Positions 1-64,000 of a DNA stretch of 64,000 nucleotides are shown piece by piece. This DNA comes from Massilia sp. CF038 (GTDB lineage Bacteria; Pseudomonadota; Gammaproteobacteria; Burkholderiales; Burkholderiaceae_D), in assembly GCF_900129765.1 (NCBI RefSeq), contig NZ_FQWU01000002.1:1302001-1366000 (forward strand), written 5' to 3'. Each line of letters begins with the position of its first letter. Position 1 is the first letter of the stretch. The notes beneath the pieces are model-generated. The model made no database searches. It saw only the letters and a program-made list of their open reading frames with translations, and was not told the DNA's origin. Made by a program: the position numbers and the translations under genes.

Positions 1-303
1 CTCAGGTAGAATGGCGCTCAGATGGCGGGTGCGGCGGTCCAGCAAGCCCTCGGACTGGGGCGGCGCCAGATGCACCACCCGGTGCGCCAGCGCAGCCAGG
101 CGCGCCAGCGTCTGTGGCTGGTCCAGGTCGGCCACGATCGGAATGGCCCCCGCCGCGCGCAACAGCGCACAGCGCGCCGGGTTGCTGGTGACGGCAAACA
201 CGCGAAAGCGCGCGCGCACCAGCGGCAGCAAGCGCATGCCGACATCACCGCAACCGAGAATCAGCAGGCGCGGACGCTTGCTCTTGTTATTGATTTGTTT
301 CAT
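1..303 (-). CDS. NAD(P)-binding epimerase/dehydratase-like protein, N-terminal part (truncated by window edge)
   Basis: The minus-strand frame opens with ATG at 303-301 and runs off the left edge, giving about 101 residues. The N terminus carries a Rossmann nucleotide-binding motif (LLILGCGDVGMRLLP) after a short basic leader, then alternating beta/alpha segments (FRVFAVTSNPARCALLRAAG) as in atypical SDR proteins of the YeeZ type. The family contains NAD(P)-dependent sugar epimerase-like proteins whose substrates are mostly unknown. Its start codon lies only 9 bases from the start of the divergent AscD-like reductase, so the two genes must share or overlap promoter and leader sequences. The C-terminal catalytic region is outside the window, so the exact activity cannot be judged. 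Confidence 0.75.
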   Translation of the reverse strand, partial: MKQINNKSKRPRLLILGCGDVGMRLLPLVRARFRVFAVTSNPARCALLRAAGAIPIVADLDQPQTLARLAALAHRVVHLAPPQSEGLLDRRTRHLSAILPE

Positions 304-312
304 AAGGATAGT

Positions 313-1338
313 ATGAGTTTCCAGATCACTGTTCAGCCCAGCGGCCACCAATTTGCCTGCGACGCCGACGAAACCGTTCTCTCGGCCGCCATCCGCGCCG
401 GCATCGGCCTGCCTTACGGCTGCAAGAATGGCGCCTGCGGCTCATGCAAGGGCAAGGTCGTCAGCGGCATGGTCGAGCACAAGGCACACCAGCAGCGCGC
501 CCTGACGGACGATGAAAAAGCCGCCGGCTTCGCCCTGTTCTGCTGCGCCACCACCGGCGCCGACCTGGTGATCGAAGCGCGCGAAGTGGGCGGCAGCAGC
601 GAGTATCCAGTCCGCAAAATGCCATCGCGGGTGGCCAGCATCGAAAAAGTCGCGCCGGACGTGGCCGTCATCACCCTGCAACTGCCGGCCAACGAAGTGC
701 TTGCCTACCGGGCCGGACAGTATATCGAGTTTCTGCTGCGCGATGGCAAGCGCCGCAGTTACAGCATGGCCAGTGCGCCGAATCTGGATGGGCCGCTGAC
801 GCTGCACATCCGCTACATGGCAGGCGGCATGTTTACCGAACACGTCTTCAACACCATGAAAGAGCGCGACATCCTGCGCTTCGAAGGGCCGCACGGCAGC
901 TTCTTTTTACGCGAAGAATCGGACAAGCCAATCGTGCTGCTGGCCTCGGGTACTGGCTTCGCCCCGATCAAGGCGCTGGTTGAGCACTTGATCCACCTGG
1001 GCTCGACGCGGCCCGTGCATTTGTACTGGGGCGGACGGCGCCCGCTCGACCTGTACATGCACACCCTGTGTGAAAGCTGGGCCGCCACGCTGCCGAACTT
1101 CCGCTACGTGCCGGTGATCTCGCACGCCTTCCCTGAAGACCACTGGACGGGCCGGACCGGCTTCGTGCATGCAGCGGTGATGGCCGACCTGCCCGACCTG
1201 TCCGGCTACCAGGTCTACGCCTGCGGCGCGCCGGTCGTGGTCGATAGCGCGCGGCGCGACTACGTGGCCCAGTGCGGCCTGCCGGCGGACGAATTCTACG
1301 CTGACGCCTTCACCAGCGAAGCCGACCTGCACACCTGA
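313..1338 (+). CDS. CDP-6-deoxy-delta-3,4-glucoseen reductase-like ferredoxin reductase (2Fe-2S/FAD/NAD)
   Basis: A 341-residue electron-transfer flavoprotein. Residues 1-90 form a plant-type 2Fe-2S ferredoxin domain with Cys37, Cys42, Cys45 and a last ligand at Cys77/78 (CKNGACGSCKGK, then LFCCA). A ferredoxin-NADP reductase module follows, with the FAD motif RSYSMAS and the NAD-binding motif GTGFAPIKAL. This order matches AscD/RfbI-type reductases and the reductase components of oxygenases. The ATG at 313 was chosen because the mature ferredoxin fold starts there and AAGGA lies 5 bases upstream; the frame stays open further upstream but is antisense to the divergent gene. In betaproteobacteria such proteins are commonly labelled AscD although deoxysugar pathways are often absent, and no other deoxysugar gene is seen here. 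The true electron acceptor is unknown. Confidence 0.85.
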   Translation: MSFQITVQPSGHQFACDADETVLSAAIRAGIGLPYGCKNGACGSCKGKVVSGMVEHKAHQQRALTDDEKAAGFALFCCATTGADLVIEAREVGGSSEYPVRKMPSRVASIEKVAPDVAVITLQLPANEVLAYRAGQYIEFLLRDGKRRSYSMASAPNLDGPLTLHIRYMAGGMFTEHVFNTMKERDILRFEGPHGSFFLREESDKPIVLLASGTGFAPIKALVEHLIHLGSTRPVHLYWGGRRPLDLYMHTLCESWAATLPNFRYVPVISHAFPEDHWTGRTGFVHAAVMADLPDLSGYQVYACGAPVVVDSARRDYVAQCGLPADEFYADAFTSEADLHT

Positions 1339-1738
1339 GCGTCCGCTCCCGGGCGCACAGCGCCCGCCTTCACAACGTGCCACATCTGCACCCCAGGTCG
1401 CAGAACACATCTCTGCCCAAAACTAACCGGGGTCAGACCTCAATACTGCAATTTTTTGGTGCCATAGCCGCAGCTTTGTTTGTGGTTTGTGGCCCGGACG
1501 CATCCGTCCTGCGACATCTGGTCCCGCAGGATACGAAAAGTATTGCAGAAACGAAGTTTGGGGCCATGTTGCAGTAATGAGGTCTGACCCCGATTGGGGA
1601 CATACGCCGATACAGCAACATGTTGGTGTCTTCAGGTCGGGTTGTGTGGCGTTTTGTGGCCAGCGCGCACCGGTTCTTCGACGCCAGGTGATGCAGGCGA
1701 CGAAAATCTTGCAAAAATGAGGTCTGACCCCGGTGGGG
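1339..1738. other. Intergenic region with hairpin and REP-like repeats
   Basis: About 400 bases with no convincing gene. A perfect hairpin (GGGCGC ACA GCGCCC, 1351-1365) follows the reductase stop but has no T run. The rest holds three copies of a GGTCTGACCCC-type repeat, listed separately. Short open frames exist in all directions but look like repeat sequence rather than protein. Confidence 0.6.
1428..1731. repeat. REP-like GGGGTCAGACC repeat cluster (one inverted and two direct copies)
   Basis: A 23-base unit at 1428-1450 (CGGGGTCAGACCTCAATACTGCA) shortened here to its core GGGGTCAGACCTCA recurs inverted at 1569-1591 with a single mismatch, forming a long inverted repeat around about 120 bases. 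A third copy with core TGAGGTCTGACCCCG lies at about 1717-1731 in the same orientation as the second. ACGAAAA plus a TTGCA-containing stretch precedes copies two and three. Arrangement and core resemble repetitive extragenic palindromes, which in other bacteria are mobilised by REP-associated tyrosine transposases; no transposase gene is present here. Confidence 0.6.
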
Positions 1739-2368
1739 TTAGCGGCGTTTGACGGTGCTGGCGTCGAACTGGTCGCTGTTCTTGCCGGTGATGCCGGCGT
1801 AGAACTGCTGGATTTCGGCCATGTCGGCAGCGATGTCGCCAGTGGGCATGAACATGCGGCCGATGCCGCCGGTCTTGTGCTTGAAGTCGAGGTAGGCCAG
1901 CGCGATCGGCACACCGGCCCCATGCGCCATGTGGTAAAACCCGGTCTTCCAGTGCGTGACTTTGCCGCGCGTGCCTTCGGGCGCCACGATGATGGCCAGC
2001 CGCTCACGCGCGCTGAAGGCGGCAATCGTGTTCTGCACGGTATTGTTGGAGGCGCTGCGGTCAATCGCGATGCCGCCCAGCCAGCGCGAGAGCCAGCCAA
2101 TCGGCCAGGTAAACAGGCTGGCCTTGGCCATCCAGTACACGCGCAAACGCAGCACGAAGCACAGCATGAGTGTGATCGGGAAATCCCAGTTGCTGGTGTG
2201 GGGAGCGGCAATCAGCACGAATTTTGGGTGCTGTTCAATTTCGTCCGGCGTCATGCCTTCGGTGCGCCAGCCGCTGGCACGCATGGCCAGCCCGGACAGC
2301 GCGCGCATCACGCGATTGACGATGGGTGTTTCAAATATGGTGTGGTGCATGGCGGAGCGGCCCGGCAT
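1739..2368 (-). CDS. Lysophospholipid/1-acylglycerol-3-phosphate acyltransferase family protein
   Basis: A PlsC-like acyltransferase of about 209 residues. The catalytic HX4D motif is HTSNWD, and the second conserved block is PEGTRGK, which binds the phosphate of the acyl acceptor. The family transfers acyl groups from acyl-ACP or acyl-CoA to lysophospholipids at the inner face of the cytoplasmic membrane; hydrophobic segments around FPITLMLCFVL fit peripheral membrane attachment. Start is uncertain: ATG at 2368 is used here, ATG at 2350 (MHHTIFETP) is an equally good alternative, and neither has a clear ribosome-binding site. The gene stands alone, with the repeat cluster downstream and a divergent MFS gene upstream. 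The specific acceptor cannot be told from sequence. Confidence 0.85.
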   Translation of the reverse strand: MPGRSAMHHTIFETPIVNRVMRALSGLAMRASGWRTEGMTPDEIEQHPKFVLIAAPHTSNWDFPITLMLCFVLRLRVYWMAKASLFTWPIGWLSRWLGGIAIDRSASNNTVQNTIAAFSARERLAIIVAPEGTRGKVTHWKTGFYHMAHGAGVPIALAYLDFKHKTGGIGRMFMPTGDIAADMAEIQQFYAGITGKNSDQFDASTVKRR

Positions 2369-2468
2369 GCCCACGCCCGGCAGGCGGACGCAACATCGGG
2401 CACAATAGCGGGTTGGTTCTCTAAAGCATCATTTTACCCCAGCGGCATCCCTGCCCCGAAAGTTCTTT

Positions 2469-3722
2469 ATGTCCCTGATGTCGCCGTCCAACGGTGCGAG
2501 CGTGCTGCGCCACCGCAATTTCACGTTTTACCTGGGGGCGCGCCTGCTCGGCACGCTGGCGGTGCAGATGCAAAGCGTGGCCATCGGCTGGCAGGTGTAC
2601 CAGATGACGGGCAGCCTGTTTGACCTGGGCCTGATCGGGCTGGCGCAATTTGCGCCCTTCCTGGTGCTGATCCTGCTGGCCGGCCACGTGGCGGACCGCT
2701 TTAACCGGCGCAATATCATCATTGCCTGCCTGGCAACCCAACTGGTGTGCGGGCTGCTCCTGCTGTGGTTCACCCATGCGGGGCTGTCGCAGGTGTGGCC
2801 GGTGTTCGCGATCCTGGTCCTGTTCGGCAGTGCGCGTGCCTTCATGATGCCAGCGACCCAGGCTGTGCTGCGCAATCTGGTGCCGACGGAAAGCTTCGGC
2901 GCCGCGGTCGCCCTCAGTTCTTCCGCCTTCCATGTGGCCGTGATTGCCGGCCCTGTTATCGGTGGCCTGCTGTATCTGGCCGGCCCGTCCACGGTGTATC
3001 TGGTGGCCACGGCTCTGCTGGTGCTGTCGGTGCTGCTGATGGCGCGCACGCGCGCCGCGCCGCAGGTGATCAGCACGGAACCGGCCACCTGGCACACGGT
3101 GCTCGAAGGCTTGCGTTTCGTGTGGTCGCGTCCCATCATGCTGGGCGCTATTTCGCTGGATTTGTTCGCGGTCCTGTTTGGCGGCGCCACTGCCTTACTG
3201 CCTGCTTATGCGCACGACGTGCTGCAGGTGGGCCCGACCGCGCTGGGCCTGCTGCGCACCGCGCCCGGTGCCGGCGCCGCCTTGTGCTCGGTACTACTGA
3301 CCTTCTATCCGATCCAGCGCCGGGTCGGCGCGTGGATGTTTGGCGGGGTCGGCCTGTTCGGCCTGGCCACGGTGGTACTGGGGCTGACCGACAACTTGAT
3401 CATCGCCCTGCTCGCCTTGCTGGTGCTGGGCGCGGGCGACATGGTCAGTGTGTATGTGCGCCATCTGCTGGTGCAGTTCGAGACCCCCGATGAAATCCGC
3501 GGCCGCGTCAGCGCGGTCAATGCCGTCTTCATCGGCGCCTCGAATGAACTGGGGGAATTCGAATCAGGACTGACAGCTGGCTGGCTGGGACTGGTGCGCG
3601 CGATTCTGTTTGGCGGTGTGGCCACGCTGGCGGTCACGGTGCTGTGGATGGTGCGCTTTCCGGTGCTCTCGCGCATGGACCGCTTCCCCCATCACGAGAA
3701 GGAATTGGCGGCGCAAACATAG
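2469..3722 (+). CDS. MFS transporter, EntS-like drug/siderophore exporter family
   Basis: A 417-residue integral membrane protein with about 12 hydrophobic segments. The loop after the second helix reads GHVADRFNRRNII, the MFS signature between TM2 and TM3, and a matching basic loop follows later. The N terminus (VLRHRNFTFYLGARLLGTLAVQ) and the DEIRGRVSAVNAVFIGASNELGEFESG block are typical of the EntS/MFS_3 branch, which exports enterobactin or drugs by proton antiport. No siderophore genes adjoin it, so the substrate is unknown. It diverges from the acyltransferase gene. A second ATG at 2478 could also serve as start; ribosome-binding sites are weak for both. Confidence 0.88.
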   Translation: MSLMSPSNGASVLRHRNFTFYLGARLLGTLAVQMQSVAIGWQVYQMTGSLFDLGLIGLAQFAPFLVLILLAGHVADRFNRRNIIIACLATQLVCGLLLLWFTHAGLSQVWPVFAILVLFGSARAFMMPATQAVLRNLVPTESFGAAVALSSSAFHVAVIAGPVIGGLLYLAGPSTVYLVATALLVLSVLLMARTRAAPQVISTEPATWHTVLEGLRFVWSRPIMLGAISLDLFAVLFGGATALLPAYAHDVLQVGPTALGLLRTAPGAGAALCSVLLTFYPIQRRVGAWMFGGVGLFGLATVVLGLTDNLIIALLALLVLGAGDMVSVYVRHLLVQFETPDEIRGRVSAVNAVFIGASNELGEFESGLTAGWLGLVRAILFGGVATLAVTVLWMVRFPVLSRMDRFPHHEKELAAQT

Positions 3723-3882
3723 CGGCGGGGGGCGTTCTTATTGAACCTGAACAAGATTTGCGAAAGGTGTAAGATAAAGCCGTGTGCGACGATGTCACCG
3801 GCTCCGGCAGGCCGCCTTTGCGCGCCCTTGCCGCACACGTAAGGCCGGAGTTGGATTTTTTTGAACAACCGGGAGTGAGCTT

Positions 3883-4248
3883 ATGCAAATTAACATCAAT
3901 ACCGACAAAACGATCGAACGCCATCAAGGTCTGGACGACCATGTGCAAGCCGTGGTCTCAGCTGCGGTGCAACGTTTTGCGGACCACATCACTCGCGTCG
4001 AAGTTCACCTCAGCGACGAAAACAGCCAGAAATCCGTCGATGGCGGTAACCGTTGCCTGCTTGAAGCGCGCGTCACGGGTTACCAGCCAGTTGCGGTCAG
4101 CCATCACGACGTTGCCTTGCATGTCGCAATCAGCGGCGCGGCAGACAAGCTCAAGCGCGCAATCGAAAGCGCCCTGGGCCGTCTGCACGGCAAGACCAAG
4201 CATGCCACGCCCACCCTGGTGGACGAGCCAGACGAAGTGAACGAGTAA
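3883..4248 (+). CDS. HPF/RaiA-family ribosome-associated protein
   Basis: A 121-residue protein of the ribosome hibernation factor family. The sequence shows the beta-alpha-beta-beta-beta-alpha pattern of the fold: MQININTDKTIERHQGLDDH, VEVHLSDENSQK, CLLEARVTGYQPVAV and a last helix (ADKLKRAIESALGRL). Family members bind the 30S decoding site in stationary phase and inactivate or dimerise ribosomes. It lacks the C-terminal dimerisation domain of long HPF, so it is a short form, and the tail after residue 105 is acidic. GGGAGTGAG lies just upstream of the ATG. It is not next to rpoN, where hpf often sits, so it may be a second paralogue. Confidence 0.85.
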   Translation: MQININTDKTIERHQGLDDHVQAVVSAAVQRFADHITRVEVHLSDENSQKSVDGGNRCLLEARVTGYQPVAVSHHDVALHVAISGAADKLKRAIESALGRLHGKTKHATPTLVDEPDEVNE

Positions 4249-4258
4249 GCAGCACTTT

Positions 4259-4283
4259 CCTGGCGGCCGCAAGGGCTGCCAGG
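4259..4283. terminator. Hairpin between convergent genes
   Basis: CCTGGCGGCC, loop GCAAG, GGGCTGCCAGG folds into a 10-bp stem with one G-T pair, 10 bases after the HPF stop and just before the stop of the convergent binding-protein gene. No T run follows on either strand, so intrinsic termination is plausible but weakly supported. Confidence 0.4.
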
Positions 4284-4287
4284 CGCC

Positions 4288-5079
4288 CTACCCGATGCCC
4301 AGTTGCTGCGCCAGGCTGCGCAGATAGGCCAGGCCTGCCACCGAGCGGCTGCCATACCAGGACATCATTTCCCCATCGACTAAAAAAACCGGTTTGCCGA
4401 TCTGGCGCTCCAGCGCGTCGGCATGCGACTGCGTGAAACGGTAGGGCTCAGTTGACAGCAGTACCGCATCGATGCCCTCCACCAGTGCCGCATTCCATTG
4501 AAACACCGGATAGCGCGCCTCGCCCAGCGCCGGTGTGCGCCAGCCAATTTCCGCCAGCATGCGCGCAATATAGGTGTCGGCCGAGATGCTCATCCAGGGA
4601 TCTTGCCAGATGCAGTACAGCACCGTGGCAGGCCGCCCTTTGGGCATGGCTTGCAGCAAGGCGTACTCGCGCTCGAATGCGGCGCACCAAGCGGCCGCGC
4701 GCGCTTCCACGCAGAAGATGCCCCCCAGCAGATGGGCCAGCGCCAGGTTGTCGCGCGGCGCCAGCGGATGGGTCACCACCAGATTGGGCACGAACTGCGC
4801 CAGCGCGTCCGCCGTGGGCTTTTCATTTTCATCGATATTGAGCACCACGTGCGTGGGCGCCAGCTTGCGAATTTTGTCGAGGTTCACGTCCTTGGTGCCG
4901 CCCACCTTGGCAATGTTGCGCACGACATCTGCAGGGTGGATGCAAAAGCCGGTGCGCCCCACCAATTGGGGCGCCAGGCCAAAGTCGCACAGCATTTCGG
5001 TGATCGATGGCACCAGCGACACGATGCGCGCAGCAGGCGCTGCGGCGTGGCGGGTACCTTGGGCGTCAGTAAAAGACAT
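4288..5079 (-). CDS. Cobalamin-binding/BtuF-like helical-backbone metal receptor
   Basis: A 263-residue protein of the class III periplasmic-binding fold. The N-terminal lobe begins AARIVSLVPSITEMLCDFGL, followed by LVGRTGFCIHPADVV and VGGTKDVNLDKIRKLAPTHV, the pattern of BtuF and related cobalamin or haem receptors; the C-terminal lobe has VFQWNAALVEGIDAVLL. No signal peptide is visible, unlike classical BtuF, so it may act in the cytoplasm or have been recruited to another role. ATG at 5079 was chosen over an upstream start at 5154 because the latter would overlap the divergent cyclase gene. No permease or ATPase gene adjoins it. B12 binding is inferred from the family only. Confidence 0.75.
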   Translation of the reverse strand: MSFTDAQGTRHAAAPAARIVSLVPSITEMLCDFGLAPQLVGRTGFCIHPADVVRNIAKVGGTKDVNLDKIRKLAPTHVVLNIDENEKPTADALAQFVPNLVVTHPLAPRDNLALAHLLGGIFCVEARAAAWCAAFEREYALLQAMPKGRPATVLYCIWQDPWMSISADTYIARMLAEIGWRTPALGEARYPVFQWNAALVEGIDAVLLSTEPYRFTQSHADALERQIGKPVFLVDGEMMSWYGSRSVAGLAYLRSLAQQLGIG

Positions 5080-5123
5080 GGACAGGGGCTCCAGGCGGGC
5101 GAAGCTGCTATTGGAACACTGAT

Positions 5124-6137
5124 ATGATGACATTGCCAAGAGTAGACACCCCACACACGAGAGAGATCACTTTGGAACAGACAGGCACCTTCGGCCAATC
5201 GAGCTACCGCATCGGCGACTTGCAACTGTTTCGCGATGCCGACCCTGCGCAGCTGGCGCCCTTGCTGGCGTCCTGCCCCATCATCCGCATTGGCGCGGGC
5301 CAGCCGGTGGAAGATCCGGCGCGGGCCCGTATGTACATTGTGCTGGCCGGGGCGCTGGCGGTGGCGGCCGATACCGAAAGCGGCATGGCCGACGGCAGTG
5401 TCAGCCGCATTTTGCCGGGCGAGAGCGTGGGTGAGCAGGCCGTGCTGGACGAAAGCGCGAATTTGTCGGCCATGTCGGCCATCGTCGATTCGGAACTGCT
5501 GGTCATTGATGGCGAGCTGGTGTGGAAGATGATCGACCTGTCCGGTGGCCTGGCGCGCAATCTGTTGCGCATGCTGTCGTTCCGCATACGCGCTGCCAAT
5601 GCCTTGCTGCGCCGGCGCCAGAAGCTGGGCGAGTTCTACCGCCAGCTATCGATGAACGATGGCTTGACGGGGCTGTACAACCGCTCCTGGCTGAGCGACA
5701 TGTTGCCCAAGCTGGTGGCCACCGCGCACCGCGCCGGCACCCCGCTGGCCCTGATCATGATAGACCTTGACCACTTCAAAATGTTCAACGATACCCACGG
5801 TCACCTGACCGGTGACGATGCCTTGCGCGCCGCGGCCGGCGTGATCAGCGTGGCGCTGCGCCCGTCCGATTATGCGGTCCGCTACGGCGGCGAGGAAATG
5901 ATGGTGATTTTGCCCGAAACCACGGAACTACTGGCAGTGCTGGTGGCCGAGCGGCTGGTGGCGCGCATGCGCGAAGCGCCGATTTTCCCGGACATGCGAC
6001 TGCCCTTGCCGCATGTGACGGCCTCGGTGGGCGTGGCCAGCCTGGCCGCCGGCATGGATGAGCAAGGCTTGATCGCAGCGGCCGACGCGGCCCTGTACCG
6101 CGCCAAGCACGGCGGGCGCGACCAGGTGGCGCTTTAA
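5124..6137 (+). CDS. Diguanylate cyclase with N-terminal cyclic-nucleotide-binding-like domain
   Basis: A 337-residue signalling protein. Residues about 30-150 resemble a cNMP-binding beta-roll (ILPGESVGEQAVLDESANLSA), and residues about 180-335 are a GGDEF domain. The active-site loop is RYGGEEM, a GGEEM variant with both acidic residues kept, and IDLDHFKMFNDTHGHLTGDD carries the metal- and GTP-binding residues, so cyclic-di-GMP synthesis is likely. The ligand of the N-terminal domain is unknown, and the arginine that anchors cAMP phosphate is not evident. ATG codons at 5124 and 5127 and a TTG at about 5171 are possible starts. It is soluble, with no membrane segment. Confidence 0.88.
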   Translation: MMTLPRVDTPHTREITLEQTGTFGQSSYRIGDLQLFRDADPAQLAPLLASCPIIRIGAGQPVEDPARARMYIVLAGALAVAADTESGMADGSVSRILPGESVGEQAVLDESANLSAMSAIVDSELLVIDGELVWKMIDLSGGLARNLLRMLSFRIRAANALLRRRQKLGEFYRQLSMNDGLTGLYNRSWLSDMLPKLVATAHRAGTPLALIMIDLDHFKMFNDTHGHLTGDDALRAAAGVISVALRPSDYAVRYGGEEMMVILPETTELLAVLVAERLVARMREAPIFPDMRLPLPHVTASVGVASLAAGMDEQGLIAAADAALYRAKHGGRDQVAL

Positions 6138-6766
6138 ACCCTGCCCTTCGGCTTGGCCTTGTCGGTGGCGTCACCTTCTTCAGTGGCAGGCGGCGCTGGC
6201 GGTGTGATGAAGTCCTGGTAGCCCTTGAGCACCAGGTCGCGCGTCTTGTTGATGCCGGCGGCAATGTCGCCGCCCAGCACTTTCAGGCCATCGAGCACGT
6301 CCTGGGCTTCCTTGAAGCCCTTTTCAAAGCCCCCCTGGATCACGCCAATGAATTCCTTGCGCGTGGCTTCATTGTCTTCCAGCCCTTTTTGTTCGCGGTA
6401 CGCCTCATAGAAGGCGGTCGACAGGCTCACGATGCGCTGGGCCGTGGCTTCAGCCGAATTGTCCTGGGTGGCGGCCGCATTCTGGATCGCATCCTTGCCC
6501 AGGGTGGGCTGCAATTCTTCATTGATGCCATTGATGGCTGATTTAAGCAGCAGCGCCAGCGGCTCGTTACCGGACGACAAAGACACGCTGATCGATGTCT
6601 GGACGATGGCACTGTTGAGCGAGGCGCGTGCCTTGGCCGTGCTGGAGGCCGGGCTGTCCACGTCCTTGACCTTGTTGTTCGACTGCGCGTCAAGCTTGTT
6701 GTCGTTGTCGACCGTGGCAGGCAGCGCGGAAGGTTTTCCGCCGGTAATAGAAACAGGGATTGACAT
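6134..6766 (-). CDS. DUF5610 domain-containing protein
   Basis: A 210-residue protein of unknown function. The N terminus (MSIPVSITGGKPSALP) is flexible and polar; the middle (LNSAIVQTSISVSLSSGNEPLALLLKSAI) and the following helical part (IVSLSTAFYEAYREQKG, FIGVIQGGFEKGFKEAQDVL) match the DUF5610 pattern as I remember it, a domain often seen in polar-flagellated gamma- and betaproteobacteria. The C-terminal tail is rich in Pro, Glu and Lys. The start is well supported by AAGGAG 7 bases before the ATG. No signal peptide or membrane segment is seen. Its stop overlaps that of the convergent cyclase by 3 bases. No function can be assigned. Confidence 0.7.
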   Translation of the reverse strand: MSIPVSITGGKPSALPATVDNDNKLDAQSNNKVKDVDSPASSTAKARASLNSAIVQTSISVSLSSGNEPLALLLKSAINGINEELQPTLGKDAIQNAAATQDNSAEATAQRIVSLSTAFYEAYREQKGLEDNEATRKEFIGVIQGGFEKGFKEAQDVLDGLKVLGGDIAAGINKTRDLVLKGYQDFITPPAPPATEEGDATDKAKPKGRV

Positions 6767-6874
6767 GGTGCTTCTCCTTAGTCCAGCATAAGCGCCACAT
6801 CCGGGCGCACAGTCCACCTTCTATTAGCGGCAGCAATGCCAGAACCTGTAGCCCGCTACAGCAAGATTATTTCT

Positions 6875-8323
6875 ATGACCACCCATACTTTCCTTTGGCA
6901 TGACTATGAAACCTTTGGCGCCCAGCCGCGCCGCGACCGACCGGCCCAGTTTGCCGCCATTCGCACCGATGCCGAATTGAATGAAATTGGGACGCCGATC
7001 ATGCTGTATTGCCAGCCAGCGCCGGACTTTCTGCCCGACCCGGTGTCCTGCCTGATCACCGGAATTACCCCGCAGCAATGCCTGGAATGGGGCGTGCCGG
7101 AACATCAGTTTGCCGCCACCGTGGAAGCCGCCTTCAGCGAACCGGGCACGATCGGGGTGGGCTACAACACCATCCGTTTCGACGATGAGGTCACGCGCTT
7201 TCTGTTCTGGCGCAATCTGATCGATCCGTATGCACGCGAGTGGCAGCACAATTGTGGCCGCTGGGATTTACTGGACGTGGTGCGCATGACCTACGCCTTG
7301 CGTCCGGAAGGCATTGAATGGCCGCTGCGGGACGATGGCAAGCCCAGTTTCAAGCTGGAACACTTGGCGCGGGCCAACGGCCTGGTGCACGAAGCAGCGC
7401 ACGACGCGCTGTCGGACGTGCGCGCCACCATCGCGCTGGCGCGCCTGATCCGCCAGCGCCAGCCCAAGCTGTTCGATTTCTGTCTGGCCCTGCACAAGAA
7501 GGACAAGGTTTCCGCCGAAATCGGCATGCACCTGGCGCTGCCGCAGCGCCAGCCCTTCCTGCACGTGAGCGGCATGTTCCCTGCCGAGCTCGGCTGCATC
7601 GGCCTGGTGTATCCGCTCGGTACCCATCCGACCAACAAGAATGAAGTGCTGGTCTGGGATTGCCGCTACGATCCGGCCGAACTGTTCGGGCTCGATGCCG
7701 ACACCATCCGCCTGCGCATGTTCAGCAAGAGCGCCGATCTGCCGGAGGGCGTGACACGTTTGCCCATCAAGAGCATCCATCTGAACAAATCGCCGATGCT
7801 GGTGTCGAACCTGAAGACGCTGACGCCAGCCATGGCCCAGCGTTGGGATCTGGACCTTGAGCTAGGCCGTGTGCATGCACAGGCGGTCGCGGCGGGGCCA
7901 GACATGGGCGCCATGTGGGAGCAGGTTTACCAGCGTCCTGCAGCTGCTGGCGACACCGATGTGGACGAAGATTTGTACGGCGGCTTTATCAGCAAGGACG
8001 ACAAGCGCAAGCTTGAAACACTGCGCGCAGACAAGCCCGAAAGGCTGGCTGCGGCGCGGCCGTCGTTTGATGACGAACGGTTGGGCGAACTGTTCTTCCG
8101 CTACCGCGCGCGCAATTTCCCGCACACGCTCAGCGTGGACGAGGCCGCCCACTGGGAGCAGCACCGCGCCGCACGCCTGTTCGATGGCGAGGCAGGCGCG
8201 CGCACGATCGAGCAATTGTTCGCAGAAATTGATACCTTGTCGGAAGAAGCAGATGAACGCGCCGAACAGATCCTTGGCGCGCTGTATGACTACGCCGAAA
8301 TGATCGCGCCCTCACGCCGCTGA
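6875..8323 (+). CDS. sbcB: Exodeoxyribonuclease I
   Basis: A 482-residue 3'-5' single-strand DNA exonuclease, the usual length for SbcB. The DEDDh exonuclease core is complete: DYETFG (Asp10, Glu12), a YNTIRFDDE block, and HDALSDVRATI for the terminal His/Asp pair. ExoI-specific SH3-like and C-terminal helical regions follow (LGELFFRYRARNFPHTLS). The enzyme degrades ssDNA and works in mismatch repair and recombination. ATG at 6875 (MTTHTFLWHDYETFG) was chosen because family members begin a few residues before the catalytic motif; an in-frame start at 6836 adds unrelated residues. The gene is monocistronic. Confidence 0.95.
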   Translation: MTTHTFLWHDYETFGAQPRRDRPAQFAAIRTDAELNEIGTPIMLYCQPAPDFLPDPVSCLITGITPQQCLEWGVPEHQFAATVEAAFSEPGTIGVGYNTIRFDDEVTRFLFWRNLIDPYAREWQHNCGRWDLLDVVRMTYALRPEGIEWPLRDDGKPSFKLEHLARANGLVHEAAHDALSDVRATIALARLIRQRQPKLFDFCLALHKKDKVSAEIGMHLALPQRQPFLHVSGMFPAELGCIGLVYPLGTHPTNKNEVLVWDCRYDPAELFGLDADTIRLRMFSKSADLPEGVTRLPIKSIHLNKSPMLVSNLKTLTPAMAQRWDLDLELGRVHAQAVAAGPDMGAMWEQVYQRPAAAGDTDVDEDLYGGFISKDDKRKLETLRADKPERLAAARPSFDDERLGELFFRYRARNFPHTLSVDEAAHWEQHRAARLFDGEAGARTIEQLFAEIDTLSEEADERAEQILGALYDYAEMIAPSRR

Positions 8324-8347
8324 GGCCGCAGCGTCCGGCAGGCGCGC

Positions 8348-9166
8348 TTAGCGATACAGATTGATCGCGTCGCGCGTTTCCAGGGCCACCCGGCGGGCGG
8401 CGTCGGCAAAATCCTCGCCTGCAACTGGCTCGGCATACAAAATGGCGCGCGAAGAATTGATCATCAAGCCGCCGCCGCTGGCTGTTTTACCGGCCCGCAC
8501 CGTTGCTGCCACATCGCCACCCTGGGCACCGACGCCCGGCACCAGCAAGGGCATCTCGCCGACCAGCGCGCGCACTTGTGCCAGTTCTTCCGGGAAGGTG
8601 GCGCCCACCACCAGGGCGCACTGGCCATTCTGGTTCCATTTGTTGCCCACCAGGCTAGCGACGTGCTGATACAGCGGTTTGCCGTCAACATTTAAAAACT
8701 GCAGATCGGAGCCGCCCGCGTTGGAGGTACGGCACAGCACGATCACGCCGCGCTCACGCCATTCCATGTAAGGCTCGACTGAATCAAAGCCCATGTACGG
8801 ATTGACAGTGACCGCGTCGGCACCGTAGCGGTCAAAGGCTTCGCGCGCGTACTGCTTGGCGGTGGCACCGATATCGCCGCGCTTGGCGTCCAGAATCAGC
8901 GGCAGATGGGGATAGTTGGCACGCAGGTAAGCGCACACTTGCTCGAGCTGGCGCTCGGCGCCCAGGGCCGCAAAATAGGCAATTTGCGGCTTGAAGGCGC
9001 AAGCCAGATCGGCCGTGGCATCAATGATCGCCTTGCAGAAGGTGAAAATACCGTCCGGCTCATTTTGCAGCGCGGCCGGGAGACGGGCCACGTCGGGGTC
9101 CAGGCCCACGCACAACATCGATTGATTGGTGGTCCATGCAGCGGACAATTGTTGGATGAAAGTCAT
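8348..9166 (-). CDS. pyrF: Orotidine 5'-phosphate decarboxylase, type 2
   Basis: A 272-residue TIM-barrel enzyme making UMP from OMP in pyrimidine synthesis. The catalytic motif is [16 protein letters not shown] (Asp-x-Lys-x-x-Asp arrangement), with the N-terminal CVGLDPD motif and C-terminal phosphate-binding [10 protein letters not shown]. Length and motif spacing fit the longer type 2 family of proteobacteria and mycobacteria rather than the about 230-residue E. coli type. ATG at 9166 (MTFIQQL) gives the normal N terminus; longer in-frame starts would extend into the region upstream of the divergent lemA gene. No other pyrimidine gene is adjacent. Confidence 0.95.
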
Positions 9167-9291
9167 GGCGGGCCCCGGGTTGCTTTTGCTAACCCGGCAT
9201 TGTACCGCGTCCACGTACACGGTTGAAATGGGCATGTTGTTGGCATTTAGCGTATATTTTTGGCTATTCGACAACTCGCAATGGACCAATC

Positions 9292-9900
9292 ATGACCACT
9301 ATTTACCGCACACGCTGGGTTCAGACCCTGTTTGCCCTGGTGTTTGCCAGCCTGCTGTCGGGCTGCGGCTACAACGATTTCCAGACCAAGGACGAGGCCA
9401 CCAAGGCAGCCTGGGGCGAAGTCGTGAACCAGTATCAGCGCCGCGCCGATCTGATTCCCAACCTGGTCAATACCGTCAAGGGCTATGCCGCCCATGAAAA
9501 GGAAACGCTGGAAGCGGTGACCCGTGCACGTGCGGCAGCGACCAGCTTCCAGATCACGCCGGAAGTGCTCAACGATCCGGCCGCGTTCCAGAAGTTCCAG
9601 CAGGTGCAGGGCGAGTTGTCGGGCGCCCTGTCGCGCCTGATGGCGGTGTCCGAGGCCTATCCGAACTTGAAGGCCGATGCCAATTTCCGCGACTTGCAGT
9701 CGCAGCTGGAAGGTACTGAAAACCGCATCACGGTGGCGCGCCAGCGTTATATCGCTGCGGTACAAGACTATAACGTGCAGGTTCGCAAATTCCCGACCAA
9801 TCTGACAGCGATGATGTTCGGCTATGCCGTCAAGCCATCGTTCACGGTCGAGAATGAAAAGGCGATCTCGACCGCTCCTGCCGTCAACTTCGGTAAATAA
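9292..9900 (+). CDS. lemA: LemA family lipoprotein
   Basis: A 202-residue LemA protein. The N terminus has a hydrophobic stretch ending in a lipobox, LLSGCGYND with Cys25, so it is probably lipid-anchored facing the periplasm. The LemA core is clear: EVVNQYQRRADLIPNLVNTVKGYAAHEKE, written here in part as RRADLIPNLVNTVKGYA, then LQSQLEGTENRITVARQRY and the C-terminal VRKFPTNLTAMMFGY. LemA folds as a long helical bundle; its biochemical role is unsettled. It heads a three-gene operon: the next gene starts one base after its stop. Co-occurrence with TPM-domain proteins is common and suggests a shared envelope function. Confidence 0.93.
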   Translation: MTTIYRTRWVQTLFALVFASLLSGCGYNDFQTKDEATKAAWGEVVNQYQRRADLIPNLVNTVKGYAAHEKETLEAVTRARAAATSFQITPEVLNDPAAFQKFQQVQGELSGALSRLMAVSEAYPNLKADANFRDLQSQLEGTENRITVARQRYIAAVQDYNVQVRKFPTNLTAMMFGYAVKPSFTVENEKAISTAPAVNFGK

Positions 9901-9901
9901 G

Positions 9902-10705
9902 ATGCACTTGATGCGTCTGCTTTGGCTGTTGCTGCTGGCCAGTGTGGTGCACCTGGCCCAGGCCCAGGATCTGGTGCCCGTCCCGGCTCTGGCTGCGCGC
10001 GTGACCGATCAGGCCGGCCTGCTCAGCGCCGAGCAGCGCAGCCGGCTGGAAGCCGTGCTGGCCGATTACGAGAGCAAGACGGGCAGCCAGATCGTGGTGC
10101 TCACCGTCAAGAGCACGGCGCCCGAACAGATCGAGCAATACAGCATCCGCGTGACTGACGCCTGGAAACTCGGGCGCAAGGGCGTCGATGACGGTGTGCT
10201 GCTGCTGATTGCCCCCGGCAATACCAGCGCCATGCGGCGCCTGCGCATCGAGGCCGGGCGCGGGGTGCAGGGCGTGCTGACTGACGCCCAGTCCAAGCGC
10301 ATCCTGCAAGACATCATCGCCCCCCATTTCCGCGAGAATCAGTATTACGATGGCCTGGTGGCCGGGGTGGGCGCGATTGCCACTTTGCTCAACAAGGAAG
10401 CCTTCCCTGCCCCGCCTGCGCCCGCGCCAGCCAGCGGGCAGCAGGACAGTGGCGGCAGTTCCTTCCTGCTGCCCCTGCTGTTTTTTGGCGCCATCATCCT
10501 GATGCGTTTCATGCGGCCGCGCCGGTCACGCCTGGCGCGCGGCGGCTGGGACAGCGGTGCCACCGGTTTTATTTTGGGCAGCATGATCGGCAGTGCGGGC
10601 CGGGGCGGCGGCGGTGGCTTCGGTGGTGGTGGTGGTTTCGGCGGCGGCGGTTTTTCGGGTGGCGGCGGCAGTTTTGATGGCGGCGGCGCCTCGGGAGACT
10701 GGTGA
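9902..10705 (+). CDS. TPM-domain protein, YgcG family, with Gly-rich C terminus
   Basis: A 267-residue secreted or membrane protein. Residues 1-22 form a signal peptide (MHLMRLLWLLLLASVVHLAQA). The TPM domain spans about 25-170 (ARVTDQAGLLSAEQRSRLE, TGSQIVVLTVKST, KGVDDGVLLLIAPGN), followed by one membrane helix (FLLPLLFFGAIILMRFM) and a tail of GGGGF-type glycine repeats ending GGGASGDW. TPM domains have been linked to phosphatase activity and to photosystem or envelope maintenance in other organisms; here the role is unknown. The start lies one base after the lemA stop, and the next gene overlaps its stop by one base, so translation is coupled. Confidence 0.9.
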   Translation: MHLMRLLWLLLLASVVHLAQAQDLVPVPALAARVTDQAGLLSAEQRSRLEAVLADYESKTGSQIVVLTVKSTAPEQIEQYSIRVTDAWKLGRKGVDDGVLLLIAPGNTSAMRRLRIEAGRGVQGVLTDAQSKRILQDIIAPHFRENQYYDGLVAGVGAIATLLNKEAFPAPPAPAPASGQQDSGGSSFLLPLLFFGAIILMRFMRPRRSRLARGGWDSGATGFILGSMIGSAGRGGGGGFGGGGGFGGGGFSGGGGSFDGGGASGDW

Positions 10706-11217
10706 TGGCAGGATTCATGGATCGATGCAAGCGCCAATGGCGGCACTGGCGCGCCAGCAGCAGTCAAGCGCGCAGCCTGTTCCCCGACGCGACGCTGAGC
10801 GCGCTGGGCCAGGCCATTGCCAGTGGCGAACAGCGGCACCGGGGCGAAGTGCGCCTGATTGTGGAGCATGCGCTGCCGTCGGAAGCAATCTGGGCTGATG
10901 TCAGCATGCGTCAGCGTGCCCTCGCCTTGTTCGCCGAATATGGCGTGTGGGACACAGAAGAGCGTTGCGGCGTGCTGCTGTATGTGAATCTGGCTGAACG
11001 GAAGGTGGAAATTGTGGCCGACCGGCAGATTGCCGGCAAAATTGACGCGCCTGTCTGGCAACAGGTGTGCCGGCGGATGACGGATGGCTTTGCGCGTGGT
11101 GATTTTCTGACAGGCACGCAAGCGGCGATCGACCAGGTCAACGGCTTGCTGGCGACCCATTTCCCTGCCAACGGCAGTCGTCCGAACGAGCTGCCAGACC
11201 GGCCAGTCGTGCTCTGA
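10705..11217 (+). CDS. Second TPM-domain protein
   Basis: A 170-residue protein beginning at an ATG that shares one base with the preceding stop (TGATG). The core AEYGVWDTEERCGVLLYVNLAERKVEIVADRQIAGKI, in part YVNLAERKVEIVADRQIAG, corresponds to the TPM strand-helix pattern; the preceding basic N terminus (RCKRQWRHWRASSSQARSL) lacks a signal peptide, so it probably acts on the cytoplasmic side. Paired long and short TPM proteins after lemA are typical of this operon type. No catalytic residues can be named. It is the last gene of the lemA operon. Confidence 0.82.
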   Translation: MAGFMDRCKRQWRHWRASSSQARSLFPDATLSALGQAIASGEQRHRGEVRLIVEHALPSEAIWADVSMRQRALALFAEYGVWDTEERCGVLLYVNLAERKVEIVADRQIAGKIDAPVWQQVCRRMTDGFARGDFLTGTQAAIDQVNGLLATHFPANGSRPNELPDRPVVL

Positions 11218-11290
11218 GTGCAGAAAAACAGCGCGCATGCGGGCCGCAATGGTTAAAATTCGCTCTTTCAACCACGCCTGAAAGCAAGCC

Positions 11291-12055
11291 ATGAGATTAG
11301 AACAACGCGTTGCCATCGTCACCGGGGCCACCCAGGGCATCGGACTGGCTTGTGCCGAGCGCTTGCTGCGCGAAGGCGCGCGCGTGATGCTGGTCGATAT
11401 CAAACCGGAGGGCGCGGCCGTGGCCCAGGCGATGGGCGAGCACGCCCGCTTTTTCGCCGCCGATGTCAGCCTCAAGGTGGACGTGGACGCGATGATCGCC
11501 GCCACCATTGCCGCCTTCGGCCGGATCGATATCCTGGTCAATAATGCCGGCGTGACCCATGCGGCCGATTTCCTCGACCTGGCCGAAGACGACTTCGACC
11601 GGGTGCTGCGCATTAACCTGAAATCCATGTTCCTGTGTGGCCAGGCTGCCGCGCGCCACATGGTCGGTCAGCGCAGTGGCTGCATCATCAATATGTCCAG
11701 CGTCAACGCTGAGCTGGCCATTCCGAACCAGGTGCCTTATGTGGTCTCCAAGGGCGCCATCAACCAGCTGACCAAGGTCATGGCCCTCAATCTGGCCCCG
11801 CACGGCATCCGCGTCAACGGCGTCGGTCCCGGTACCATCCTGACCGAACTGGCGAAAAAAGCGGTCCTGGCCAGCCCGGAGGCGCGCCATACCATCCTCT
11901 CGCGCACGCCTGCCGGGCGTTGCGGCGAACCGGAAGAAGTCGGCGCCGTCGTGGCTTTCCTGGCCAGCGACGATGCTTCCTACATGACAGGCCAGACCAT
12001 GTATGTCGATGGCGGCCGCCTCGCTCTCAACTACACGGTACCGGTGAACGAATGA
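11291..12055 (+). CDS. SDR family oxidoreductase
   Basis: A 254-residue classical short-chain dehydrogenase. The cofactor motif is TGATQGIG; LVDIK, with an acidic residue after the second strand, favours NAD; NNAG follows, and the catalytic residues lie in NMSSVNAELA (Ser) and YVVSKGA (Tyr-x3-Lys). PG and YMTGQTMYVDGGR close the fold. The sequence resembles glucose 1-dehydrogenase, 3-oxoacyl-ACP reductase and hydroxysteroid dehydrogenases, so the substrate cannot be fixed. Its stop overlaps the ohrR start by 4 bases (ATGA), so it is co-transcribed with the peroxide regulator and may help reduce carbonyl products of lipid peroxidation; that link is inferred from position only. Confidence 0.88.
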   Translation: MRLEQRVAIVTGATQGIGLACAERLLREGARVMLVDIKPEGAAVAQAMGEHARFFAADVSLKVDVDAMIAATIAAFGRIDILVNNAGVTHAADFLDLAEDDFDRVLRINLKSMFLCGQAAARHMVGQRSGCIINMSSVNAELAIPNQVPYVVSKGAINQLTKVMALNLAPHGIRVNGVGPGTILTELAKKAVLASPEARHTILSRTPAGRCGEPEEVGAVVAFLASDDASYMTGQTMYVDGGRLALNYTVPVNE

Positions 12056-12531
12056 ACGATGACGCGAAGCAGGCCGCGACGCCTGGTGTGAACATGCTGG
12101 CGCTGGATAACCAGTTCTGCTTCGCGCTGTACTCGGCGTCGCACGCCATGACCAAAACCTACAAGCCCATGCTCGACCGGCTTGGCCTCACCTATCCGCA
12201 ATACCTGGTGATGCTGGTGCTGTGGGAGCAAGATGCCATTCTGGTCAAAGAAATCGGCGCCCGCCTGTTTCTCGATTCCGGCACCCTGACGCCCTTGCTC
12301 AAGCGCCTGGAAGCCAATGGCCTGGTCTCGCGCAACCGCGACCCGCACGATGAACGCCAGGTCCGCATCGTGCTCAGCCCGCATGGCCGGGCCTTGCGCA
12401 AGGCGGCCCTGGAAATTCCGCCCCAGGTACTGTGTGCCAGCGGCCAGGAAGTGGCGGCGCTGGGACGGATGCGCAGCGAGCTGGCCCGGGTGCGTGATGA
12501 TCTGTTCAAGAATCTGGACGGCGAGGCATAA
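12052..12531 (+). CDS. ohrR: OhrR, MarR-family organic-peroxide sensor repressor
   Basis: A 159-residue MarR-family repressor. The N-terminal [18 protein letters not shown], in part [16 protein letters not shown], holds the reactive cysteine that is oxidised by organic hydroperoxides. [23 protein letters not shown] and the winged helix [19 protein letters not shown] are close to known OhrR sequences, and a second Cys at VLCASGQ may serve as the resolving residue. Reduced OhrR represses ohr; oxidation releases DNA. A palindromic operator lies between this gene and ohr. It overlaps the SDR gene, so it is expressed from an upstream promoter rather than from the ohr promoter. Confidence 0.93.
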
Positions 12532-12571
12532 GCGCTGGGCGACAGGCTGTTGAGGCGATAGCGATAATCAA

Positions 12572-12600
12572 TTGCGTACAATTTAATTGTGCGCTATAGT
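12572..12600 (+). promoter_or_regulatory. ohr promoter with OhrR operator in the spacer
   Basis: A sigma-70-like promoter, TTGCGT (12572-12577), a 17-base spacer, TATAGT (12595-12600), precedes ohr by 48 bases. The spacer contains the palindrome ACAATT T AATTGT (12578-12590), matching the known AT-rich OhrR box. Bound repressor would block RNA polymerase directly. Confidence 0.8.
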
Positions 12601-12648
12601 TCATTCATCGGCAACGGATGCCGCCTTCACCCAACCAAGGAGATTCAC

Positions 12649-13071
12649 ATGCAAGTACTTTACACAGCACACGCAACGGCAACCGGTGGCCGCGAAGGCC
12701 GCGCCAGCTCAAGCGACAAAGCCCTGGATGTGGGCTTGTCCACCCCCAAAGAACTGGGCGGCGCAGGCGGCACTGGCACCAATCCTGAGCAGTTGTTTGC
12801 TGCTGGTTACGCAGCTTGCTTCCTGTCGGCCATGAAGCTGGTGGGCGGGCAGATGAAAACGCCGATCCCGGCAGATGCCAGCATCAATGCATCGGTGGGC
12901 ATTGGCCCGAACGCGCAAGGCGGTTTCGGTTTGAGCGTCACCCTGGCGGTCTCGACCCCGGGCATGGACCAGGCCGCAGCGCAAGCCGTGGTCGACAAGG
13001 CGCACCAGGTGTGCCCTTACTCGAATGCAACGCGCGGCAATATCGACGTCAAATTGACCGTCAACGCGTAA
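12649..13071 (+). CDS. ohr: Organic hydroperoxide resistance protein (peroxiredoxin Ohr)
   Basis: A 140-residue thiol peroxidase of the Ohr/OsmC family that reduces organic hydroperoxides. The two catalytic cysteines are present in AAGYAACFLSAM and HQVCPYSNATRGN, and the active-site arginine-bearing N-terminal part (TATGGREGRASSSD) is typical. The ATG at 12649 follows AAGGAG with ideal spacing. It is transcribed from its own OhrR-controlled promoter just upstream, and a strong terminator lies about 110 bases downstream. Length and motifs are normal. Confidence 0.95.
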   Translation: MQVLYTAHATATGGREGRASSSDKALDVGLSTPKELGGAGGTGTNPEQLFAAGYAACFLSAMKLVGGQMKTPIPADASINASVGIGPNAQGGFGLSVTLAVSTPGMDQAAAQAVVDKAHQVCPYSNATRGNIDVKLTVNA

Positions 13072-13180
13072 GTTATGCTGATTTCGTATGTCTGATATGA
13101 GAAATGACAATTAGACATATATGATGCTGCGCACCATAATAGTGCCTGTCTCCACTATTCTCCTCCAAGAAGATAGTTTA

Positions 13181-13210
13181 AGCCCGCTTTCACCAGCGGG
13201 CTTTTTTTTT
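13181..13210 (+). terminator. Rho-independent terminator after ohr
   Basis: Perfect 8-bp stem AGCCCGCT / AGCGGGCT (13181-13188, 13195-13202) with loop TTCACC, followed by an uninterrupted run of nine T. Confidence 0.9.
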
Positions 13211-13288
13211 GGTTGTTTCAGATTCGATTTCGTTCGCCGAAATCGTAGCGATATTGCGCTATGTCATAGCCAAGTCACATTCCCTGAC

Positions 13289-13432
13289 TATACTGAGTTC
13301 AGCTTCTGTACATGCAACTGATATGCGTGACAAGGCCAGGTGTGCCGACCTTGATGGCGGCACGCCAACCAAATTCCAACTCTTGCCCGATTTTCTTGGG
13401 TTTCGCCCGCCCCAAAAGCGGGCACTTTTTTT
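13289..13432 (+). ncRNA. Candidate small RNA with its own -10 element and terminator
   Basis: Between the ohr terminator and the next gene a TATACT box (13289-13294) precedes about 130 bases with no protein-coding character. They contain a 9-bp stem GGTGTGCCG / CGGCACGCC (one G-T pair) with a 10-base loop, and end in a terminator, GCCCGC / GCGGGC (13405-13410, 13418-13423) followed by ACTTTTTTT. The -35 element is poor. This layout fits an intergenic trans-acting sRNA of about 130 nt. I do not recognise the family; 6S RNA and other known RNAs could not be matched by eye. Confidence 0.4.
13405..13432 (+). terminator. Rho-independent terminator of the candidate sRNA
   Basis: Stem GCCCGC / GCGGGC with loop CCCAAAA, followed by AC and seven T. 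No plus-strand protein gene ends just before it, which is why an untranslated transcript is proposed. Confidence 0.75.
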
Positions 13433-13480
13433 CCGATGCGCACCAAAATGAACAAGGGTTGACGCGCCCCAAAATCGCGC

Positions 13481-13508
13481 TTGAAGGCGACGCACGTTAA
13501 CCTATTAT
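13481..13508 (+). promoter_or_regulatory. Putative sigma-70 promoter of the Cys-rich small gene
   Basis: TTGAAG (13481-13486), 16-base spacer, TATTAT (13503-13508), ending 48 bases before the ATG of the 13557 gene. Confidence 0.5.
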
Positions 13509-13556
13509 TAGAATCCTGCCGCATCGTTCTCACCATCGACAACAGGGGAGATTTTA

Positions 13557-13877
13557 ATGAGTGAATATCTACTGGAACCAGAAACGCAAGAAACCCTGGA
13601 CCGCCCCGTCCACCAGCCCCGTCCGCGCGAACCGCAAGAAGCGCTGATCCTCAGCGAACTGGCGCCAGACACCGTATTTGACCATCTGGACGATGACGGT
13701 CCAGTCGACCTGATTACCTTCGGTGCCGTGCGCGAACTGTGCCCTGCCTGCCGTCAATCGCATCTCAAACTGGTCTTGCGGCAACGGCGCGTGCGACTGG
13801 CCCACCTGTTCTGCGCTGACTGCCTGCGCTGCTACGACGCGCACTATCCCAACGGCAGCGCAGCTTTGACCATCTGA
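13557..13877 (+). CDS. Small cysteine-rich protein of unknown function
   Basis: A 106-residue protein not recognised as a known family. The first 55 residues are acidic and probably disordered; the second half has two cysteine pairs, CPACRQSH and CADCLRC, separated by about 25 residues including basic VLRQRRVRL. Four cysteines in CxxC plus CxxC arrangement suggest a zinc ribbon binding one metal ion. AGGGGAG lies 9 bases before the ATG, and a plausible promoter is upstream, so the gene looks real. There is no signal peptide. It could be a small regulator or an adaptor; the neighbours give no hint. Confidence 0.7.
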   Translation: MSEYLLEPETQETLDRPVHQPRPREPQEALILSELAPDTVFDHLDDDGPVDLITFGAVRELCPACRQSHLKLVLRQRRVRLAHLFCADCLRCYDAHYPNGSAALTI

Positions 13878-13953
13878 ACCTCGGGTACGGGGCAGCAAGA
13901 CTGCGCAGTGTCGCGGTACGTGCTATCGTGGCGTTTTTTTTCGCCACCGCTCC

Positions 13954-14355
13954 ATGCAACAATTTCTGCACCTGCTCACGCTCGACCAGCGCCTGCGCCC
14001 ATGGCGCTTGCGTGCCGCCTTCTGCATGTATGCCCTGATCCTGATCGCCGGCTCGATTCCCGGCGCGCGCGCCGACATCGGCCAGGTCGCGCCCGGCGTC
14101 ATGCTGCACAGCCTGGCCTATGGCATTCTGACCTTCCTCTTGTTTACCGGCACCGTCGGCAGCCGGACCGCACGCGCCGTGCGCGCCGTGCTGGCCATCG
14201 CCGCCATGGGGGCCGCCGACGAAATGGTACAAAGCCTGCTTCCCTACCGTACTGCAGCGGTGGCGGACTGGCTGGTCGACGTCGGCGCCGCCATCGTCTG
14301 CGCCAGCCTGCTCTGGGCTCTTCTGCCGGCACCGCAATCCGAGCAGGCACGCTGA
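13954..14355 (+). CDS. VanZ family membrane protein
   Basis: A 133-residue membrane protein with about four hydrophobic helices (FCMYALILIAGSIPG, LHSLAYGILTFLLFTG, VRAVLAIAAMGAADE, LVDVGAAIVCASLLWALL). The conserved acidic/glutamine motif of VanZ-like proteins is visible as ADEMVQSLLPYRTAAVADWLVD, in part ADEMVQSLLPYRTAAVADW. VanZ confers low-level teicoplanin resistance in enterococci, but stand-alone VanZ-like proteins in proteobacteria have unknown roles. No clear ribosome-binding site precedes the ATG. The gene stands alone. Confidence 0.8.
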   Translation: MQQFLHLLTLDQRLRPWRLRAAFCMYALILIAGSIPGARADIGQVAPGVMLHSLAYGILTFLLFTGTVGSRTARAVRAVLAIAAMGAADEMVQSLLPYRTAAVADWLVDVGAAIVCASLLWALLPAPQSEQAR

Positions 14356-14526
14356 ACCGCCCGCCCTGCGAGCGCATGGCACCACCCCGCCCGAACCGCC
14401 CCACCCTTTGACGTGGCTCATGCGTCCTGAAAGCATGGGGAACGTCGCCCGACATCGCGCCTCTTACCTTGGTGGCACGCGGCACTGTCACGCACACGGC
14501 AACATACCCAACCAAAGGAGTGGATC

Positions 14527-15384
14527 ATGAAGCGTATCGAACAAAGCGTGCTGCTGGCGGGCTTGCTGGCACTGGGGCTGGCGGCATGCAGCTCCACTGG
14601 CACCAGCGGCAGCGACAGCATGGGCGGCAGCTCGGGCATGAGCAGTACCAGCGGCGGCAGTGGAACGGGCAGCAGCGGCACCAGTGGCAGCGGTGCAGAC
14701 AGCACCGCCAGCACTGCCGAAAGTGGCGCTACCAGCAGCATTGGCAGCGGTAGCGGCAGTAGCGGCAGCAGCACGGCAGGCAGCAGCGGCGACACCAGCA
14801 GCTACGGCAGTACGGCTGGCACCGGCAGCAGCGGCGCAGGCTCAGGTAGCGGCAGCATGGGGGCAAGCGGTACCGGAAGCGCGGGGAGCACCGCGAGCAC
14901 CGGGAGCGCGGGCAGCCTCGGCAGTACTGGCAGCACCGGCAGCATGGGTAGCACTGGCAGCGCCGGCAGCGGCAGCGTGGCGGGCTCAGGGAGCGGAAGT
15001 GGCAGCATGGCAGGAACGGGGAACGCTAGCGGCCAAAGTCACTCTGGTAGCGCCAGCGGTCAAAGTCACTCCGGTAGCGCCACCGGCACTGGTAGCACGT
15101 CCGGCACGGCAGCTGCAAGCGCACCAAACAGCACCGTTGCCAGCATTGAAGTGATACAGCGCCAATCCGGCGGGGCAGCAACTGGTGCAGGAACAGGGTC
15201 CAGCGCGGCTGTGGGCGGAAGCAACAGCACTGGCACCACCGGCTCCAGCATGACGAGCGATCGCCTCTATCGCATCACCCTGCGCACCGACGACGGCCGG
15301 ACCCAGGTCATCACGCAGGAATGGGCGCCGACCTTCGCCACCGGCGACCGCGTGCGCCTGGTCAGCGGCGCCATCCAGCGCTAA
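14527..15384 (+). CDS. Ser/Gly-repeat lipoprotein with conserved C-terminal domain
   Basis: A 285-residue predicted lipoprotein. The N terminus is a lipoprotein signal (LLALGLAACSSTGTSG, lipobox LAAC, Cys at about residue 21). Residues about 25-195 are almost only Gly, Ser, Thr and Ala in short units such as GSAGSTGS, including two copies of SGQSHSGSA. The last 90 residues form a normal domain (STVASIEVIQRQS, then LYRITLRTDDGRTQVITQEW and FATGDRVRLVSGAIQR), likely a small beta-structure like that at the end of SlyB/PcpV-type outer-membrane lipoproteins. The repeat region is probably a flexible spacer. AAAGGAG lies just before the ATG. Repeat length may vary between strains. Confidence 0.75.
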   Translation: MKRIEQSVLLAGLLALGLAACSSTGTSGSDSMGGSSGMSSTSGGSGTGSSGTSGSGADSTASTAESGATSSIGSGSGSSGSSTAGSSGDTSSYGSTAGTGSSGAGSGSGSMGASGTGSAGSTASTGSAGSLGSTGSTGSMGSTGSAGSGSVAGSGSGSGSMAGTGNASGQSHSGSASGQSHSGSATGTGSTSGTAAASAPNSTVASIEVIQRQSGGAATGAGTGSSAAVGGSNSTGTTGSSMTSDRLYRITLRTDDGRTQVITQEWAPTFATGDRVRLVSGAIQR

Positions 15385-15393
15385 GGCGCCGAG

Positions 15394-15437
15394 GGACGGC
15401 GTTGGCTCGCAAGCGCAAGCACGAGCGCACGCCGTCC
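15394..15437 (+). terminator. Long hairpin after the lipoprotein gene
   Basis: GGACGGCGT (15394-15402) pairs with ACGCCGTCC (15429-15437), and inner GCTCG / CGAGC extends the structure. It begins 9 bases after the stop codon. There is no T run, so it may act as an mRNA-stabilising or Rho-independent-like hairpin. Confidence 0.45.
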
Positions 15438-16007
15438 GCACCTTGACCTCGCCTCGCCTCGCCCTGATCTCGTATCACCGGCAAGTTGCCGCAATGTTCA
15501 GGTGCACGGGCGGCCCGTCAGTGGGCTGCGCGGCATCCGGTTTGTTGCGGCGACGCCGACTGCAATGCAGGAGTCGCGCTCAGCGGCAGTGGGCATCGTG
15601 CTGGCATGCGTTTTTCCGCGCCCAAACGTCAGCGCATTCCTCGCGCTACAGGGCCGCACATGCGAGCCCGCCTTCGTCAGAGCGATGTATTGCCACCCGC
15701 GCAGATGCACTGTGACACCCCCTTCTGCTTGCAGCACCTGAACACGCACGCGCGTCAACCGGTGAAGATGGCAAACAAAAAAAACAACGCCAGATAAATG
15801 AGCGTCTCAGACGCCAGCGGTGACGTGTCGACGAATCCGCAAACGGCAAGCGTATTCGGCGATACCCGCGCCTGGGCCGTGCGCCAGCGGCGAATCAACA
15901 ATGCGGCAAACAGGTACGGGGCCGCATGGCAAATCGGCGTTCAGGGCCCAACGCCGATTGTGTTGTTGCGCCCGCACCGTCGTTACGCCCAAACTGCCCA
16001 GCTGCAT
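15438..16007. other. Gap of about 570 bases without a convincing gene; possible gene remnant on minus strand
   Basis: No frame in 15438-15754 looks like protein. On the minus strand, 15940 to 15755 translates to two hydrophobic stretches (PYLFAALLIRRW and a last helix LIYLALFFLFAIFTG before a TGA at 15757-15755), but the frame has no start codon and is closed by a stop at 15943-15941. This looks like the tail of a decayed membrane-protein gene downstream of the fusion gene. Confidence 0.35.
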
Positions 16008-18638
16008 TTACTCGGCACCGGCACGCTTTGCGGCGTCCGCACGCAAACGCAAGACGCTGTCGGCCGCCTTCTTCCCAGCCAGGAAGGCATGATCGGAATT
16101 GTAATACTCCCACTCACTATAGCGCCCCGCCAGAATGATATCGTGCCGGGCAAGCCACGCTTTCACCGTGGCCACATTGGCCGCGCGCGCGTGGTCATAC
16201 ACCACGTAGGCGTACGGCATGTCCACCTGGTTGCTTGTGATCATGCGATCTTCCGGCGTGAGCATGCCGACTGCGACACAGTCGGCAATGCAGCGGTCAA
16301 TCAAGGCCTGGCCTTCAAGCGGCAGCGGCTTGCTCGGTGAATATGAAATCTCGCAAGTGAGGCCGAAGCCGCCAGGCGGGTTGCAATGCGGACTGGCGTT
16401 GCCCTGAACAAAAATGCGATGGAAGATCGTCTCTTCGGGATAGTAAATCCAATGCTTGTCCGTGATGTTCTCGCGCGCCACACCCAGGTTCACGCAGCGC
16501 ACGGAAATGTGACGCAAGCCAGCCGCAGCGCGCTGCACTTCGGGCGGCGCGGCATCGCCCATGAGGCGAATCAGCTCCGGTAACGGCATGGTACTGATCA
16601 AGTGATCGTAGCGATACCGGCTGCCATCTGCCATGAGCAGAAGGTGTTCGCGCGGGAACAGCTGCGCGGCCGCCGCATTCATTTCGATCCGGCCCTTTAT
16701 ATGAGGCAAGAAGCCTGACATCAGTGCCTGGAATCCGCCCGACAGCGGGTAGCCGAACCGTGCGTTCGGCCCCATTGGCTTGCCCACCGGTTCCAGCGCG
16801 CCTTCGATAATCTGCTCCAGATCAGGCAGCCGTACCCTGCCGCCCAGCCACGACGTTTCCATCTCGTCAAGCGGGACGGTCCACAGTTTGCGGTTGTAGG
16901 GAATTGCAAAATGCTTGGCGATACCCTTGCCCCACACTTTGTAGATGAATTCTTCAAAATGCTGGGTCTCCTGGCGCCGCGGCGCAATGGTGGCGGTATT
17001 GCCGACCTCTGCGCTGCCGTCGGCGCAGCAATCATCGATCGGCTTGACCGTACAAGGCGGGGTGGATGATGGACCGTCCAGACTGCCAAAGCGTGCCTCG
17101 ACAGCGCCGACAATGCATTCCGAAATCACCTTCGGCGGCAAGCCATACAGGGCGCCCTGGAAGGGATAGCGCGTGTACACATTCTTGCTGTAGACCCAAG
17201 CCTCGCGGTCTTGCCAATGCAGATTTGGACCCAGCAGCATGTCGTACAGCTTGAGCACGTAGGGATCGTTGGAAAACATAATGTGGCCAGCGTGATCGAA
17301 GGTGAAGCCGTGGTCGTTGAGCGACCGGCACCAGCCGCCCACGCTCGCGTTCTTCTCCAATAGCAGTGCCCTCTCGCCCAGATGGTAAGCGGCCGACAGG
17401 CCTGTGGGGCCCGCGCCGATAATGGCAGTCTGGACTGGCTGCGCCCCACTGTGCGGACGCAGGGCATTGAGTTTGCTACGGCTCTGCTGCGCACTGCCGG
17501 CTTGCGCAGCGACCGCGGCGGGAACGAAGCGCGCCGCCTCGCGCCGCGCCGGTGTATGCGCCAGCAAGTCGCGCATTTGTTCAGCCGTGACGTCCCAGGA
17601 GGTGGTCTGGACGATCTCGTGCATGCACGTCAGCATGGCAGCGCGGGCCTGTTCGTCCATGGCCAGGGCCGCTTCGCAGGCACGAATGAAAGCGGCGCTA
17701 TCATGGGCAATCGCCACCACGTGGCCATATGGCTGCGCGACATCGGCTATTGCAGTGCTCACGATCGGCAAGCCCGCGGCCATGTATTCCAGCACCTTGG
17801 TCGGACTGATGAAGCGCGTCGCCTCGTTCAGGGCAAACGGCAGCAGGCACACGTCCCAGCCCGCCAAAAAGGCAGGCAAGTCGGCATAGGTTTGCTGGCC
17901 CAGGTAATGGATGTTGGCATGCTGCGGCAAGGTGGATGCGTCGATTTTGACGACCGGCCCAACAAGCACGATTTCCCACTCGGGATGGGCAGCGGCGACA
18001 CAGCCCATCAGCGCGCTGTCGAAGCGCTCGTCAATGACGCCATAGAAACCCAGTCTGGGGCGGCGTATTGCCTGCTGCAGCGGGTGCGCGCTGCCACCAA
18101 TCTGGGCCCGGGCAAAATGTCTGACGTCCACGCTACTGGGGAAGCAATGCACATTCGCGTGCCGCGCGCGCTTGGCATTGAACAGGCTGGGCCCGCCCGC
18201 GAACACCAGATCAGCGCGATTGAGCAAGGCCGATTCGCGTTGCAGCAATTGTTTGGGGGAGTTCTTGAAGGCAGCCAGCTCATCCATGCAGTCATACACC
18301 ACCAGGCTGGGTTGCAGGTCGCGCAGCAACGGCAAGGCCATCGGCGTGTAGAACCACACGATCGGCGCCTCACCTGGCGGTGCCAGTTCCGCCAGCAGCG
18401 GTTGCAGCAAGGGCAGCTGGTCATCATGGAAACCGCTGGCCTGGCTCGGCGTGTGCGGCCGGCAGACCGTGACGTTGGGCACGGGGCTCGATGTTTCGAT
18501 ATGGCTTTCGCCTGCATCATGCACGGGCTCTTCAACAAACAGGATGCGGTAGTGCTGTGCCAACCTTGAAAGTAACTGCTGCGGTCGCTGATACACGAAA
18601 TCCCAGCGCAGATGACAAAATACGATAATCGTTGGCAT
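16008..18638 (-). CDS. Glycosyltransferase fused to UDP-galactopyranose-mutase-like flavoprotein
   Basis: An 876-residue two-domain protein. Residues about 1-370 are a GT-B glycosyltransferase (CHLRWDFVYQRPQQLLSRLA at the start; GWDVCLLPFALNEATRFISPTKVLEYMAAG in part as FISPTKVLEYMAAGLPIVST, the donor-binding region). After a linker, residues about 400-870 form an FAD oxidoreductase: AIIGAGPTGLSAAYHL (dinucleotide motif), LLLEKNASVGGW, FDHAGHIMFSNDP, and the C-terminal LAGRYSEWEYYNSDHAF. The flavoprotein half resembles UDP-galactopyranose mutase and protoporphyrinogen-oxidase-like proteins of polysaccharide clusters. AAAGGAG precedes the ATG. It is the last gene after galT, galK and a glycosidase, which supports a galactose-based substrate; UDP-galactofuranose formation and transfer is an inference. 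Confidence 0.8.
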   Translation of the reverse strand: MPTIIVFCHLRWDFVYQRPQQLLSRLAQHYRILFVEEPVHDAGESHIETSSPVPNVTVCRPHTPSQASGFHDDQLPLLQPLLAELAPPGEAPIVWFYTPMALPLLRDLQPSLVVYDCMDELAAFKNSPKQLLQRESALLNRADLVFAGGPSLFNAKRARHANVHCFPSSVDVRHFARAQIGGSAHPLQQAIRRPRLGFYGVIDERFDSALMGCVAAAHPEWEIVLVGPVVKIDASTLPQHANIHYLGQQTYADLPAFLAGWDVCLLPFALNEATRFISPTKVLEYMAAGLPIVSTAIADVAQPYGHVVAIAHDSAAFIRACEAALAMDEQARAAMLTCMHEIVQTTSWDVTAEQMRDLLAHTPARREAARFVPAAVAAQAGSAQQSRSKLNALRPHSGAQPVQTAIIGAGPTGLSAAYHLGERALLLEKNASVGGWCRSLNDHGFTFDHAGHIMFSNDPYVLKLYDMLLGPNLHWQDREAWVYSKNVYTRYPFQGALYGLPPKVISECIVGAVEARFGSLDGPSSTPPCTVKPIDDCCADGSAEVGNTATIAPRRQETQHFEEFIYKVWGKGIAKHFAIPYNRKLWTVPLDEMETSWLGGRVRLPDLEQIIEGALEPVGKPMGPNARFGYPLSGGFQALMSGFLPHIKGRIEMNAAAAQLFPREHLLLMADGSRYRYDHLISTMPLPELIRLMGDAAPPEVQRAAAGLRHISVRCVNLGVARENITDKHWIYYPEETIFHRIFVQGNASPHCNPPGGFGLTCEISYSPSKPLPLEGQALIDRCIADCVAVGMLTPEDRMITSNQVDMPYAYVVYDHARAANVATVKAWLARHDIILAGRYSEWEYYNSDHAFLAGKKAADSVLRLRADAAKRAGAE

Positions 18639-18706
18639 GATGGCTCCTTTGGCCCGTGCGGCCGTGCGTGAAAGAATTCTGAATGGGCGTGCGGGTCGGC
18701 TCCTTG

Positions 18707-20491
18707 CTAGGATCCGGCTGGTTTTTCCTCCGTGGTGCCGGCCCGGGTGGCCGCATTGATCATCTCCAGCGCCACCTTGGGGGTGCGGTCAGCGCACAGC
18801 AAACCGTTGGCCTCCTGGAAGGTGTCACTGAACTGGGTGTAGCAAAAGCCGCTGAACATGGTCGTCGTGTTGACCACCTCCAGCAGGCGCCGATACAAAT
18901 CGATAAAGCTGTCCTCGGTATGCGCGCGCGAATAACCCCAGGTTTTCAGTTCCTGCGCGGCATCCTTGTCGAAGGCAATGCCGCCGAACTCGGTCAGGAC
19001 GATCGGCTGCCCCCGGTGCGGGAAACCATCGAGCGTGAGAATGCGCCCGCCCGGGCGGCGTTGATCAAACAGGGTTCGGGTTGGCTCCGTGGTGGTATAC
19101 CGCGCCGCCAGTTTGTCGGGATTGCAGTCGTAGTCGTGGATGCCCAGGATATCGGTGGCCGATGCTTCCCAGCCATCGTTGCCAATGACGGGACGGGTGG
19201 CATCGAGCGTGCGCGTCAGGTGATACAGCGCCTCGACCGCGTTGCGATGGGCCTGGGTCAGGGTCAGATTCGGCACACCCCACGATTCGTTGAACGCGAC
19301 CCAGACAATGATGCAGGGGTGGCTGTAGTCGCGCTCAATGGCCTCGGTCCATTCACGCACCATGCGCGTGATGGCCTTGGGGCTGAAGCGGTAAGCCGAG
19401 GGCATTTCCTCCCATACAAGCAAGCCCAGCCGATCGGCCCAGTACAGGTAGCGGGGATCCTCGATTTTCTGGTGCTTGCGCACGCCGTTAAAGCCCATGG
19501 CCTTGGCCAGCTCGACATCACGCTTGAGGGCGGCATCGGAAGGCGCCGTCAACAGCGAACCGGGCCAGTAGCCCTGATCAAGCACCAGCCGCAGCGCGTA
19601 CGCGCGGCCGTTGAGCATGAAGCGGTCACGGTTGATGGCCACGGAACGCAAGGCCGTGTACGACACGATGCGATCGAGCACGACGCCCTTATGGTGCAAG
19701 GTGACTTCCGCATCGAGCAAGGTCGGCCGCTCAGGACTCCAGAGCAATTCGTTGCGCGAATCATCGATCCCGGGATCGGACAAGGCAATCTTGCGGTTCG
19801 CTTCGTGGCCGAGCAGCTTGTAATGGTCATCGGCCAGCAGATTGTCGCCATGCCAGATCTTGACTTCGACGAACAGATCCTCGTTGACATCGCCGGTGGC
19901 GAAAATTTCGCAGCCAATTTCGTAGGTTTCGAAGATCGGCGTCCAGCGCAGGGTCTGAATATAGGTGGACGCCACCTGCTCGAGCCACACACTCTGCCAG
20001 ATGCCCGTGGTGCGCGGATACCAGATTGAATGCGGTTCCAGCAGCCAGTCCTGCTTGCCGCGCGGCTTGGCCAGATCGTGCGGATCGTCCTCCACATACA
20101 CGGTCACCACTTGCTTGCCGTCTGCACGCAGTGCAGTGCTGATATTGCACGAAAATGGCGTATGGCCACCTTCGTGCTCGGCCACCAGGTGCCCGTTGAC
20201 CCAGACCCGGGCGCGATAGTCGACTGCCCCGAAATGCAGGATCGTGTGACCGTTGTGCGGGCCGATCTCGAACTCGCGTTCGTACCAGCATACCCAGTGA
20301 AACCCGGTGTCGCCGATCCCGCTCGCTGTTGCCTCGGGCGCAAACGGCACCTCGATCGTGTGCGTCCATTCGATCGGGCCGTCCGGAATTTTGTAGGTGC
20401 GCTCGTCGTCGTAGCGGAACTTCCAGGGGCCGTTCAGGCTCATCCAATGTTCGCGCACCAACTGCGGGCGCGGGTACTCGAAATCACTCAT
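18707..20491 (-). CDS. Glycoside hydrolase family 2 (beta-galactosidase/beta-glucuronidase type)
   Basis: A 594-residue GH2 enzyme with the three expected modules: jelly-roll sugar-binding domain (SLNGPWKFRYDDE, FHWVCWYEREF, VWVNGHLVAEHEGGHTPF), an immunoglobulin-like domain, and the TIM barrel from about residue 300. Acid/base Glu is in WVAFNESWG, and the nucleophile Glu in VLTEFGG. No signal peptide is present, so it acts in the cytoplasm on small glycosides that have been imported. It starts inside the galK stop (4-base overlap) and is followed after 68 bases by the fusion gene. Beta-galactosidase activity would feed galactose to GalK, but beta-glucuronidase or beta-mannosidase activity cannot be excluded. 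Confidence 0.88.
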   Translation of the reverse strand: MSDFEYPRPQLVREHWMSLNGPWKFRYDDERTYKIPDGPIEWTHTIEVPFAPEATASGIGDTGFHWVCWYEREFEIGPHNGHTILHFGAVDYRARVWVNGHLVAEHEGGHTPFSCNISTALRADGKQVVTVYVEDDPHDLAKPRGKQDWLLEPHSIWYPRTTGIWQSVWLEQVASTYIQTLRWTPIFETYEIGCEIFATGDVNEDLFVEVKIWHGDNLLADDHYKLLGHEANRKIALSDPGIDDSRNELLWSPERPTLLDAEVTLHHKGVVLDRIVSYTALRSVAINRDRFMLNGRAYALRLVLDQGYWPGSLLTAPSDAALKRDVELAKAMGFNGVRKHQKIEDPRYLYWADRLGLLVWEEMPSAYRFSPKAITRMVREWTEAIERDYSHPCIIVWVAFNESWGVPNLTLTQAHRNAVEALYHLTRTLDATRPVIGNDGWEASATDILGIHDYDCNPDKLAARYTTTEPTRTLFDQRRPGGRILTLDGFPHRGQPIVLTEFGGIAFDKDAAQELKTWGYSRAHTEDSFIDLYRRLLEVVNTTTMFSGFCYTQFSDTFQEANGLLCADRTPKVALEMINAATRAGTTEEKPAGS

Positions 20492-21576
20492 CTGTCATCC
20501 TCTCTGTCGGTCGGAACGGGGATCAGCAGGCTGCCTTGCATGCCGCCGTCGTTGAAGCGAGCCAGTGCAGCCCGGCCGGCGCCGGCTGCCATGCCACGCC
20601 GGCACAGCGCCACACAGGCGCCGCCAAAGCCGGCACCGGTCAGGCGCGCGCCGTACACACCTGGCTGCGCGCGCAACATCTCGCTCAGAAAATCAAGGGC
20701 CGGGATCGAGACGGCATAATCGTCGCGCAGGCTGGCGTGCGAATCATTCATGAGCTGGCCAAATCGCACAGCATCGATCCCAGCCAGCGCTTCCAGGACG
20801 CGCTGGTTTTCATGCACCACGTGGCGCGCGCGTTCGCGCAGTGGCGGGGGCAATGCCTGCACACTGGCCGGATCGGCCACGTCGCGCAGGCTGGCCACGC
20901 CGAGCTGGCGCGCGGCGGCGTCGCACTCGCTGCGCCGTTCGTTGTATTTGCTGCCCGCCAGCGTGCGCGGCACGCCGGAATCGATCACGATCAATTCGCT
21001 CTCAGGCGGCAGTGGCGTCAGCCGGTGCGCCAGCGTACGCGCATCGATGAACAGCATGTGCGTGCTGTCCGCCAGACTCGCCGCCATCTGGTCCATGATG
21101 CCGCAATGGACTTTGGCGTAATGGATCTCGGCCCGCTGCGCCATGCGCGCCAGGGCCACGTCGTCGAAAGGCAAGCCAAGCAAGATCCGCAAGGCACGCA
21201 GCATGGCGATTTCAAGCGCAGCGCTGGACGACAGGCCGGCGCCCACCGGCAGGCTGGTGCTCACGTGCACGCGCAGTGGCGGCACGGTGATGCCTTCCTG
21301 CTCCACCATGCGGATGCAGCCTTCGAGATAGCGGCCAAAGCCGGGCGGCGCGCTACTGTCGCGGGCAAAGCGCACACTGCTGTCGAGGGTGGACGAATAC
21401 AGCGTGAAGAAGCCGTCGGCACTGCTTGCCAGCGCCACCTCGGTGCGTTGCGGTGTGGCCACCGGCAGCATGAAGCCGTCGTTATAGTCGGTATGCTCGC
21501 CCAGCAGATTGACCCGGCCGGGGGCGGAGGCGTGCGCCTCGGGCGCGCCGCCAAAGAAGGCTGCGGCGCTCAGCAT
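20488..21576 (-). CDS. galK: Galactokinase
   Basis: A 362-residue GHMP kinase that phosphorylates galactose at C1 (Leloir pathway). All three signatures are present: GRVNLLGEHTDYNDGFMLP near the N terminus (galactokinase signature), the ATP-binding PVGAGLSSSAALEIA, and the C-terminal GARLTGAGFGGACVAL. The ATG at 21576 (MLSAAAFFGG) puts the galactokinase signature about 20 residues in, as usual; the frame is open further but overlaps galT. It follows galT by 22 bases and overlaps the GH2 start. Neither galE nor galM is present in the window. Confidence 0.94.
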   Translation of the reverse strand: MLSAAAFFGGAPEAHASAPGRVNLLGEHTDYNDGFMLPVATPQRTEVALASSADGFFTLYSSTLDSSVRFARDSSAPPGFGRYLEGCIRMVEQEGITVPPLRVHVSTSLPVGAGLSSSAALEIAMLRALRILLGLPFDDVALARMAQRAEIHYAKVHCGIMDQMAASLADSTHMLFIDARTLAHRLTPLPPESELIVIDSGVPRTLAGSKYNERRSECDAAARQLGVASLRDVADPASVQALPPPLRERARHVVHENQRVLEALAGIDAVRFGQLMNDSHASLRDDYAVSIPALDFLSEMLRAQPGVYGARLTGAGFGGACVALCRRGMAAGAGRAALARFNDGGMQGSLLIPVPTDREDDR

Positions 21577-21598
21577 GGCCGCCCTTTTGTGTTCGGCC

Positions 21599-22690
21599 TC
21601 ATGGCGCCTCCGGATCGACCGCGACCTGCTGCAGCTGGGCAGCGCTGGCTTCGGGCAACACATCCATGGCAAAGAAGCCCGCGCCCAGTTCGGTGCCGGC
21701 AAGATACTTGAGGCGGTCGCGATTGCGGTAAGGCGGAAAGAACTGGGCATGCAGCTGGGTTGCCGGATGGGCGGCGCCGTCGGTGGGCGCCTGATACCAG
21801 GCCATCAGGTAGGGGAAAGGCCGGTCCCATAAATGTTCGTACTTGAGCAGGACGGTTTTGAGGGCGCGGGCCAGATCGGCGCGCTGCGGCGCGCTCAGGT
21901 CGGCAAATCCGGCGACCGGCACCCGCGGCATGACCCACACCTCGTACGGGTAGCGCGCGCAAGGCGGGACGAAGGCCATGGCGTGTGGGCCTGCATAGAC
22001 GACCCGGGCGCCGCTGGCTGCTTCGTCGCGCGCCAGGTCGCACAGCAGGTTGCTGCCATGCTCAGCGTGGTATGTACGTTCTTGCGCCAGCATGCGGGCC
22101 GGCACCGGGGGCACCACCGGATAGGCGTAGATTTGCCCGTGCGGATGATGCAGCGTCACCCCAACTTCCACACCGCGGTTTTCAAACGGCAGTACATAGG
22201 CGATGTCGGCCTGAGCGGCAAGGCGGGTGGTACGGTCGCCCCACACTTGCAGCAGCAAATCGATCCGGGCCAGCGGCAGAGTGCCCAGAGAAGACAGCGC
22301 GTCTTGCGTGAACACCACCACTTCGCAGTGGCCCTTGGCCGGCATGGTGGGCACCGTCAGTGCCGGTGCGTCGCTCGCGTCCGGCGCCAGCGAGGGAAAG
22401 CGGTTGTCGAAGACCGCAATCTCGTAATCGCCTGCCGGCATTTCGGTCGGATGGGCAGGGTCGCGCATGGGCGCGAGGGGATTGTATTCGGGCGGCGGTT
22501 GATAGGTGCGGTGTTGCCGATAGGCCGCGTAGGTGACCCATTCGCCGCGCAGAGGATGCCAGCGCAAATGCGGATTGGCCAGCTGCGGCTGCGGAAACGG
22601 ACTGGGCGCGGACAGCCCGGCCGCAATGGGCGCGCTGCTGTACAGGGTCATGCTGCGCCCATCGGGTTTGGTCAGATCGAGACTGTGCAT
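21599..22690 (-). CDS. galT: Galactose-1-phosphate uridylyltransferase
   Basis: A 363-residue enzyme exchanging UMP between UDP-glucose and galactose 1-phosphate. The active-site HPH motif is in LHHPHGQIYAYP, and the N-terminal RWHPLRGEWVTYAAYRQHRT, in part LRGEWVTYAAYRQHRT, and C-terminal HAQFFPPYRNRDRLKYLAG, in part QFFPPYRNRDRLKYL, are conserved in GalT. It is the first gene of the minus-strand gal operon (galT, galK, GH2, fusion). The ribosome-binding site is weak; a second ATG 13 codons later is possible. Spacing to galK is 22 bases, so a single transcript is likely. Confidence 0.94.
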   Translation of the reverse strand: MHSLDLTKPDGRSMTLYSSAPIAAGLSAPSPFPQPQLANPHLRWHPLRGEWVTYAAYRQHRTYQPPPEYNPLAPMRDPAHPTEMPAGDYEIAVFDNRFPSLAPDASDAPALTVPTMPAKGHCEVVVFTQDALSSLGTLPLARIDLLLQVWGDRTTRLAAQADIAYVLPFENRGVEVGVTLHHPHGQIYAYPVVPPVPARMLAQERTYHAEHGSNLLCDLARDEAASGARVVYAGPHAMAFVPPCARYPYEVWVMPRVPVAGFADLSAPQRADLARALKTVLLKYEHLWDRPFPYLMAWYQAPTDGAAHPATQLHAQFFPPYRNRDRLKYLAGTELGAGFFAMDVLPEASAAQLQQVAVDPEAP

Positions 22691-22878
22691 GGCGTCGGCG
22701 GTTGCGGTCAGGGAGCGGATCCTAGCACGCAGTTTTTGCCGTTATTGACGCCAGTCAGGTGGCTGGATTTCCTCTAAAAAATTGACTTCGACCGCTTGCG
22801 CGCAATGCACTCGCATCCCAGATGAACTGCCTATGGGAGGACGATGAAAATCTCACCGCGCAGGTATTGAACACGGTT

Positions 22879-22908
22879 GCATTGTGTAGGCAGTGACCTA
22901 CACAATGC
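22879..22908. repeat. Perfect 12-bp inverted repeat between galT and the dipeptidase gene
   Basis: GCATTGTGTAGG (22879-22890), loop CAGTGA, CCTACACAATGC (22897-22908). It lies upstream of galT and downstream of the dipeptidase stop, both minus strand. A T-rich CGGCATTTTTA follows only on the plus strand, so it may be a repressor operator for the gal operon or a terminator-like structure. Confidence 0.55.
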
Positions 22909-22971
22909 ATCGGCATTTTTACGGGTGAGATCGAAGCGAACACGTCGCCGTGCGCAGGTCGCATTCGCGGC

Positions 22972-24468
22972 TTATTTGGCCAACTCCACCATGACCGCGG
23001 TCACCATTTCCAGGTTCAGCAGCAATTGCTGCGTCGTGATGAACTCGTGTTCCGAGTGGCCCGTGTAGACCGCGCCCGGCATCGCTGGACCGAACGCGAC
23101 CGCATGCGGGAACAGGCGCGAATTGGTGCCGCCGCCAATCGCTATCGGTTTCGGGTCGGTCTGCCCGGTGTAGTGCGCGTACACGGACAGCAAGGTCGGC
23201 AGCTGCGGCGCATCGTCCTGGACCCATGGTTCGCTGAGCTCGATAGCAACCTTGCCATCATGACCGTGGCGCCCTTGCCAGGCCGTGATCGCCGCGCGGA
23301 TTTCCTGCTCCAGCACGGCGCCCTGCTTGCCACGGGGACGGCGCAGATTGATGTTCAACTCATCGCCCGCAGGCGAGGCCTTGATTACCGTGGGCGCGAA
23401 CGTCATCGGCCCCATGAAGGCATCGCGGTAGGCAATCTTGCCGAAGCGCTCGCCATACCAACCTGTCCCCACCAGGTCGTTGAGGAAATTGACCAGGGCA
23501 CCAGGGCCACGGTCGGGCCAGCTTCTGACCTTGAGCGCGTCGGCCAGCATGCTGATGGCATTGATGCCATCTTCCGGTTTGGAGGAGTGGGCCGAGACGC
23601 CACGCGCGGAAATGGCCAGGCGCTTGCCCGTCAGCTTGAACTCGTAATGCATGCCGTTTTGACGCGCGGCCCGTGCGCGCACCGCTGCGGCCAGCGCCGG
23701 CGTGGCGTTCTCGATCACTGCGCTGGCGTCTTCCGGGATCTGGCTGCCGAAAAAGCCGCCTGCGAAGGCAGCGACAAACGGGCCGCTACCCGCCGCGCCC
23801 TTGGCCGGTGGGAAATTGACGCGCACGGCGCCCCAGCCTTTTTCCGCCACCACGGCCGGATATTCCGCATCGAAGGTCAGATTGATCTGGGGCGGCACAT
23901 GGGTCTTGAGGAAAACCGTGAGCGGGTCCCAGTCCGATTCTTCCGCCATGTACACATACAACTCGAGCCGCTTCTTCAAGGGCAGATTCTGGTCGCGGAT
24001 GGCTTTCATGGCAAACATGGCAGTCGCGATCGACCCCTTGTCGTCCTCGCTGCCGCGGCCGAGCAGGCGGCCCGGCTCGCTGGTCCGGTCCAGTTCAAAG
24101 GGCGATTTTTTCCACTTGCTGGGGTCGACCGGCTGCACGTCGCCGTGGGTGATGAGGCCGATGCGCTCGCTGCTGTCGCCGAAGCCGATCACCACCACCG
24201 CCCCATGATCCTTGAAATCGAGACCCAGGCGCGCGGCTGTTTCCTTCAAGTAGAGCTTGAACGCGATGTGCTGTGGATTGCGTTCCAGCGGCAGCGCCGG
24301 GTCGGCAACGGTATTGAAGCTGACCATCGCCGCCAGGCTGTCGACCACCGCATCCTGATAGGTCGTGACGGCATGGCGGGCAGCAGCGCTGGCCTGCGGC
24401 GAAGGGGCGCCGGCCATGGCCGCGGTGCTGGCGAAAAAGAGACTGGCAACAAGAGCGGGCAAGCGCAT
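22972..24468 (-). CDS. Secreted M20 family dipeptidase
   Basis: A 498-residue metallopeptidase. A signal peptide (MRLPALVASLFFASTAAMA) directs it to the periplasm. M20 zinc ligands are visible in GLITHGDVQPVD (His, with catalytic Asp nearby), GRGSEDDKGSIA (bridging Asp) and YMAEESDWD (catalytic Glu-Glu), and the last ligand in YTGHSEHEF. The dimerisation domain contains RGVSAHSSKPEDGINA. The sequence resembles PepV/Sapep-type dipeptidases rather than ArgE or DapE. It probably hydrolyses dipeptides or aminoacyl conjugates in the periplasm. The gene is monocistronic and diverges from the sigma-54 activator gene. Confidence 0.88.
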   Translation of the reverse strand: MRLPALVASLFFASTAAMAGAPSPQASAAARHAVTTYQDAVVDSLAAMVSFNTVADPALPLERNPQHIAFKLYLKETAARLGLDFKDHGAVVVIGFGDSSERIGLITHGDVQPVDPSKWKKSPFELDRTSEPGRLLGRGSEDDKGSIATAMFAMKAIRDQNLPLKKRLELYVYMAEESDWDPLTVFLKTHVPPQINLTFDAEYPAVVAEKGWGAVRVNFPPAKGAAGSGPFVAAFAGGFFGSQIPEDASAVIENATPALAAAVRARAARQNGMHYEFKLTGKRLAISARGVSAHSSKPEDGINAISMLADALKVRSWPDRGPGALVNFLNDLVGTGWYGERFGKIAYRDAFMGPMTFAPTVIKASPAGDELNINLRRPRGKQGAVLEQEIRAAITAWQGRHGHDGKVAIELSEPWVQDDAPQLPTLLSVYAHYTGQTDPKPIAIGGGTNSRLFPHAVAFGPAMPGAVYTGHSEHEFITTQQLLLNLEMVTAVMVELAK

Positions 24469-24621
24469 GAGAGCACATCCATGAATTTACGAATCGACAA
24501 GTCTAGCACGCAGACGACGGGCTGACCTGGGTCAAGCCAGCGCAGTGAACGGGGGCCACCCGGGCCAGTCGAACCGGGATGATGCGGCGCATGTGCCCCC
24601 GCATCCTGGGGGACACACACG

Positions 24622-25935
24622 ATGAGGGAACTTGTATGCATCAGCCACGATGACACCTGGGCTGCGCGGCTGCCCACCTGGGACGTGCAGCTGGTATCCG
24701 GCCTGGCCGAGGCGGCGCGCCTGCTGCGCGCCACCCCTTGCCTGACCGGATTGATCGACCTGCCCGCAAGCGAAGGCGAGGCCGGTTTGCGCGCGCTTGA
24801 CCGTTTCCTGCGCCTGCACTGGCGCACCCACTGGATCGCGCTGGCGCCGCCCAGCGTGGCATGCATGCCCGACTGGGCTGATATCGTGCTCGACCACTTG
24901 TTCGATTTCCACACCACACCAGCCGATCCCCTGCGCCTGGCCCATGCGCTGGGCCACGCGCACGGCGTGGCGCTGCTGCGCAGCCAGAGCCTGGCAGGCA
25001 CTGCGCCGCCGATGGGTTTGGCAGGCAACAGCGCGGCCATTACGCGCCTGCGCGCGCAAATCCGCAAGGTTGCCCGGGCCGAAGCACCGGTCCTGATCTG
25101 GGGCGAAAGCGGCAGCGGCAAAGAGCTGGCGGCGCAGGCCATTCATGCGGCGTCCATGCGGGCGCGCGGTCCCTTCGTGCCGATCAATTGCGGCGCGATA
25201 CCGCCCGCCCTGATCCAGTCGGAACTGTTCGGCCATGCACGCGGCGCCTTCACCGGCGCGGCGCGCGACAAGGCCGGGCTGATCGAGTCGGCGGCGGGTG
25301 GCAGCATCTTCCTTGACGAAATTGCCGACCTGCCCAAAGAACTGCAATCGAACCTGCTGCGCTTTTTACAGGAGAAAACCATTTACCGGGTTGGCGCCAC
25401 GCGCAGCATCACCGTCGACGTGCGTGTGATCGCCGCCTCGCATGTGGACTTGCAGCAAGCCGTCGCCCTCGGTCAGTTTCGCGAGGACTTGTATTACCGC
25501 CTCAATGTGCTGCCCCTGACCGTGCCAGCGCTGCGCGAACGGCGCGACGACCTGGCCATTCTGGCTGAACAATTCTTCCGCGCCTACGCGGCGGAAAAAT
25601 CGCCCCGCCTCAAAGGTTTCAGCTCGGCTGCGCTGCGCGCCCTGCGGGCCCATGCCTGGCCTGGCAATGTACGCGAACTGATCAACCGGGTGCGGCGCGC
25701 ACTGGTGCTGGCCGAGGGCCGTCTGATCGCACCGCAGGACCTGGGCCTGGCCCCTGCCCATGCCGCTGCGCACGATGGCGCGGCGCTGGGCGTCTCACGC
25801 ATCGAAGCCGAGCGCGCTGCCATTCTGGCCAGCCTGCAACGCTGGGACGGCAATGTGACACGTGCTGCGCGCGAACTGGCCATCTCGCGCATGACCCTGT
25901 ACCGCCAGATGGCCAAGCACGGCATTGCCACCTGA
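24622..25935 (+). CDS. Sigma-54-dependent activator (bEBP), VpsR-like, of the fibre operon
   Basis: A 437-residue NtrC-type enhancer-binding protein. Residues 1-125 are receiver-like but lack an obvious phosphorylatable Asp context, as in VpsR-type regulators. The AAA+ domain (about 132-365) has Walker A GESGSGKE (161-168), the sigma-54-contacting GAFTGA loop (208-213) and Walker B SIFLDEI (228-234). A Fis-type helix-turn-helix ends the protein (398-433, NVTRAARELAISRMTLYRQM). The intact GAFTGA shows it can open sigma-54 promoters. A textbook -24/-12 promoter lies 200 bases after its stop, in front of the fibre-protein gene, so this regulator most likely controls that operon. Its input signal is unknown; c-di-GMP is a candidate by analogy with VpsR/FleQ. 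Confidence 0.92.
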   Translation: MRELVCISHDDTWAARLPTWDVQLVSGLAEAARLLRATPCLTGLIDLPASEGEAGLRALDRFLRLHWRTHWIALAPPSVACMPDWADIVLDHLFDFHTTPADPLRLAHALGHAHGVALLRSQSLAGTAPPMGLAGNSAAITRLRAQIRKVARAEAPVLIWGESGSGKELAAQAIHAASMRARGPFVPINCGAIPPALIQSELFGHARGAFTGAARDKAGLIESAAGGSIFLDEIADLPKELQSNLLRFLQEKTIYRVGATRSITVDVRVIAASHVDLQQAVALGQFREDLYYRLNVLPLTVPALRERRDDLAILAEQFFRAYAAEKSPRLKGFSSAALRALRAHAWPGNVRELINRVRRALVLAEGRLIAPQDLGLAPAHAAAHDGAALGVSRIEAERAAILASLQRWDGNVTRAARELAISRMTLYRQMAKHGIAT

Positions 25936-25944
25936 ATACGGCAG

Positions 25945-26036
25945 CTGTCACGCCCATGTGCCACTTTGCCCTGTGGCGAGAAACGCCCGGCGCAGCAGCA
26001 GAACGCACCGCCAGCGCCGTCTCCGGAATGTGACAG
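25945..26036. promoter_or_regulatory. Inverted CTGTCAC / GTGACAG pair, candidate enhancer sites
   Basis: CTGTCAC (25945-25951) and its exact reverse complement GTGACAG (26030-26036) flank 78 bases upstream of the sigma-54 promoter, at about -200 and -115 relative to the -24 element. Position is right for bEBP upstream activating sites, but each half-site is short. Confidence 0.35.
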
Positions 26037-26143
26037 TTCAAGACGAATTCACTGGGGCCGTTGCCATGCGCAACCGGGCCGATACCAGGGCGGCGCGTGA
26101 AACAGCCTTTGAATTCAAGTGCTTAGCGCAGCCGCAGCAAACG

Positions 26144-26159
26144 TGGCACCGCTTTTGCA
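26144..26159 (+). promoter_or_regulatory. Sigma-54 (-24/-12) promoter of the fibre operon
   Basis: TGGCACC GCTT TTGCA is a match to the sigma-54 consensus TGGCAYR N4 TTGCW with one deviation, at the R position of the -24 element. Transcription would begin about 26171, roughly 58 bases before the ATG at 26229, with AAGGGGC as ribosome-binding site. Confidence 0.85.
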
Positions 26160-26228
26160 CAGACAGGTAGACCTGACCCGGCAAGCCAGGCTTATTTCAA
26201 CGACATTTCGAAAACAAAAGGGGCACAC

Positions 26229-27644
26229 ATGAAACAAACTATCTTGGCCACAGCAATCACGCTGGCATTCAGCACCGCCGCGCTGGCAGCAGACCCGACC
26301 AACAACGCAAGCAATCCCTCGGGCAGCAGCGGCGGTGCGCTGACCCAGACTGCCAGCAATACCACCACCCAGGGCGGCGACGCGCCCCAGGCTAGCGACA
26401 ACGCAAGCGCGACCCAGACCACGAGTACCGATACCGGCAACGACAAGAGTACTGGACAAAACAATAGCCTGGGCGACGCGCTCGGTGCCGGCCTGAACGC
26501 GGCGGCGGCCAACAATGCTTCCACCTCCACGTCGACCATGAGCAATTCATTCAACAATTCCACCGCCACCGCCAGCAGCGCACTGACGGGCACTGTCACG
26601 GGGAACACGATCAACAACATCGGCAACCTGGCCAACCATACCGGTAACGCCAGCGGCGGCGCTGCCACGGGCGGCAATGGGGCAGCCGGTGTCGGCGGGC
26701 TGGCAGCTGGCGCCGGCGGCGCAGGTGCAGCGGCCACCGGCGCCAATGGCGGCGCTGGCGCCGCTGGCGCCAATGGCAACAACGGCAGCGCCACCAATGG
26801 CACTGTTCTGGCCACAGGCAGTGTCGGTGGTGCCGGCGGCGCCGGCGGTGTCGGCGGGGCCGGCGGCCTGGCACTGGGCGGCAATGGCGGCGACGGCGGC
26901 CTGGCGCTGGGCGGCAATGGTGGCAGTGGCGGCAATGCTGCCAGTGGCGCTGGCGGCGCGGGCGGCAGCGGGGGCGACGGCGGCCTGGGCCTTGGATCCG
27001 TGGCCAGTTCAACGAGTGACGGCACCGGTGGCGCCAGCACCTCGGGCACGCCGGGCGGCGCCACGGGCACCGATCCGGGCACCAGCACCAGCACAGCTGG
27101 CGCCGGCACCGGTGGCGCTTCCACCACCACGGCAGGCGACACCACCGTTGGCCCGGCCGGCACCGGCGGCAATGGCGCCAACAGCGGCGACAGCACCGGC
27201 GGTGCCGGCGGCGCCGGCGCAACAGCGAGCACGGCCGGTGGTGCCGGCGCGGCAGCCACGGTGGGCGACGGCGGTGCCGGCGGCGCAGGTGCAGCTGGCG
27301 GCAGCGGCACCGGTGGCACTGCCAGCAACGGCTCGCCAACGGTGGGCAGTGCCACGGGCGGTGCTGGTGGCGCAGGCGGTACTGCCGGCACCAATACGGG
27401 CGGCGCCGGCGGCGATGGCGGTACCAACACGGGCGGCGCCGGCACCGGCGGCGCGGGCGCTTCCGCCACGGGCGGCAATGGCGGCACCACCACGGTCACC
27501 GCGGGCACCTTCGACATGTCGAACACGATGAGCAACGTCGGCCAGTCCGCCGCCGGCATCATGGCCGTGACGCAAAACAATGGCTTCTCATCGCTGATTC
27601 AGCAAAGCGTCAATGTACAGTCGAACCTGACGGTCGGCCCGTAA
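26229..27644 (+). CDS. Secreted Gly/Ala-rich repeat protein, candidate fibre (amyloid-like) subunit
   Basis: A 471-residue exported protein. Residues 1-20 are a signal peptide (MKQTILATAITLAFSTAALA). Residues about 21-135 are rich in Asn, Ser, Thr and Gln; about 136-425 are Gly/Ala repeats of GGNGG, GGAGG and TGGAGGAG type with interspersed Asn and Thr; and the last 45 residues are non-repetitive (MSNTMSNVGQSAAGIMAV region, then NNGFSSLIQQSVNVQSNL). The Gln/Asn-rich end resembles tails of proteins encoded beside C39 peptidases and the Gln/Asn spacing of curlin-like repeats. It is first in the sigma-54-driven operon with a peptidase and an outer-membrane channel, so it is the likely main cargo. 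It has no detectable similarity to FapC beyond composition. Confidence 0.7.
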   Translation: MKQTILATAITLAFSTAALAADPTNNASNPSGSSGGALTQTASNTTTQGGDAPQASDNASATQTTSTDTGNDKSTGQNNSLGDALGAGLNAAAANNASTSTSTMSNSFNNSTATASSALTGTVTGNTINNIGNLANHTGNASGGAATGGNGAAGVGGLAAGAGGAGAAATGANGGAGAAGANGNNGSATNGTVLATGSVGGAGGAGGVGGAGGLALGGNGGDGGLALGGNGGSGGNAASGAGGAGGSGGDGGLGLGSVASSTSDGTGGASTSGTPGGATGTDPGTSTSTAGAGTGGASTTTAGDTTVGPAGTGGNGANSGDSTGGAGGAGATASTAGGAGAAATVGDGGAGGAGAAGGSGTGGTASNGSPTVGSATGGAGGAGGTAGTNTGGAGGDGGTNTGGAGTGGAGASATGGNGGTTTVTAGTFDMSNTMSNVGQSAAGIMAVTQNNGFSSLIQQSVNVQSNLTVGP

Positions 27645-27698
27645 TTCCCCATGGCCGGCGTCGCTTCGATGCCGGCCTTGTTCCCCTCCGGAGATTGT

Positions 27699-28022
27699 AT
27701 GAATCCATCGAGTTCGATTTCCTGCGCCGCCTTGCTGGTCCTGCTCGGCGCCCCGCCAGCCGCCCTGGCGCAGCCGGCGCTGGGCCCGGCGGTGCCGAGC
27801 GCCATGCTGGCGCATACCCGCGGTGGCAGCGCCGACCTGCACGCAAGCAGTTCGCTCACGGCCGCAGTCAACAACAATTCGGCAAACCAGGTGGTCACCG
27901 GCGCAAATACAGTGCAAGGTGGCGCGTTTCGTGGCGCAGCTGGTATCCCTGTCGTGATCCAGAACACCGGCGCCAATGTGTCGATTCAGAACGCGACCGT
28001 GGTCCAGTTGCAGCTTCGATGA
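27699..28022 (+). CDS. Small secreted protein with RGG motif and IQN-type C terminus
   Basis: A 107-residue exported protein. A signal peptide (about 1-24, ending AALAQ) is followed by a short pro-region ending MLAHTRGG (RGG at 41-43). The remainder is Asn/Val-rich: SLTAAVNNNSANQVVTG, GGAFRGAAGIP and PVVIQNTGANVSIQNATVVQ. The repeated VIQN/SIQN units suggest stacked beta-strands, as in amyloid nucleators or minor subunits. TCCGGAGA precedes the ATG, and the stop overlaps the peptidase start (ATGA), so the two are translationally coupled. RGG could be the cleavage site for the adjacent C39-type peptidase; that is inference from the double-glycine preference of the family. Confidence 0.68.
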   Translation: MNPSSSISCAALLVLLGAPPAALAQPALGPAVPSAMLAHTRGGSADLHASSSLTAAVNNNSANQVVTGANTVQGGAFRGAAGIPVVIQNTGANVSIQNATVVQLQLR

Positions 28023-28699
28023 AGCGCTCTTTTGTACTCTGGCTGAGCATGGCAATGGTCGTGGCGACGCCGCCCGTGGCAGCGCTTGACATGGCCATTG
28101 GCGGGGCGCGCTTTGACGTCCCGGCGTCCAGCCTCAAGGAGATGCGTTTTCGCACCACCATGCGTCAGCAATACGATTTCAGCTGCGGTTCGGCTGCAGT
28201 CGCGACCTTGCTCACGTATCACTACGGCCAGCGCTTCACCGAGCAGCAAGTGTTTGAGCAAATGTATGCGCGCGGCGACCAGGCCAGAATTCGCAGAGAG
28301 GGCTTTTCCCTGCTCGACATGCAAGCCTTTCTGGCCGCGCACGGTTACCGCGCCGACGGTTTTCAGTTGCCTCTTGAAAAGCTGAGCGAGGCGGGCTTGC
28401 CGGCCATCGTACTGCTGTCCGACAAGGGCTACCAGCATTTCGTGGTTGTCAAAGGCATCGCTGGCGATCGCGTGCTGCTGGGTGATCCTGCGCGCGGCAC
28501 CCGTGCCCTGACACGCGCGGCGTTTCATGCGGCCTGGGTCGGCAAGCTGCTGTTTGTGATTCATGGCGACACCCATGCGGGCAGCTTCAATGCCAGCGCA
28601 GAATGGCGCACTGCGCCAGCGGCGCCGTTGGCCGCCGTGTTTGCCCGCGATGGGCTGGGTGCGGCCACCATGGCAAAACTCGGCCCCGGCGATTTTTGA
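28019..28699 (+). CDS. Periplasmic C39-type cysteine peptidase (FapD-like)
   Basis: A 226-residue papain-fold peptidase with its own signal peptide (about 1-23) and no ABC-transporter domains, unlike bacteriocin exporters. The triad is intact: Cys56 in QQYDFSCGSAAVATLL, His140 in GYQHFVVVKGI and Asp156 in LLGDPARGT. Stand-alone exported C39 proteins of this form occur in Fap functional-amyloid operons (FapD), where they are needed for fibre secretion. It overlaps the preceding RGG-protein gene by 4 bases and is followed after 11 bases by a second RGG protein. Probable role: trimming the leader or pro-segments of the small secreted partners in the periplasm. Confidence 0.85.
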   Translation: MKRSFVLWLSMAMVVATPPVAALDMAIGGARFDVPASSLKEMRFRTTMRQQYDFSCGSAAVATLLTYHYGQRFTEQQVFEQMYARGDQARIRREGFSLLDMQAFLAAHGYRADGFQLPLEKLSEAGLPAIVLLSDKGYQHFVVVKGIAGDRVLLGDPARGTRALTRAAFHAAWVGKLLFVIHGDTHAGSFNASAEWRTAPAAPLAAVFARDGLGAATMAKLGPGDF

Positions 28700-28710
28700 A
28701 AGGAAACGAT

Positions 28711-29211
28711 ATGTACACAGCGCATGTTGAACGGCAGCGCGGCGCCCTCGCCCTGTTGCTGTGCGCCGTGCTCAGCCCGGCACTGGCCGCGCCACCAGGC
28801 TGGATCCCGGTAACCCAAGCGGTGCTGTCTGGGCAGCGCGGCGGCTTTGTCAGCACCAGTGGCCTTGAAGTGGCGCTGGGCATTGAACGCCTGGTGGCCA
28901 TCAATGGCGTCACGGTCACCCACACCACGGTGCAGATCCCTGACATCACGCGGCTCAGTGTCGAGCAGGCAAGGCAAACCCGCGCAGCTCTGTCCGAGGT
29001 CAACTTGGTTCAGAACGGCAGTGGGAATATCTACCTCGCTGCCATGTCGGACGCGGCGCTCGCCGGCACCGTGATTCAAAACACCCTGAACGATCAGCGT
29101 ATCGACAGCCGCACAACCATCAGCGCGTCCGTCAACAGCATGGACATGCTGAACACACTACACTTTAACGGCAACCTCAGCGACGCGATCGCGCGCGCGG
29201 CAGGCCCGTAA
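28711..29211 (+). CDS. Secreted RGGF/GIER-motif protein
   Basis: A 166-residue exported protein. The signal peptide ends near residue 27 (LSPALAAPPG), a short pro-region follows, and QAVLSGQRGGFVS places RGG at 43-45, almost the same position as in the 27699 product. Next come GLEVALGIERLVAINGVTV and TTVQIPDI, a motif set I have seen in uncharacterised proteins encoded next to C39 peptidases. The C-terminal half (NLVQNGSGNIYLAAM, AGTVIQNTLNDQRIDSRTTI) again has Asn/Gln-rich strands. AAGGAA precedes the ATG by 8 bases. It may correspond in role to FapE or FapA; sequence alone does not settle this. Confidence 0.68.
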   Translation: MYTAHVERQRGALALLLCAVLSPALAAPPGWIPVTQAVLSGQRGGFVSTSGLEVALGIERLVAINGVTVTHTTVQIPDITRLSVEQARQTRAALSEVNLVQNGSGNIYLAAMSDAALAGTVIQNTLNDQRIDSRTTISASVNSMDMLNTLHFNGNLSDAIARAAGP

Positions 29212-29226
29212 CGACAGGAGCTTTGC

Positions 29227-30639
29227 ATGCATGGACACCCTTTGCGCCTGGGCGGCGCAGGCGTCACCGCGCTGCTGATTGCGCCGTTCGCATTTGCCCA
29301 GCAGGATGTTCGGGCTGAACTGGCACGCGTGCAGCAACAGCTGACCGAGCAACGTCTTCTGATTGACCAGCTGGCGCGCGAACTGGCCGCGCGTCAGGAC
29401 CTGGCAGCGCCCACCGTGCTCTCCCCCGATCAGCTGGCACAGCAACGTGGCACTGGCGGACAGAGCGTCACGGCCACCGCGAATAGCATGCCGTCAGGTG
29501 CGCCCGGCCAGCCGTCGGGCTCATCTGCAGCCCCTGCCGGATCAGCGTCGAAACCAGCGAACGCGTCCGACACGGCATCGGCCCCGCCCCTGCCGCCGCC
29601 TTCATCTTCACCGCCGCCAGCGGCACCGGCGCCATCATCCAGCCAGGCAAGCGTGGGCCGCGCGCCGCAGCGCGACCCGCGCCCGCCTGCTGTCGCCCCG
29701 CTGTTCGAGCAGCCCGGCGTGCTCACGCCCAAGGGCAAGTATGTCCTGGAGCCGGCGCTGCAATACGGCTACTCGTCCAGCAATCGGGTCGCGCTGGTGG
29801 GCTATACCGTGATCCCTGCTTTGCTGATCGGCCTGGTTGACGTACGTGAAATCAAACGCAATACCGTTACAGCCGTGCTGAGCGGAAGAACCGGATTGAG
29901 CAACCGCCTCGAAATGGAAATCAAGCTGCCCTATGTGTACCGCTCCGACGCCACCGTCAGCCGCGAAATCTTCACTGGCACTGCGGTCGAAAACGTGTTC
30001 GATACCAGCGGCAAGCATATTGGCGACGCGGAAGCGGCCTTGCGCTACCAGCTCAATGATGGCGGCGTGGAACGCGCTTACTATGTGGCTTCGTTGCGCA
30101 TCAAATCGCGCACCGGGCGCGATCCGTTCGACGTGGTCACCGACTGCACCCGCCGCTGCATTGGTCCCAACGCCACCGGCACCGGCTTGCCGCTCGACTT
30201 GCCAACCGGGTCCGGATTTTACTCGGTGCAACCAGGCCTCACCTGGCTGTTCCCGTCTGATCCCGCGGTCTTCTTTGGCAGCGTCAGCTATCTGCACAAT
30301 TTCAAGCGCAGCCATGTCAGCCGGACCGTCCTCGGTGGCGAGCAAGAACTGCTGGGCGAAATCAAGCCAGGCGACATTGCCGGCTTCAATTTTGGTATGG
30401 GACTGGGTTTGAATGAAAAAGCGTCGCTCAGCCTTGGTTACGATCACAGTTCCATCGGACGTACCAGGCAAAACGGGCGCGTGGTGCCAGGCGCCGTGCG
30501 TACCCAGCTGGGTACCTTGCTGCTGGGATTTTCCTACCGGCTCAGCGAGCAGCGCAGTCTAAACGTGTCGGTCGGTGCCGGCCTCACGCGCGACACCCCC
30601 GACCTGTCACTGACGCTGCGCGTGCCGACCACGTTTTGA
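29227..30639 (+). CDS. Outer-membrane beta-barrel with N-terminal coiled coil (FapF-like secretion channel)
   Basis: A 470-residue exported protein. After the signal peptide (about 1-24) residues 27-58 form a heptad coiled coil (ELARVQQQLTEQRLLIDQLA), followed by a Pro/Ser/Ala linker to about 150 and then beta-strand-rich sequence to the C terminus (YVLEPALQYGYSSSNRV, LEMEIKLPYVYRSDAT, FGSVSYLHNF, LLLGFSYRLSEQRS, ending in LTLRVPTTF with terminal Phe typical of outer-membrane proteins). This order of coiled coil, linker and barrel is the architecture of FapF, the trimeric channel that exports Fap amyloid. CAGGAG lies before the ATG. It is the last gene of the operon. Confidence 0.78.
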   Translation: MHGHPLRLGGAGVTALLIAPFAFAQQDVRAELARVQQQLTEQRLLIDQLARELAARQDLAAPTVLSPDQLAQQRGTGGQSVTATANSMPSGAPGQPSGSSAAPAGSASKPANASDTASAPPLPPPSSSPPPAAPAPSSSQASVGRAPQRDPRPPAVAPLFEQPGVLTPKGKYVLEPALQYGYSSSNRVALVGYTVIPALLIGLVDVREIKRNTVTAVLSGRTGLSNRLEMEIKLPYVYRSDATVSREIFTGTAVENVFDTSGKHIGDAEAALRYQLNDGGVERAYYVASLRIKSRTGRDPFDVVTDCTRRCIGPNATGTGLPLDLPTGSGFYSVQPGLTWLFPSDPAVFFGSVSYLHNFKRSHVSRTVLGGEQELLGEIKPGDIAGFNFGMGLGLNEKASLSLGYDHSSIGRTRQNGRVVPGAVRTQLGTLLLGFSYRLSEQRSLNVSVGAGLTRDTPDLSLTLRVPTTF

Positions 30640-30693
30640 CGGCGTCGTCCATTCTGGCTACCATGGTTGCCTGTCCCTTGCCGGCCCCATACC

Positions 30694-31722
30694 ATGCAGC
30701 CAGTCCCCCTTGTTCAAACCACGCGCGGCTACCCGGAGCACGGATTTACTGTCGAAAACACGCACCTGGGATCAGTCGCGGTGGTCAACGCGCGCGGCGC
30801 CTTGCTGTGGTCGGCTGGCGACCCGCATGCGATCGTCTTCACGCGCTCCGCCCTCAAACCCTTCCAGGCACTGCCGTTTGTGCTGGCGGACGGTCCGGCA
30901 CATTTCGGCCTGAGCAGCGCAGAACTGGCCCTGCTGTGCGCCAGCCACTCGGCCGAGGACAAGCATGTGCAGGCCGTGGAATCGATTCTTGCCAAGATCG
31001 GGCTCGACGAATCGCACCTGGCGTGTGGCTGCCATGCGCCGCTGTATTACGACAGCGTTGGCAAGCCGCTGCCGCCGGGTCAGGTATGGCGTCCGGTGCA
31101 TCACAATTGTTCCGGCAAGCACAGTGGTTTTCTCGCATGGTGCCGCCTGCATGGCGCGCCCACGGCGGGCTATCTCGATCCATCCCATCGTCTGCAGCAA
31201 TCCATCCGCCACACCCTGGCCGGCCTGACCGGCTTGCCCGCGGACCAGCTGCCAATGGGCATGGATGGCTGCTCGGCGCCGAACTTTGCCATGCCGCTGT
31301 CCCGCCTGGCGCACTTGTTTGCCCGCCTGGCACAGGGCAGCGCGGACCCGGTCCACGGCGCCGCGATGGGGGATTTGTGTGACGCCATGCGTGGCCACCC
31401 GGACATGGTGTCCGGCCAGGCCAGAGCCGACCTCGCCTACATGAGCGCCGGATGTGGCGATTGGGTCAGCAAGATCGGCGCCGATGCCGTGCAAACCATC
31501 GGCATCCGTTCGGCCGGCCTGGGCATTGCCATCAAGATTGCCGACGGCGCCAAGCATGTCTTGCAAAGCGCCACCGTCAGCGTGCTGGAACAGCTGGGCG
31601 TGATGGACAGCGTTCAGCAAAGCTTGCTTGCGCACTACCGCAATCCACCGTTACGCAATGCGCGCCAGGCCGTGGTCGGTGCGATCGAGCCGGTCTTTAC
31701 CTTGCAGGCTGGTCGCCTCTGA
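30694..31722 (+). CDS. L-asparaginase II, rhizobial (AnsA-like) type
   Basis: A 342-residue protein of the thermolabile asparaginase family (PF06089 type), unrelated to E. coli AnsA/AnsB. Conserved stretches include FTRSALKPFQALPF, LLCASHSAEDKHV, HHNCSGKHSGFLAW, MGMDGCSAPNFAMPLS and GDWVSKIGADA. The Ser-Lys pairs in SALK and SGKH are those proposed for catalysis. It hydrolyses asparagine to aspartate and ammonia in the cytoplasm. ATG at 30694 is preferred over 30667 because family members begin just before VQTTRGYPEH. It stands alone after the fibre operon and faces the convergent regulator gene. Confidence 0.88.
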   Translation: MQPVPLVQTTRGYPEHGFTVENTHLGSVAVVNARGALLWSAGDPHAIVFTRSALKPFQALPFVLADGPAHFGLSSAELALLCASHSAEDKHVQAVESILAKIGLDESHLACGCHAPLYYDSVGKPLPPGQVWRPVHHNCSGKHSGFLAWCRLHGAPTAGYLDPSHRLQQSIRHTLAGLTGLPADQLPMGMDGCSAPNFAMPLSRLAHLFARLAQGSADPVHGAAMGDLCDAMRGHPDMVSGQARADLAYMSAGCGDWVSKIGADAVQTIGIRSAGLGIAIKIADGAKHVLQSATVSVLEQLGVMDSVQQSLLAHYRNPPLRNARQAVVGAIEPVFTLQAGRL

Positions 31723-31738
31723 CCGCAGCGGGCCCGTC

Positions 31739-32722
31739 TCAGGTTTTTTGAAAACGCGCCCGGAACTGGCTGGGCGCCACTGCCAGGTGGCGCTTGAAGG
31801 CCAGGCGCATGGCTTCGGCGGAAGGAAAGCCGCAGCGCGCGGCGACCCGTTCCACCGGCACATCGCCGTCGGTCAGCATGCGGCGCGCAGCGTCGACCCG
31901 CAAGGCTTGTACGTACTGGCCGGGCGCCATGTTCATCGCCTCGGCAAAGCGGCGTGCAAAGTTGCGCGGACTCATGGCGCAGCGTTCGGCCAGCAGCGGC
32001 ACGGACAGGGGCGAGGCCAGATGCTGTCCCATCCACGCGCTCAGCTCGGCGAAGCGGTCGGGGTTGCTCGCTGCCGCCTCTGCAGCAAGCTGCGCGCTGA
32101 ACTGGGACTGCCCGCCTGGCCGCTTTAAAAACACCACCAGCTCGCGCGCCACTTCCAGCGCGCTGGCGCGGCCGGCATCGTGTTCGACCAGCGCCAGCGC
32201 GTAATCGATCCCGGCAGAAATCCCAGCCGATGCGTGAAATTTTCCGTCCATCACAAACAAAGCGTCGCGCTCGATCTGTACCTGTGGGAAGCGTCCGGCA
32301 AATTCGTCAAAGTGCGCCCAGTGGGTGGTGGCGCGGCGCCCGTTAAGCACGCCTGTGGCAGCCAGCATGAAGGCGCCGGTACAGATCGATCCGACCCGTT
32401 CGGCGCTCCCGATCAGCCCACCCACGGCCTTGACCAGCGCATCGTCAAAGGCGGCGGCACGGGCGCCGGCACCGCCGGCAAGCAGCAGGGTATCGGGCGC
32501 CAGGCCCACATCGTGCACGCTGTGGGTGGCCAACAACGCCACGCCGGACGTGGTCTGCAGCGCGCCGATGGCCGGCGCAGCCAGCGTCAGCCGATAAGGC
32601 GCTAGTTGCCCGCGCGCTTCCGCCAGGGTATTGGCAACGGCGAATACATCGAGAGGCCCGGTCACATCCAGCATCTGGGCAGGCGGGAAGGCGGCAATGA
32701 CAACTTGGTGTTGGGTGGACAT
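31739..32722 (-). CDS. GlxA-family transcriptional regulator (DJ-1/PfpI plus AraC HTH)
   Basis: A 327-residue regulator. Residues 1-185 form a DJ-1/PfpI-like sensor domain (VVIAAFPPAQMLDVTGPLDVF, in part PPAQMLDVTGPLDVF; GSICTGAFMLAATGVLNGRRATTHW, in part SICTGAFMLAATGVL), and residues 220-320 an AraC-type double HTH (LLAERCAMSPRNFARRFAEA; RCGFPSAEAMRLAFKRHL, in part CGFPSAEAMRLAFKRHL). The Cys in SICTGA sits at the nucleophile elbow of the DJ-1 fold. GlxA-type proteins regulate catabolic genes for amines and amino acids. It diverges from a gene for an exported protein with the same DJ-1/PfpI fold, which is a likely target. Confidence 0.9.
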   Translation of the reverse strand: MSTQHQVVIAAFPPAQMLDVTGPLDVFAVANTLAEARGQLAPYRLTLAAPAIGALQTTSGVALLATHSVHDVGLAPDTLLLAGGAGARAAAFDDALVKAVGGLIGSAERVGSICTGAFMLAATGVLNGRRATTHWAHFDEFAGRFPQVQIERDALFVMDGKFHASAGISAGIDYALALVEHDAGRASALEVARELVVFLKRPGGQSQFSAQLAAEAAASNPDRFAELSAWMGQHLASPLSVPLLAERCAMSPRNFARRFAEAMNMAPGQYVQALRVDAARRMLTDGDVPVERVAARCGFPSAEAMRLAFKRHLAVAPSQFRARFQKT

Positions 32723-32813
32723 GCGTCAAGTATGGCAGAAAAAACGGGCAGCATGTCATTTCCGCCAAACGCCGGCAAGCGATACTGAACTCCCCTTCTC
32801 GATTGTGACTGTC

Positions 32814-33869
32814 ATGCATCTTATTAAAACCTTGTTCTTGCTGCTCTTGCTCGCCAGCGGCGCCAGCCGTGCCCAGGGCATTGCCCCGTACGAAGCGCGA
32901 TTGGGCCGCGCCCGCCCTGTGGTCGCCGTCGTGGGTGTCAACAGTGGCACGGAACTAAGCGATTTTCTGGCGCCGTACGCCATCCTGGCCCGTGCCGGCA
33001 GCATGGATGTGCTCGCGCTCGGTACCAGCGCCGGCCCGATCCAGATGCGCCCTGCCTTGCGGGTGGCGCCGCATGCCACGCTGGCAGCCTTTGATGCGCA
33101 ATATCCGGATGGGGCCGATTACATTGTCGTGCCCGCCGTGGCAGCGCCCGATGATCCGGTGCTGCTGCCCTGGCTGGCAGTTCAGGCCGCCAAAGGCGCG
33201 ACGATTGTCAGTATTTGCGACGGCGCGCTGGTGGTGGCGCGTGCCGGCATCTTCAAGCAGCACCGGGCCACCGGCCACTGGGCCACGCACCGTCAGCGCG
33301 TGGCCGACTATCCCGACACCGCATGGCTGGCCAACCGGCGCTACGTGGCCGACGGCAAGGTGGTGTCCAGCGCCGGCATCAGCGCGGCCATCCCCACTGC
33401 CCTGGCACTGGTCGAGGCCGTTGCCGGCCGTGCCAGAGCCGATGAGGTGGCAGCCGAGATCGGCGCCAGCGGCTGGAGCGACCAGCACAACAGCGCCCGC
33501 TTCGGCCGTACACCGGGCATGCTGCTGACCGCCCTGGGCAACAAGCTGCTGCACGGACAGGCGCGCATTGCGATTGCCTTGCACGACGGGATGGATGAGC
33601 TGGAAATGGCATTGCAGGCCGACGCCTTCTCGCGCACGCTGCGCAGCAAGGCCTACGGTGTGGCCGACAGCATGGCCCCCGTGATGACCCGGCATGGCTT
33701 GCAAATCTATCCCGACCTGGACCGTTCGGCAGCGGCCGGGACCGTGCCGGTTGCGGGCGGCAACTTGAAACAGATCATCAGCCAGATCCGCACCATGTAC
33801 GGCGCCGGCACCGCGCACCTGGTGGCGGCCCAGCTGGAATACGATGAACTGGCCGAGGCCAACTTCTAA
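32814..33869 (+). CDS. Exported DJ-1/PfpI family protein
   Basis: A 351-residue protein with a signal peptide (MHLIKTLFLLLLLASGASRAQG). Residues about 30-200 are a DJ-1/PfpI domain related to the sensor half of the divergent GlxA regulator: DFLAPYAILARAG, DYIVVPAVAAPDDP, VSICDGALVVARAGIFKQHRATGHWATH, in part SICDGALVVARAG. In the nucleophile elbow the Cys is kept (SICDGA). The C-terminal third (IALHDGMDELEMALQADAF, in part HDGMDELEMALQADAF, ending QLEYDELAEANF) is a second, less typical segment. A periplasmic DJ-1-like domain is unusual. Function is unknown; it could sense or modify a small molecule related to the regulator's ligand. Confidence 0.78.
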   Translation: MHLIKTLFLLLLLASGASRAQGIAPYEARLGRARPVVAVVGVNSGTELSDFLAPYAILARAGSMDVLALGTSAGPIQMRPALRVAPHATLAAFDAQYPDGADYIVVPAVAAPDDPVLLPWLAVQAAKGATIVSICDGALVVARAGIFKQHRATGHWATHRQRVADYPDTAWLANRRYVADGKVVSSAGISAAIPTALALVEAVAGRARADEVAAEIGASGWSDQHNSARFGRTPGMLLTALGNKLLHGQARIAIALHDGMDELEMALQADAFSRTLRSKAYGVADSMAPVMTRHGLQIYPDLDRSAAAGTVPVAGGNLKQIISQIRTMYGAGTAHLVAAQLEYDELAEANF

Positions 33870-34354
33870 GCCTCGGTCGACAAGACCAGGGTCTCCTTGA
33901 TTTCTTCCATCACCACATAGCTCTTGGACTGCGCCGCGCCGGGCAGTTCAAGCAGCATGTCACCCAGCAGCTTGCGGTATTCCGCCATCTCGTGGATGCG
34001 CGCCTTGATCAGATAATCAAAGTCGCCCGAGACCAGATGACATTCCTGCACCTCGGGAATGCGCAGCACTTCACGCCGGAACTGCTCAAAGGCCGAGGCC
34101 GATTTCTGGTTGAGCGTGATTTCCACAAACACCAGCAGCTTGGCCCCCAGCGCCGCCGGATCAACGCGCGCGTAATAGCCGCTGATCACCCCATCGCGCT
34201 CCATGCGCTTGACCCGTTCGATGCAGGGCGTGACGGATAAACCGACGCGCTCGCCCAGGTCCTTCATGGAAATGCGGCCTTCTTCTTGCAGCACGCGCAG
34301 GATGTGGCGGTCGAGCTTGTCGAGGGTACGGGTCGATTCTTTTTGAATTCGCAT
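33866..34354 (-). CDS. Lrp/AsnC family transcriptional regulator
   Basis: A 162-residue Lrp-type regulator. The N-terminal HTH is LDKLDRHILRVLQEEGRISM and ERVGLSVTPCIERVKRMERDGVI, in part VGLSVTPCIERVKRMERDG, and the C-terminal RAM ligand domain has LLVFVEITLNQKSA and VSGDFDYLIKARIHEM. ATG at 34354 (MRIQKES) gives the standard family length; upstream in-frame codons lie in AT-rich promoter sequence. It diverges from dadA with 103 bases between the starts; in enteric bacteria and pseudomonads Lrp-type proteins control dadA in response to alanine or leucine, so this is its probable target. Its stop overlaps that of the convergent DJ-1 gene. Confidence 0.93.
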   Translation of the reverse strand: MRIQKESTRTLDKLDRHILRVLQEEGRISMKDLGERVGLSVTPCIERVKRMERDGVISGYYARVDPAALGAKLLVFVEITLNQKSASAFEQFRREVLRIPEVQECHLVSGDFDYLIKARIHEMAEYRKLLGDMLLELPGAAQSKSYVVMEEIKETLVLSTEA

Positions 34355-34457
34355 GAAAATCCACCAAATAATCGTATTTTTACGTGAACAAACACTAGTT
34401 GAATCGCAATAATATAGCGGAAATTCTTGAACATCCACATAATCCATTGGAGATAGT

Positions 34458-35747
34458 ATGCGTGTCGTGATTCTGGGCAGCGGCGTGATCGGCGTCACAA
34501 GTGCGTACTACCTGGCCAAAGCGGGCCACGAGGTCACGGTCATTGACCGCCAGCCGGGTCCCGCCCTGGAAACCAGCTTCGCCAATGCCGGCCAGATTTC
34601 CCCTGGCTATGCGTCCCCCTGGGCCGCGCCGGGCATTCCGCTCAAGGCCATGAAGTGGATGCTGCAGCGCCACGCGCCCCTCTCGATCACTCCGGACGGC
34701 ACCACCTTCCAGCTCAAGTGGATGTGGGAAATGCTGCGCAATTGCACCTCCGACCGCTATGCGACCAACAAGGAACGCATGGTGCGGCTGGCTGAGTACA
34801 GTCGCGACTGCTTTAAAGTCTTGCGCGATGAAGCCGGCATTGCCTATGAAAGCCGCCAGCAAGGCACGATGCAACTGTTCCGCACGGAACAGCAATTTGC
34901 CAGCGCGCAGAAAGACATCAAGGTCCTGCAAGAGTCGGGCGTGCCTTACGAACTGCTGACCCGCGACCAGCTGGGTAACGCCGAGCCGGCCCTGGCTGCC
35001 GCCGGCAGCAAGCTGGTGGGCGCCTTGCGCTTGCCAAATGACGAAACCGGCGATTGCCAGTTGTTCACCACCCGCCTGGCCGCCATGGCCGCGCAGCTGG
35101 GCGTGACGTTCCGCTACAACGTCGCCATCGACCGCCTGGCTGTGGCCGGCAACAGCATCACCGGCGTGCATTGCGGTGACGAACTGGTGCAGGCGGACGC
35201 CTACGTGCTGGCCCTGGGTGCCCACAGCACCACGCTGCTCAAGAACATCGTCGACATTCCCGTCTACCCGATGAAGGGTTACTCGATCACGGTGCCGATC
35301 ACCGATGCCCAGCGCGCGCCCGTGTCCACCATTCTCGATGAAACCTACAAGGTGGCAGTGACCCGTTTTGACGACCGCATCCGCGTGGGCGGCATGGCCG
35401 AACTGGCCGGCTTCGACCTGCGCCTCAATCCACGCCGCCGCGCCACCCTGGAAATGGTGGTCAACGATCTGTTCCCGGGCGCTGGCGACACGGCCAAGGC
35501 CTCGTTCTGGACCGGCCTGCGTCCCATGACGCCGGACGGCACGCCGATCGTCGGCCGTACGCCGCTGGGCAACCTGTTCCTCAATACCGGCCACGGCACG
35601 CTGGGCTGGACCATGTCCTGCGGCTCGGCCCAGTTGCTGGCTGATCTGATGTCGGCCAAGCGGCCGGCCATCCCATACGATGACTTGTCGGTCAGCCGCT
35701 ACAGCGGCAAAGGCGGCAGCACCCAGCTGGATCTGGCCAACGCCTGA
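34458..35747 (+). CDS. dadA: D-amino acid dehydrogenase small subunit
   Basis: A 429-residue FAD enzyme that oxidises D-amino acids, chiefly D-alanine, passing electrons to the respiratory chain at the inner membrane. It begins with the FAD motif [18 protein letters not shown], and shows [20 protein letters not shown], in part [17 protein letters not shown], characteristic of DadA, and the C-terminal FAD-binding block [20 protein letters not shown], in part [15 protein letters not shown]. Length is normal. The gene is divergent from an Lrp gene across an AT-rich spacer (34355-34457), where Lrp probably binds. The usual partner dadX/alr racemase is not adjacent. Confidence 0.95.
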
Positions 35748-35756
35748 GTACCAGCA

Positions 35757-35778
35757 CCCAGGCACCCAGTTGCCTGGG
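35757..35778 (+). terminator. Hairpin after dadA
   Basis: CCCAGGCA (35757-35764), loop CCCAGT, TGCCTGGG (35771-35778), 9 bases after the dadA stop. Only a short T run (CCTTTG) follows, so efficiency is uncertain. Confidence 0.5.
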
Positions 35779-35878
35779 AAACAGGCCTTTGAGATGCACA
35801 ATAAGCATTGCTTGGCTTTTCGGAACGCTTGAGTGAGAATCGGGAAGTCCCCCGAAAATTGCCAGGCAAGCGTGTTCC

Positions 35879-36709
35879 ATGACTCCAGGCCGCCAATTCT
35901 GCGCTATATCGCTGTTGTTGCTGGCCGCCGGCGCACACCTGCCAGCTGCAGCCGGTTGCTCGCGCCCGATCATTGTGCCGGCGTCCGCCACCGGGCAAAG
36001 CGTGACCATCAACGGCGCCCAGGTCGGCGGCATGATCCCCGACATGATCAATCAGCTGGGCGTCAAAATCGGCTGCACCTTCCACTGGTCGCCGGTACCG
36101 CGCCAACGGCTTGAATCCATGTTCATCGCTGGCAGCGCCGACCTGATGGTCGCCGCCACGCAGGTGGAGCGGCGCGACCAGGCCGGTGTGTTTGTGCCCG
36201 TGGTCGAAGCCCGCCCCACCCTCATCTCCGTCGATTTCAACCGCCCGTCGATCCATAGCGTGGCCGATCTGCTCGAACGGCGCCAGCTGCGCGTGGCCCT
36301 GGTGCGCGGCTACGATTACGGCCCCGCCTATCAGCAGATGATCAAGACACTCACCAGCCAGGGCCGCCTGTACCTGGAACCGGACGTGCGCACCGTGGCG
36401 CGTATGCTTGCCGATGCCATGGCCGACGTGACCATCATGCCGGCCAGCGGCTTTATCGGCGCTCTGCCGGGCGACGCCCGCATCGAGGGCCTGGCCGGCA
36501 AGCTGCGCATCGAGCCGCTCGACGAGCTGCCCTGGATCCCGACCGGGATCTACCTGTCCAAAACTTCCCTCACCGAAGCCGACCGCACCCTGCTGCAGCG
36601 CGCCCTGGTTGCCTCGGTCAACAGCGGCGTCTGGTGGCAAGCCTTCAAGCGCTATTACCCCTCAGCCGTGTTAATCGATAACACCCGCCCGATCGAAGCG
36701 GCGCGCTAG
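35879..36709 (+). CDS. Periplasmic solute-binding protein, family 3
   Basis: A 276-residue exported protein of the amino-acid-type SBP_bac_3 fold. The signal peptide is about residues 1-25 (ISLLLLAAGAHLPAAAG). The fold pattern is seen in VTINGAQVGGMIPDMINQLG, in part GGMIPDMINQLG, SPVPRQRLESMFIAGSADLM, in part RLESMFIAGSADLMVAA, and VADLLERRQLRVALVRGYDYG, in part LRVALVRGYDYG. There is no permease or ATPase gene beside it, so it may be an orphan receptor or an enzyme-like variant of the kind found singly in Oxalobacteraceae genomes. The ligand is unknown. Its stop codon lies within a palindrome shared with the convergent gene. Confidence 0.8.
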   Translation: MTPGRQFCAISLLLLAAGAHLPAAAGCSRPIIVPASATGQSVTINGAQVGGMIPDMINQLGVKIGCTFHWSPVPRQRLESMFIAGSADLMVAATQVERRDQAGVFVPVVEARPTLISVDFNRPSIHSVADLLERRQLRVALVRGYDYGPAYQQMIKTLTSQGRLYLEPDVRTVARMLADAMADVTIMPASGFIGALPGDARIEGLAGKLRIEPLDELPWIPTGIYLSKTSLTEADRTLLQRALVASVNSGVWWQAFKRYYPSAVLIDNTRPIEAAR

Positions 36710-36716
36710 CTAGCGC
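36703..36716. repeat. 14-base palindrome spanning two convergent stop codons
   Basis: GCGCTAGCTAGCGC is a perfect palindrome containing both TAG stops: plus-strand 36707-36709 and minus-strand 36712-36710. It could fold as a small bidirectional terminator stem, but there is no loop and no T run. Confidence 0.5.
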
Positions 36717-38893
36717 ACCGTGATGGCCAGATCGCGTCCGGCCAGCGCCGTATTGCCGGCAAAGTCAGCGGCCGTGATGCGGATGATGAAGTCGCCCGGC
36801 GCCAGCGTGGCGGGGTCCCAGCTGCCAGTCTTCGCTTCGCCGTCGCGCACCGTGTTGGTCACCTGGTACAGGAAGCGCGTGGTCTTGCTGCCGTAGACGG
36901 TAATGCCGCTATTGTTCGCATACGCCACCTGCACGCTCTCGCGGTCGGGCGGCAGCTGATTGAATTCGATGTTCATGCGCGGCTGCTCGAAGCCAGGCAG
37001 CGCCACCCCGTCCGCACCCAGGATCTGATAACCCACTTTGTACAAACCCAGCTTGCGCCGCGCCGCGTTGCCGTCAGTCTGATCGTAAGCGTCAACGATA
37101 ATCGCCAGCGGACCGGCCGTGCGCGGCACCAGCAGGCGCTTGCCGGCCTTGGCCACCAGCCTGGCATCGGCGGCGTCGTGCAGCGCGATCGCATCAATGC
37201 GGGGAATGACATTGTCTTCAATGCCGGGGAATGGCAGCGCCAGCGGATTGGCCTCGCCTTTGGGCGTGCGTTGAATCAGGTGCACGTGGTACATGCGGTT
37301 GATGGTGCCAAGCGCGTCGCCCACGGCAAAGCGGGTGCCGCGCTTGACGCGCACGCGTGCCGGCTTGCCCTTCTCGTCATCGAACAACGCGAAGCGGGCA
37401 GGATCGAGCGGCGCATTTTTACCATCGCGTCCGACCCGCATGTGCAGGTAGGTAAAGCTGTCCAGCGCCAGCCCTTCTCCCAGTTCGCCAAAGCCCCAGT
37501 TGGGCAAGGGGCTGCTGACTTTTTCGCTTTTGACCGCCAATACCTTCTCGCCCATATTGCCCTGCACGTCCAGGCCATTATGAAAGTGGTGCCGGCTTTC
37601 CCCTTCATAGCTGCCACGCACCTCGCCGATAATGCCGACCACTTCGTGCTTGCCAAACTGGGGCTGCAGCGGCCATGGGAACGGCGCCGCTGCAGCAGGT
37701 GCAGCAGGTGCGGCAGGTGCAGCAGGTGCAGCAGGTGCAGCAGGTGCAGCAGGTGGCATGGATGGCGCCACCACGGGCACCGCGGCGGCAGCAGGCGCCG
37801 CGCCACGCGGCGCAATCTTGCGCAAGACGCGCTGCAGCGCATCGGTCACATACAGGGCGCCATCAGCCGACAGCGCAATGCCAGCCGGTCGGCCGAAGCG
37901 GGTAGCGGTGTTGTCACCAATCTGGATATCGATGCCGATGCCGGTCAAGCCGCCAAGCTGGCCCCCTGGCGACAGCTGCAGGATGCGGCCACGCGCCATA
38001 TCGCCCACATACAAAAAGCCGTCGTGCGTGAGCGCCAGCGCCAAGGGCCGGCGCAGCAAGGGATCGTCCGCTTCCGGGTCCGACAGTGCCAGCGTGCTGA
38101 CCTGCCCGTCCACGCTCAGTTTGCGGATTGCGCCCAGGCGCGCATCGGCCACGTACAAGGCGCCTGCTGCATCGGCCACCACTGCGGTGGGCGTGTCGAA
38201 CATCGCTTGGGCGGCAGGACCATCCTGGGCACCGGATATGCCGCTGCCGGCCACGGTGCTGACCGTGCCATCGAGCGCGATCTTGCGCAGCACATCGTTG
38301 TAGGTGTCGGCCACATACACATTGCCAGCCCGGTCCAGCGTCACCCCCACGGGCCCGTTAAAGCGCGCCTGACGCGCCGGGCCATCGATATGCCCGGCGC
38401 TGCCATCGCCAGCCAGCGTGGTGACCACGCCTTGCGGGCTGACTTTGCGGATAGCGTTGTTACCGGTATCGGCCACCAGCAGGTTGCCGGCGCTGTCGAT
38501 GGCAATGCCGGACGGCGTATGAAACGCCGCCGCGCTGCCACTGCCGTCGGCGAACCCTTCGACTCCACCGGCCAGCGTCGATACTGTACCGTCAGGGGCC
38601 ACTTTGCGAATCTGATTATGCTCCCCGGCGTCGGCCAGATAGGCGTTCCCCGCGCGGTCCAGCACCACGCCGAATGGATCGGAAAAGCCGCTGGCCACGG
38701 TGCTCACTGCAACCGGCCAGCCCATGACCGTGGCCGGTTCCTTGATGACGATTTGCTTCATGCGCTCCCGCAGCGGCGCGCGGCCCTCGCCAGGCCATAC
38801 ATACACACCTGCTGCCAGTGCCGCCACGGCAAGGAACGCAAGGCCGATCCACTTCTTTTTGTTTTGTTTCAAACCTTCACCATGGGCTGCCAA
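36710..38893 (-). CDS. Membrane-anchored NHL-repeat propeller fused to an M23 (LytM) peptidase-like domain
   Basis: A protein of about 727 residues. A single membrane segment lies near the N terminus (WIGLAFLAVAALAAGVYVW). Residues about 55-365 hold five or six NHL repeats (DPFGVVLDRAGNAYLADAG, TPSGIAIDSAGNLLVADTG, GPVGVTLDRAGNVYVADTY) forming a beta-propeller. A Pro/Ala linker of seven APA-type units follows, then an M23 domain: HHFHNGLDVQG has the HxxxD zinc motif and MYHVHLIQR the HxH motif, so catalytic residues appear intact. The C-terminal 150 residues are Ig-like. LytM enzymes cleave peptidoglycan cross-bridges. The start is uncertain: TTG at 38893 is the longest, without a good ribosome-binding site. 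I do not know of a characterised protein with this arrangement. Confidence 0.75.
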   Translation of the reverse strand: MAAHGEGLKQNKKKWIGLAFLAVAALAAGVYVWPGEGRAPLRERMKQIVIKEPATVMGWPVAVSTVASGFSDPFGVVLDRAGNAYLADAGEHNQIRKVAPDGTVSTLAGGVEGFADGSGSAAAFHTPSGIAIDSAGNLLVADTGNNAIRKVSPQGVVTTLAGDGSAGHIDGPARQARFNGPVGVTLDRAGNVYVADTYNDVLRKIALDGTVSTVAGSGISGAQDGPAAQAMFDTPTAVVADAAGALYVADARLGAIRKLSVDGQVSTLALSDPEADDPLLRRPLALALTHDGFLYVGDMARGRILQLSPGGQLGGLTGIGIDIQIGDNTATRFGRPAGIALSADGALYVTDALQRVLRKIAPRGAAPAAAAVPVVAPSMPPAAPAAPAAPAAPAAPAAPAAAAPFPWPLQPQFGKHEVVGIIGEVRGSYEGESRHHFHNGLDVQGNMGEKVLAVKSEKVSSPLPNWGFGELGEGLALDSFTYLHMRVGRDGKNAPLDPARFALFDDEKGKPARVRVKRGTRFAVGDALGTINRMYHVHLIQRTPKGEANPLALPFPGIEDNVIPRIDAIALHDAADARLVAKAGKRLLVPRTAGPLAIIVDAYDQTDGNAARRKLGLYKVGYQILGADGVALPGFEQPRMNIEFNQLPPDRESVQVAYANNSGITVYGSKTTRFLYQVTNTVRDGEAKTGSWDPATLAPGDFIIRITAADFAGNTALAGRDLAITVR
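37692..37754. repeat. Seven tandem 9-bp repeats in the linker of the NHL-M23 gene
   Basis: GCAGCAGGT is repeated seven times in a row (one copy with GCGGCAGGT), encoding Pro-Ala-Ala units on the minus strand. The 9-bp period preserves the frame, so slippage would change linker length only. Confidence 0.9.
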
Positions 38894-38964
38894 TAAGGAG
38901 TCCGAAGCTTACCCGAACGCCTGCTACACTACCAGCAGCTGGCAAACCAGAAAAAGAGGGGACT

Positions 38965-39369
38965 ATGGCACCACACCCAATCAATGCCATGATCGCGGCC
39001 GCAGACGATGCGATCAACCGCGAAGACTTTGACGCACTCATGTCCTTTTACACCGACGATGCCACGCTCGTGGTGGTGCCCGGACGGGCCGCCAACGGAA
39101 AAGAGGAAATCCGCAAGGCCTTCGTCGCCATCGCCGCGCACTATGAACACACCCTGTATCTCACCCAAGGCGACATGATCGTGATCGAAGCGGGCGACAC
39201 GGCGCTGGTGATCGCCCAGACCAATGTGCGCGCCAACATGAAAAGCGCCACGCCCACCCTGGAAACCCGTAACGCCAACTATGTGTTCCGGCGCGAGAGC
39301 GATGGCGAGTGGCGCTGCATGATCGACAATTCATATGGTGCGGCGCTGCTCAATCATGTGGGCGATTAG
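38965..39369 (+). CDS. SnoaL/DUF4440-like (NTF2-fold) protein
   Basis: A 134-residue protein of the NTF2-like superfamily. NREDFDALMSFYTDDATLVV and PGRAANGKEEIRKAFVAI, in part NGKEEIRKAFVAI, are the usual start of YybH/SnoaL-type domains, and the end is WRCMIDNSYG. Members include ketosteroid-isomerase-like enzymes and many proteins without known activity. AGAGGGGA precedes the ATG at 38965. It is cytoplasmic and monocistronic. Function cannot be assigned. Confidence 0.8.
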   Translation: MAPHPINAMIAAADDAINREDFDALMSFYTDDATLVVVPGRAANGKEEIRKAFVAIAAHYEHTLYLTQGDMIVIEAGDTALVIAQTNVRANMKSATPTLETRNANYVFRRESDGEWRCMIDNSYGAALLNHVGD

Positions 39370-40082
39370 GAGCCCGTCTCGGGCAAAAACGCGGCCAGCG
39401 CACTGTCGGCGCTGCGCGCTTCCCGGCGCGGTGTGGCGTGCGCCGCAAAGCGCACCTCCTTGACTGCCGCTTCCGCAGCCGGTGTGGTACGCCGGCGCGC
39501 GCGGTGATGCAGCACCATGCCCGATGGCGAAATCAGCGACGCTGCCGTCATTGGCCCCTGCGCGTAAATCTCCACGCATTCCGAATGGGCGGTGCTAGAC
39601 AGCTGGTGGGTACGGCCCTGCGCATCGCAGGTGCCAAATTCGAGCTTGCCGCTGGCGCGCACCACCGCATATTCGCGCCGCGCCAGGGGACGGCCGTCGT
39701 GTTCGTCCAGCAGCGCAAACCGGTCGGTAAATACATGGGTGGGAGCGCCGCGCACAATGGGTGCCTCAAGCGCGTGCGACAGGGCACGGCCGGAATCCTT
39801 GATCACCTGGCAGCGCAAATTCTGGTTGGGCAGCAGCTTCGGTGCGCTGGCACAGCGGCAGATGCACAGGTCGTTTTCGAGGGCGACGTTTTTGCCGTTC
39901 CAGGTCTCGGGGATGCGCGGACCGACGCACAGGATTTTGCCGGCCGTGCGGCATACCGGGCAAGTGACCAGATCGCCTTCCAGCGCGATGGGCATGCCGT
40001 CGATATTGCCATCGCTGCTGGCGGAAATGACCTTGCCGCCGCTGCTGCTTGAGGCACCCAGGGTGATCGTATAGCGCCTCAT
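39366..40082 (-). CDS. PAAR-domain protein (T6SS spike-tip type), orphan
   Basis: A 238-residue protein. Residues 1-100 form a PAAR domain: GKVISASSDGNIDGMPIALEGDLVTCPVC, in part GMPIALEGDLVTCPVC, then NGKNVALENDLCICRC, with cysteine and other ligands for the zinc at the tip. Residues about 110-185 (FTDRFALLDEHDGRPLARREY, in part FALLDEHDGRPLARREY, and GTCDAQGRTHQL) resemble the transthyretin-like extension common after PAAR domains. The Ala/Arg-rich tail carries no recognisable toxin. PAAR proteins sharpen the VgrG spike of type VI secretion systems and may carry effectors. No vgrG or other T6SS gene is in the window, so the apparatus must be encoded elsewhere. Its stop overlaps the convergent SnoaL gene by 4 bases. 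Confidence 0.85.
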   Translation of the reverse strand: MRRYTITLGASSSSGGKVISASSDGNIDGMPIALEGDLVTCPVCRTAGKILCVGPRIPETWNGKNVALENDLCICRCASAPKLLPNQNLRCQVIKDSGRALSHALEAPIVRGAPTHVFTDRFALLDEHDGRPLARREYAVVRASGKLEFGTCDAQGRTHQLSSTAHSECVEIYAQGPMTAASLISPSGMVLHHRARRRTTPAAEAAVKEVRFAAHATPRREARSADSALAAFLPETGS

Positions 40083-40437
40083 GCCCCCCGGCCCTTATCG
40101 CTGTTCACCGCCGCCGCTTTGCTGTTCACCATGTGTTCCCCTCCCCATACTGCGCCACCTGGCGTCGCCGAGTAGTAAGGTTACGGGGAGCATGGTTTCC
40201 AGCTTTGATTTTGGTCAACTATTGTCTTGCGCAATCGCCTTGCACGCCGAGGCCTTAACACGACAGAAATGTTTACTTATGGAATTTATTTACCAACGAC
40301 AAATGGTCTATTTTTTTGTTTATGCTGGCTGCAAAAAGTGGTATTGTCACTTCGTCTGACTCAGTCGGATGTATCTCCGCCGCGCCCAAACCTTGCGCCG
40401 CAATCCTCTTCTGCCATCAAAAAAAGAGAGATCTCGC
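40083..40437. other. AT-rich intergenic region of about 355 bases
   Basis: Separates the divergent PAAR gene and the small gene at 40438. The segment from about 40255 to 40360 is markedly richer in A and T than its surroundings and probably holds promoters for both genes, but no convincing -35/-10 pair, hairpin or reading frame was found. Confidence 0.5.
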
Positions 40438-40671
40438 GTGCACGAGCAAGACCGAACCAACACCGATATGGCGCTCATTGTCGAGCAGGGGCTGTCACAG
40501 GACCGCGAACACGGTTCCGTGGTGGCGTGGAAATTCCTTGCAGCGCACCATGTACCCGACGAGGTCATCCTGCGCGTACTAGCGGACCCCGCCATGCGCC
40601 GTGGCAGTGACGCGCCGGGGCAGATTTCACCTCTGCACCACCCGCCCGCAGCGGACCCGCCCCCATCCTGA
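40438..40671 (+). CDS. Small hypothetical protein
   Basis: A 77-residue protein starting with GTG at 40438, preceded by AGAGAGAT. The core HGSVVAWKFLAAHHVPDEVILRVLADPAMRR, in part AAHHVPDEVILRVLA, has the look of a small helical protein; the tail is Pro-rich. I believe similar short proteins with a VPxxVIxRVL motif occur in related genomes, but this is from memory. There is no signal peptide. Function is unknown. Confidence 0.5.
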   Translation: MHEQDRTNTDMALIVEQGLSQDREHGSVVAWKFLAAHHVPDEVILRVLADPAMRRGSDAPGQISPLHHPPAADPPPS

Positions 40672-40782
40672 ACCTTACCTGGCCGTAATCGTTGTCTTAC
40701 ATGCAGGCAGCCCGGCTGCCGACAGCAGAGAAACCGTGTCCGTAGGATAATAATTCCATTATTCAAAATCCACGGCAGGGCC

Positions 40783-41271
40783 ATGCGATTGATTGAACAG
40801 CATTATCTCAAGGGACCTAACCGCTGGGGCAGAGGTAATTACCTGCGCCTGCTCATCGACCTGGGCGACCTGCATCTGGCGGCCAGCGCGGACCTGCCCG
40901 GCGTGGCTGAGCGTCTGACCGCCCTGCTGCCAGGCCTGGAGGTGCGCGCCGACGTGTTGCAACACCAGGGCCTGCTGGCGGAAATGCTGGGCATGGTCAT
41001 GCTGGAAATGCAGCGCGCTGCCGGCAATGGCAGTGCCGCGGAGCGTCTGCAATTGCTCATTGGCCGCAAGGGTCAGGTGCGCATGCTCATCTCGTGCGAA
41101 TCGGAAGCGGAGGGCGTCAAGGCGTGCGCCGCAGCATTCGCAATCTTCGCCGCGGTGCTGGGCGAAAGACCGGCTGGCCAAGCCGCTCCACGGCTTCCGC
41201 CAAAGGAAGTCGCTCCCGTCGCGCTGGCGATGGCAGCCGCTATGCCAGCGGGGACGATGCACGCGCCTTGA
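40783..41271 (+). CDS. Stand-alone protein resembling the N-terminal domain of cyanophycin synthetase
   Basis: A 162-residue protein. The start (IEQHYLKGPNRWGRGNYLRL) parallels the opening of CphA (RLRGPNYW), the middle LTALLPGLEVRADV and LGMVMLEMQRAAG parallel its LPGL and HVALELQ segments, and QVRMLISCESEAEGVKACAAA, in part VRMLISCESEAEGVKACA, parallels the part that closes the N-terminal domain. The ATP-grasp and Mur-ligase domains that make cyanophycin are absent: the reading frame ends 40 residues later. In CphA this domain binds the growing polymer and helps dimerisation. A free-standing copy could be a regulator, a polymer-binding protein or the remnant of a full gene. The 3' end overlaps the convergent XRE gene by 32 bases. 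Confidence 0.6.
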   Translation: MRLIEQHYLKGPNRWGRGNYLRLLIDLGDLHLAASADLPGVAERLTALLPGLEVRADVLQHQGLLAEMLGMVMLEMQRAAGNGSAAERLQLLIGRKGQVRMLISCESEAEGVKACAAAFAIFAAVLGERPAGQAAPRLPPKEVAPVALAMAAAMPAGTMHAP

Positions 41272-42097
41272 ACCAGGCCGCTGTTTCTTCGTCTGCAGGA
41301 AAAAACGTTTCGACCCGCAGTTCGTGCAAGGTCACGTCGCGCGGCGTGCCCAACGTGGAGATGGTGGTAAATAGATTAAGCGCTACCTGATTCTTGCTGA
41401 TGCCGACCGGCAGGAACGGCAAGGCCGGATGCTCGTTGCCCGACGCGGCATCATTGGCAGCGCTACCTGCCATTGCCGCCAGTTCCGCCAAAAGCTGACT
41501 GGCCTGACTGCCCGGCCCGTCACCGAGCGCCTCGCGTGCAATCCATTGCAGCAAGTCACCCGCCACCTCACGCCAGTTGGACAAGTATGGCCGCACGCCG
41601 TTCGGGTCCAGCATCAGGCGCAGGACATTGAGCGAGCCATCGAGCGCAATCGGCGTACCGGCCGGCAGATCCAGCAGCCAGCAGAACAGCCCGGCGGCAG
41701 GCGGATTGCACATGCGCAGATTCCACAAGCGGTCGACCACCAAGGCCGGGTATGGTGCTTGCTGCGCCAGCATGAAGTCGAGCGCGGTACGCACGGGTCC
41801 CAGCTCCGGGTCGGCCAGGTCGCGCTCGCGATAGGCTGGCGCAAAGCCGGCCGCCAGCAACATGACGTTGCGCTGGCGCAGCGGAATATCGAGGGCGATC
41901 CCCAGCTTGAGGATGAGATCCTTGCTGGGCTGCGCGCGCCCGCTTTCCAGAAAACTCAGATGGCGTTGCGAGACCGCACCCAGCGTCGACAGCTGCAGCT
42001 GGCTGTAGCCGCGCTTGCCACGCCAATAGCGCAGGGCCTCGGGAAAATCACTGAAATAGTCGCGCGGCGCGGCGCTTGCAGAAGTAGGCGTATTCAT
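41240..42097 (-). CDS. XRE-family regulator with MmyB-like ligand-binding domain
   Basis: A 285-residue regulator. Residues 15-80 are a Cro/CI-type HTH (LRYWRGKRGYSQLQLSTLGAVSQRHLSFLESGRAQPSKDL, in part YSQLQLSTLGAVSQRHLSF). Residues 100-270 are an MmyB-like PAS-type domain (PALVVDRLWNLRMCNPPAAG, in part LVVDRLWNLRMCNPPA; and NLFTTISTLGTPRDVTLHELRVETFFPAD, in part TLHELRVETFFPAD). Members probably bind fatty acids or other small hydrophobic ligands. It diverges from a small membrane-protein gene; a perfect palindrome (42132-42148) in between is the likely operator. Confidence 0.9.
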   Translation of the reverse strand: MNTPTSASAAPRDYFSDFPEALRYWRGKRGYSQLQLSTLGAVSQRHLSFLESGRAQPSKDLILKLGIALDIPLRQRNVMLLAAGFAPAYRERDLADPELGPVRTALDFMLAQQAPYPALVVDRLWNLRMCNPPAAGLFCWLLDLPAGTPIALDGSLNVLRLMLDPNGVRPYLSNWREVAGDLLQWIAREALGDGPGSQASQLLAELAAMAGSAANDAASGNEHPALPFLPVGISKNQVALNLFTTISTLGTPRDVTLHELRVETFFPADEETAAWFKARASSPLA

Positions 42098-42131
42098 GCA
42101 ATCACTCTAGCATGCGTGCCGAGGCGATCCG

Positions 42132-42148
42132 ATTACCTGGCAGGTAAT
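42132..42148. promoter_or_regulatory. Palindromic operator for the XRE regulator
   Basis: ATTACCTG G CAGGTAAT, a perfect 8-1-8 palindrome, lies 35 bases upstream of the XRE start and 57 bases upstream of the divergent membrane-protein start, a position suited to control both genes. Confidence 0.65.
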
Positions 42149-42205
42149 TGCCGCCCTTACGCCCGGCGCGCACACTGGACTCGTCATCAACCAAGGAGAA
42201 TTGCC

Positions 42206-42634
42206 ATGAAAACGATCCAGCCATCCCCTCTTCTCAAATGGTCCCTGCTTGCCGATGCTATCGCCTGCGCCCCGCTGGCGCTGTTGCAGGTAACGGTACC
42301 GGACTGGCTAGCCCGTCAGACTGCCATCCCGGCCAGCTTGCTGACAGGCAGCGGTGCCTTTCTACTGCTCTACACGGCGCTGCTGCTGATTCTGGCAAGC
42401 CGTCCCGTGGTCTGGAAAAGCCTGATCGACTTGATCATCGTCGGTAATCTGGGCTGGGCAATCGCGTGCATGGGATTGCTGGTGGCCGGGCCCTTCGCCG
42501 CAACCACACTGGGCGGCGCGTATCTGGTCCTGCAAACCCTGGCAGTTGTGGCACTGGCCGTGCTGGAGTGGCGCGGTCTGGCAGCTTCCATCGCTAGTAC
42601 ACGAAGCCGTGACGGCCACGCTCGTCTGGCGTAA
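42206..42634 (+). CDS. Four-helix integral membrane protein of unknown function
   Basis: A 142-residue membrane protein with four hydrophobic helices (LLADAIACAPLALLQV, LLTGSGAFLLLYTALLLILA, LIDLIIVGNLGWAIACMGLL, TLGGAYLVLQTLAVVALAVL) and short polar ends. AAGGAG precedes the ATG. It is divergent from the XRE/MmyB regulator and probably under its control; in other bacteria MmyB-type regulators often sit beside a short-chain dehydrogenase or a small membrane protein. The 3' end overlaps the convergent gene by 41 bases. I do not recognise the family with certainty. Confidence 0.7.
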   Translation: MKTIQPSPLLKWSLLADAIACAPLALLQVTVPDWLARQTAIPASLLTGSGAFLLLYTALLLILASRPVVWKSLIDLIIVGNLGWAIACMGLLVAGPFAATTLGGAYLVLQTLAVVALAVLEWRGLAASIASTRSRDGHARLA

Positions 42635-43874
42635 GGCCAATAAACCGCACCGTGGCGGCGCGAGCATCCCACACAAAAGGGGCGCCCGTGTAAGGGTTGC
42701 GCAGCGCCGCTTGAGAGAGCCGTTTCGGTACTTGGACAGGTAACACACCTGCGGCTCTTAGCTCGGCGGTCAGCAAGGCGGCGCGGCGGCCGCCTTCAAT
42801 GTCCGCCAATTTACGCGCATAGCCGCCCCAATCGTTGACTTCTCCCAGGATAGTGGCGCGGCCCCACAAGTTATAGGCGTCGAACTCTCGTCCGATCGCG
42901 TGCGCTGCCTGTTCCGCCGACGCAGCTTCCTTCAGAGCATCCGCGAGCTGGGGGTAATCAACGTCAAGTGTATCAGCGGCCTTCGACAAACGCGCTGCGT
43001 AGGCGTTCATGGTAGCCTGCGGCTGCAGCAACGGTGCTATCACGGACCAGCGGAGCCACAAAAGTGGCTCATCCTTGCTGGCCGCTTCGCTGGCCAGGTC
43101 TTGCAGCTGCGTTTTTGTAAACAGGTATTCGCCCAGAAACACGCGCCGAAGCGAACGCTCTTCGATGCTGACAGGGACGCGCCATTGCCCCGGCAAGGCA
43201 CTCGCTTGCATGCTTGCCGGCAGAGCCGCGAGCACAATATTTCCCCACTCAAAATGGCGCTTCAAGGCCACCGACGCGTACATTTTCCTGATCAAATCAT
43301 CGCTGGTGGCAAACACCATGCGCCAGAATCGTTGGTCGGACTCGAGCAACTCGCCAACTTGCTGGCTGCGGCCCGCCCGAGCATGCTGCCAGGCAGCGAG
43401 CATCAGCAAACGCTGCCCGGCAGAGGCGCTGACCAGATCCGGCAGCCTGTCACTCACCCTGACCGGCAGCGGCGCCTGCCACGCTTTGTTTGCAAGCATG
43501 CCGCGGTAGCGGGCCAACATCCATGCCTCGTCATCGAGCACGCTGGCGATATCCTTGTCGCTCGCCTGGAGCAGTTTGCGGCAGGCCTGATCGAGCGCGC
43601 TGCAGCCATCGAACAGGGCATCGCGCGCCGCATTTTTCTTTTTTTGAAGGACCGGATCGCCAGCGCGAATGGTGCCCCAGCCGACGAGATAAGTGTGACC
43701 ATTGTCGCGATCGGCCAGGGGCAGCCTGGCACTGAATTGCTGTTCAAACTGCGCCGCTTCCGGCGCGATCGGATGGTCGTGCCGGTTGATGAAAAGCAGT
43801 CCCAGGTACAGTGCCGCTAACAGCAGCAGTGGCCACACCAACAGGCGCACCAGTATGTGCAGGTAGCGCTTCAT
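42594..43874 (-). CDS. Membrane-anchored protein of unknown function, paralogue 2
   Basis: A 426-residue protein with one N-terminal membrane helix (LLVWPLLLLAALYLGLLFIN) and a large periplasmic part. It shares many features with the next gene upstream: DNGHTYLVGWGTI versus DNGYLALIAMQQQ; GQRLLMLAAWQHARAG versus GQRLLMLRAWTLARAG; FWRMVFATSDDLIRKM versus FWRIALASSDDLLGKM; and both end in FVY. Several helices with Leu/Ala patterns suggest a helical solenoid. The stop codon of the upstream paralogue directly abuts this ATG, so the two are one transcript from tandem duplication. No known domain was recognised. Confidence 0.75.
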   Translation of the reverse strand: MKRYLHILVRLLVWPLLLLAALYLGLLFINRHDHPIAPEAAQFEQQFSARLPLADRDNGHTYLVGWGTIRAGDPVLQKKKNAARDALFDGCSALDQACRKLLQASDKDIASVLDDEAWMLARYRGMLANKAWQAPLPVRVSDRLPDLVSASAGQRLLMLAAWQHARAGRSQQVGELLESDQRFWRMVFATSDDLIRKMYASVALKRHFEWGNIVLAALPASMQASALPGQWRVPVSIEERSLRRVFLGEYLFTKTQLQDLASEAASKDEPLLWLRWSVIAPLLQPQATMNAYAARLSKAADTLDVDYPQLADALKEAASAEQAAHAIGREFDAYNLWGRATILGEVNDWGGYARKLADIEGGRRAALLTAELRAAGVLPVQVPKRLSQAALRNPYTGAPFVWDARAATVRFIGLTPDERGRHGFVY

Positions 43875-45179
43875 TTAATAGACAAAGGCATGAACGCCAG
43901 GGTCGCCTGCTTCCAGGCCATCGAACACCACGCTGCCTGTTGACGCATGCCACCAGAAGGGCTTGCCGGGATATGGACTCTCCGCCGCCGCCGTCCTCAG
44001 CGCTTTCTCGACCTGCTCTGCTGGTACGCCGCTGCTGCGCAGTTCGACTGTCGCCAGCGCAGCCATCCGTACGCCTTCCAGATCGGCCAGACGCAAACCA
44101 TTTTTCAGCACCACTTCGCGGTTGTCGTCCGCCAACGCTTTGCCGACCAGGTTATAGCCGTTCCAGAAGCGCCCGCTGGATCGCGCCCGCTCAACAATGA
44201 CCTTGGCTTCGGTTTTGGCAGCAGGCAGTTTGCTGTAATCAACATCCAGCAAGGTCGCAATACCGATCACGTCGGCAGCATAGTCGTTCAAACTGGCCTG
44301 CGGCTTTATCAAAGGACGGACAAAGAACGCGGCAAATTCATTCCAGGCGCCTTTCGGATCGTCGGTCCGTGCCAGCATGTCGGTGAGAGTGAACCGAACC
44401 AGCCGCATTTCGCCTCCAGCCACAGGCAACACCGAGCGCTCGTCGATCGATATCGGGACCTGCCACATTGCGGGAATGGCGCTTCGCTGTGCTTCAGGTG
44501 GCAGACTGCGCAGCACCAAATTACCCCATGTTAGATGCAACTGGGTGCCCTTGGCCGTTATCATTTTCCCCAGGAGATCATCGGATGACGCCAGGGCAAT
44601 GCGCCAGAACCGCGCATCCTTCTCGAGCAGCGCGCGCACGCCTGCAGCGTCGCCAGCGCGCGCCAGGGTCCAGGCGCGCAGCATCAGCAGGCGCTGGCCA
44701 TCAAACAGCGGTCTGAAATCGGGCCATGGTCCATCCGCATTGGCGATGGGCGGAAACCGCCAGCCACTGTGCCCAATCAATTGCTCGTATTGCCTCAGCG
44801 GCGCCGCGTCTTGCACCAGCCAGGCGCGCACCTCATGCTCGCCTGCGTCGAGCGCGCGCGCACAAACCTGGTCGCGTTGCGTGCACAGTTCAAGCAGGTT
44901 CTGAAATGGCGGGGCCAACTTCCGCTTCCGGTGTCCGTCTGTGCCGAACTGCTGCTGCATCGCGATCAGGGCCAGATAGCCATTATCAGAATCGGGCAAT
45001 GCTGGACGGCGTCCCGCCATCTGTTCCAGCCGGGTTGCCTCGGGTGTGGGCGCAGCATCGCGCCAGTTGATCGCCCATACCAGCAGGTAGAGCAAGACGG
45101 GCAGCAACAATGCACCCCCAAGTAGCCTGACGAAGATGCTGTGCGCGCGTGATCGGTTCATTTGTAAGAAGGCGGACAT
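43875..45179 (-). CDS. Membrane-anchored protein of unknown function, paralogue 1
   Basis: A 434-residue protein with an N-terminal membrane helix (LLGGALLLPVLLYLLVWAIN) and a periplasmic domain homologous along its length to the 42594-43874 product (shared blocks GQRLLML, ARAG, FWR, SDDL, LDVDY, AYDA/NYDA-type turns). Four cysteines near LCTQRDQVCARAL are partly matched in the paralogue (CSALDQACRKLL), suggesting a conserved disulphide. ATG at 45179 is used; an ATG 6 codons later is possible. Promoter sequences must lie in the AT-rich 45180-45324 region shared with the divergent J-domain-like gene. Function unknown. Confidence 0.75.
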   Translation of the reverse strand: MSAFLQMNRSRAHSIFVRLLGGALLLPVLLYLLVWAINWRDAAPTPEATRLEQMAGRRPALPDSDNGYLALIAMQQQFGTDGHRKRKLAPPFQNLLELCTQRDQVCARALDAGEHEVRAWLVQDAAPLRQYEQLIGHSGWRFPPIANADGPWPDFRPLFDGQRLLMLRAWTLARAGDAAGVRALLEKDARFWRIALASSDDLLGKMITAKGTQLHLTWGNLVLRSLPPEAQRSAIPAMWQVPISIDERSVLPVAGGEMRLVRFTLTDMLARTDDPKGAWNEFAAFFVRPLIKPQASLNDYAADVIGIATLLDVDYSKLPAAKTEAKVIVERARSSGRFWNGYNLVGKALADDNREVVLKNGLRLADLEGVRMAALATVELRSSGVPAEQVEKALRTAAAESPYPGKPFWWHASTGSVVFDGLEAGDPGVHAFVY

Positions 45180-45324
45180 GAGGAATCAGGGAGCGAGTTT
45201 AACAAAATACAACTATTCCGGCAGGTAATATTTATATTGCGCAGGATCAAATGTGGTTTTCTGAGAGGAAATAAAGGCGGCGCGTCCGGTATCATGCGTG
45301 TGGTCACCTTCCGCCTTGCACGCA

Positions 45325-46302
45325 ATGACCCACGCGCCTGACTTACCCGATTTTCTGGTTCGCCTGTCCCTCGACCTGCATGCGGACACGCGCGCCATTC
45401 GCCGCGCCTACGCGCGCGAGTTGCGCCTGATCGATCAAGCCGCGGACCTGTCAGGATTTCAGAATTTGCGCGAGGCCTATGAGACCGCGTTGCACTGGGC
45501 CGCGCATCAGCAAGCGCAGGCGCCGCAGGACAATCCGGAACAGCAAGGCAATACCACGGATTCAACCGACGGCGCCGGACCCACGGTAACGCTGTCCAAG
45601 CACGGTCCGGCCGCATCGCCGGCGGCAGACCGAAGCGATGCAGCGTCGCCGGGCTCGGCCAGCACGGTCTTCCAGCAGCTGATTGGCGCCTGCTACCATT
45701 TGCTGTCCCAGCCCCAAGGCGCAGCGCTGCCTGCATGGATAGACACACTTCGTGCCGCACTGGCCGATCCGGCGTTGATCAGCCTGATCGCGCGCCATAG
45801 CTTCGAGCACATGCTTGTCGACTTTCTTGCCAACGGATGGCGCCCCGGCAAGGAAAAGCTGTTGGCAGCGGCGGCTGAGGTCTTCAATTGGGAACACGAT
45901 CATCGCCACCTGCCGCAGTTTGGCGCGAGCGGCGCCATCGTCCAGCGCGCCATCGACGAACGCGATATCTTTCTGCGCCAGCCGCCAGCCGATCTCGAGA
46001 TTGACCGCAAGATCATCGAACGTTTGCGCAGCGGCACTGACCCCACACCCAGGCAGCTCAACGACGACATGGCCTACCTGGAACGGATGCTGGGACGCTT
46101 TCCGCACCTCATGGCGCTGAGCATTGACGGCGACGCCGTGGCACGCTGGCGCGAGATTTTTGCTGCCAACGGTGGCGTGTTAAAAGAGATCAAAACCGCT
46201 GGCGCGCACCACACCACCGCGGAACCTTCGTTCGGCTTCGCCCCCTGGGGTCTGGTTATCATGCTTCTTTTCACCATGCTGCGCGCGTGCGGCACGCACT
46301 AG
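45325..46302 (+). CDS. Degenerate J-domain-like protein with C-terminal membrane helix
   Basis: A 325-residue protein. Residues about 5-60 (FLVRLSLDLHADTRAIRRAYA, in part LHADTRAIRRAYARELRLI, then FQNLREAYETAL) match helices II and III-IV of a J-domain, but the HPD tripeptide needed to stimulate DnaK is replaced by a run without His-Pro-Asp (RELRLIDQAAD). The middle is low in complexity (Ala, Asp, Ser, Pro), the C-terminal half is helical, and a membrane segment is near the end (WGLVIMLLFTMLRACG), so it is probably tail-anchored. Similar HPD-less proteins occur in related bacteria. It diverges from the paralogous membrane pair. Role unknown. Confidence 0.65.
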   Translation: MTHAPDLPDFLVRLSLDLHADTRAIRRAYARELRLIDQAADLSGFQNLREAYETALHWAAHQQAQAPQDNPEQQGNTTDSTDGAGPTVTLSKHGPAASPAADRSDAASPGSASTVFQQLIGACYHLLSQPQGAALPAWIDTLRAALADPALISLIARHSFEHMLVDFLANGWRPGKEKLLAAAAEVFNWEHDHRHLPQFGASGAIVQRAIDERDIFLRQPPADLEIDRKIIERLRSGTDPTPRQLNDDMAYLERMLGRFPHLMALSIDGDAVARWREIFAANGGVLKEIKTAGAHHTTAEPSFGFAPWGLVIMLLFTMLRACGTH

Positions 46303-46377
46303 CTTTCGCCGCAAGGCGCGCGTCGGCAACATGCCGAAAATGCTATGCTTTTCGCTCATCAATTGCCGGAGAATCAA

Positions 46378-47073
46378 ATGCACGTTCTGATGGTACTGAC
46401 CTCGCACGATCAGTTGGGCAACACCGGCCACAAAACCGGCTTCTGGCTGGAAGAATTCGCCGCGCCTTACTACGCCCTCAAAGATGCCGGCGCCAACATC
46501 ACCCTGGCCTCACCGGCCGGCGGCCAGCCGCCGCTCGATCCCAAAAGCGACGCGCCTGAGTCGCAAACCGAGGCCACGCGGCGCTTCAAGTCCGACCTCG
46601 ATGCGCAGGCTGTGCTGGCGTCCACCTATCGCCTGGCCGACATGGCCCCGGCCGCGTTTGACGCCGTGTTCTACCCCGGTGGCCACGGCCCGCTGTGGGA
46701 CCTGGCTGAAGACCGGGATTCCATCGCGCTCATCGAAGCGACCTATGCCGCCGGCAAACCCCTGGCACTGGTGTGCCATGCGCCGGGCGTACTGCGCCAT
46801 GCCAAGGGTGTGGCAGGCAAACCACTGGTGAGCGGCAAGAAAGTGACCGGTTTCACCAATTCGGAAGAAGAAGCTGTGGGCCTGACCAAGATTGTGCCTT
46901 TCCTGGTCGAAGACATGCTGAAGGAAAACGGTGGTCTCTACACCAAGGGCGCCGACTGGCAATCGTACGTTCTGACTGACGGCAATCTAATCACCGGCCA
47001 GAATCCTGCCTCATCAGAAGAAGCGGCAAAGGCCTTGCTGGTGCTACTTAAAAAAGGGATTGCTGCGGGCTAG
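46378..47073 (+). CDS. DJ-1/PfpI (Hsp31-like) type 1 glutamine amidotransferase-domain protein
   Basis: A 231-residue cytoplasmic protein of the Hsp31/glyoxalase III group. The nucleophile elbow is [10 protein letters not shown] (Cys), the partner Glu is in [12 protein letters not shown], and [12 protein letters not shown] is the conserved glycine loop. Members act as glutathione-independent glyoxalases or protein/nucleotide deglycases. ATG at 46378 follows CGGAGA with good spacing. The 3' end overlaps the convergent polymerase gene by 26 bases. Length and motifs are normal. Confidence 0.9.
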
Positions 47074-49393
47074 TCAGCGCCGTGAAGTCATCCTGCACGA
47101 ACGGCAAAATGGCGTCCGCAACGGGCTGCAGCTGGCGTGTCAGGTAATGGTGATAATCAATCGGAGCGCGCCGGGTTTCCAGCGGCTCCGGTCCCGCCAC
47201 GGTGATCACATAGCGAATCCAGCCGCCATTCTGATACTGCAAGGGGCGCCCCTGCTGCCGATTGAATTCATCGGCCACGCGCGCAGCCCGCACATGGGGC
47301 GGGACATTGCGCTCGTAATCGTCCAGTGGGCGGCGCAAACGCTTGCGATACACCAGCAATTCATCAAATTCACCACGCGCGGTACGCAGCACATAATCGC
47401 GTACATAATCCCGATACGCCTGACCCTTGAAAATGCGGGCATACAGCTCTTGCTGGAATTGCTGCGCCAGGGGCGTCCAGTCGCTGCGCACGGTCTCCAG
47501 GCCCTTGTAAATCATCTGCTCGCTGCCGTCGGCGCGCGTGACCAGGCCTGCATAACGCTTCTTGCTGCCCTCTTCCGAACCGCGAATGGTCGGCATCAGA
47601 AAGCGCCGGTAATGGGTTTCAAACTGGAGCTCAAGAGCGCTGTCGAGATTGAACTCATCGCGCAAATGCTGCGCCAGCCATTGGTTCACATGGCCCACCA
47701 GTGCCCGCCCAATTTCGGCAGCCTTCTCTTCGGTATGCGCATGCTTGAGCCAGACGAAGGTGGAATCGGTATCGCCGTAAATAACCTGATAGCCCTGCTC
47801 TTCAATCAAATCCCGCGTCAAATGCATGATCTGCTGACCGCGCAGTGTAATTGACGATGCCAGGCGCGGATCAAAGAAGCGGCAACCGCTGGAACCGAGC
47901 ACCCCATAAAACGCGTTCATGATAATTTTCAGCGCCTGCGACAAGGCCTTGTTCTGTTCGCGCTTGGCGGCGTCGCGACCATCCCAGATCTGCTTGACGA
48001 TGGCGGGCAGGCAGTGCTTGTCGCGCGCAAAGCGGGCGCCAAGAAAGCCTTCCACCGTCGCGCCCTGATCATCGTTGCGCATGCCTTCCACCAGCCCGAC
48101 CGGATCAATCAGGAAGGTGCGAATGATCGACGGATACAAGCTTTTGTAATCGAGCACCAGGACCGAGTCATACAAGCCGGAACGCGAATCCATCACGTAA
48201 CCGCCCGGGCTGTTTTCACCGGCAATGTCGCCCAGATTCGGCGCCACAAAGCCCTGGCGGTGCATCATCGGCATGTACAAATGCTCAAACGCGGCCACCG
48301 AGCCACCGCTGCGGTCCGCCGCCAGCCCGGTCACACTGGCCCGTTCCAGCAAAAACGTCAGTAATTCGGTCTTGGCGAAAATGCGCGTGACCAGTTCGCA
48401 GTCTTTCAGGTTATAGCGCGCCAATGCCGGCTTGTCTTCCGCAAAACGGCGGTCGATTTCGGCCATGCGCTGATACGGGTTATCGATCGACTTTCCTTCC
48501 CCCAGCAGCGTTTGCGACACATGCTCCAGACTGAAGGAAGGAAAACTCCAGGTGGCTGATTTGAGCGCCTCGATCCCGTCAATGATCAAACGGCCCGCAG
48601 CCGCGGCAAAGAAATGCTGCTGCTTGCCGCCATGCTCGCGCCATTCCATGTCGCTGCCATCACGGCCGAAACGCAGCGCCATCTTGTGCCGTTCGGCGTG
48701 CTTGCGCAGCACGCGCAAGTCAAATTGGACCAGGTTCCAGCCAATAATCGCATCCGGATCGTGGCGCGCCATCCAGTCATTGAGGCAGTCGAGCATGTGC
48801 GGGTGGCTGTCGCAATACTGCAGATCGAAATCGAGCGTGTCATCACCGCCGTTGGGTGGCCCCAGCATGTACACCTGGCGCTGGCCGCAACCTTCCAGCG
48901 CAATCGAATATAACTCGCCGTGGGCGGTCGTTTCAATATCGAGCGATACCAGCTTGAGGGTGGGACGGTAACCCTGCGCGGGTTTGAGATGCGACGCGCC
49001 GATCAGCACGGGCGCAGTAATAAAGCGCTCCATCAGGTAACGCTCGGGCGGGCGGATGTCGGATTCGTAGACGTCGATACCAAATTCACGCAAACGCTTG
49101 GACAGCTTTTGCAATTGACGATACTGGCTGCAATACAAACCCATCACGGTGCGGTGATGGAAGTCGTACAGCACCAGGGGGCGCAATTCCCAGCCGCGCT
49201 CGTCGGCCAGGACTTGTTCGGCGTGCGCCCGCTGTTCGGCCGGCACAAAGGCCACCGAGGTTTGCGGCGGCAGGCACAGCCGCTGCGGGCCGGCATCGGT
49301 AGCGAGCCAGAACACGACTTCGGTGCCGTCCGGCGTGTCGCGCCAGTGGCGCGTCAGCAGAAAGCCGGGTTGCAGTGAATCCACGCTTGCCAC
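47048..49393 (-). CDS. polB: DNA polymerase II (family B)
   Basis: A 781-residue family-B DNA polymerase (E. coli Pol II is 783). The 3'-5' exonuclease motif I is [13 protein letters not shown]; the polymerase motif A is [14 protein letters not shown], motif [13 protein letters not shown] and motif C YGDTDSTF. It takes part in replication restart and translesion repair. The N terminus begins at GTG 49393 ([19 protein letters not shown], in part [13 protein letters not shown]), where homology to Pol II starts, 7 bases after the stop of the upstream gene; GTG at 49384 is an alternative, and frames further upstream overlap that gene. SOS control would need a LexA box, which I could not find next to this start. 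Confidence 0.94.
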
Positions 49394-49400
49394 CTGCGGA

Positions 49401-49946
49401 TCAGACCGGGTCGGCAGCGTCCAGGAAGAAAATGGCGTACGCCTTGGCAGGCTCTTTCTCGGTCGGCTTTTCGATTTGCACCTGGGCGCAGTCATCGGCC
49501 ACCAGACTGCGCCAGTTTTGCACGCCAGCATTTGAGTAAATCGCGTTTGCCTTCGATGACAGGCTGATATCGAGCGCGATACGGGCGTTGCGCTTGCCGG
49601 TCTTGGCATAGTTCACGCCGCGCAGCTCGAACCCGTATGCGGCCAGCCACGGTTCCCACAGGCCCGATTCCACGCCCTGCACAATACGATTGAGCATTTC
49701 GTGCAGGGGCAAACCTTTCTTGATCACACGGCGCAGCATGTCCAGCGATGGCGCCATGCGCGCGTCCGGGCTGTTTTTGCCAGCACCGTACTCGGCGATC
49801 GCCTTCAGTTCCTTCGAAAACGCCGCATCGCGCTCGGTGTAATCGCGCATTCTGCCGTAGAACTCGGCATCGAGAAAGGGATTGTCCGCGCGGCCGGTGG
49901 CAATTTCGGGTTCGCGCTTGGCGACGGGTGGTTTTTTGTTCGACAT
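49401..49946 (-). CDS. Hypothetical protein co-transcribed with polB
   Basis: A 181-residue soluble protein not recognised. The N terminus is lysine-rich ([14 protein letters not shown]), then mostly helical ([31 protein letters not shown], in part [19 protein letters not shown]), with [20 protein letters not shown] and [20 protein letters not shown] in the second half. It lies 7 bases upstream of polB in the same direction, so both probably share a promoter, and a role in DNA metabolism is possible. No cysteine or metal motif stands out. Confidence 0.65.
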
Positions 49947-49997
49947 GGCTTTGGACGCGAGGGATAAGAGGCGTAGTTTAACACTCGCGGCCGCGCG

Positions 49998-51134
49998 TCA
50001 TTTCATCACAGTGAGCCGGTGTCGCTTTCCGCCACGGAAGGTGTAGATCGTGAGCACCCCATCTTGCACGTCACCCCGCTTGTCGAAGGCAATCGTACCA
50101 GTCACGCCCTTGTGCCGTATTTTGGCAAGAAATGGCAGGTACACCGCAGGATCGGGCGACTTTGCCTGCTGCATGGCATCAACCATGGTCAGCACCGCAT
50201 CATAGGTGTAGGGCGCATAAGTGAGCACGTCGATGCCGTATTTGCGGCGGTAGGCGACGCGGAAATCATCCATGCCTTTTTGCTGCGAAGCTTCGACCCC
50301 GCCCGCCTCGGCGCAGATCACCTGGTCGTCCGACATGCCGTCACCGGCCAGGCGCGGCACCGAATCGGAGCACATGCCATCACCGCCCATGAAGTTGGCC
50401 TTGATGCCCAGTTGCTTCATCTGGCGCAACATCGGTCCGGCCACGGCATCCATGCCGCCAAAGAAAATCAGATCTGGCTTGGTACGCTTGATCGCGGTCA
50501 GGATGGCGTTGAAATCCGTCGCCTTATCCGTCGTAAATTGCTGCGACACGATGCGCGCGTCGCCGCCCAGGCGCTTGACGTTCTTGATGAACTCGTCGCC
50601 CAGGCCCTTGCCATACGCAGTCCGGTCATCGATCACGGCAATGTTCTTTGCCTTGCCAATTTGCACGGCGTATCGCGCCAGGGCTGCGCCCAATTGCTCG
50701 TCGTTGGCAATGTTGCGGAAAGTGGTGTTGAAATTCTGGCGCGTGTATTGGGGATTGCTGGCCGAAGGCGAAATTTGCGGAATGCCCGCATTGAAGTAAA
50801 TGCGCGACGCAGGAATGGTCGTGCCCGACGTTTCATGGCCGATCACGCCATGGACCTTGGCATCGACCAGCTTTTGCGCCACCACCGTGCCCTGCTTCGG
50901 ATCGGCCGCATCGTCTTCGGCCTGCAGCGCCAGGCGGTAGCGTTTGCCACCAATTACCAGACCCTTGGCATTGACTTCCTCGACGGCCATGCGGGCGCCG
51001 TTTTCATTATCCTTGCCCAGGTGGGCAATGGCACCCGAGGTGGCGGCGACGTGGCCAATGCGCACCACATCTTCCGCTTGCACGGCACTTGCCGCCAACA
51101 ATGCCAACACCCCAACTGAACTTGCCTTCAACAT
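49998..51134 (-). CDS. Branched-chain amino-acid-type ABC transporter substrate-binding protein (LivK-like)
   Basis: A 378-residue periplasmic binding protein. Signal peptide about 1-20 (MLKASSVGVLALLAASAVQA), mature start EDVVRIGHVAATSGAIAHLG, in part VRIGHVAATSGAIAHLGKD. HETSGTTIPASRIYFNAGIP, in part GHETSGTTIPASRI, and NFNTTFRNIANDEQLG, DDRTAYGKGLGDEF are the ligand-binding segments of the LivJ/LivK group. TTGAGGAT precedes the ATG at 51134. No livHMGF genes adjoin it, so its permease and ATPases are elsewhere. The ligand may be an amino acid or an amide; the sequence does not decide it. Confidence 0.9.
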   Translation of the reverse strand: MLKASSVGVLALLAASAVQAEDVVRIGHVAATSGAIAHLGKDNENGARMAVEEVNAKGLVIGGKRYRLALQAEDDAADPKQGTVVAQKLVDAKVHGVIGHETSGTTIPASRIYFNAGIPQISPSASNPQYTRQNFNTTFRNIANDEQLGAALARYAVQIGKAKNIAVIDDRTAYGKGLGDEFIKNVKRLGGDARIVSQQFTTDKATDFNAILTAIKRTKPDLIFFGGMDAVAGPMLRQMKQLGIKANFMGGDGMCSDSVPRLAGDGMSDDQVICAEAGGVEASQQKGMDDFRVAYRRKYGIDVLTYAPYTYDAVLTMVDAMQQAKSPDPAVYLPFLAKIRHKGVTGTIAFDKRGDVQDGVLTIYTFRGGKRHRLTVMK

Positions 51135-51214
51135 GCTAATCCTCAACGTAAATATACTGCAGCGCAGCAACGATGGGAGAGCATAGCATGCCAAAAACGG
51201 GCTTGCTGCCGGGC

Positions 51215-51532
51215 TTAGCGGCCTTCTTTGACGGCGATGTCGACCAGCTTTTTGCCATCGGCACTGACGACGCAGCGCGCGACCAGGCTCGACGCCATGC
51301 CTTGCTCATTTTTGGCTGAAAACTTGAGCGTCATTTCGAGCTGGCCATTGGCGCCCTTGGTGACGGGCGCGGCCGGATCATCCTGGTAGGAAATCGAATT
51401 TTTGTTGATGGCACGCGACTCAATGTTGTCCATGCAGATACGGCGCGCGCCTGCGTCCAGCGGGCCTTCCGGTGCGGCAGTCTTGCTGCAAGCGGTCAGG
51501 GCAAGCAAGGCCAGCAGGGTTAGTTTTTTCAT
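51215..51532 (-). CDS. Small lipoprotein of unknown function
   Basis: A 105-residue predicted lipoprotein: MKKLTLLALLALTACSKTAA with the lipobox LTAC and Cys15. The mature part has two further cysteines (RRICMDNIESRA and VARCVVSADG), probably forming a disulphide, and ends in a strand-rich segment. It resembles small outer-membrane lipoproteins only in general features. It lies alone between the LivK-like gene and the ArsR gene. Function unknown. Confidence 0.7.
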   Translation of the reverse strand: MKKLTLLALLALTACSKTAAPEGPLDAGARRICMDNIESRAINKNSISYQDDPAAPVTKGANGQLEMTLKFSAKNEQGMASSLVARCVVSADGKKLVDIAVKEGR

Positions 51533-51580
51533 GGCATCTCCAAAAAATTTGTTGGAAATGATACACGAGGCAAGTGCGCC

Positions 51581-51946
51581 CTAATCGTCCTTTTCCACAA
51601 AGCTCTTGAGCCGTCCCAGCGCCAGTTCCCAGTCGCGTCCGATTGCCTCCAACGTACGCCTGGCCTCATCGATGCCGGCCGGTTCCAATTGCCACAAGCG
51701 TTCGCGGCCCACTTTCACGTCACGCACGACGCCAGCTTCGGCCAGCACATTGAGATGCTTGGTCACGCCCTGGCGGCTGATCTCGGTGTTTTGAGTCAGC
51801 TGGGCAATCGAGCAGGCAGCGCCTGCGCTGAGCTCGGCGACCAGGCGCAGACGGGTGGGGTCACCCAGCGCGGCGAACACATGGGCCAGCGATTCATTCG
51901 CGCGGGAAGAATCGCCGGCCCCAAGCAATGTCTTATTCGCTGACAT
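51581..51946 (-). CDS. ArsR/SmtB family repressor of the SRPBCC operon
   Basis: A 121-residue winged-helix regulator (LAHVFAALGDPTRLRLVAEL, ISRQGVTKHLNVLAEAGVV, in part SRQGVTKHLNVLAEAG). No metal-binding cysteine pair is seen in the recognition region, so it is the non-metal type often paired with SRPBCC (AHSA1) proteins. ATG at 51946 overlaps the end of the upstream SRPBCC gene by 14 bases, so it is the third gene of the operon. Two operator-like palindromes bracket the operon promoter, which points to autoregulation. Confidence 0.9.
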   Translation of the reverse strand: MSANKTLLGAGDSSRANESLAHVFAALGDPTRLRLVAELSAGAACSIAQLTQNTEISRQGVTKHLNVLAEAGVVRDVKVGRERLWQLEPAGIDEARRTLEAIGRDWELALGRLKSFVEKDD

Positions 51947-52400
51947 AGCGCGCCAGATTGTTGAGCTGTGCATCCCAGCCGTTGCCATTCATCTCGAACG
52001 CCTTGCGCCGGCGGCCGGCCGGGATCTTGTCAAAACCGGACTCGACAACGGTCAGCAACACGCCCTGCCCTGCCGCATCCTTGAGCGTGAAGGTGACCAG
52101 GGTTGGCTCTTCCAGCGAATAGTCGATCGACGTATCCATCGGATAAGGATGCCAGTGCAAAGACATGGTCTCTTGCGGTTCGATGCGCTCGATCTGGGCG
52201 CTGAACACCAGGCCGACGCAACTTGGGTGCGTGAACGGTCCGGTCATGGTGCGCCCTGGCTCGAAGGCTTGCCCGCCAAAATCGACACCAAACCAGGCGC
52301 CAAACTCGGCCGAATCAGTCAGGGCGCGCCAGACCCGCGCGCGCGTGCCCTTGATCACAATGCTGCGCTCGATGCGGTCGGTCTCCGAAGGGCTGGTCAT
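51933..52400 (-). CDS. SRPBCC (AHSA1-like) domain protein
   Basis: A 155-residue START/Bet v1-fold protein: IERSIVIKGTRARVWRALTD at the start, in part IVIKGTRARVWRALTD; FGAWFGVDF in the middle; VTFTLKDAAGQGVLLTVVESGFD, in part LLTVVESGFDKIP, near the end. AHSA1-type proteins bind hydrophobic ligands or act on Hsp90; many are simply of unknown function. Its ATG shares 4 bases with the stop of the first SRPBCC gene, and its own end overlaps arsR, so the three are translationally coupled. Confidence 0.88.
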   Translation of the reverse strand: MTSPSETDRIERSIVIKGTRARVWRALTDSAEFGAWFGVDFGGQAFEPGRTMTGPFTHPSCVGLVFSAQIERIEPQETMSLHWHPYPMDTSIDYSLEEPTLVTFTLKDAAGQGVLLTVVESGFDKIPAGRRRKAFEMNGNGWDAQLNNLARYVSE

Positions 52401-52888
52401 GCGGTGGCACTCCTTTCCAATGTGTGCGAGGGGGCTGACGGCGTGCCCGTATAGGGTGTTCCGACGCCCGTTTCCAGGTATTGCTGCAAACTTGCCAGGA
52501 AGTGTGCCCAGCCATTTTCGCAGATTCCATAGCATTCCAGCGAGGGCAGCAGACCAAGGTGCGCAAAATCGACACGTGTGCCGGCCGCGCCGGCGTCGCT
52601 CAGCTGAAAGACGGGCCTGGTGCCCACCCATTCATCCGGTTTGGTGATGTGCTCGCCGAGGGTGTGCGCGCGGGTGCACTGCCAGCGTACTTCGCGTGGG
52701 GCATGCGCCGCTTCGACACGCATGTCGTTGTAGCATGCGCCAAAGCGGAAGTGGATGGTCCCGCCAACGGCAGTGCTGCCGTCGCAGTCATTGGTCCACC
52801 AGCTGCGCAATCCGGCAATGGTGGTCAGGGCGGCGTACACCGCTTCGGGGCGGGCAGCAATGGTCACACTTTTTTGAAAATGGTTCAT
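52397..52888 (-). CDS. SRPBCC domain protein, first gene of the ArsR operon
   Basis: A 163-residue protein of the START/Bet v1 fold: FQKSVTIAARPEAVYAALTT at the start, in part VTIAARPEAVYAALTT, GLRSWWTNDCDGS and NGWAHFLASLQQYLETGVGTP, in part GWAHFLASLQQYLETG. The WW pair and the final helix are typical of the AHSA1-like branch. AAAGGAG precedes the ATG by 7 bases. The gene follows the operator region directly and is transcribed before the second SRPBCC gene and arsR. Ligand unknown. Confidence 0.88.
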   Translation of the reverse strand: MNHFQKSVTIAARPEAVYAALTTIAGLRSWWTNDCDGSTAVGGTIHFRFGACYNDMRVEAAHAPREVRWQCTRAHTLGEHITKPDEWVGTRPVFQLSDAGAAGTRVDFAHLGLLPSLECYGICENGWAHFLASLQQYLETGVGTPYTGTPSAPSHTLERSATA

Positions 52889-52904
52889 TTCGCTTCTCCT
52901 TTAA

Positions 52905-52973
52905 GCAACCAAATGGTTGCGTATTGGAGTATGAACTCCCAAACAGTTAAATGCAACCATTTGGGTGCATTTA
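52905..52973 (-). promoter_or_regulatory. Promoter of the SRPBCC-arsR operon bracketed by two ArsR-type operators
   Basis: On the minus strand TTGCAT (52956-52951), 17-base spacer, CATACT (52933-52928) forms a promoter. GCAACCA AA TGGTTGC (52905-52920) lies just downstream of the -10, and a longer imperfect palindrome with the same core, TTAAATGCAACCATT and TGGGTGCATTTAA (about 52946-52973), covers the -35. Repressor on both sites would occlude RNA polymerase. Confidence 0.7.
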
Positions 52974-52976
52974 ATT

Positions 52977-53393
52977 TTACTGTGTGCCGTCGCTAACGAA
53001 GCAGGAGATCGCCTGCGCAGCCTGACCACTAAAACGCAATTTGAATTTGAGACCGCGTACGGTTAAGGCGATACGGGCATAGCCAAACATGTGGTGATCT
53101 GTTCTTTGGAGATCGTGCCACGGGACCAGGACAGGCCACATCACCAAGTTGGCAGGAAATGCGGGGCGCAACCACAATCCCTCCGGGTAACATTCCAGAG
53201 CGACCCCCAGCCTTCCCCACTTCATCCCGACGTATAACCATCGATACGAGCCGTTTGAAATCATGCGTGTTTCTGGCTTGGGCGCGGGATACAAAGCCCG
53301 CAACTCACGCCAGCCCGTGATCCATCCGGACGCGTATGTCGGCAAAAAGAAGAACAGCGAAACGAAAACGAAAAAGCCCAGAACATCAAGCAT
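52977..53393 (-). CDS. Small membrane-anchored protein at the end of the efflux operon
   Basis: A 138-residue protein with one N-terminal membrane helix (MLDVLGFFVFVSLFFFLPTY). The rest reads like a small beta-rich cytoplasmic or periplasmic domain (WLYVGMKWGRLGVALECYPEG, in part KWGRLGVALECYPEGLWL; VPWHDLQRTDHHMF; VRGLKFKLRF). ATG at 53393 overlaps the end of the permease gene by 8 bases, so it is the last gene of the transport operon. The fold resembles small PH-like membrane proteins, but I do not recognise it. Confidence 0.6.
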   Translation of the reverse strand: MLDVLGFFVFVSLFFFLPTYASGWITGWRELRALYPAPKPETRMISNGSYRWLYVGMKWGRLGVALECYPEGLWLRPAFPANLVMWPVLVPWHDLQRTDHHMFGYARIALTVRGLKFKLRFSGQAAQAISCFVSDGTQ

Positions 53394-54522
53394 GCAGAGC
53401 CTCCGCAAGGTGCGCCCGGGACTGCCACTTGCGCAAGCCCAACCCGATGAACAGCAGCGATAAGGCAAGCAAGGCCAGCACTTCGACCCGCACCTCGTGC
53501 AAGGAAGCGCCCATCTGATTGGTGGCGATAAAACCCTGAATTGCCGCAGTGGACGGGAATAGCCAGCGCACCGGCTGCACGACGTCGGGCAAGGCGCTGA
53601 TCGGCCAGCTGAGGCCGGACAGGAAAATAATCGGCATCGAAGTGGCCACCAGCAACTGCACGCTGCGCTCCCGAGTGCGGAAAAACAGTCCCATCAACAT
53701 GCCCAGCGCAGCCACGCAATAGGCGAAGACGATCGTCAGCACCAGGGATCCAACAAAGTTACCGCCGCGTGGATAGTCCTGCCACCAGAACACAAAACCA
53801 AAAAAGTACATTGCGTTGAGCACGACCACGAGCGCGAACGCGTTTAACGCGCCAAAGTACGCTGCGCCGCTGCGCTGATAAGGGAAGGATTTGGCACTGG
53901 CCCAGGTGCCAAATAGCAAACCAATCCCCAGCAAAAAGGTTTGCTGCATCAACAGCACCACGACGCCTGGCACGATATATGACGCGTAACCTTCGTGCGG
54001 ATTGAACAAGGGAACCGATTCGGTGGTCAAAGGCTGGCGTTGCTCGTCGATTTGCTGGCGCGATGGGGACGCTGCATTCAAGCGCTTGAGCTCGACACCT
54101 GCCGACAGCGTGCCCACCACCTCGGCAAGCGCATTGAGCGCCACTTTGTTCAGCATGAGGTAAGTGCCGTTGCCCGACACATTGATCTCAGGCTGGCGTC
54201 CAGCAAGTAGTGTGTGGCTGAAATCGGATGGAATGAGCATGGTGCCCGAGATTGTGCCTTTCCACAGCAAATCCTGCGCCTGTTCCGGTCTGGCCGTCAC
54301 CGCCACGACTTCCACGCCCGGGTGGGCAGCGGCGTAGCGAATCAACTGGCGCGACAAAGACGAATTGTCTTGATCGATGACCGCGATTGGCACACGCTGC
54401 ACCGTCTCTTTGCTGTAAGGGAGCGGATAGAAGAAGGAATAAATTATCCCGGACAGGAAGAACAGCGTGATCGCTGCCTTGTCGCTCAGAATCGCACGCC
54501 AGGTGATGAGGAACGCTTTCAT
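53386..54522 (-). CDS. ABC-2 type transporter permease (YhhJ-like), second copy
   Basis: A 378-residue inner-membrane permease. An N-terminal helix (ITLFFLSGIIYSFFYPL) is followed by a large periplasmic domain (VPIAVIDQDNSSLSRQLIRYAA, in part VIDQDNSSLSRQLIR) and five more helices from about residue 190 (YIVPGVVVLLMQQTFLLGIG, in part VPGVVVLLMQQTFLLGI; LGMLMGLFFRTRERSVQLL; MPIIFLSGLSWPI). This is the ABC2_membrane_3 arrangement of YhhJ, YbhS and YbhR. It starts in the stop region of the preceding permease (4-base overlap). With that paralogue it probably forms the membrane channel of a tripartite exporter; the ATPase is not in the operon. Confidence 0.88.
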   Translation of the reverse strand: MKAFLITWRAILSDKAAITLFFLSGIIYSFFYPLPYSKETVQRVPIAVIDQDNSSLSRQLIRYAAAHPGVEVVAVTARPEQAQDLLWKGTISGTMLIPSDFSHTLLAGRQPEINVSGNGTYLMLNKVALNALAEVVGTLSAGVELKRLNAASPSRQQIDEQRQPLTTESVPLFNPHEGYASYIVPGVVVLLMQQTFLLGIGLLFGTWASAKSFPYQRSGAAYFGALNAFALVVVLNAMYFFGFVFWWQDYPRGGNFVGSLVLTIVFAYCVAALGMLMGLFFRTRERSVQLLVATSMPIIFLSGLSWPISALPDVVQPVRWLFPSTAAIQGFIATNQMGASLHEVRVEVLALLALSLLFIGLGLRKWQSRAHLAEALHA

Positions 54523-55709
54523 GTTTTGCCCCAGCTGTCGGGCTGCTTCACACGGCGCAGCAGGAACAGGTAAGCCAGGCCGCCGAAGACCACAGTAAAG
54601 GCAAGCAATACCGCAATGTCGCCTATTCCATAGCGTAAGGGCGCGCCAGCGATCCAGGTCCGGTTCAAGAGCGGCAAGTAGTGCGTCAACGGCAAGGACT
54701 CAGCCCAGACGCGCGCGGCCAGCGGCATGGCCAGGATCGGAAAACCCTGGCCGGTAAAGGCAAATGCGGGTGCCGTAATGAAGGCGCATGCCGACAAGGC
54801 CGCGCGCAGCGAACCCGTTGCGGCGGCAAGAAAGGCGCCCATGGCCAGATACGCAGTAATAAAACATAGCGTGCCCAGTCCCAGCGCCAGCACACTGCCC
54901 GCTACTGCCCAGCCGCGCAGCGCGCCAAACAGAATCACAATCAAGGCCGTGTGCACGGCAAAGGCCAGCAGCGGAATCGCCAGCTTGGCCGCCAGGGCAG
55001 CCGCCACATTGCCGCGCGCCGACGCCAGCCATTGCGGGACCGTGGCCATGCGCAACTCGCGCCCGACCGCTGTCACCGCCGCCAGCGTAACAAAAATATG
55101 GAGCAGGCTGAACGCCACAGGCAGTGCCAGCGCGGGTTCGTAGCTGCCGTTTTCGTTGTACAGGCTGGTCGCCCGGGTGCGGATCGGCTCGTACAATTCC
55201 TTCGCCTGAACCGACGCACTGCCGCGCTTGGCGCGTGCCTGCAGCTCGATGCCGACCGACATGGTGGTCACGACGGTCCGCACGTCCCGCGTCATTGACC
55301 CCGTATAGGAAGGAAACTGCGCGTTGTAGGCCCATTGCACTTTCACGCTGCGCGCGCCGCTGATATCGCGCTGCATGTCGGCAGGAATGAAGACGATCCC
55401 GAACGCCTCGCGCCTACGCAGCAAGGCAATGGCTTCCGCTTCGCTATTGACGCTGTCGGCCACGTGCAAGCCAGGAGACTGCTCGAGCATGCGCGCCAGG
55501 GTGCGCGACATGACGGAGTGGTCGCGATCAACAATCACCAACGGCAAGTCGCGTGGAATTCCCGATGAGAAAATCCACCATGCAAAGACGATCAGGGCCA
55601 GCGGGATTGCGGTCAGCATGGCCATGTCCCAGTGGTCCGCGCGCAACCTCGCCCATTCGCGCGCGATGGCCGAACGCAGCGGGTGGCCTTGCAGTTCCTC
55701 GCTCATCAA
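54519..55709 (-). CDS. ABC-2 type transporter permease, first copy
   Basis: A 396-residue permease: one helix near residue 35 (AMLTAIPLALIVFAWWIFS), a large periplasmic domain starting PRDLPLVIVDRDHSVMSRTLARML, in part LPLVIVDRDHSVMSRTL, and five helices in the C-terminal half (LPVAFSLLHIFVTLAAVTAV, LAFAVHTALIVILFGALRGW, LGTLCFITAYLAMGAFLAAA and others). It is homologous in architecture to the next gene. It overlaps the upstream HlyD-like gene by 4 bases (ATGA). Substrate unknown. No Walker motifs are in either permease. Confidence 0.87.
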   Translation of the reverse strand: MMSEELQGHPLRSAIAREWARLRADHWDMAMLTAIPLALIVFAWWIFSSGIPRDLPLVIVDRDHSVMSRTLARMLEQSPGLHVADSVNSEAEAIALLRRREAFGIVFIPADMQRDISGARSVKVQWAYNAQFPSYTGSMTRDVRTVVTTMSVGIELQARAKRGSASVQAKELYEPIRTRATSLYNENGSYEPALALPVAFSLLHIFVTLAAVTAVGRELRMATVPQWLASARGNVAAALAAKLAIPLLAFAVHTALIVILFGALRGWAVAGSVLALGLGTLCFITAYLAMGAFLAAATGSLRAALSACAFITAPAFAFTGQGFPILAMPLAARVWAESLPLTHYLPLLNRTWIAGAPLRYGIGDIAVLLAFTVVFGGLAYLFLLRRVKQPDSWGKT

Positions 55710-56680
55710 TGCTCGAAGACGACCGTCATTCCGGGACGCATGCCTGCGACAGCCGTGGTGGGCCGCAGCCTGATCTCAAAGGTGCGCAGGTCGGTGCCGC
55801 CGGGACGCGCCGCGCGCCAGGTCGCAAAGGCTGGCAAGGCGGCCACATAGGTCGCCTTGAACTGCGCCCGGGCTTTGAGTGCTGGAATAAATCCTTCGTG
55901 CACAGTGCCCACAGCAAAGGGCTTGAATTCATCTTCACGCACCGAGACCACCGCCCAGATGTCGGACAGGTCGACCAGCGTCACCACCGGGAAACCTTGC
56001 GGCGCCAGCTCGCCGGTCTGGATCGACAACTTCGCCACTTCGCCTGCCGTCGGGGCCTTGATTTGGGTTTCCGCCAACGCCGCTTCGGTCTCGGCCACCA
56101 CGCCGCCTACCTGCCGCGTCTGCGCTTCGGCGGCCAGCTTGTCTTCCGGCCGGGCACCGCGCTGCGCCATGTCGTATTGGGCCCGCGCTGCCTGCGCCAG
56201 TTGCTCGGCGGCGCGCCATTGCGCCTGCGCTTCGTCACGTTTTTGCTGGGCGATCACCCCTTCCTTGAACATCGCTTCGGCGCGCTGGTATGTCAGCTTG
56301 GCAATGCCGGCGCCCGTCTGCGCCCGTTCCCAATTGAACTTTGCTGCAGTCACCTCTTCGGGCCGCGCACCCGCTTGCGCCTTTTGATTCACGGCACCTG
56401 CGGCATCTTGCGCCGCCTTGGCTTGCGTCATCTTCGCGCGCACTTCCGGGCTGTCGAGTTCAAACAGGAGTTGGCCTTGCGCGACCTGGGCGCCCAGTGC
56501 CACGTGGATCTTGCCAACGCGGCCAGGCACCTTGGATGAGACGTTCGTTTCCTGCGCTTCAAGCTGCCCCTGGATCGGCTGGTGCACAGGCTGGAACGCG
56601 GCATACAGTCCCCAGCCCAGCAAGCCGATGACAACAACGGCAGCGATACCGGTACCGTATTTTTTGGAAGAAGCGGCCAT
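55706..56680 (-). CDS. HlyD-family membrane fusion protein
   Basis: A 324-residue periplasmic adaptor anchored by one N-terminal helix (GIAAVVVIGLLGWGLYAAF). It shows a split lipoyl domain (NVSSKVPGRVGKIHVALGAQVAQGQLLFELD, in part VPGRVGKIHVALGAQVAQGQ; and IKAPTAGEVAKLSIQTGELA, in part KAPTAGEVAKLSIQTGE) around a coiled-coil hairpin of about 110 residues rich in Ala, Gln and Glu. It links the ABC-2 permeases to the TolC-like channel encoded just upstream. ATG at 56680 is chosen because it starts right before the membrane helix; it is 4 bases after the tolC-like stop. Confidence 0.9.
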   Translation of the reverse strand: MAASSKKYGTGIAAVVVIGLLGWGLYAAFQPVHQPIQGQLEAQETNVSSKVPGRVGKIHVALGAQVAQGQLLFELDSPEVRAKMTQAKAAQDAAGAVNQKAQAGARPEEVTAAKFNWERAQTGAGIAKLTYQRAEAMFKEGVIAQQKRDEAQAQWRAAEQLAQAARAQYDMAQRGARPEDKLAAEAQTRQVGGVVAETEAALAETQIKAPTAGEVAKLSIQTGELAPQGFPVVTLVDLSDIWAVVSVREDEFKPFAVGTVHEGFIPALKARAQFKATYVAALPAFATWRAARPGGTDLRTFEIRLRPTTAVAGMRPGMTVVFEH

Positions 56681-56684
56681 GGGA

Positions 56685-58100
56685 TCAGTCTTTCGTAAGT
56701 TCAATGATGCTGCCGGCGGAGGTCGACAATGGTGCCAGCCGTTCAGGCTGACCCGTGGTGCCCAGCAGCTTGGCCAGGGCCAGGTCATACTCATAGGCAG
56801 CCTGGGCGCGTTCCAGGTGGGACTTGGTCAAATTCAAGGACGCGTCGGCAACATCGCTGGAGGTGGCTTGCGCATTCTTGAAGCCGACCTGTGCCAGGCG
56901 CAGCGTTTCCTGCGCCAATTCGATGGCCGACTGCATGGACAGATACCGCAGCCGGGCATTTTCCATCGTGCGCCATTGGTTTTCGGTGAGCGTTGGAATG
57001 TCGCGATTGGCTTGCTCGGCCATCACTTCCACCCGTTGCTGCTCCAGGCGGGCCGCTTCGCGCATCTTGGCCTTGTCGATACGGTCCACCAGCGGCACGC
57101 TGACCGACATGCCAACCAGCCAGTTGGCGCGCGCATAAGTACCGCCGCCGCGGTTGAGGTTGTAATTGGCCACCGCGACCACGGTGGGACTGTAGGCGCT
57201 GCCTTGCAGCTTGAGCGCCCCTTCCGCCTGGGTGCGTTTGCTATCGACCTGTTTGAAGGCGGCATTCGAAGCCAGCGCACGTTCGATGAAGGATGAGAGT
57301 GAGCCAACGCTCTCGCCATGCACGAACAAGGGCGTATTCGGCTGCACCACATCCTTGCGCCCCAGCAGGCGATTGAGTGCTAATTGCGCAATTTCCAGGT
57401 CGCTGCTGGCCTTGGCTGCTTCGCGCTTTGCATTGTCCATGGCCACATCGGCCTTCAGGCGCTCCACCTTGGAAATCAAGCCCGTGCGTTCCAGTTTGCC
57501 CGCCATGGCCTGATGGTCGGCAAACACCGCCACCGCTGCCGTGCGCAAGCGCGCTGCTTCGCGTGCCAGTTGCACCGAGAAATAGCGTTGCGCCAATTGA
57601 TTGGCAAGCTCATCGTCGCTGGTTTGCAGCGCCGCACCGGCTTCTTCGGCACGTCCTGCAGCAAGCTGCTTGACTGCATCGAGCCGTCCGCCAGTGTAGA
57701 GCGGCCACACCGAGGCCAGGCCTAGCGAGCGCAGATTGACAATGCGATCGGTCCCGATGGAATTGGGAATCTCGGGCAAGTTCAGGCCGGGAATCTGCGG
57801 CAGATGATCGATGATGGGGTTGCCTGCCTGCGCCAGCCCGCTGGTATCGAGGTTAACGCTGGTCGACACGCGTCCCAGAAAACCGGAGAGCCGCAGATCC
57901 GGGCCATCGATGCGCCGCAACGCTGCCGCCTGCAACTGCTTTGCCTGCATGTCGAGCTGCGCGCCCTGCACCGCCCCCGCGTTCTGCCTGGCCAGGTGCA
58001 AAGCCTCGCCATAACTGACGGCATTTGCCTCTTGCGCGCGCGCCGCGCTGACGGCGCAGGCCGCCAGCACCACCGCACTCCACATCCTGTTTACCTGCAT
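56685..58100 (-). CDS. TolC-family outer-membrane efflux protein
   Basis: A 471-residue outer-membrane factor. Signal peptide about 1-22 (MWSAVVLAACAVSAARAQ). Two TolC repeats each with long coiled-coil helices (YGEALHLARQNAGAVQGAQLD, in part EALHLARQNAGAVQGAQ, and LRYLSMQSAIELAQETLRLAQVGF, in part AIELAQETLRLAQVGF) and the turn motif SDVADASLNLTKSHLERAQA, in part SSDVADASLNLTKSHLE, typical of efflux partners. It is the first gene of an operon with HlyD-like and two ABC-2 permease genes, spaced by 4 bases or overlapping. ATG at 58100 precedes the signal peptide directly. Substrate unknown. Confidence 0.9.
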   Translation of the reverse strand: MQVNRMWSAVVLAACAVSAARAQEANAVSYGEALHLARQNAGAVQGAQLDMQAKQLQAAALRRIDGPDLRLSGFLGRVSTSVNLDTSGLAQAGNPIIDHLPQIPGLNLPEIPNSIGTDRIVNLRSLGLASVWPLYTGGRLDAVKQLAAGRAEEAGAALQTSDDELANQLAQRYFSVQLAREAARLRTAAVAVFADHQAMAGKLERTGLISKVERLKADVAMDNAKREAAKASSDLEIAQLALNRLLGRKDVVQPNTPLFVHGESVGSLSSFIERALASNAAFKQVDSKRTQAEGALKLQGSAYSPTVVAVANYNLNRGGGTYARANWLVGMSVSVPLVDRIDKAKMREAARLEQQRVEVMAEQANRDIPTLTENQWRTMENARLRYLSMQSAIELAQETLRLAQVGFKNAQATSSDVADASLNLTKSHLERAQAAYEYDLALAKLLGTTGQPERLAPLSTSAGSIIELTKD

Positions 58101-58673
58101 GTTCACTCCGATCCCGTCCAATTGCTGCATTAGCAACAATACAGCGAATGGTCGCGCACCGTCTACTCAGCAGTTCGAGGGGGCTCTCTACCGAACAGCA
58201 TGGACAAACATTTCAGCAGATACCGAAATCGGCATCACTGCAAAATCGCTGTTCAGCCCGGCAAGCACGGCTGGCCGTAGAGACAACATTTATTTGTCTT
58301 TTTCGTTAACAAAATATGATCGCAAAAGACGACCAAGTAGCTTGACATTGTATGGACGAAGCCGCTAACCTGCCGTACATACGAAAAGTTTTCAAACTTT
58401 ATTTTTCGTCTGCCAGTCATACAAAAAGCCGCAATCTCACTATGAAGCCGTCACATAACGGCCCCCGAGAATTCCCCAAAGACAACTTTGTATAGTAAAA
58501 AACACATGAAACTTTCAGTAAATTATGAAATCGATTTCATTTTGAAACTGTTAAGTGCAATTTGCATCTAAATTTCCAAGAATCAACTTATATTTAACAG
58601 TATTGATGTAGCAGTAGCACTCTTGACATACCAGTTTCTTCATAAAAATCACCCAACCACGCAGGAGACTTCC
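58101..58673. other. AT-rich regulatory region between the efflux and cellulase operons
   Basis: About 570 bases without a gene, much richer in A and T than the rest of the window. It contains a perfect palindrome AAAGTTT TC AAACTTT (58385-58400) and a LacI-type palindrome at 58525-58540 (separate entry). A TATAGT at 58491-58496 and a TTGACA at 58623-58628 are promoter-like elements without a matching partner. The divergent tolC operon and the GH48 gene both start from here. Confidence 0.6.
58525..58540. promoter_or_regulatory. LacI-family-type operator upstream of the GH48 gene
   Basis: ATGAAATCGATTTCAT is a perfect 16-base palindrome with a central CG and the TGAAATCG half-site typical of LacI/PurR-family operators, 134 bases before the GH48 start. 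A sugar-responsive repressor encoded elsewhere is the likely ligand-binding partner. Confidence 0.6.
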
Positions 58674-61600
58674 ATGATTCGCTTTACCAAAGCCATTCAA
58701 AAACGTATGCCGGCACCGCGCCTGAACTGGGCCAGCCGGGCCGTGCTGGCCATCTCGGCCGGCGCAACACTGGGCTTGTCGCTCATGCCGGCAGCCAATG
58801 CCGCACCCGATCCCGAGTACAACAAGCGCTTCCTGGCGCAATACCAGAAAATCAAAAATCCGGCGAATGGCTACTTCAGCGCCGAAGGCGTGCCCTACCA
58901 TTCGGTGGAAACCTTGATGGTCGAGGCCCCCGATCACGGCCACGAGACCACGTCCGAGGCGTACAGCTTCTGGCTCTGGATGGAAGCGCAGTACGGCCGC
59001 GCCACCGGCGACTGGGCACCGCTGAACGCCGCCTGGGCCAACATGGAAAAGTACATCATTCCGTCCCAGGCCGACCAGCCCACCAACAGCTTCTACAACC
59101 CGAGCAAACCAGCCACCTACGCGGGCGAATACGACCTGCCCAAGAGCTACCCTGCGCCCTTGAACAACGGCGTCCCCGTCGGCATCGATCCGATCGCGAA
59201 CGAACTGCAAAGCGCCTACGGCACCCGCAACATTTACGGCATGCACTGGCTGCTGGACGTGGACAACTGGTACGGCTACGGCCGCTGCGGCGACGGCACC
59301 AGCAAGCCGGCTTACATCAACACTTTCCAGCGCGGCGCACAAGAATCTGTGTGGGAAACCGTGCCCCACCCTTCGTGCGAAACCTTCAAGTGGGGGCGCA
59401 ACGGCGGGCAACAGGGTTTCCTGAGCCTGTTCATTGGCGACTCCAGCTATGCCAAACAATTCCGCTATACCAATGCACCGGACGCTGACGCGCGCGCCGT
59501 GCAAGCGATCTACTGGGCGTCGGTGTGGGCCAAGGCACAGGGCAAAAGCGCTGACGTGGCCGACCTGGTGAAAAAAGCGTCCAAGATGGGCGACTACCTG
59601 CGCTACGCCATGTTCGACAAGTACTTTAAAAAAATCGGTAACTGCGTGGGCAACACCACCTGTCCTGGCGGCAGCGGCGCCACCGACAACCAAGGCATGC
59701 GCGACAACCAGCACTACCTGATGAGTTGGTATTACGCCTGGGGCGGCGCGACCGACACCAACGCCGGCTGGGCCTGGCGCATTGGTTCCAGCCACAATCA
59801 CTTCGGCTACCAGAATCCGCTGGCCGCCTGGGTGCTGTCGAGCCTGCCTGACTTCAAACCACTCTCGCCGAGCGCCGCTGGTGACTGGGGTAAAAGTCTG
59901 ACGCGCCAGCTCGAGTTCTACCGCTGGCTGCAATCGGCCGACGGCGCCATTGCCGGCGGCGCCACCAACAGCTATGGCGGCGATTACCTGGCAGCCCCAG
60001 CAGGCACGGCCACCTTCCACGGCATGTTCTACGACGAAAAACCGGTGTACCACGATCCGGCCTCGAATACCTGGTTCGGCTTCCAGGCCTGGTCGATGCA
60101 GCGTGTGGCCGAGTACTACTACGCCACCGGCGACGCGCGTGCCAAGACCGTGCTCGACAAGTGGGTCACCTGGGCCCTGTCGCGCACGACCCTGTCGGCC
60201 GATGGCAGCTTCGCGATCCCGAACACTCTGTCGTGGAGCGGCCAGCCGGATACCTGGAATGCCGCCGCACCGGGCGCCAATGCCGGCCTGCGCGTGACCG
60301 TGGTGGACACCACCAACGACGTGGGCGTTGCCGCAGCCTACGCACGCACGCTGATCTACTACGCAGCCAAGGCCAACCATGCGCCATCGAAAGCGATGGC
60401 GAAGCAATTGCTGGACCGTATGTGGGCCAAGAACCAGGATACGCTGGGCCTGGCAGTGGACGAAAAGCGCGCCGATTACCTGCGCTTTGATGACGCTTAC
60501 GATCCTGCCACCGGCTCGGGCGTCTATATTCCCGCCGGCTGGACTGGCACCAACGGCCAGGGCGCGACCATCAATTCCAGCTCGACCTTCCTGAGCATGC
60601 GGCCGAAATACCAGCAGGATCCGCAGTGGCCCAAGCTGAAGGCCTACCTCGATGGCGGCCCTGCCCCGACCTGGCGCTATCACCGCTTCTGGGCCCAGGC
60701 GGACATTGCCATGGCCATGACCGACTACGCCAACCTGATCGGCGGCACCGATACCCCATCGGTCCTGGCCAGTGCCGCATCGCTGGCCGTACCCGAGGGC
60801 GGCAGCGCCAACGTCGGCATTACCTTGTCGAAAGCGCCGGCAGCCAATGTCACCGTTGCCGTGGCCAAAGTGGCCGGCGGCGATGCCGACCTGAGCACCG
60901 CAAGCACCAGCCTGGTGTTCACGCCGGCCAACTACAACGTGGCCCAGCCGGTCACGATCAAGGCCGCGGTCGACGCCGACCAGCTCAACGGCAGCGCCGG
61001 CTTTAACTTCAGTGCCACCGGGCACCTGGCAGCGGCGGTTACCGCCACGGAAATCGACAAGGACGTGGTGGTGCCGGTGACGCTGGTGGTCAGCGGTGGT
61101 CCGTTGTCTGTACCGGAAGGCAACAGCCGCCCCTTCCAAGTGCGTCTGGGCAGCGCGCCGAAAGCCAACGTCGCCGTCGCGGTAGCGCGTACCTCGGGCG
61201 ACACAGACCTCGTTGTGACGACGGGTTCGACGCTGACGTTCACGCCGGCCAACTGGAATGTGGCGCAAAACGTGACGATTGCCGCCGCCAACGACGCCGA
61301 CAGCGTCAATGGCAGCGCCACCTTCACGGTATCGGCCAGCACGGCCACCAGCGTGACAGTGAACGCCACCGAAGTGGACAAGGATGTCGTGGTTGCAGGC
61401 AACTGCGCAGTCGAGTTCAATACCAGCAACGACTGGGGTAGCGGCCAGGTACCGGCCATCACTTTGCGCAATACCGGCACGACACCAATTGACGGCTGGG
61501 CGCTGACCTGGACCGAGTCGAACGACGTGGTCCTGTCCAACTCATGGAGCGCGACGCTGAGCCAGTCCGGCCGCAATTTCCAGGCATCGGGCGTATCGTA

Positions 61601-61724
61601 CAACCAGTCGGTGCCAGCCAACGGCAGCGTCAGCTTCGGCATGCAACTTGGCTACAGCGGTGCAAAACCTTTGCCGCTGAACCTGAAGTGGGCAGGCCGT
61701 AACTGCACCATCGCCGTCAACTAA
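58674..61724 (+). CDS. Secreted GH48 cellulase with two beta-sandwich modules and C-terminal CBM2
   Basis: A 1016-residue exported enzyme. Signal peptide about 1-43 ([21 protein letters not shown], in part [19 protein letters not shown]). Residues about 48-690 are a glycoside hydrolase family 48 catalytic domain: [20 protein letters not shown], in part [13 protein letters not shown], holds the catalytic Glu, and [12 protein letters not shown] and [20 protein letters not shown], in part [16 protein letters not shown], are typical. GH48 enzymes are processive reducing-end cellobiohydrolases. Two about 100-residue modules follow ([34 protein letters not shown]), each ending in [10 protein letters not shown] or [10 protein letters not shown], like Calx-beta/X2 spacers. 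The end is a CBM2 cellulose-binding domain ([14 protein letters not shown] to NLKWAGRNC). CAGGAG precedes the ATG. Confidence 0.92.
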
Positions 61725-61783
61725 GGCGCAGGCGCCGCGCACCATCGGCTGCGCGGCGCCTGTAGGTCCCATACCGGAGGACA

Positions 61784-62311
61784 ATGTCCATGAAAACCCG
61801 CATCATCAGCCTGACCCTGGTGGCTGCCGCGCTCGCACTTGTTGCGGGCGCTGTCGCTGATACACACCGAAAACTAAATCACTTGCGCGCCAGCAGCGAC
61901 GAGGCCTGGCGCGAGATCGCTGCCATTCAAGAACAGCGGGTCATCGTGGCGAAAGCAGCGCTCAACAGTGTTGCCGGCAGTGTTGATCCGCAATTGCTAC
62001 TGCAGCTCAACGATAAATTGCAACGATCGACTGCCATGCCCGCCCGGCTCGTCGCGCTGGATGACCCCGCAGCCATTAACGCGTATAAACAAGGGCACGG
62101 TGAACTGACTGGCGCCCTGTTTGTGCTGACGACCCGCGCCACTGTCTCCACCGGGCCGCTGGAACAACTGCGTACGCAACTGCCGCGTGAAGAAGCAGCA
62201 TTGGCGGACGCACGTGAACGCTATCGCGAGGCAAGTGCCGCATTTAATGCACGCAATAGGGGTGCGCTTGCCGCCCTGCTGCGCTATCGGCCGCTGGAAC
62301 AGACACTTTAA
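61784..62311 (+). CDS. LemA-like protein between two cellulase genes
   Basis: A 175-residue protein with an N-terminal hydrophobic segment (IISLTLVAAALALVAGAVA) that may anchor or export it. The rest is helical: SSDEAWREIAAIQEQRVIVA, in part DEAWREIAAIQEQRVI, HGELTGALFVLTTRA and EEAALADARERYREASAAFN, in part DARERYREASAAFNARN. The last element resembles LemA (ARERYxxAxxxYN) and the whole pattern matches a shortened LemA bundle; similarity is weak. CCGGAGG precedes the ATG. It lies 59 bases after the GH48 stop and 21 bases before the GH5 start, so it is probably part of one transcript. Role in cellulose use unknown. Confidence 0.55.
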   Translation: MSMKTRIISLTLVAAALALVAGAVADTHRKLNHLRASSDEAWREIAAIQEQRVIVAKAALNSVAGSVDPQLLLQLNDKLQRSTAMPARLVALDDPAAINAYKQGHGELTGALFVLTTRATVSTGPLEQLRTQLPREEAALADARERYREASAAFNARNRGALAALLRYRPLEQTL

Positions 62312-62332
62312 CTTTAACGACAAGGACATCTC

Positions 62333-63892
62333 ATGACAATCCAACACCTTCGCCTGCGCCGCGTTGCGCTTGCCGTGGCCCTGACCCTCGCGGCCGCTGC
62401 GCCACTGCAGGCCCATACCGTTTCGGGCACAAAAATACTGAATGACAACGGACAGCAAATCGTGCTGCGCGGCGTTAACTGGTTCGGCTTCGAGACCACA
62501 GACAACTCCGTGCACGGCTTATGGGCGCGCAACTGGAAGGACATGCTGACCCAGATGCAGAACAACGGCTTCAACGCCATCCGCGTGCCGTTGTGCCCTG
62601 CGGCGTTTCGCGGCAATGGCAAGCCCAACTTCGACGCGACGCTCAATCCCGACCTAGTCGGACTCAATACAAGTCAGTGGCTGGATGTTTTCCTGAAGGA
62701 GGTGGACCGCCGCGGCATGTACATCCTGCTGGACCATCACCGCCCAGACTGCCAGGCGATTTCGGAACTGTGGTACACGCCCGCCTATAGCGAGGCGCAA
62801 TGGCTCACCGATCTGGAATACCTGGCACAGCACTTCTCCGGTCTGCAGAACCTGATCGGCATCGATATCAAGAACGAGCCGCATGGTGGTGCCACTTGGG
62901 GCACGGGCAATACCGCAACAGATTGGAACCTGGCGGCGGAACGCGCTTCGGCACGCATTCTGGCAGTCAATCCACGCTTGCTGATCTTTGTCGAAGGCAT
63001 TGAACGCAACCCTAGTTGCCAGGGGAACGCCGGCCACTTCTGGGGCGGCAATCTGGAACCACTGGCTTGCAAGCCGTTGAACATTCCGCGTAACAAGCTG
63101 GTGCTGTCGCCGCACGTGTATGGACCCGACGTGTACAACATGGATTATTTCAACGCGTCCAACTTCCCCGCGAACCTCCCTGCAATCTGGGATGCCCATT
63201 TCGGCCGCTATGCCGCTAGCTATCCGGTCGTCATTGGCGAATTCGGCGGCAAGTACGGCCATGGCGGCAACGCGAAAGACAAGATCTGGCAGGACGCCCT
63301 GGTGACCTACATGAAGCAGCGCGGCATGACCAGTTCCTTCTACTGGACCTGGAACCCGAACAGCGGTGATACCGGGGGAATTTTGCAGGATGACTGGAAG
63401 ACGGTATGGGCGGATAAAGTGTCGCTGTTGAAGCGACTGTGGGATACCACGCCAACGCCGACACCGACACCGACGCCAACTCCGACTCCAACGCCGACTC
63501 CGACTCCGACGCCTACGCCTACGCCTACTCCAACGCCTACGCCTACGCCAACGCCGACGCCTACGCCTACGCCAACGCCGACGCCGACACCGACACCGAC
63601 CCCGACACCAACGCCCACGCCAACGCCAACGCCAACGCCACCAGGCATCTCCACTACCCTGCGCGTCAGTTCGGAATGGAACAGTGGCTACTGCGCCGAC
63701 GTCACGGTCAAGAACAGCGGCACCACGCCGGTCGACTGGAAAGTCCAGCTGACTGTGCGAGGCGCCGTCAACAACCTGTGGAATGCCGACTGGACGCAGA
63801 CCGGCAGCACCCTGAAGGCGTCCGGCAAGGACTACAACAGGACCGTGCAGCCAAATGGCACCCAGGCGTTCGGGTTCTGTGCGGTAAAGTAG
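62333..63892 (+). CDS. Secreted GH5 cellulase with Thr-Pro linker and C-terminal CBM2-like domain
   Basis: A 519-residue endoglucanase. Signal peptide about 1-27 ([15 protein letters not shown]). Residues about 28-370 are a GH5 TIM barrel: [34 protein letters not shown] (acid/base Glu) and [14 protein letters not shown] (nucleophile Glu). A linker of 32 Thr-Pro dipeptides follows, then a CBM2-like domain of about 80 residues ([20 protein letters not shown], in part [18 protein letters not shown], and FGFCAVK with the closing Cys). The arrangement catalytic-linker-CBM is typical of Actinobacteria and Xanthomonas/Cellvibrio-type cellulases. It is the last gene of the block and stops 4 bases before the convergent gene's stop. 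Confidence 0.92.
63449..63640. repeat. Thr-Pro coding microsatellite (32 hexamer units)
   Basis: A 192-base run of ACN CCN hexamers (mostly ACGCCN with third-base variation) encodes 32 Thr-Pro pairs of the GH5 linker. The 6-bp period keeps the frame, so copy number can change without frameshift. Confidence 0.9.
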
Positions 63893-63896
63893 TCGT

Positions 63897-64000
63897 CTAG
63901 CGCCGATCGCCCGGCAGCATTACCTTGTCGGGCGTCATCGGCGTACTGCGCACCCGGCGGCCAGTCGCATGAAAGATGGCATTGCTGACGGCCGCCGCCA
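63897..64000 (-). CDS. C-terminal end of a molybdopterin-binding oxidase large subunit (xanthine dehydrogenase family), truncated
   Basis: The minus-strand frame entering from the right edge encodes 34 residues ending at TAG (63899-63897): AAVSNAIFHATGRRVRSTP and PDKVMLPGDRR. AVxNAIxxATGxRVRxxPxTPDKV is the usual C terminus of large subunits of xanthine dehydrogenase/isoquinoline oxidoreductase-type enzymes. Only the tail is visible, so the substrate class is unknown. It is convergent to the GH5 gene. Confidence 0.7.
   Translation of the reverse strand, partial: AAAVSNAIFHATGRRVRSTPMTPDKVMLPGDRR

Follow-up and report, generated by a model that had tools for sequence, protein, structure and literature searches.

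A widespread Fap-related operon with a Gly-rich exported protein and a leader motif on the probable substrates of its peptidase

Introduction

What is secreted by an operon that encodes relatives of the peptidase and channel of the Fap amyloid system together with a Gly-rich protein devoid of Fap repeats? The question is raised by positions 24622-30639 of the window, the whole stretch of 64,000 nucleotides from Massilia sp. CF038 that was analysed. An initial annotation had described six colinear genes under sigma-54 control and proposed a new class of exported surface fibre. At or near the coordinates it gave, six colinear open reading frames (ORFs) do lie on the + strand, with the product types it described: first an activator (bEBP), then four exported proteins, namely a Gly/Ala-rich one, the small S2, a C39 cysteine peptidase and the small S4, and last a FapF-like barrel protein. 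Neither the operon nor its leader was recognised among the matches listed in a literature search that covered few subscription journals and preprints.

Gene content and promoter

Gene order proved to be conserved when related loci were surveyed. There are 80 loci in all, of which 27 have too little upstream DNA and were excluded from the six-gene count. In the named relatives with enough flanking DNA, all six genes occur together in 52 of 53 loci and a script finds the colinear order of the window in 46 of the 53, these counts being mutually non-independent with some genomes sampled twice. Such a set is far beyond chance. A barrel in the score range of the operon is present in 54 of 245 sampled genomes of the family (hand count); the operon is widespread and conserved, and its hosts are soil and water bacteria.

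The activator (24622-25935, + strand) combines a VpsR-type N-terminal domain (PF20161, 35 bits against a cut-off of 23.7) with an AAA+ domain bearing GAFTGA (PF00158, 2.9e-68) and a Fis-type HTH (HTH_8 in the domain search), and it co-occurs with the other genes in relatives. A sigma-54 (-24/-12) element, TGGCACCGCTTTTGCA, lies at 26144-26159 on the + strand, 85 bp 5' of the start codon of the Gly-rich gene, and agrees with the consensus at 11 of 11 positions. We scored 100 upstream regions, which include some genomes twice and a few misplaced starts, against the sigma-54 consensus: 71 contain a site that agrees at 10 or more of the 11 positions, and 26 a site that agrees at all 11. The mean for the best site is 9.71 vs 5.78 in shuffles, and its position is conserved, mostly 73-100 bp upstream. 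This conservation argues for the sigma-54 control proposed initially, and the VpsR-type activator would be what turns the promoter on.

Peptidase and channel

The peptidase gene (28019-28699, + strand) encodes 226 residues in which C39-type domains alone are matched. All 18 relatives that were aligned have Cys56, His140, Asp156 and Gln50, in line with the intact Cys-His-Asp triad noted before. Comparison with the FapD model gives 132 bits, under the cut-off of 330; the protein is related to FapD (and to FilB), and the FapD-type exported C39 feature is present. A match to 6MPZ at 2.3e-9 reflects its C39 fold family. An attempt to map the leader-binding groove of PCAT1 onto it was dropped, the alignment being ambiguous by several residues.

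Resemblance to FapF had likewise been suggested for the last product (29227-30639, + strand). It has a predicted helix at residues 9-59, a disordered linker and strands from 172 onward that would form an outer-membrane β-barrel. Its score against the FapF equivalog model is 151 bits (cut-off 700), its profile matches 5O67 at 3e-36, and the best-ranked 18 Foldseek matches in the PDB are all FapF. By sequence and predicted fold the protein is FapF-like, with a coiled coil and a plugged β-barrel.

The Gly-rich protein: fibre or adhesin?

The putative main secreted subunit (26229-27644, + strand) consists of 29% Gly and 19% Ala. The FapB/FapC repeat model, which recovers 24 of 25 genuine Fap subunits, matches 0 of 111 Gly-rich proteins even at E 10, as expected from the earlier description of a subunit lacking FapC-type repeats. 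We rejected an identity with FapC on this result, together with an hhalign value of 1.7% between the C-terminus and FapB repeats. Of the curli hallmarks, curlin repeats and the CsgG channel, Pfam detects neither in any of the six products at E <=1. A bundle of polyglycine helices was also considered for the body of the protein, for which we make no claim at an AF2 pLDDT of 45.5.

By analogy with Fap, the Gly-rich protein appears to be exported to the surface through related machinery. It differs from the functional amyloids described so far, and a new fibre or matrix on the surface may be what it builds. A less probable reading, which we nevertheless take seriously, is that it is a soluble or matrix adhesin and not a fibre. 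Its low complexity, very variable length and want of a predicted fold would suit an adhesin, as would the Asn/Asp/Thr-rich body that takes the place of the Gly-rich one in distant loci. Against this stands the C-terminal segment (27504-27641, + strand), which is strongly conserved among relatives and recurs at the C-terminus of S2 (hhalign 92.6%, reversed control 0.1%), as well as the FapF-like nature of the channel, since FapF exports fibre subunits in Pseudomonas.

A leader motif common to S4, S2 and the channel linker

How might the peptidase be connected to the rest of the operon? S2 (27699-28022, + strand, overlapping the peptidase start by four bases) contains Val(-12), Leu(-7) and Arg-Gly-Gly within residues 32-43 (27792-27827, + strand). 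S4 (28711-29211, + strand), which occupies the position of FapE, has Trp(-15), Val(-12), Leu(-7) and Arg-Gly-Gly in residues 31-45 (28801-28845, + strand), followed by Phe. The linker of the barrel protein carries Leu65(-12), Leu70(-7) and Arg74-Gly-Thr-Gly77 (29419-29457, + strand). All three thus have one grammar in common: a hydrophobic residue at -12, Leu at -7 and Arg-Gly-x. C39 domains are described, in excerpts of the literature, as reading leaders through Leu-12 and Leu-7, and at the level of sequence the grammar of S4, S2 and the linker is that of leaders read by C39 peptidases. This connection between the peptidase and its probable substrates was absent from the initial annotation.

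The motif is found in 116 of 116 S4 proteins, with RGG kept in all, and in its strict form in 98 of 119 S2 proteins (21 of 119 are without it); very distant members devoid of the motif may be missed because the S4, S2 and barrel profiles include it, and the S4-like ORFs of two loci (L173 and L179) fell under the threshold and were excluded from the counts. S4 has V/L/A/I at -12 in 99%, Leu at -7 in 100% and GG in 100%; pattern-matching S2 proteins have Leu at -7 in 98% and Gly at -1 in 96%. Among barrel ORFs of at least 420 residues the RGxG leader motif is present in 89 of 106 and absent from 17; R74 and G77 are invariant in 20 of 20 and reach at least 90% in 63. The short Duganella barrels have neither coiled coil nor linker motif, and a pattern scan of 13 canonical FapF proteins left most without a clear one.

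Counted over distinct proteins, the pattern occurs in 100 of 100 S4 (shuffled mean 7.6), 83 of 102 S2 (2.0) and 79 of 114 barrels (15.2). For Gly-rich proteins (4 of 97, against 4.8), C39 peptidases (3 of 105, against 9.5) and activators (7 of 83, against 12.4) it stays at or below the shuffled background.

Proposed mechanism

On balance we consider the following mechanism of a third-lineage secretion operon to be the probable one. All products but the activator would leave the cytoplasm by Sec, their signal peptides having been called by eye and with a simple script. S4 and S2 would then retain a pro-leader of about 19 residues. The peptidase is predicted to bind this leader by its hydrophobic -12 position and its Leu(-7), and to cut behind Arg-Gly-Gly. 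Arg-Gly-Thr/Ala-Gly in the barrel linker may be a second cut site, or a docking site at which the peptidase is kept next to the channel. If FapD, FapE and FapF are a guide, processed S4 and S2 would prime the FapF-like channel, through which the unfolded Gly-rich protein would reach the surface and there may form a fibre or matrix.

Position -4, which is hydrophobic in known leaders, is inconsistently so in S4 and counts against the proposed mechanism. Part of the evidence speaks for a motif that is uncleaved. P1 is Arg/Lys in FapE and Thr/Ala in most barrel linkers, which is unusual for C39 cleavage, known sites having a small residue there. The motif would then be a docking or targeting signal that binds S2, S4 and the channel to a peptidase acting as a chaperone or cutting elsewhere, and excerpted accounts do describe certain C39-like domains as merely tethering their substrates. 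We regard this as unlikely: the catalytic triad is intact throughout the 18 relatives, RGG is kept in every S4, and FapC export in Pseudomonas requires FapD and its Cys38 (excerpts of PMC5557850).

Relation to Fap

In the available parts of the literature the substrate of FapD was described as unclear in 2017 and as yet to be determined in 2018. FapE has a leader with Gly-Arg/Lys, and thus with P1 Arg/Lys, at all 13 Fap loci. As the leader is shared by S4, S2, barrel linkers and FapE, these positions are candidate cut sites for FapD-type peptidases. The excerpts of PMC5557850 report FapE without N-terminal peptides and a FapF linker that is apparently processed; the published gap in FapE peptides extends to about residue 70, past the cut predicted near residue 41 of the FapE of one locus (L156), which counts against cleavage there.

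The operon resembles fapABCDEF of Pseudomonas in its exported C39 peptidase, its coiled-coil and barrel channel, the leader protein between the two and, often, a bEBP nearby. It differs in lacking FapB/FapC repeats, in its order (activator, Gly-rich, S2, C39, S4, barrel), in its leader P1, Gly instead of the Arg/Lys of FapE, and in its separate branch in the C39 and barrel trees. The small proteins have no match in the family libraries, which are silent on FapA if they contain no FapA model. In hhalign S2 aligns with FapE at 50.4% and with FapB at 27%. The latter value and the repeat model, which reaches 0 of 118 S2 proteins at E 1e-3 (best E 0.0049) and weakly 79 of 118 at E <=10, are no more than suggestive of an S2 equivalent to FapB.

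That the locus is a divergent Fap amyloid operon, with FapC drifted to a Gly-rich sequence, S2 as FapB and S4 as FapE, would fit these weak S2 matches, the homologues of FapD and FapF, the alignment of S4 with FapE on the leader region (hhalign 62.3% over 37 columns, reversed control 0.3%) and a related bEBP near 10 of 13 canonical Fap loci, but it is made improbable by the failure of the repeat model on the Gly-rich proteins and, at E 1e-3, on S2, by the separation of the lineages in both trees and by the coexistence of both kinds of system in two genomes (G275 and G330). The repeat model and the trees place the operon outside Fap.

Fil-type loci and the third lineage

Loci of the Fil putative pilus (FilA, FilB and FilC in NCBIfam), and further short-barrel C39/DUF6160 loci, also have an exported C39 peptidase adjoining a FapF-related barrel, and exported partner proteins with equal leader grammar. 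The new system differs by its weak scores against the FilB (118 bits, cut-off 475) and FilC (56 bits, cut-off 630) models and by its separate tree branch; DUF6160 and FilA have no match in the six proteins. In the C39 and barrel trees it forms a lineage of its own, the third next to those of Fap and Fil. The new class proposed at first holds in the sense that C39-plus-barrel systems gain this third lineage, whose Gly-rich protein may form the surface fibre. With the peptidase-containing ABC transporters PCAT, ComA and LahT, which have double-glycine leaders, the peptidase shares the C39 fold family and a leader with hydrophobic -12, Leu -7 and Gly at -2/-1; unlike theirs, it is stand-alone, exported and free of transporter domains, and its leader follows a Sec signal peptide.

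In Fil-type loci the leader grammar is found on DUF6160 proteins. The pattern was defined on eight loci and then applied with 20 fresh ones, of which 17 have at least one leader ORF (hand count). Among signal-peptide-positive ORFs within 2.5 kb of Fil-type C39 genes, 35 of 113 carry the leader, against 0 of 46 and 4 of 418 background ORFs; the 418 lie in the flanks of the new system, where two of the four are the S4 of a second gene set. A simple picture is disturbed by the more distant exported ORFs of the 28 Fil-type loci, of which 17 of 131 carry the leader as well; we read these as outlying members of long clusters. Two Fil-type matches appear to be spurious (L199 and L203, one each).

Are Fap, Fil and the new lineage branches of one envelope pathway? 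We consider the chances evenly balanced that Sec-exported proteins in all three bear a second leader, a pro-leader of the double-glycine type that a periplasmic C39 peptidase reads, and that the new lineage, with the motif also in its channel linker, couples substrate processing to channel opening. If so, P1 would be Gly here, Arg/Lys in FapE and mostly Gln in the DUF6160 proteins of Fil-type loci, and FapD would be expected to cleave FapE between RG[R/K] and the following Phe/Tyr. The same motif in the channel linker would mean that the peptidase docks on or trims the channel and so couples processing to opening, and the leader grammar alone could reveal many unannotated exported proteins. 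The comparison of the three lineages yields candidate sites at residue level in FapE, S4, S2 and the channel linker.

A conserved six-gene operon

The operon at 24622-30639 on the plus strand runs from an activator (24622-25935) through a Gly-rich exported protein (26229-27644), the small exported protein S2 (27699-28022), a C39 peptidase (28019-28699) and a second small exported protein, S4 (28711-29211), to a barrel protein (29227-30639), the S2 and peptidase genes overlapping by four bases. To collect relatives, genome contigs were scanned with the barrel alignment; the best 80 of 290 were kept, chiefly from Massilia, Janthinobacterium, Duganella, Pseudoduganella and Rhodoferax. Among the 53 whose barrel gene has 6.5 kb or more of DNA ahead of it (the other 27 were excluded from the count), the complete gene set is present in 52, and 46 keep the window's order on a single strand as scored by script. 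A second gene set is the sole reason for the out-of-order score of locus L135, the barrel gene is divergent in five Rhodoferax loci, and locus L088 has a truncated peptidase and lacks S4. The locus is thus real and conserved, including the gene order for which the initial annotation had looked to relatives.

The same annotation had likened the peptidase and the barrel to FapD and FapF of Pseudomonas functional amyloid, and both assignments hold at the level of relatedness. The peptidase matches C39 at 7.7e-22, scores 132 bits against the FapD model (cut-off 330) and 118 bits against FilB (cut-off 475), and its Cys56, His140, Asp156 and Gln50 are invariant in 18/18 relatives. The barrel protein scores 151 bits against the FapF model (cut-off 700) and 56 bits against FilC (cut-off 630). 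Its AlphaFold model (63 sequences, pLDDT 70.6) shows a helix at residues 9-59, a short helix at 67-73 directly preceding Arg74-Gly-Thr-Gly77, and then a disordered linker leading into the barrel. FapF takes the first 18 places among the Foldseek matches of this model in the PDB, with E values from 1e-15 to 3e-13 and a TM-score by target of 0.70-0.80; COG4313 comes next. Along the same lines, the barrel profile matches 5O67 at 3e-36; read by eye, one of the two PTG motifs is retained, with RTG in place of the other.

The FapF model finds matches (E up to 1e-3) in 82 of 245 genomes of a family sample, none above the model cut-off. By hand count, 54 of the 245, the window's own genome included, fall at 100-200 bits, where this system scores; surroundings were examined for 20 + 20 places. 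Within a phylum sample 42 of 398 genomes match, and by hand count 20 reach 340 bits or more, as canonical Fap systems do, and another 15 score 120-180 bits. All 15 carry a C39 gene near the barrel of that range, and S2 and S4 profiles match clearly in their loci except L173 and L179. For L186, a second barrel copy of this lineage in genome G018, no C39 gene was found within 16 kb. Duplications also occur: L135, L136 and L142 (about 220-3050) have a second C39/S2-S4-barrel set immediately upstream of the complete operon, right where the examined DNA begins, and at 524-4970 of L172 S2-C39-S4 is duplicated in tandem with the same predicted proteins and one barrel gene alongside.

A leader motif in the small exported proteins and the channel linker

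Soon after its signal peptide, S4 carries Leu-x3-Arg-Gly-Gly in 116/116 loci; [LM]-x3-R-G-[GTAR] is present in 98/119 S2 proteins, and some outside the strict pattern retain a related form (LGRTSGK, LAALHAG). Barrels carry the pattern in 95/131, the misses including truncated ORFs and a few of the hits lying inside the coiled coil; the RGxG form is found in 89 of the 106 barrel ORFs of at least 420 aa. Counted over distinct sequences, with the mean of shuffled sequences in brackets, the leader occurs in 100/100 S4 (7.6), 83/102 S2 (2.0) and 79/114 barrels (15.2), and in 4/97 Gly-rich proteins (4.8), 3/105 C39 peptidases (9.5) and 7/83 activators (12.4). In S4 the positions are W-15 (71%), V-12 (79%; V, L, A or I 99%), L-7, R-3, G-2 and G-1 (each 100%), followed by F (94%).

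Leader-like motifs can mislead: Ax21, reportedly once taken for a double-glycine peptide, is said in a study title to be processed by the general secretory system. The C39 domains of PCAT1, LahT and ComA have a hydrophobic groove that reads Leu-12 and Leu-7, with cleavage after the Gly pair (PMC6959990, PMC6363468). The leader described here is probably cleaved, and the processed S4 and S2 would then prime the channel. Seven Duganella loci (L103, L107, L109, L123, L124, L143, L148) have short barrels without coiled coil or linker motif and keep the S4 RGG leader, which makes them a natural test of what the linker does.

For Pseudomonas, PMC5557850 places FapD in the periplasm, reports that its Cys38 is required for FapC export and calls its target unclear. 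FapE and FapF were suspected there from GG/GA motifs, with no canonical C39 sequence seen; FapE alone yielded no peptides from its first ~70 residues; in FapF the linker (60-100) was apparently processed with the coiled coil retained. This processed-looking linker parallels the leader motif in the channel linker of our lineage. In all 13 canonical Fap loci, L032 from the window's own family and L156-L167, a protein bearing [LM]-x3-[R/T/H]-G-[R/K]-[F/Y] lies between FapD and FapF (11/11 chosen by position, L157 found by pattern, L165 by reading the gap). An RG motif with a -12/-7 anchor therefore offers a specific alternative for FapE as a candidate FapD site. A cut where predicted, at about residue 41 of the L156 protein, is insufficient alone to account for a peptide gap that extends to residue 70. 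In 11/13 canonical Fap barrels, scanning the first 200 residues for the pattern gave no leader motif, the only clear one by eye being in L162 (DLVTMRGRY). The motif turns the question of the FapD-type peptidase into a simple assay.

L163 is a Fap-type locus (2736-12266) with two C39 genes and two FapB/FapC pairs, and its extra exported ORF at 8001-8444 bears the leader motif SLEDGDLASIRGRF. L162 (6912-7544) and L165 (5410-6006), Fap loci of another class, have between FapE and FapF an extra ~200-aa protein whose start resembles a signal peptide.

Among signal-peptide-positive ORFs of 28 Fil-type (short-barrel) loci, the pattern L/I/V/M(-12), L/M(-7), G(-2), G/Q/R/K(-1) occurs in 35/113 lying no more than 2.5 kb from C39 and in 17/131 farther away. 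The background is 0/46 in the rest of the window and 4/418 in flanks of window-type operons, where two of the four hits are S4 proteins from a second gene set. Four Fil-type leader proteins were scanned; all match DUF6160, three of them above the family cut-off, and three have FilA matches that fall far short of that model's cut-off. Some Fil-type clusters (L187, L193-L196, L201-L203, L206) have several different exported leader-bearing proteins, DUF6160 and relatives, in a row with one C39-barrel pair.

A third lineage beside Fap and Fil

Is this, then, a Fap operon? Fap is described as fapABCDEF, with FapD and FapF models hitting wider families (PMC3792158), and a later review reports that homologues of fapD and fapF lie near each other in five additional phyla (PMC6173800). 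A FapB/FapC repeat model built from canonical repeats, which recovers 24/25 Fap subunits in leave-one-out tests, matches 0/111 Gly-rich proteins with the threshold relaxed to E 10 and 0/118 S2 at 1e-3; weak matches at E up to 10 appear in 79/118 S2 (best 0.0049) and 11/115 S4. By profile comparison, with reversed and unrelated controls all below 1%, the Gly-rich C-terminus resembles that of S2 (92.6%) and S4 resembles S2 (97.2%); values to Fap proteins are 62.3% (S4-FapE), 50.4% (S2-FapE) and 27% (S2-FapB). Because of these comparisons and the repeat-model result, the three exported proteins are taken to share pieces, and the major one, the Gly-rich protein, is not demonstrably FapC.

Rows of the trees were labelled by barrel score and locus layout, with 40 rows of this lineage hand-picked and L068 and L184 left out. 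Both trees separate Fap, Fil and this lineage, which forms one side of a branch in the C39-domain tree (79 rows; support 91/92, bootstrap not fully settled); the barrel tree, from a quick search, separates them with SH-aLRT 95. The sequences bear out the expected subunit without FapC-type repeats; with these repeats absent and the trees apart from Fap, the operon is not a Fap operon, and the trees give a third lineage of C39-plus-barrel secretion.

Relatives of the Gly-rich protein share its signal peptide and its long Gly/Ala region; their sequence is conserved along an N-terminal stretch and strongly so at the C-terminus. More distant loci have proteins with Asn/Asp/Thr-rich bodies in its position, several with a related C-terminus. 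Structure prediction assigned no fold (pLDDT 45.5). The protein is probably exported, and may form a fibre.

Promoter and activator

The proposed sigma-54 control is supported by a conserved promoter element, which in the window lies at 26144-26159, 85 bp before the Gly-rich start, and fits 11/11 scored positions. Of 100 regions upstream of genes for related Gly-rich proteins, 71 have a best site that fits at least 10/11 positions and 26 one that fits 11/11, mostly 73-100 bp from the start (mean 9.71, 5.78 in shuffles); the set includes some genomes twice and a few truncated or wrongly placed starts (e.g. L041, L072, L086, L108, L174). The N-terminal domain of the activator is VpsR-type (PF20161). 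VpsR responds to c-di-GMP, and for this reason one might guess at c-di-GMP control of the operon.

Elsewhere in the window, the ORF list read by eye shows a galactose block on the minus strand (18707-22690) with a glycoside hydrolase, galactokinase and galactose-1-phosphate uridylyltransferase.
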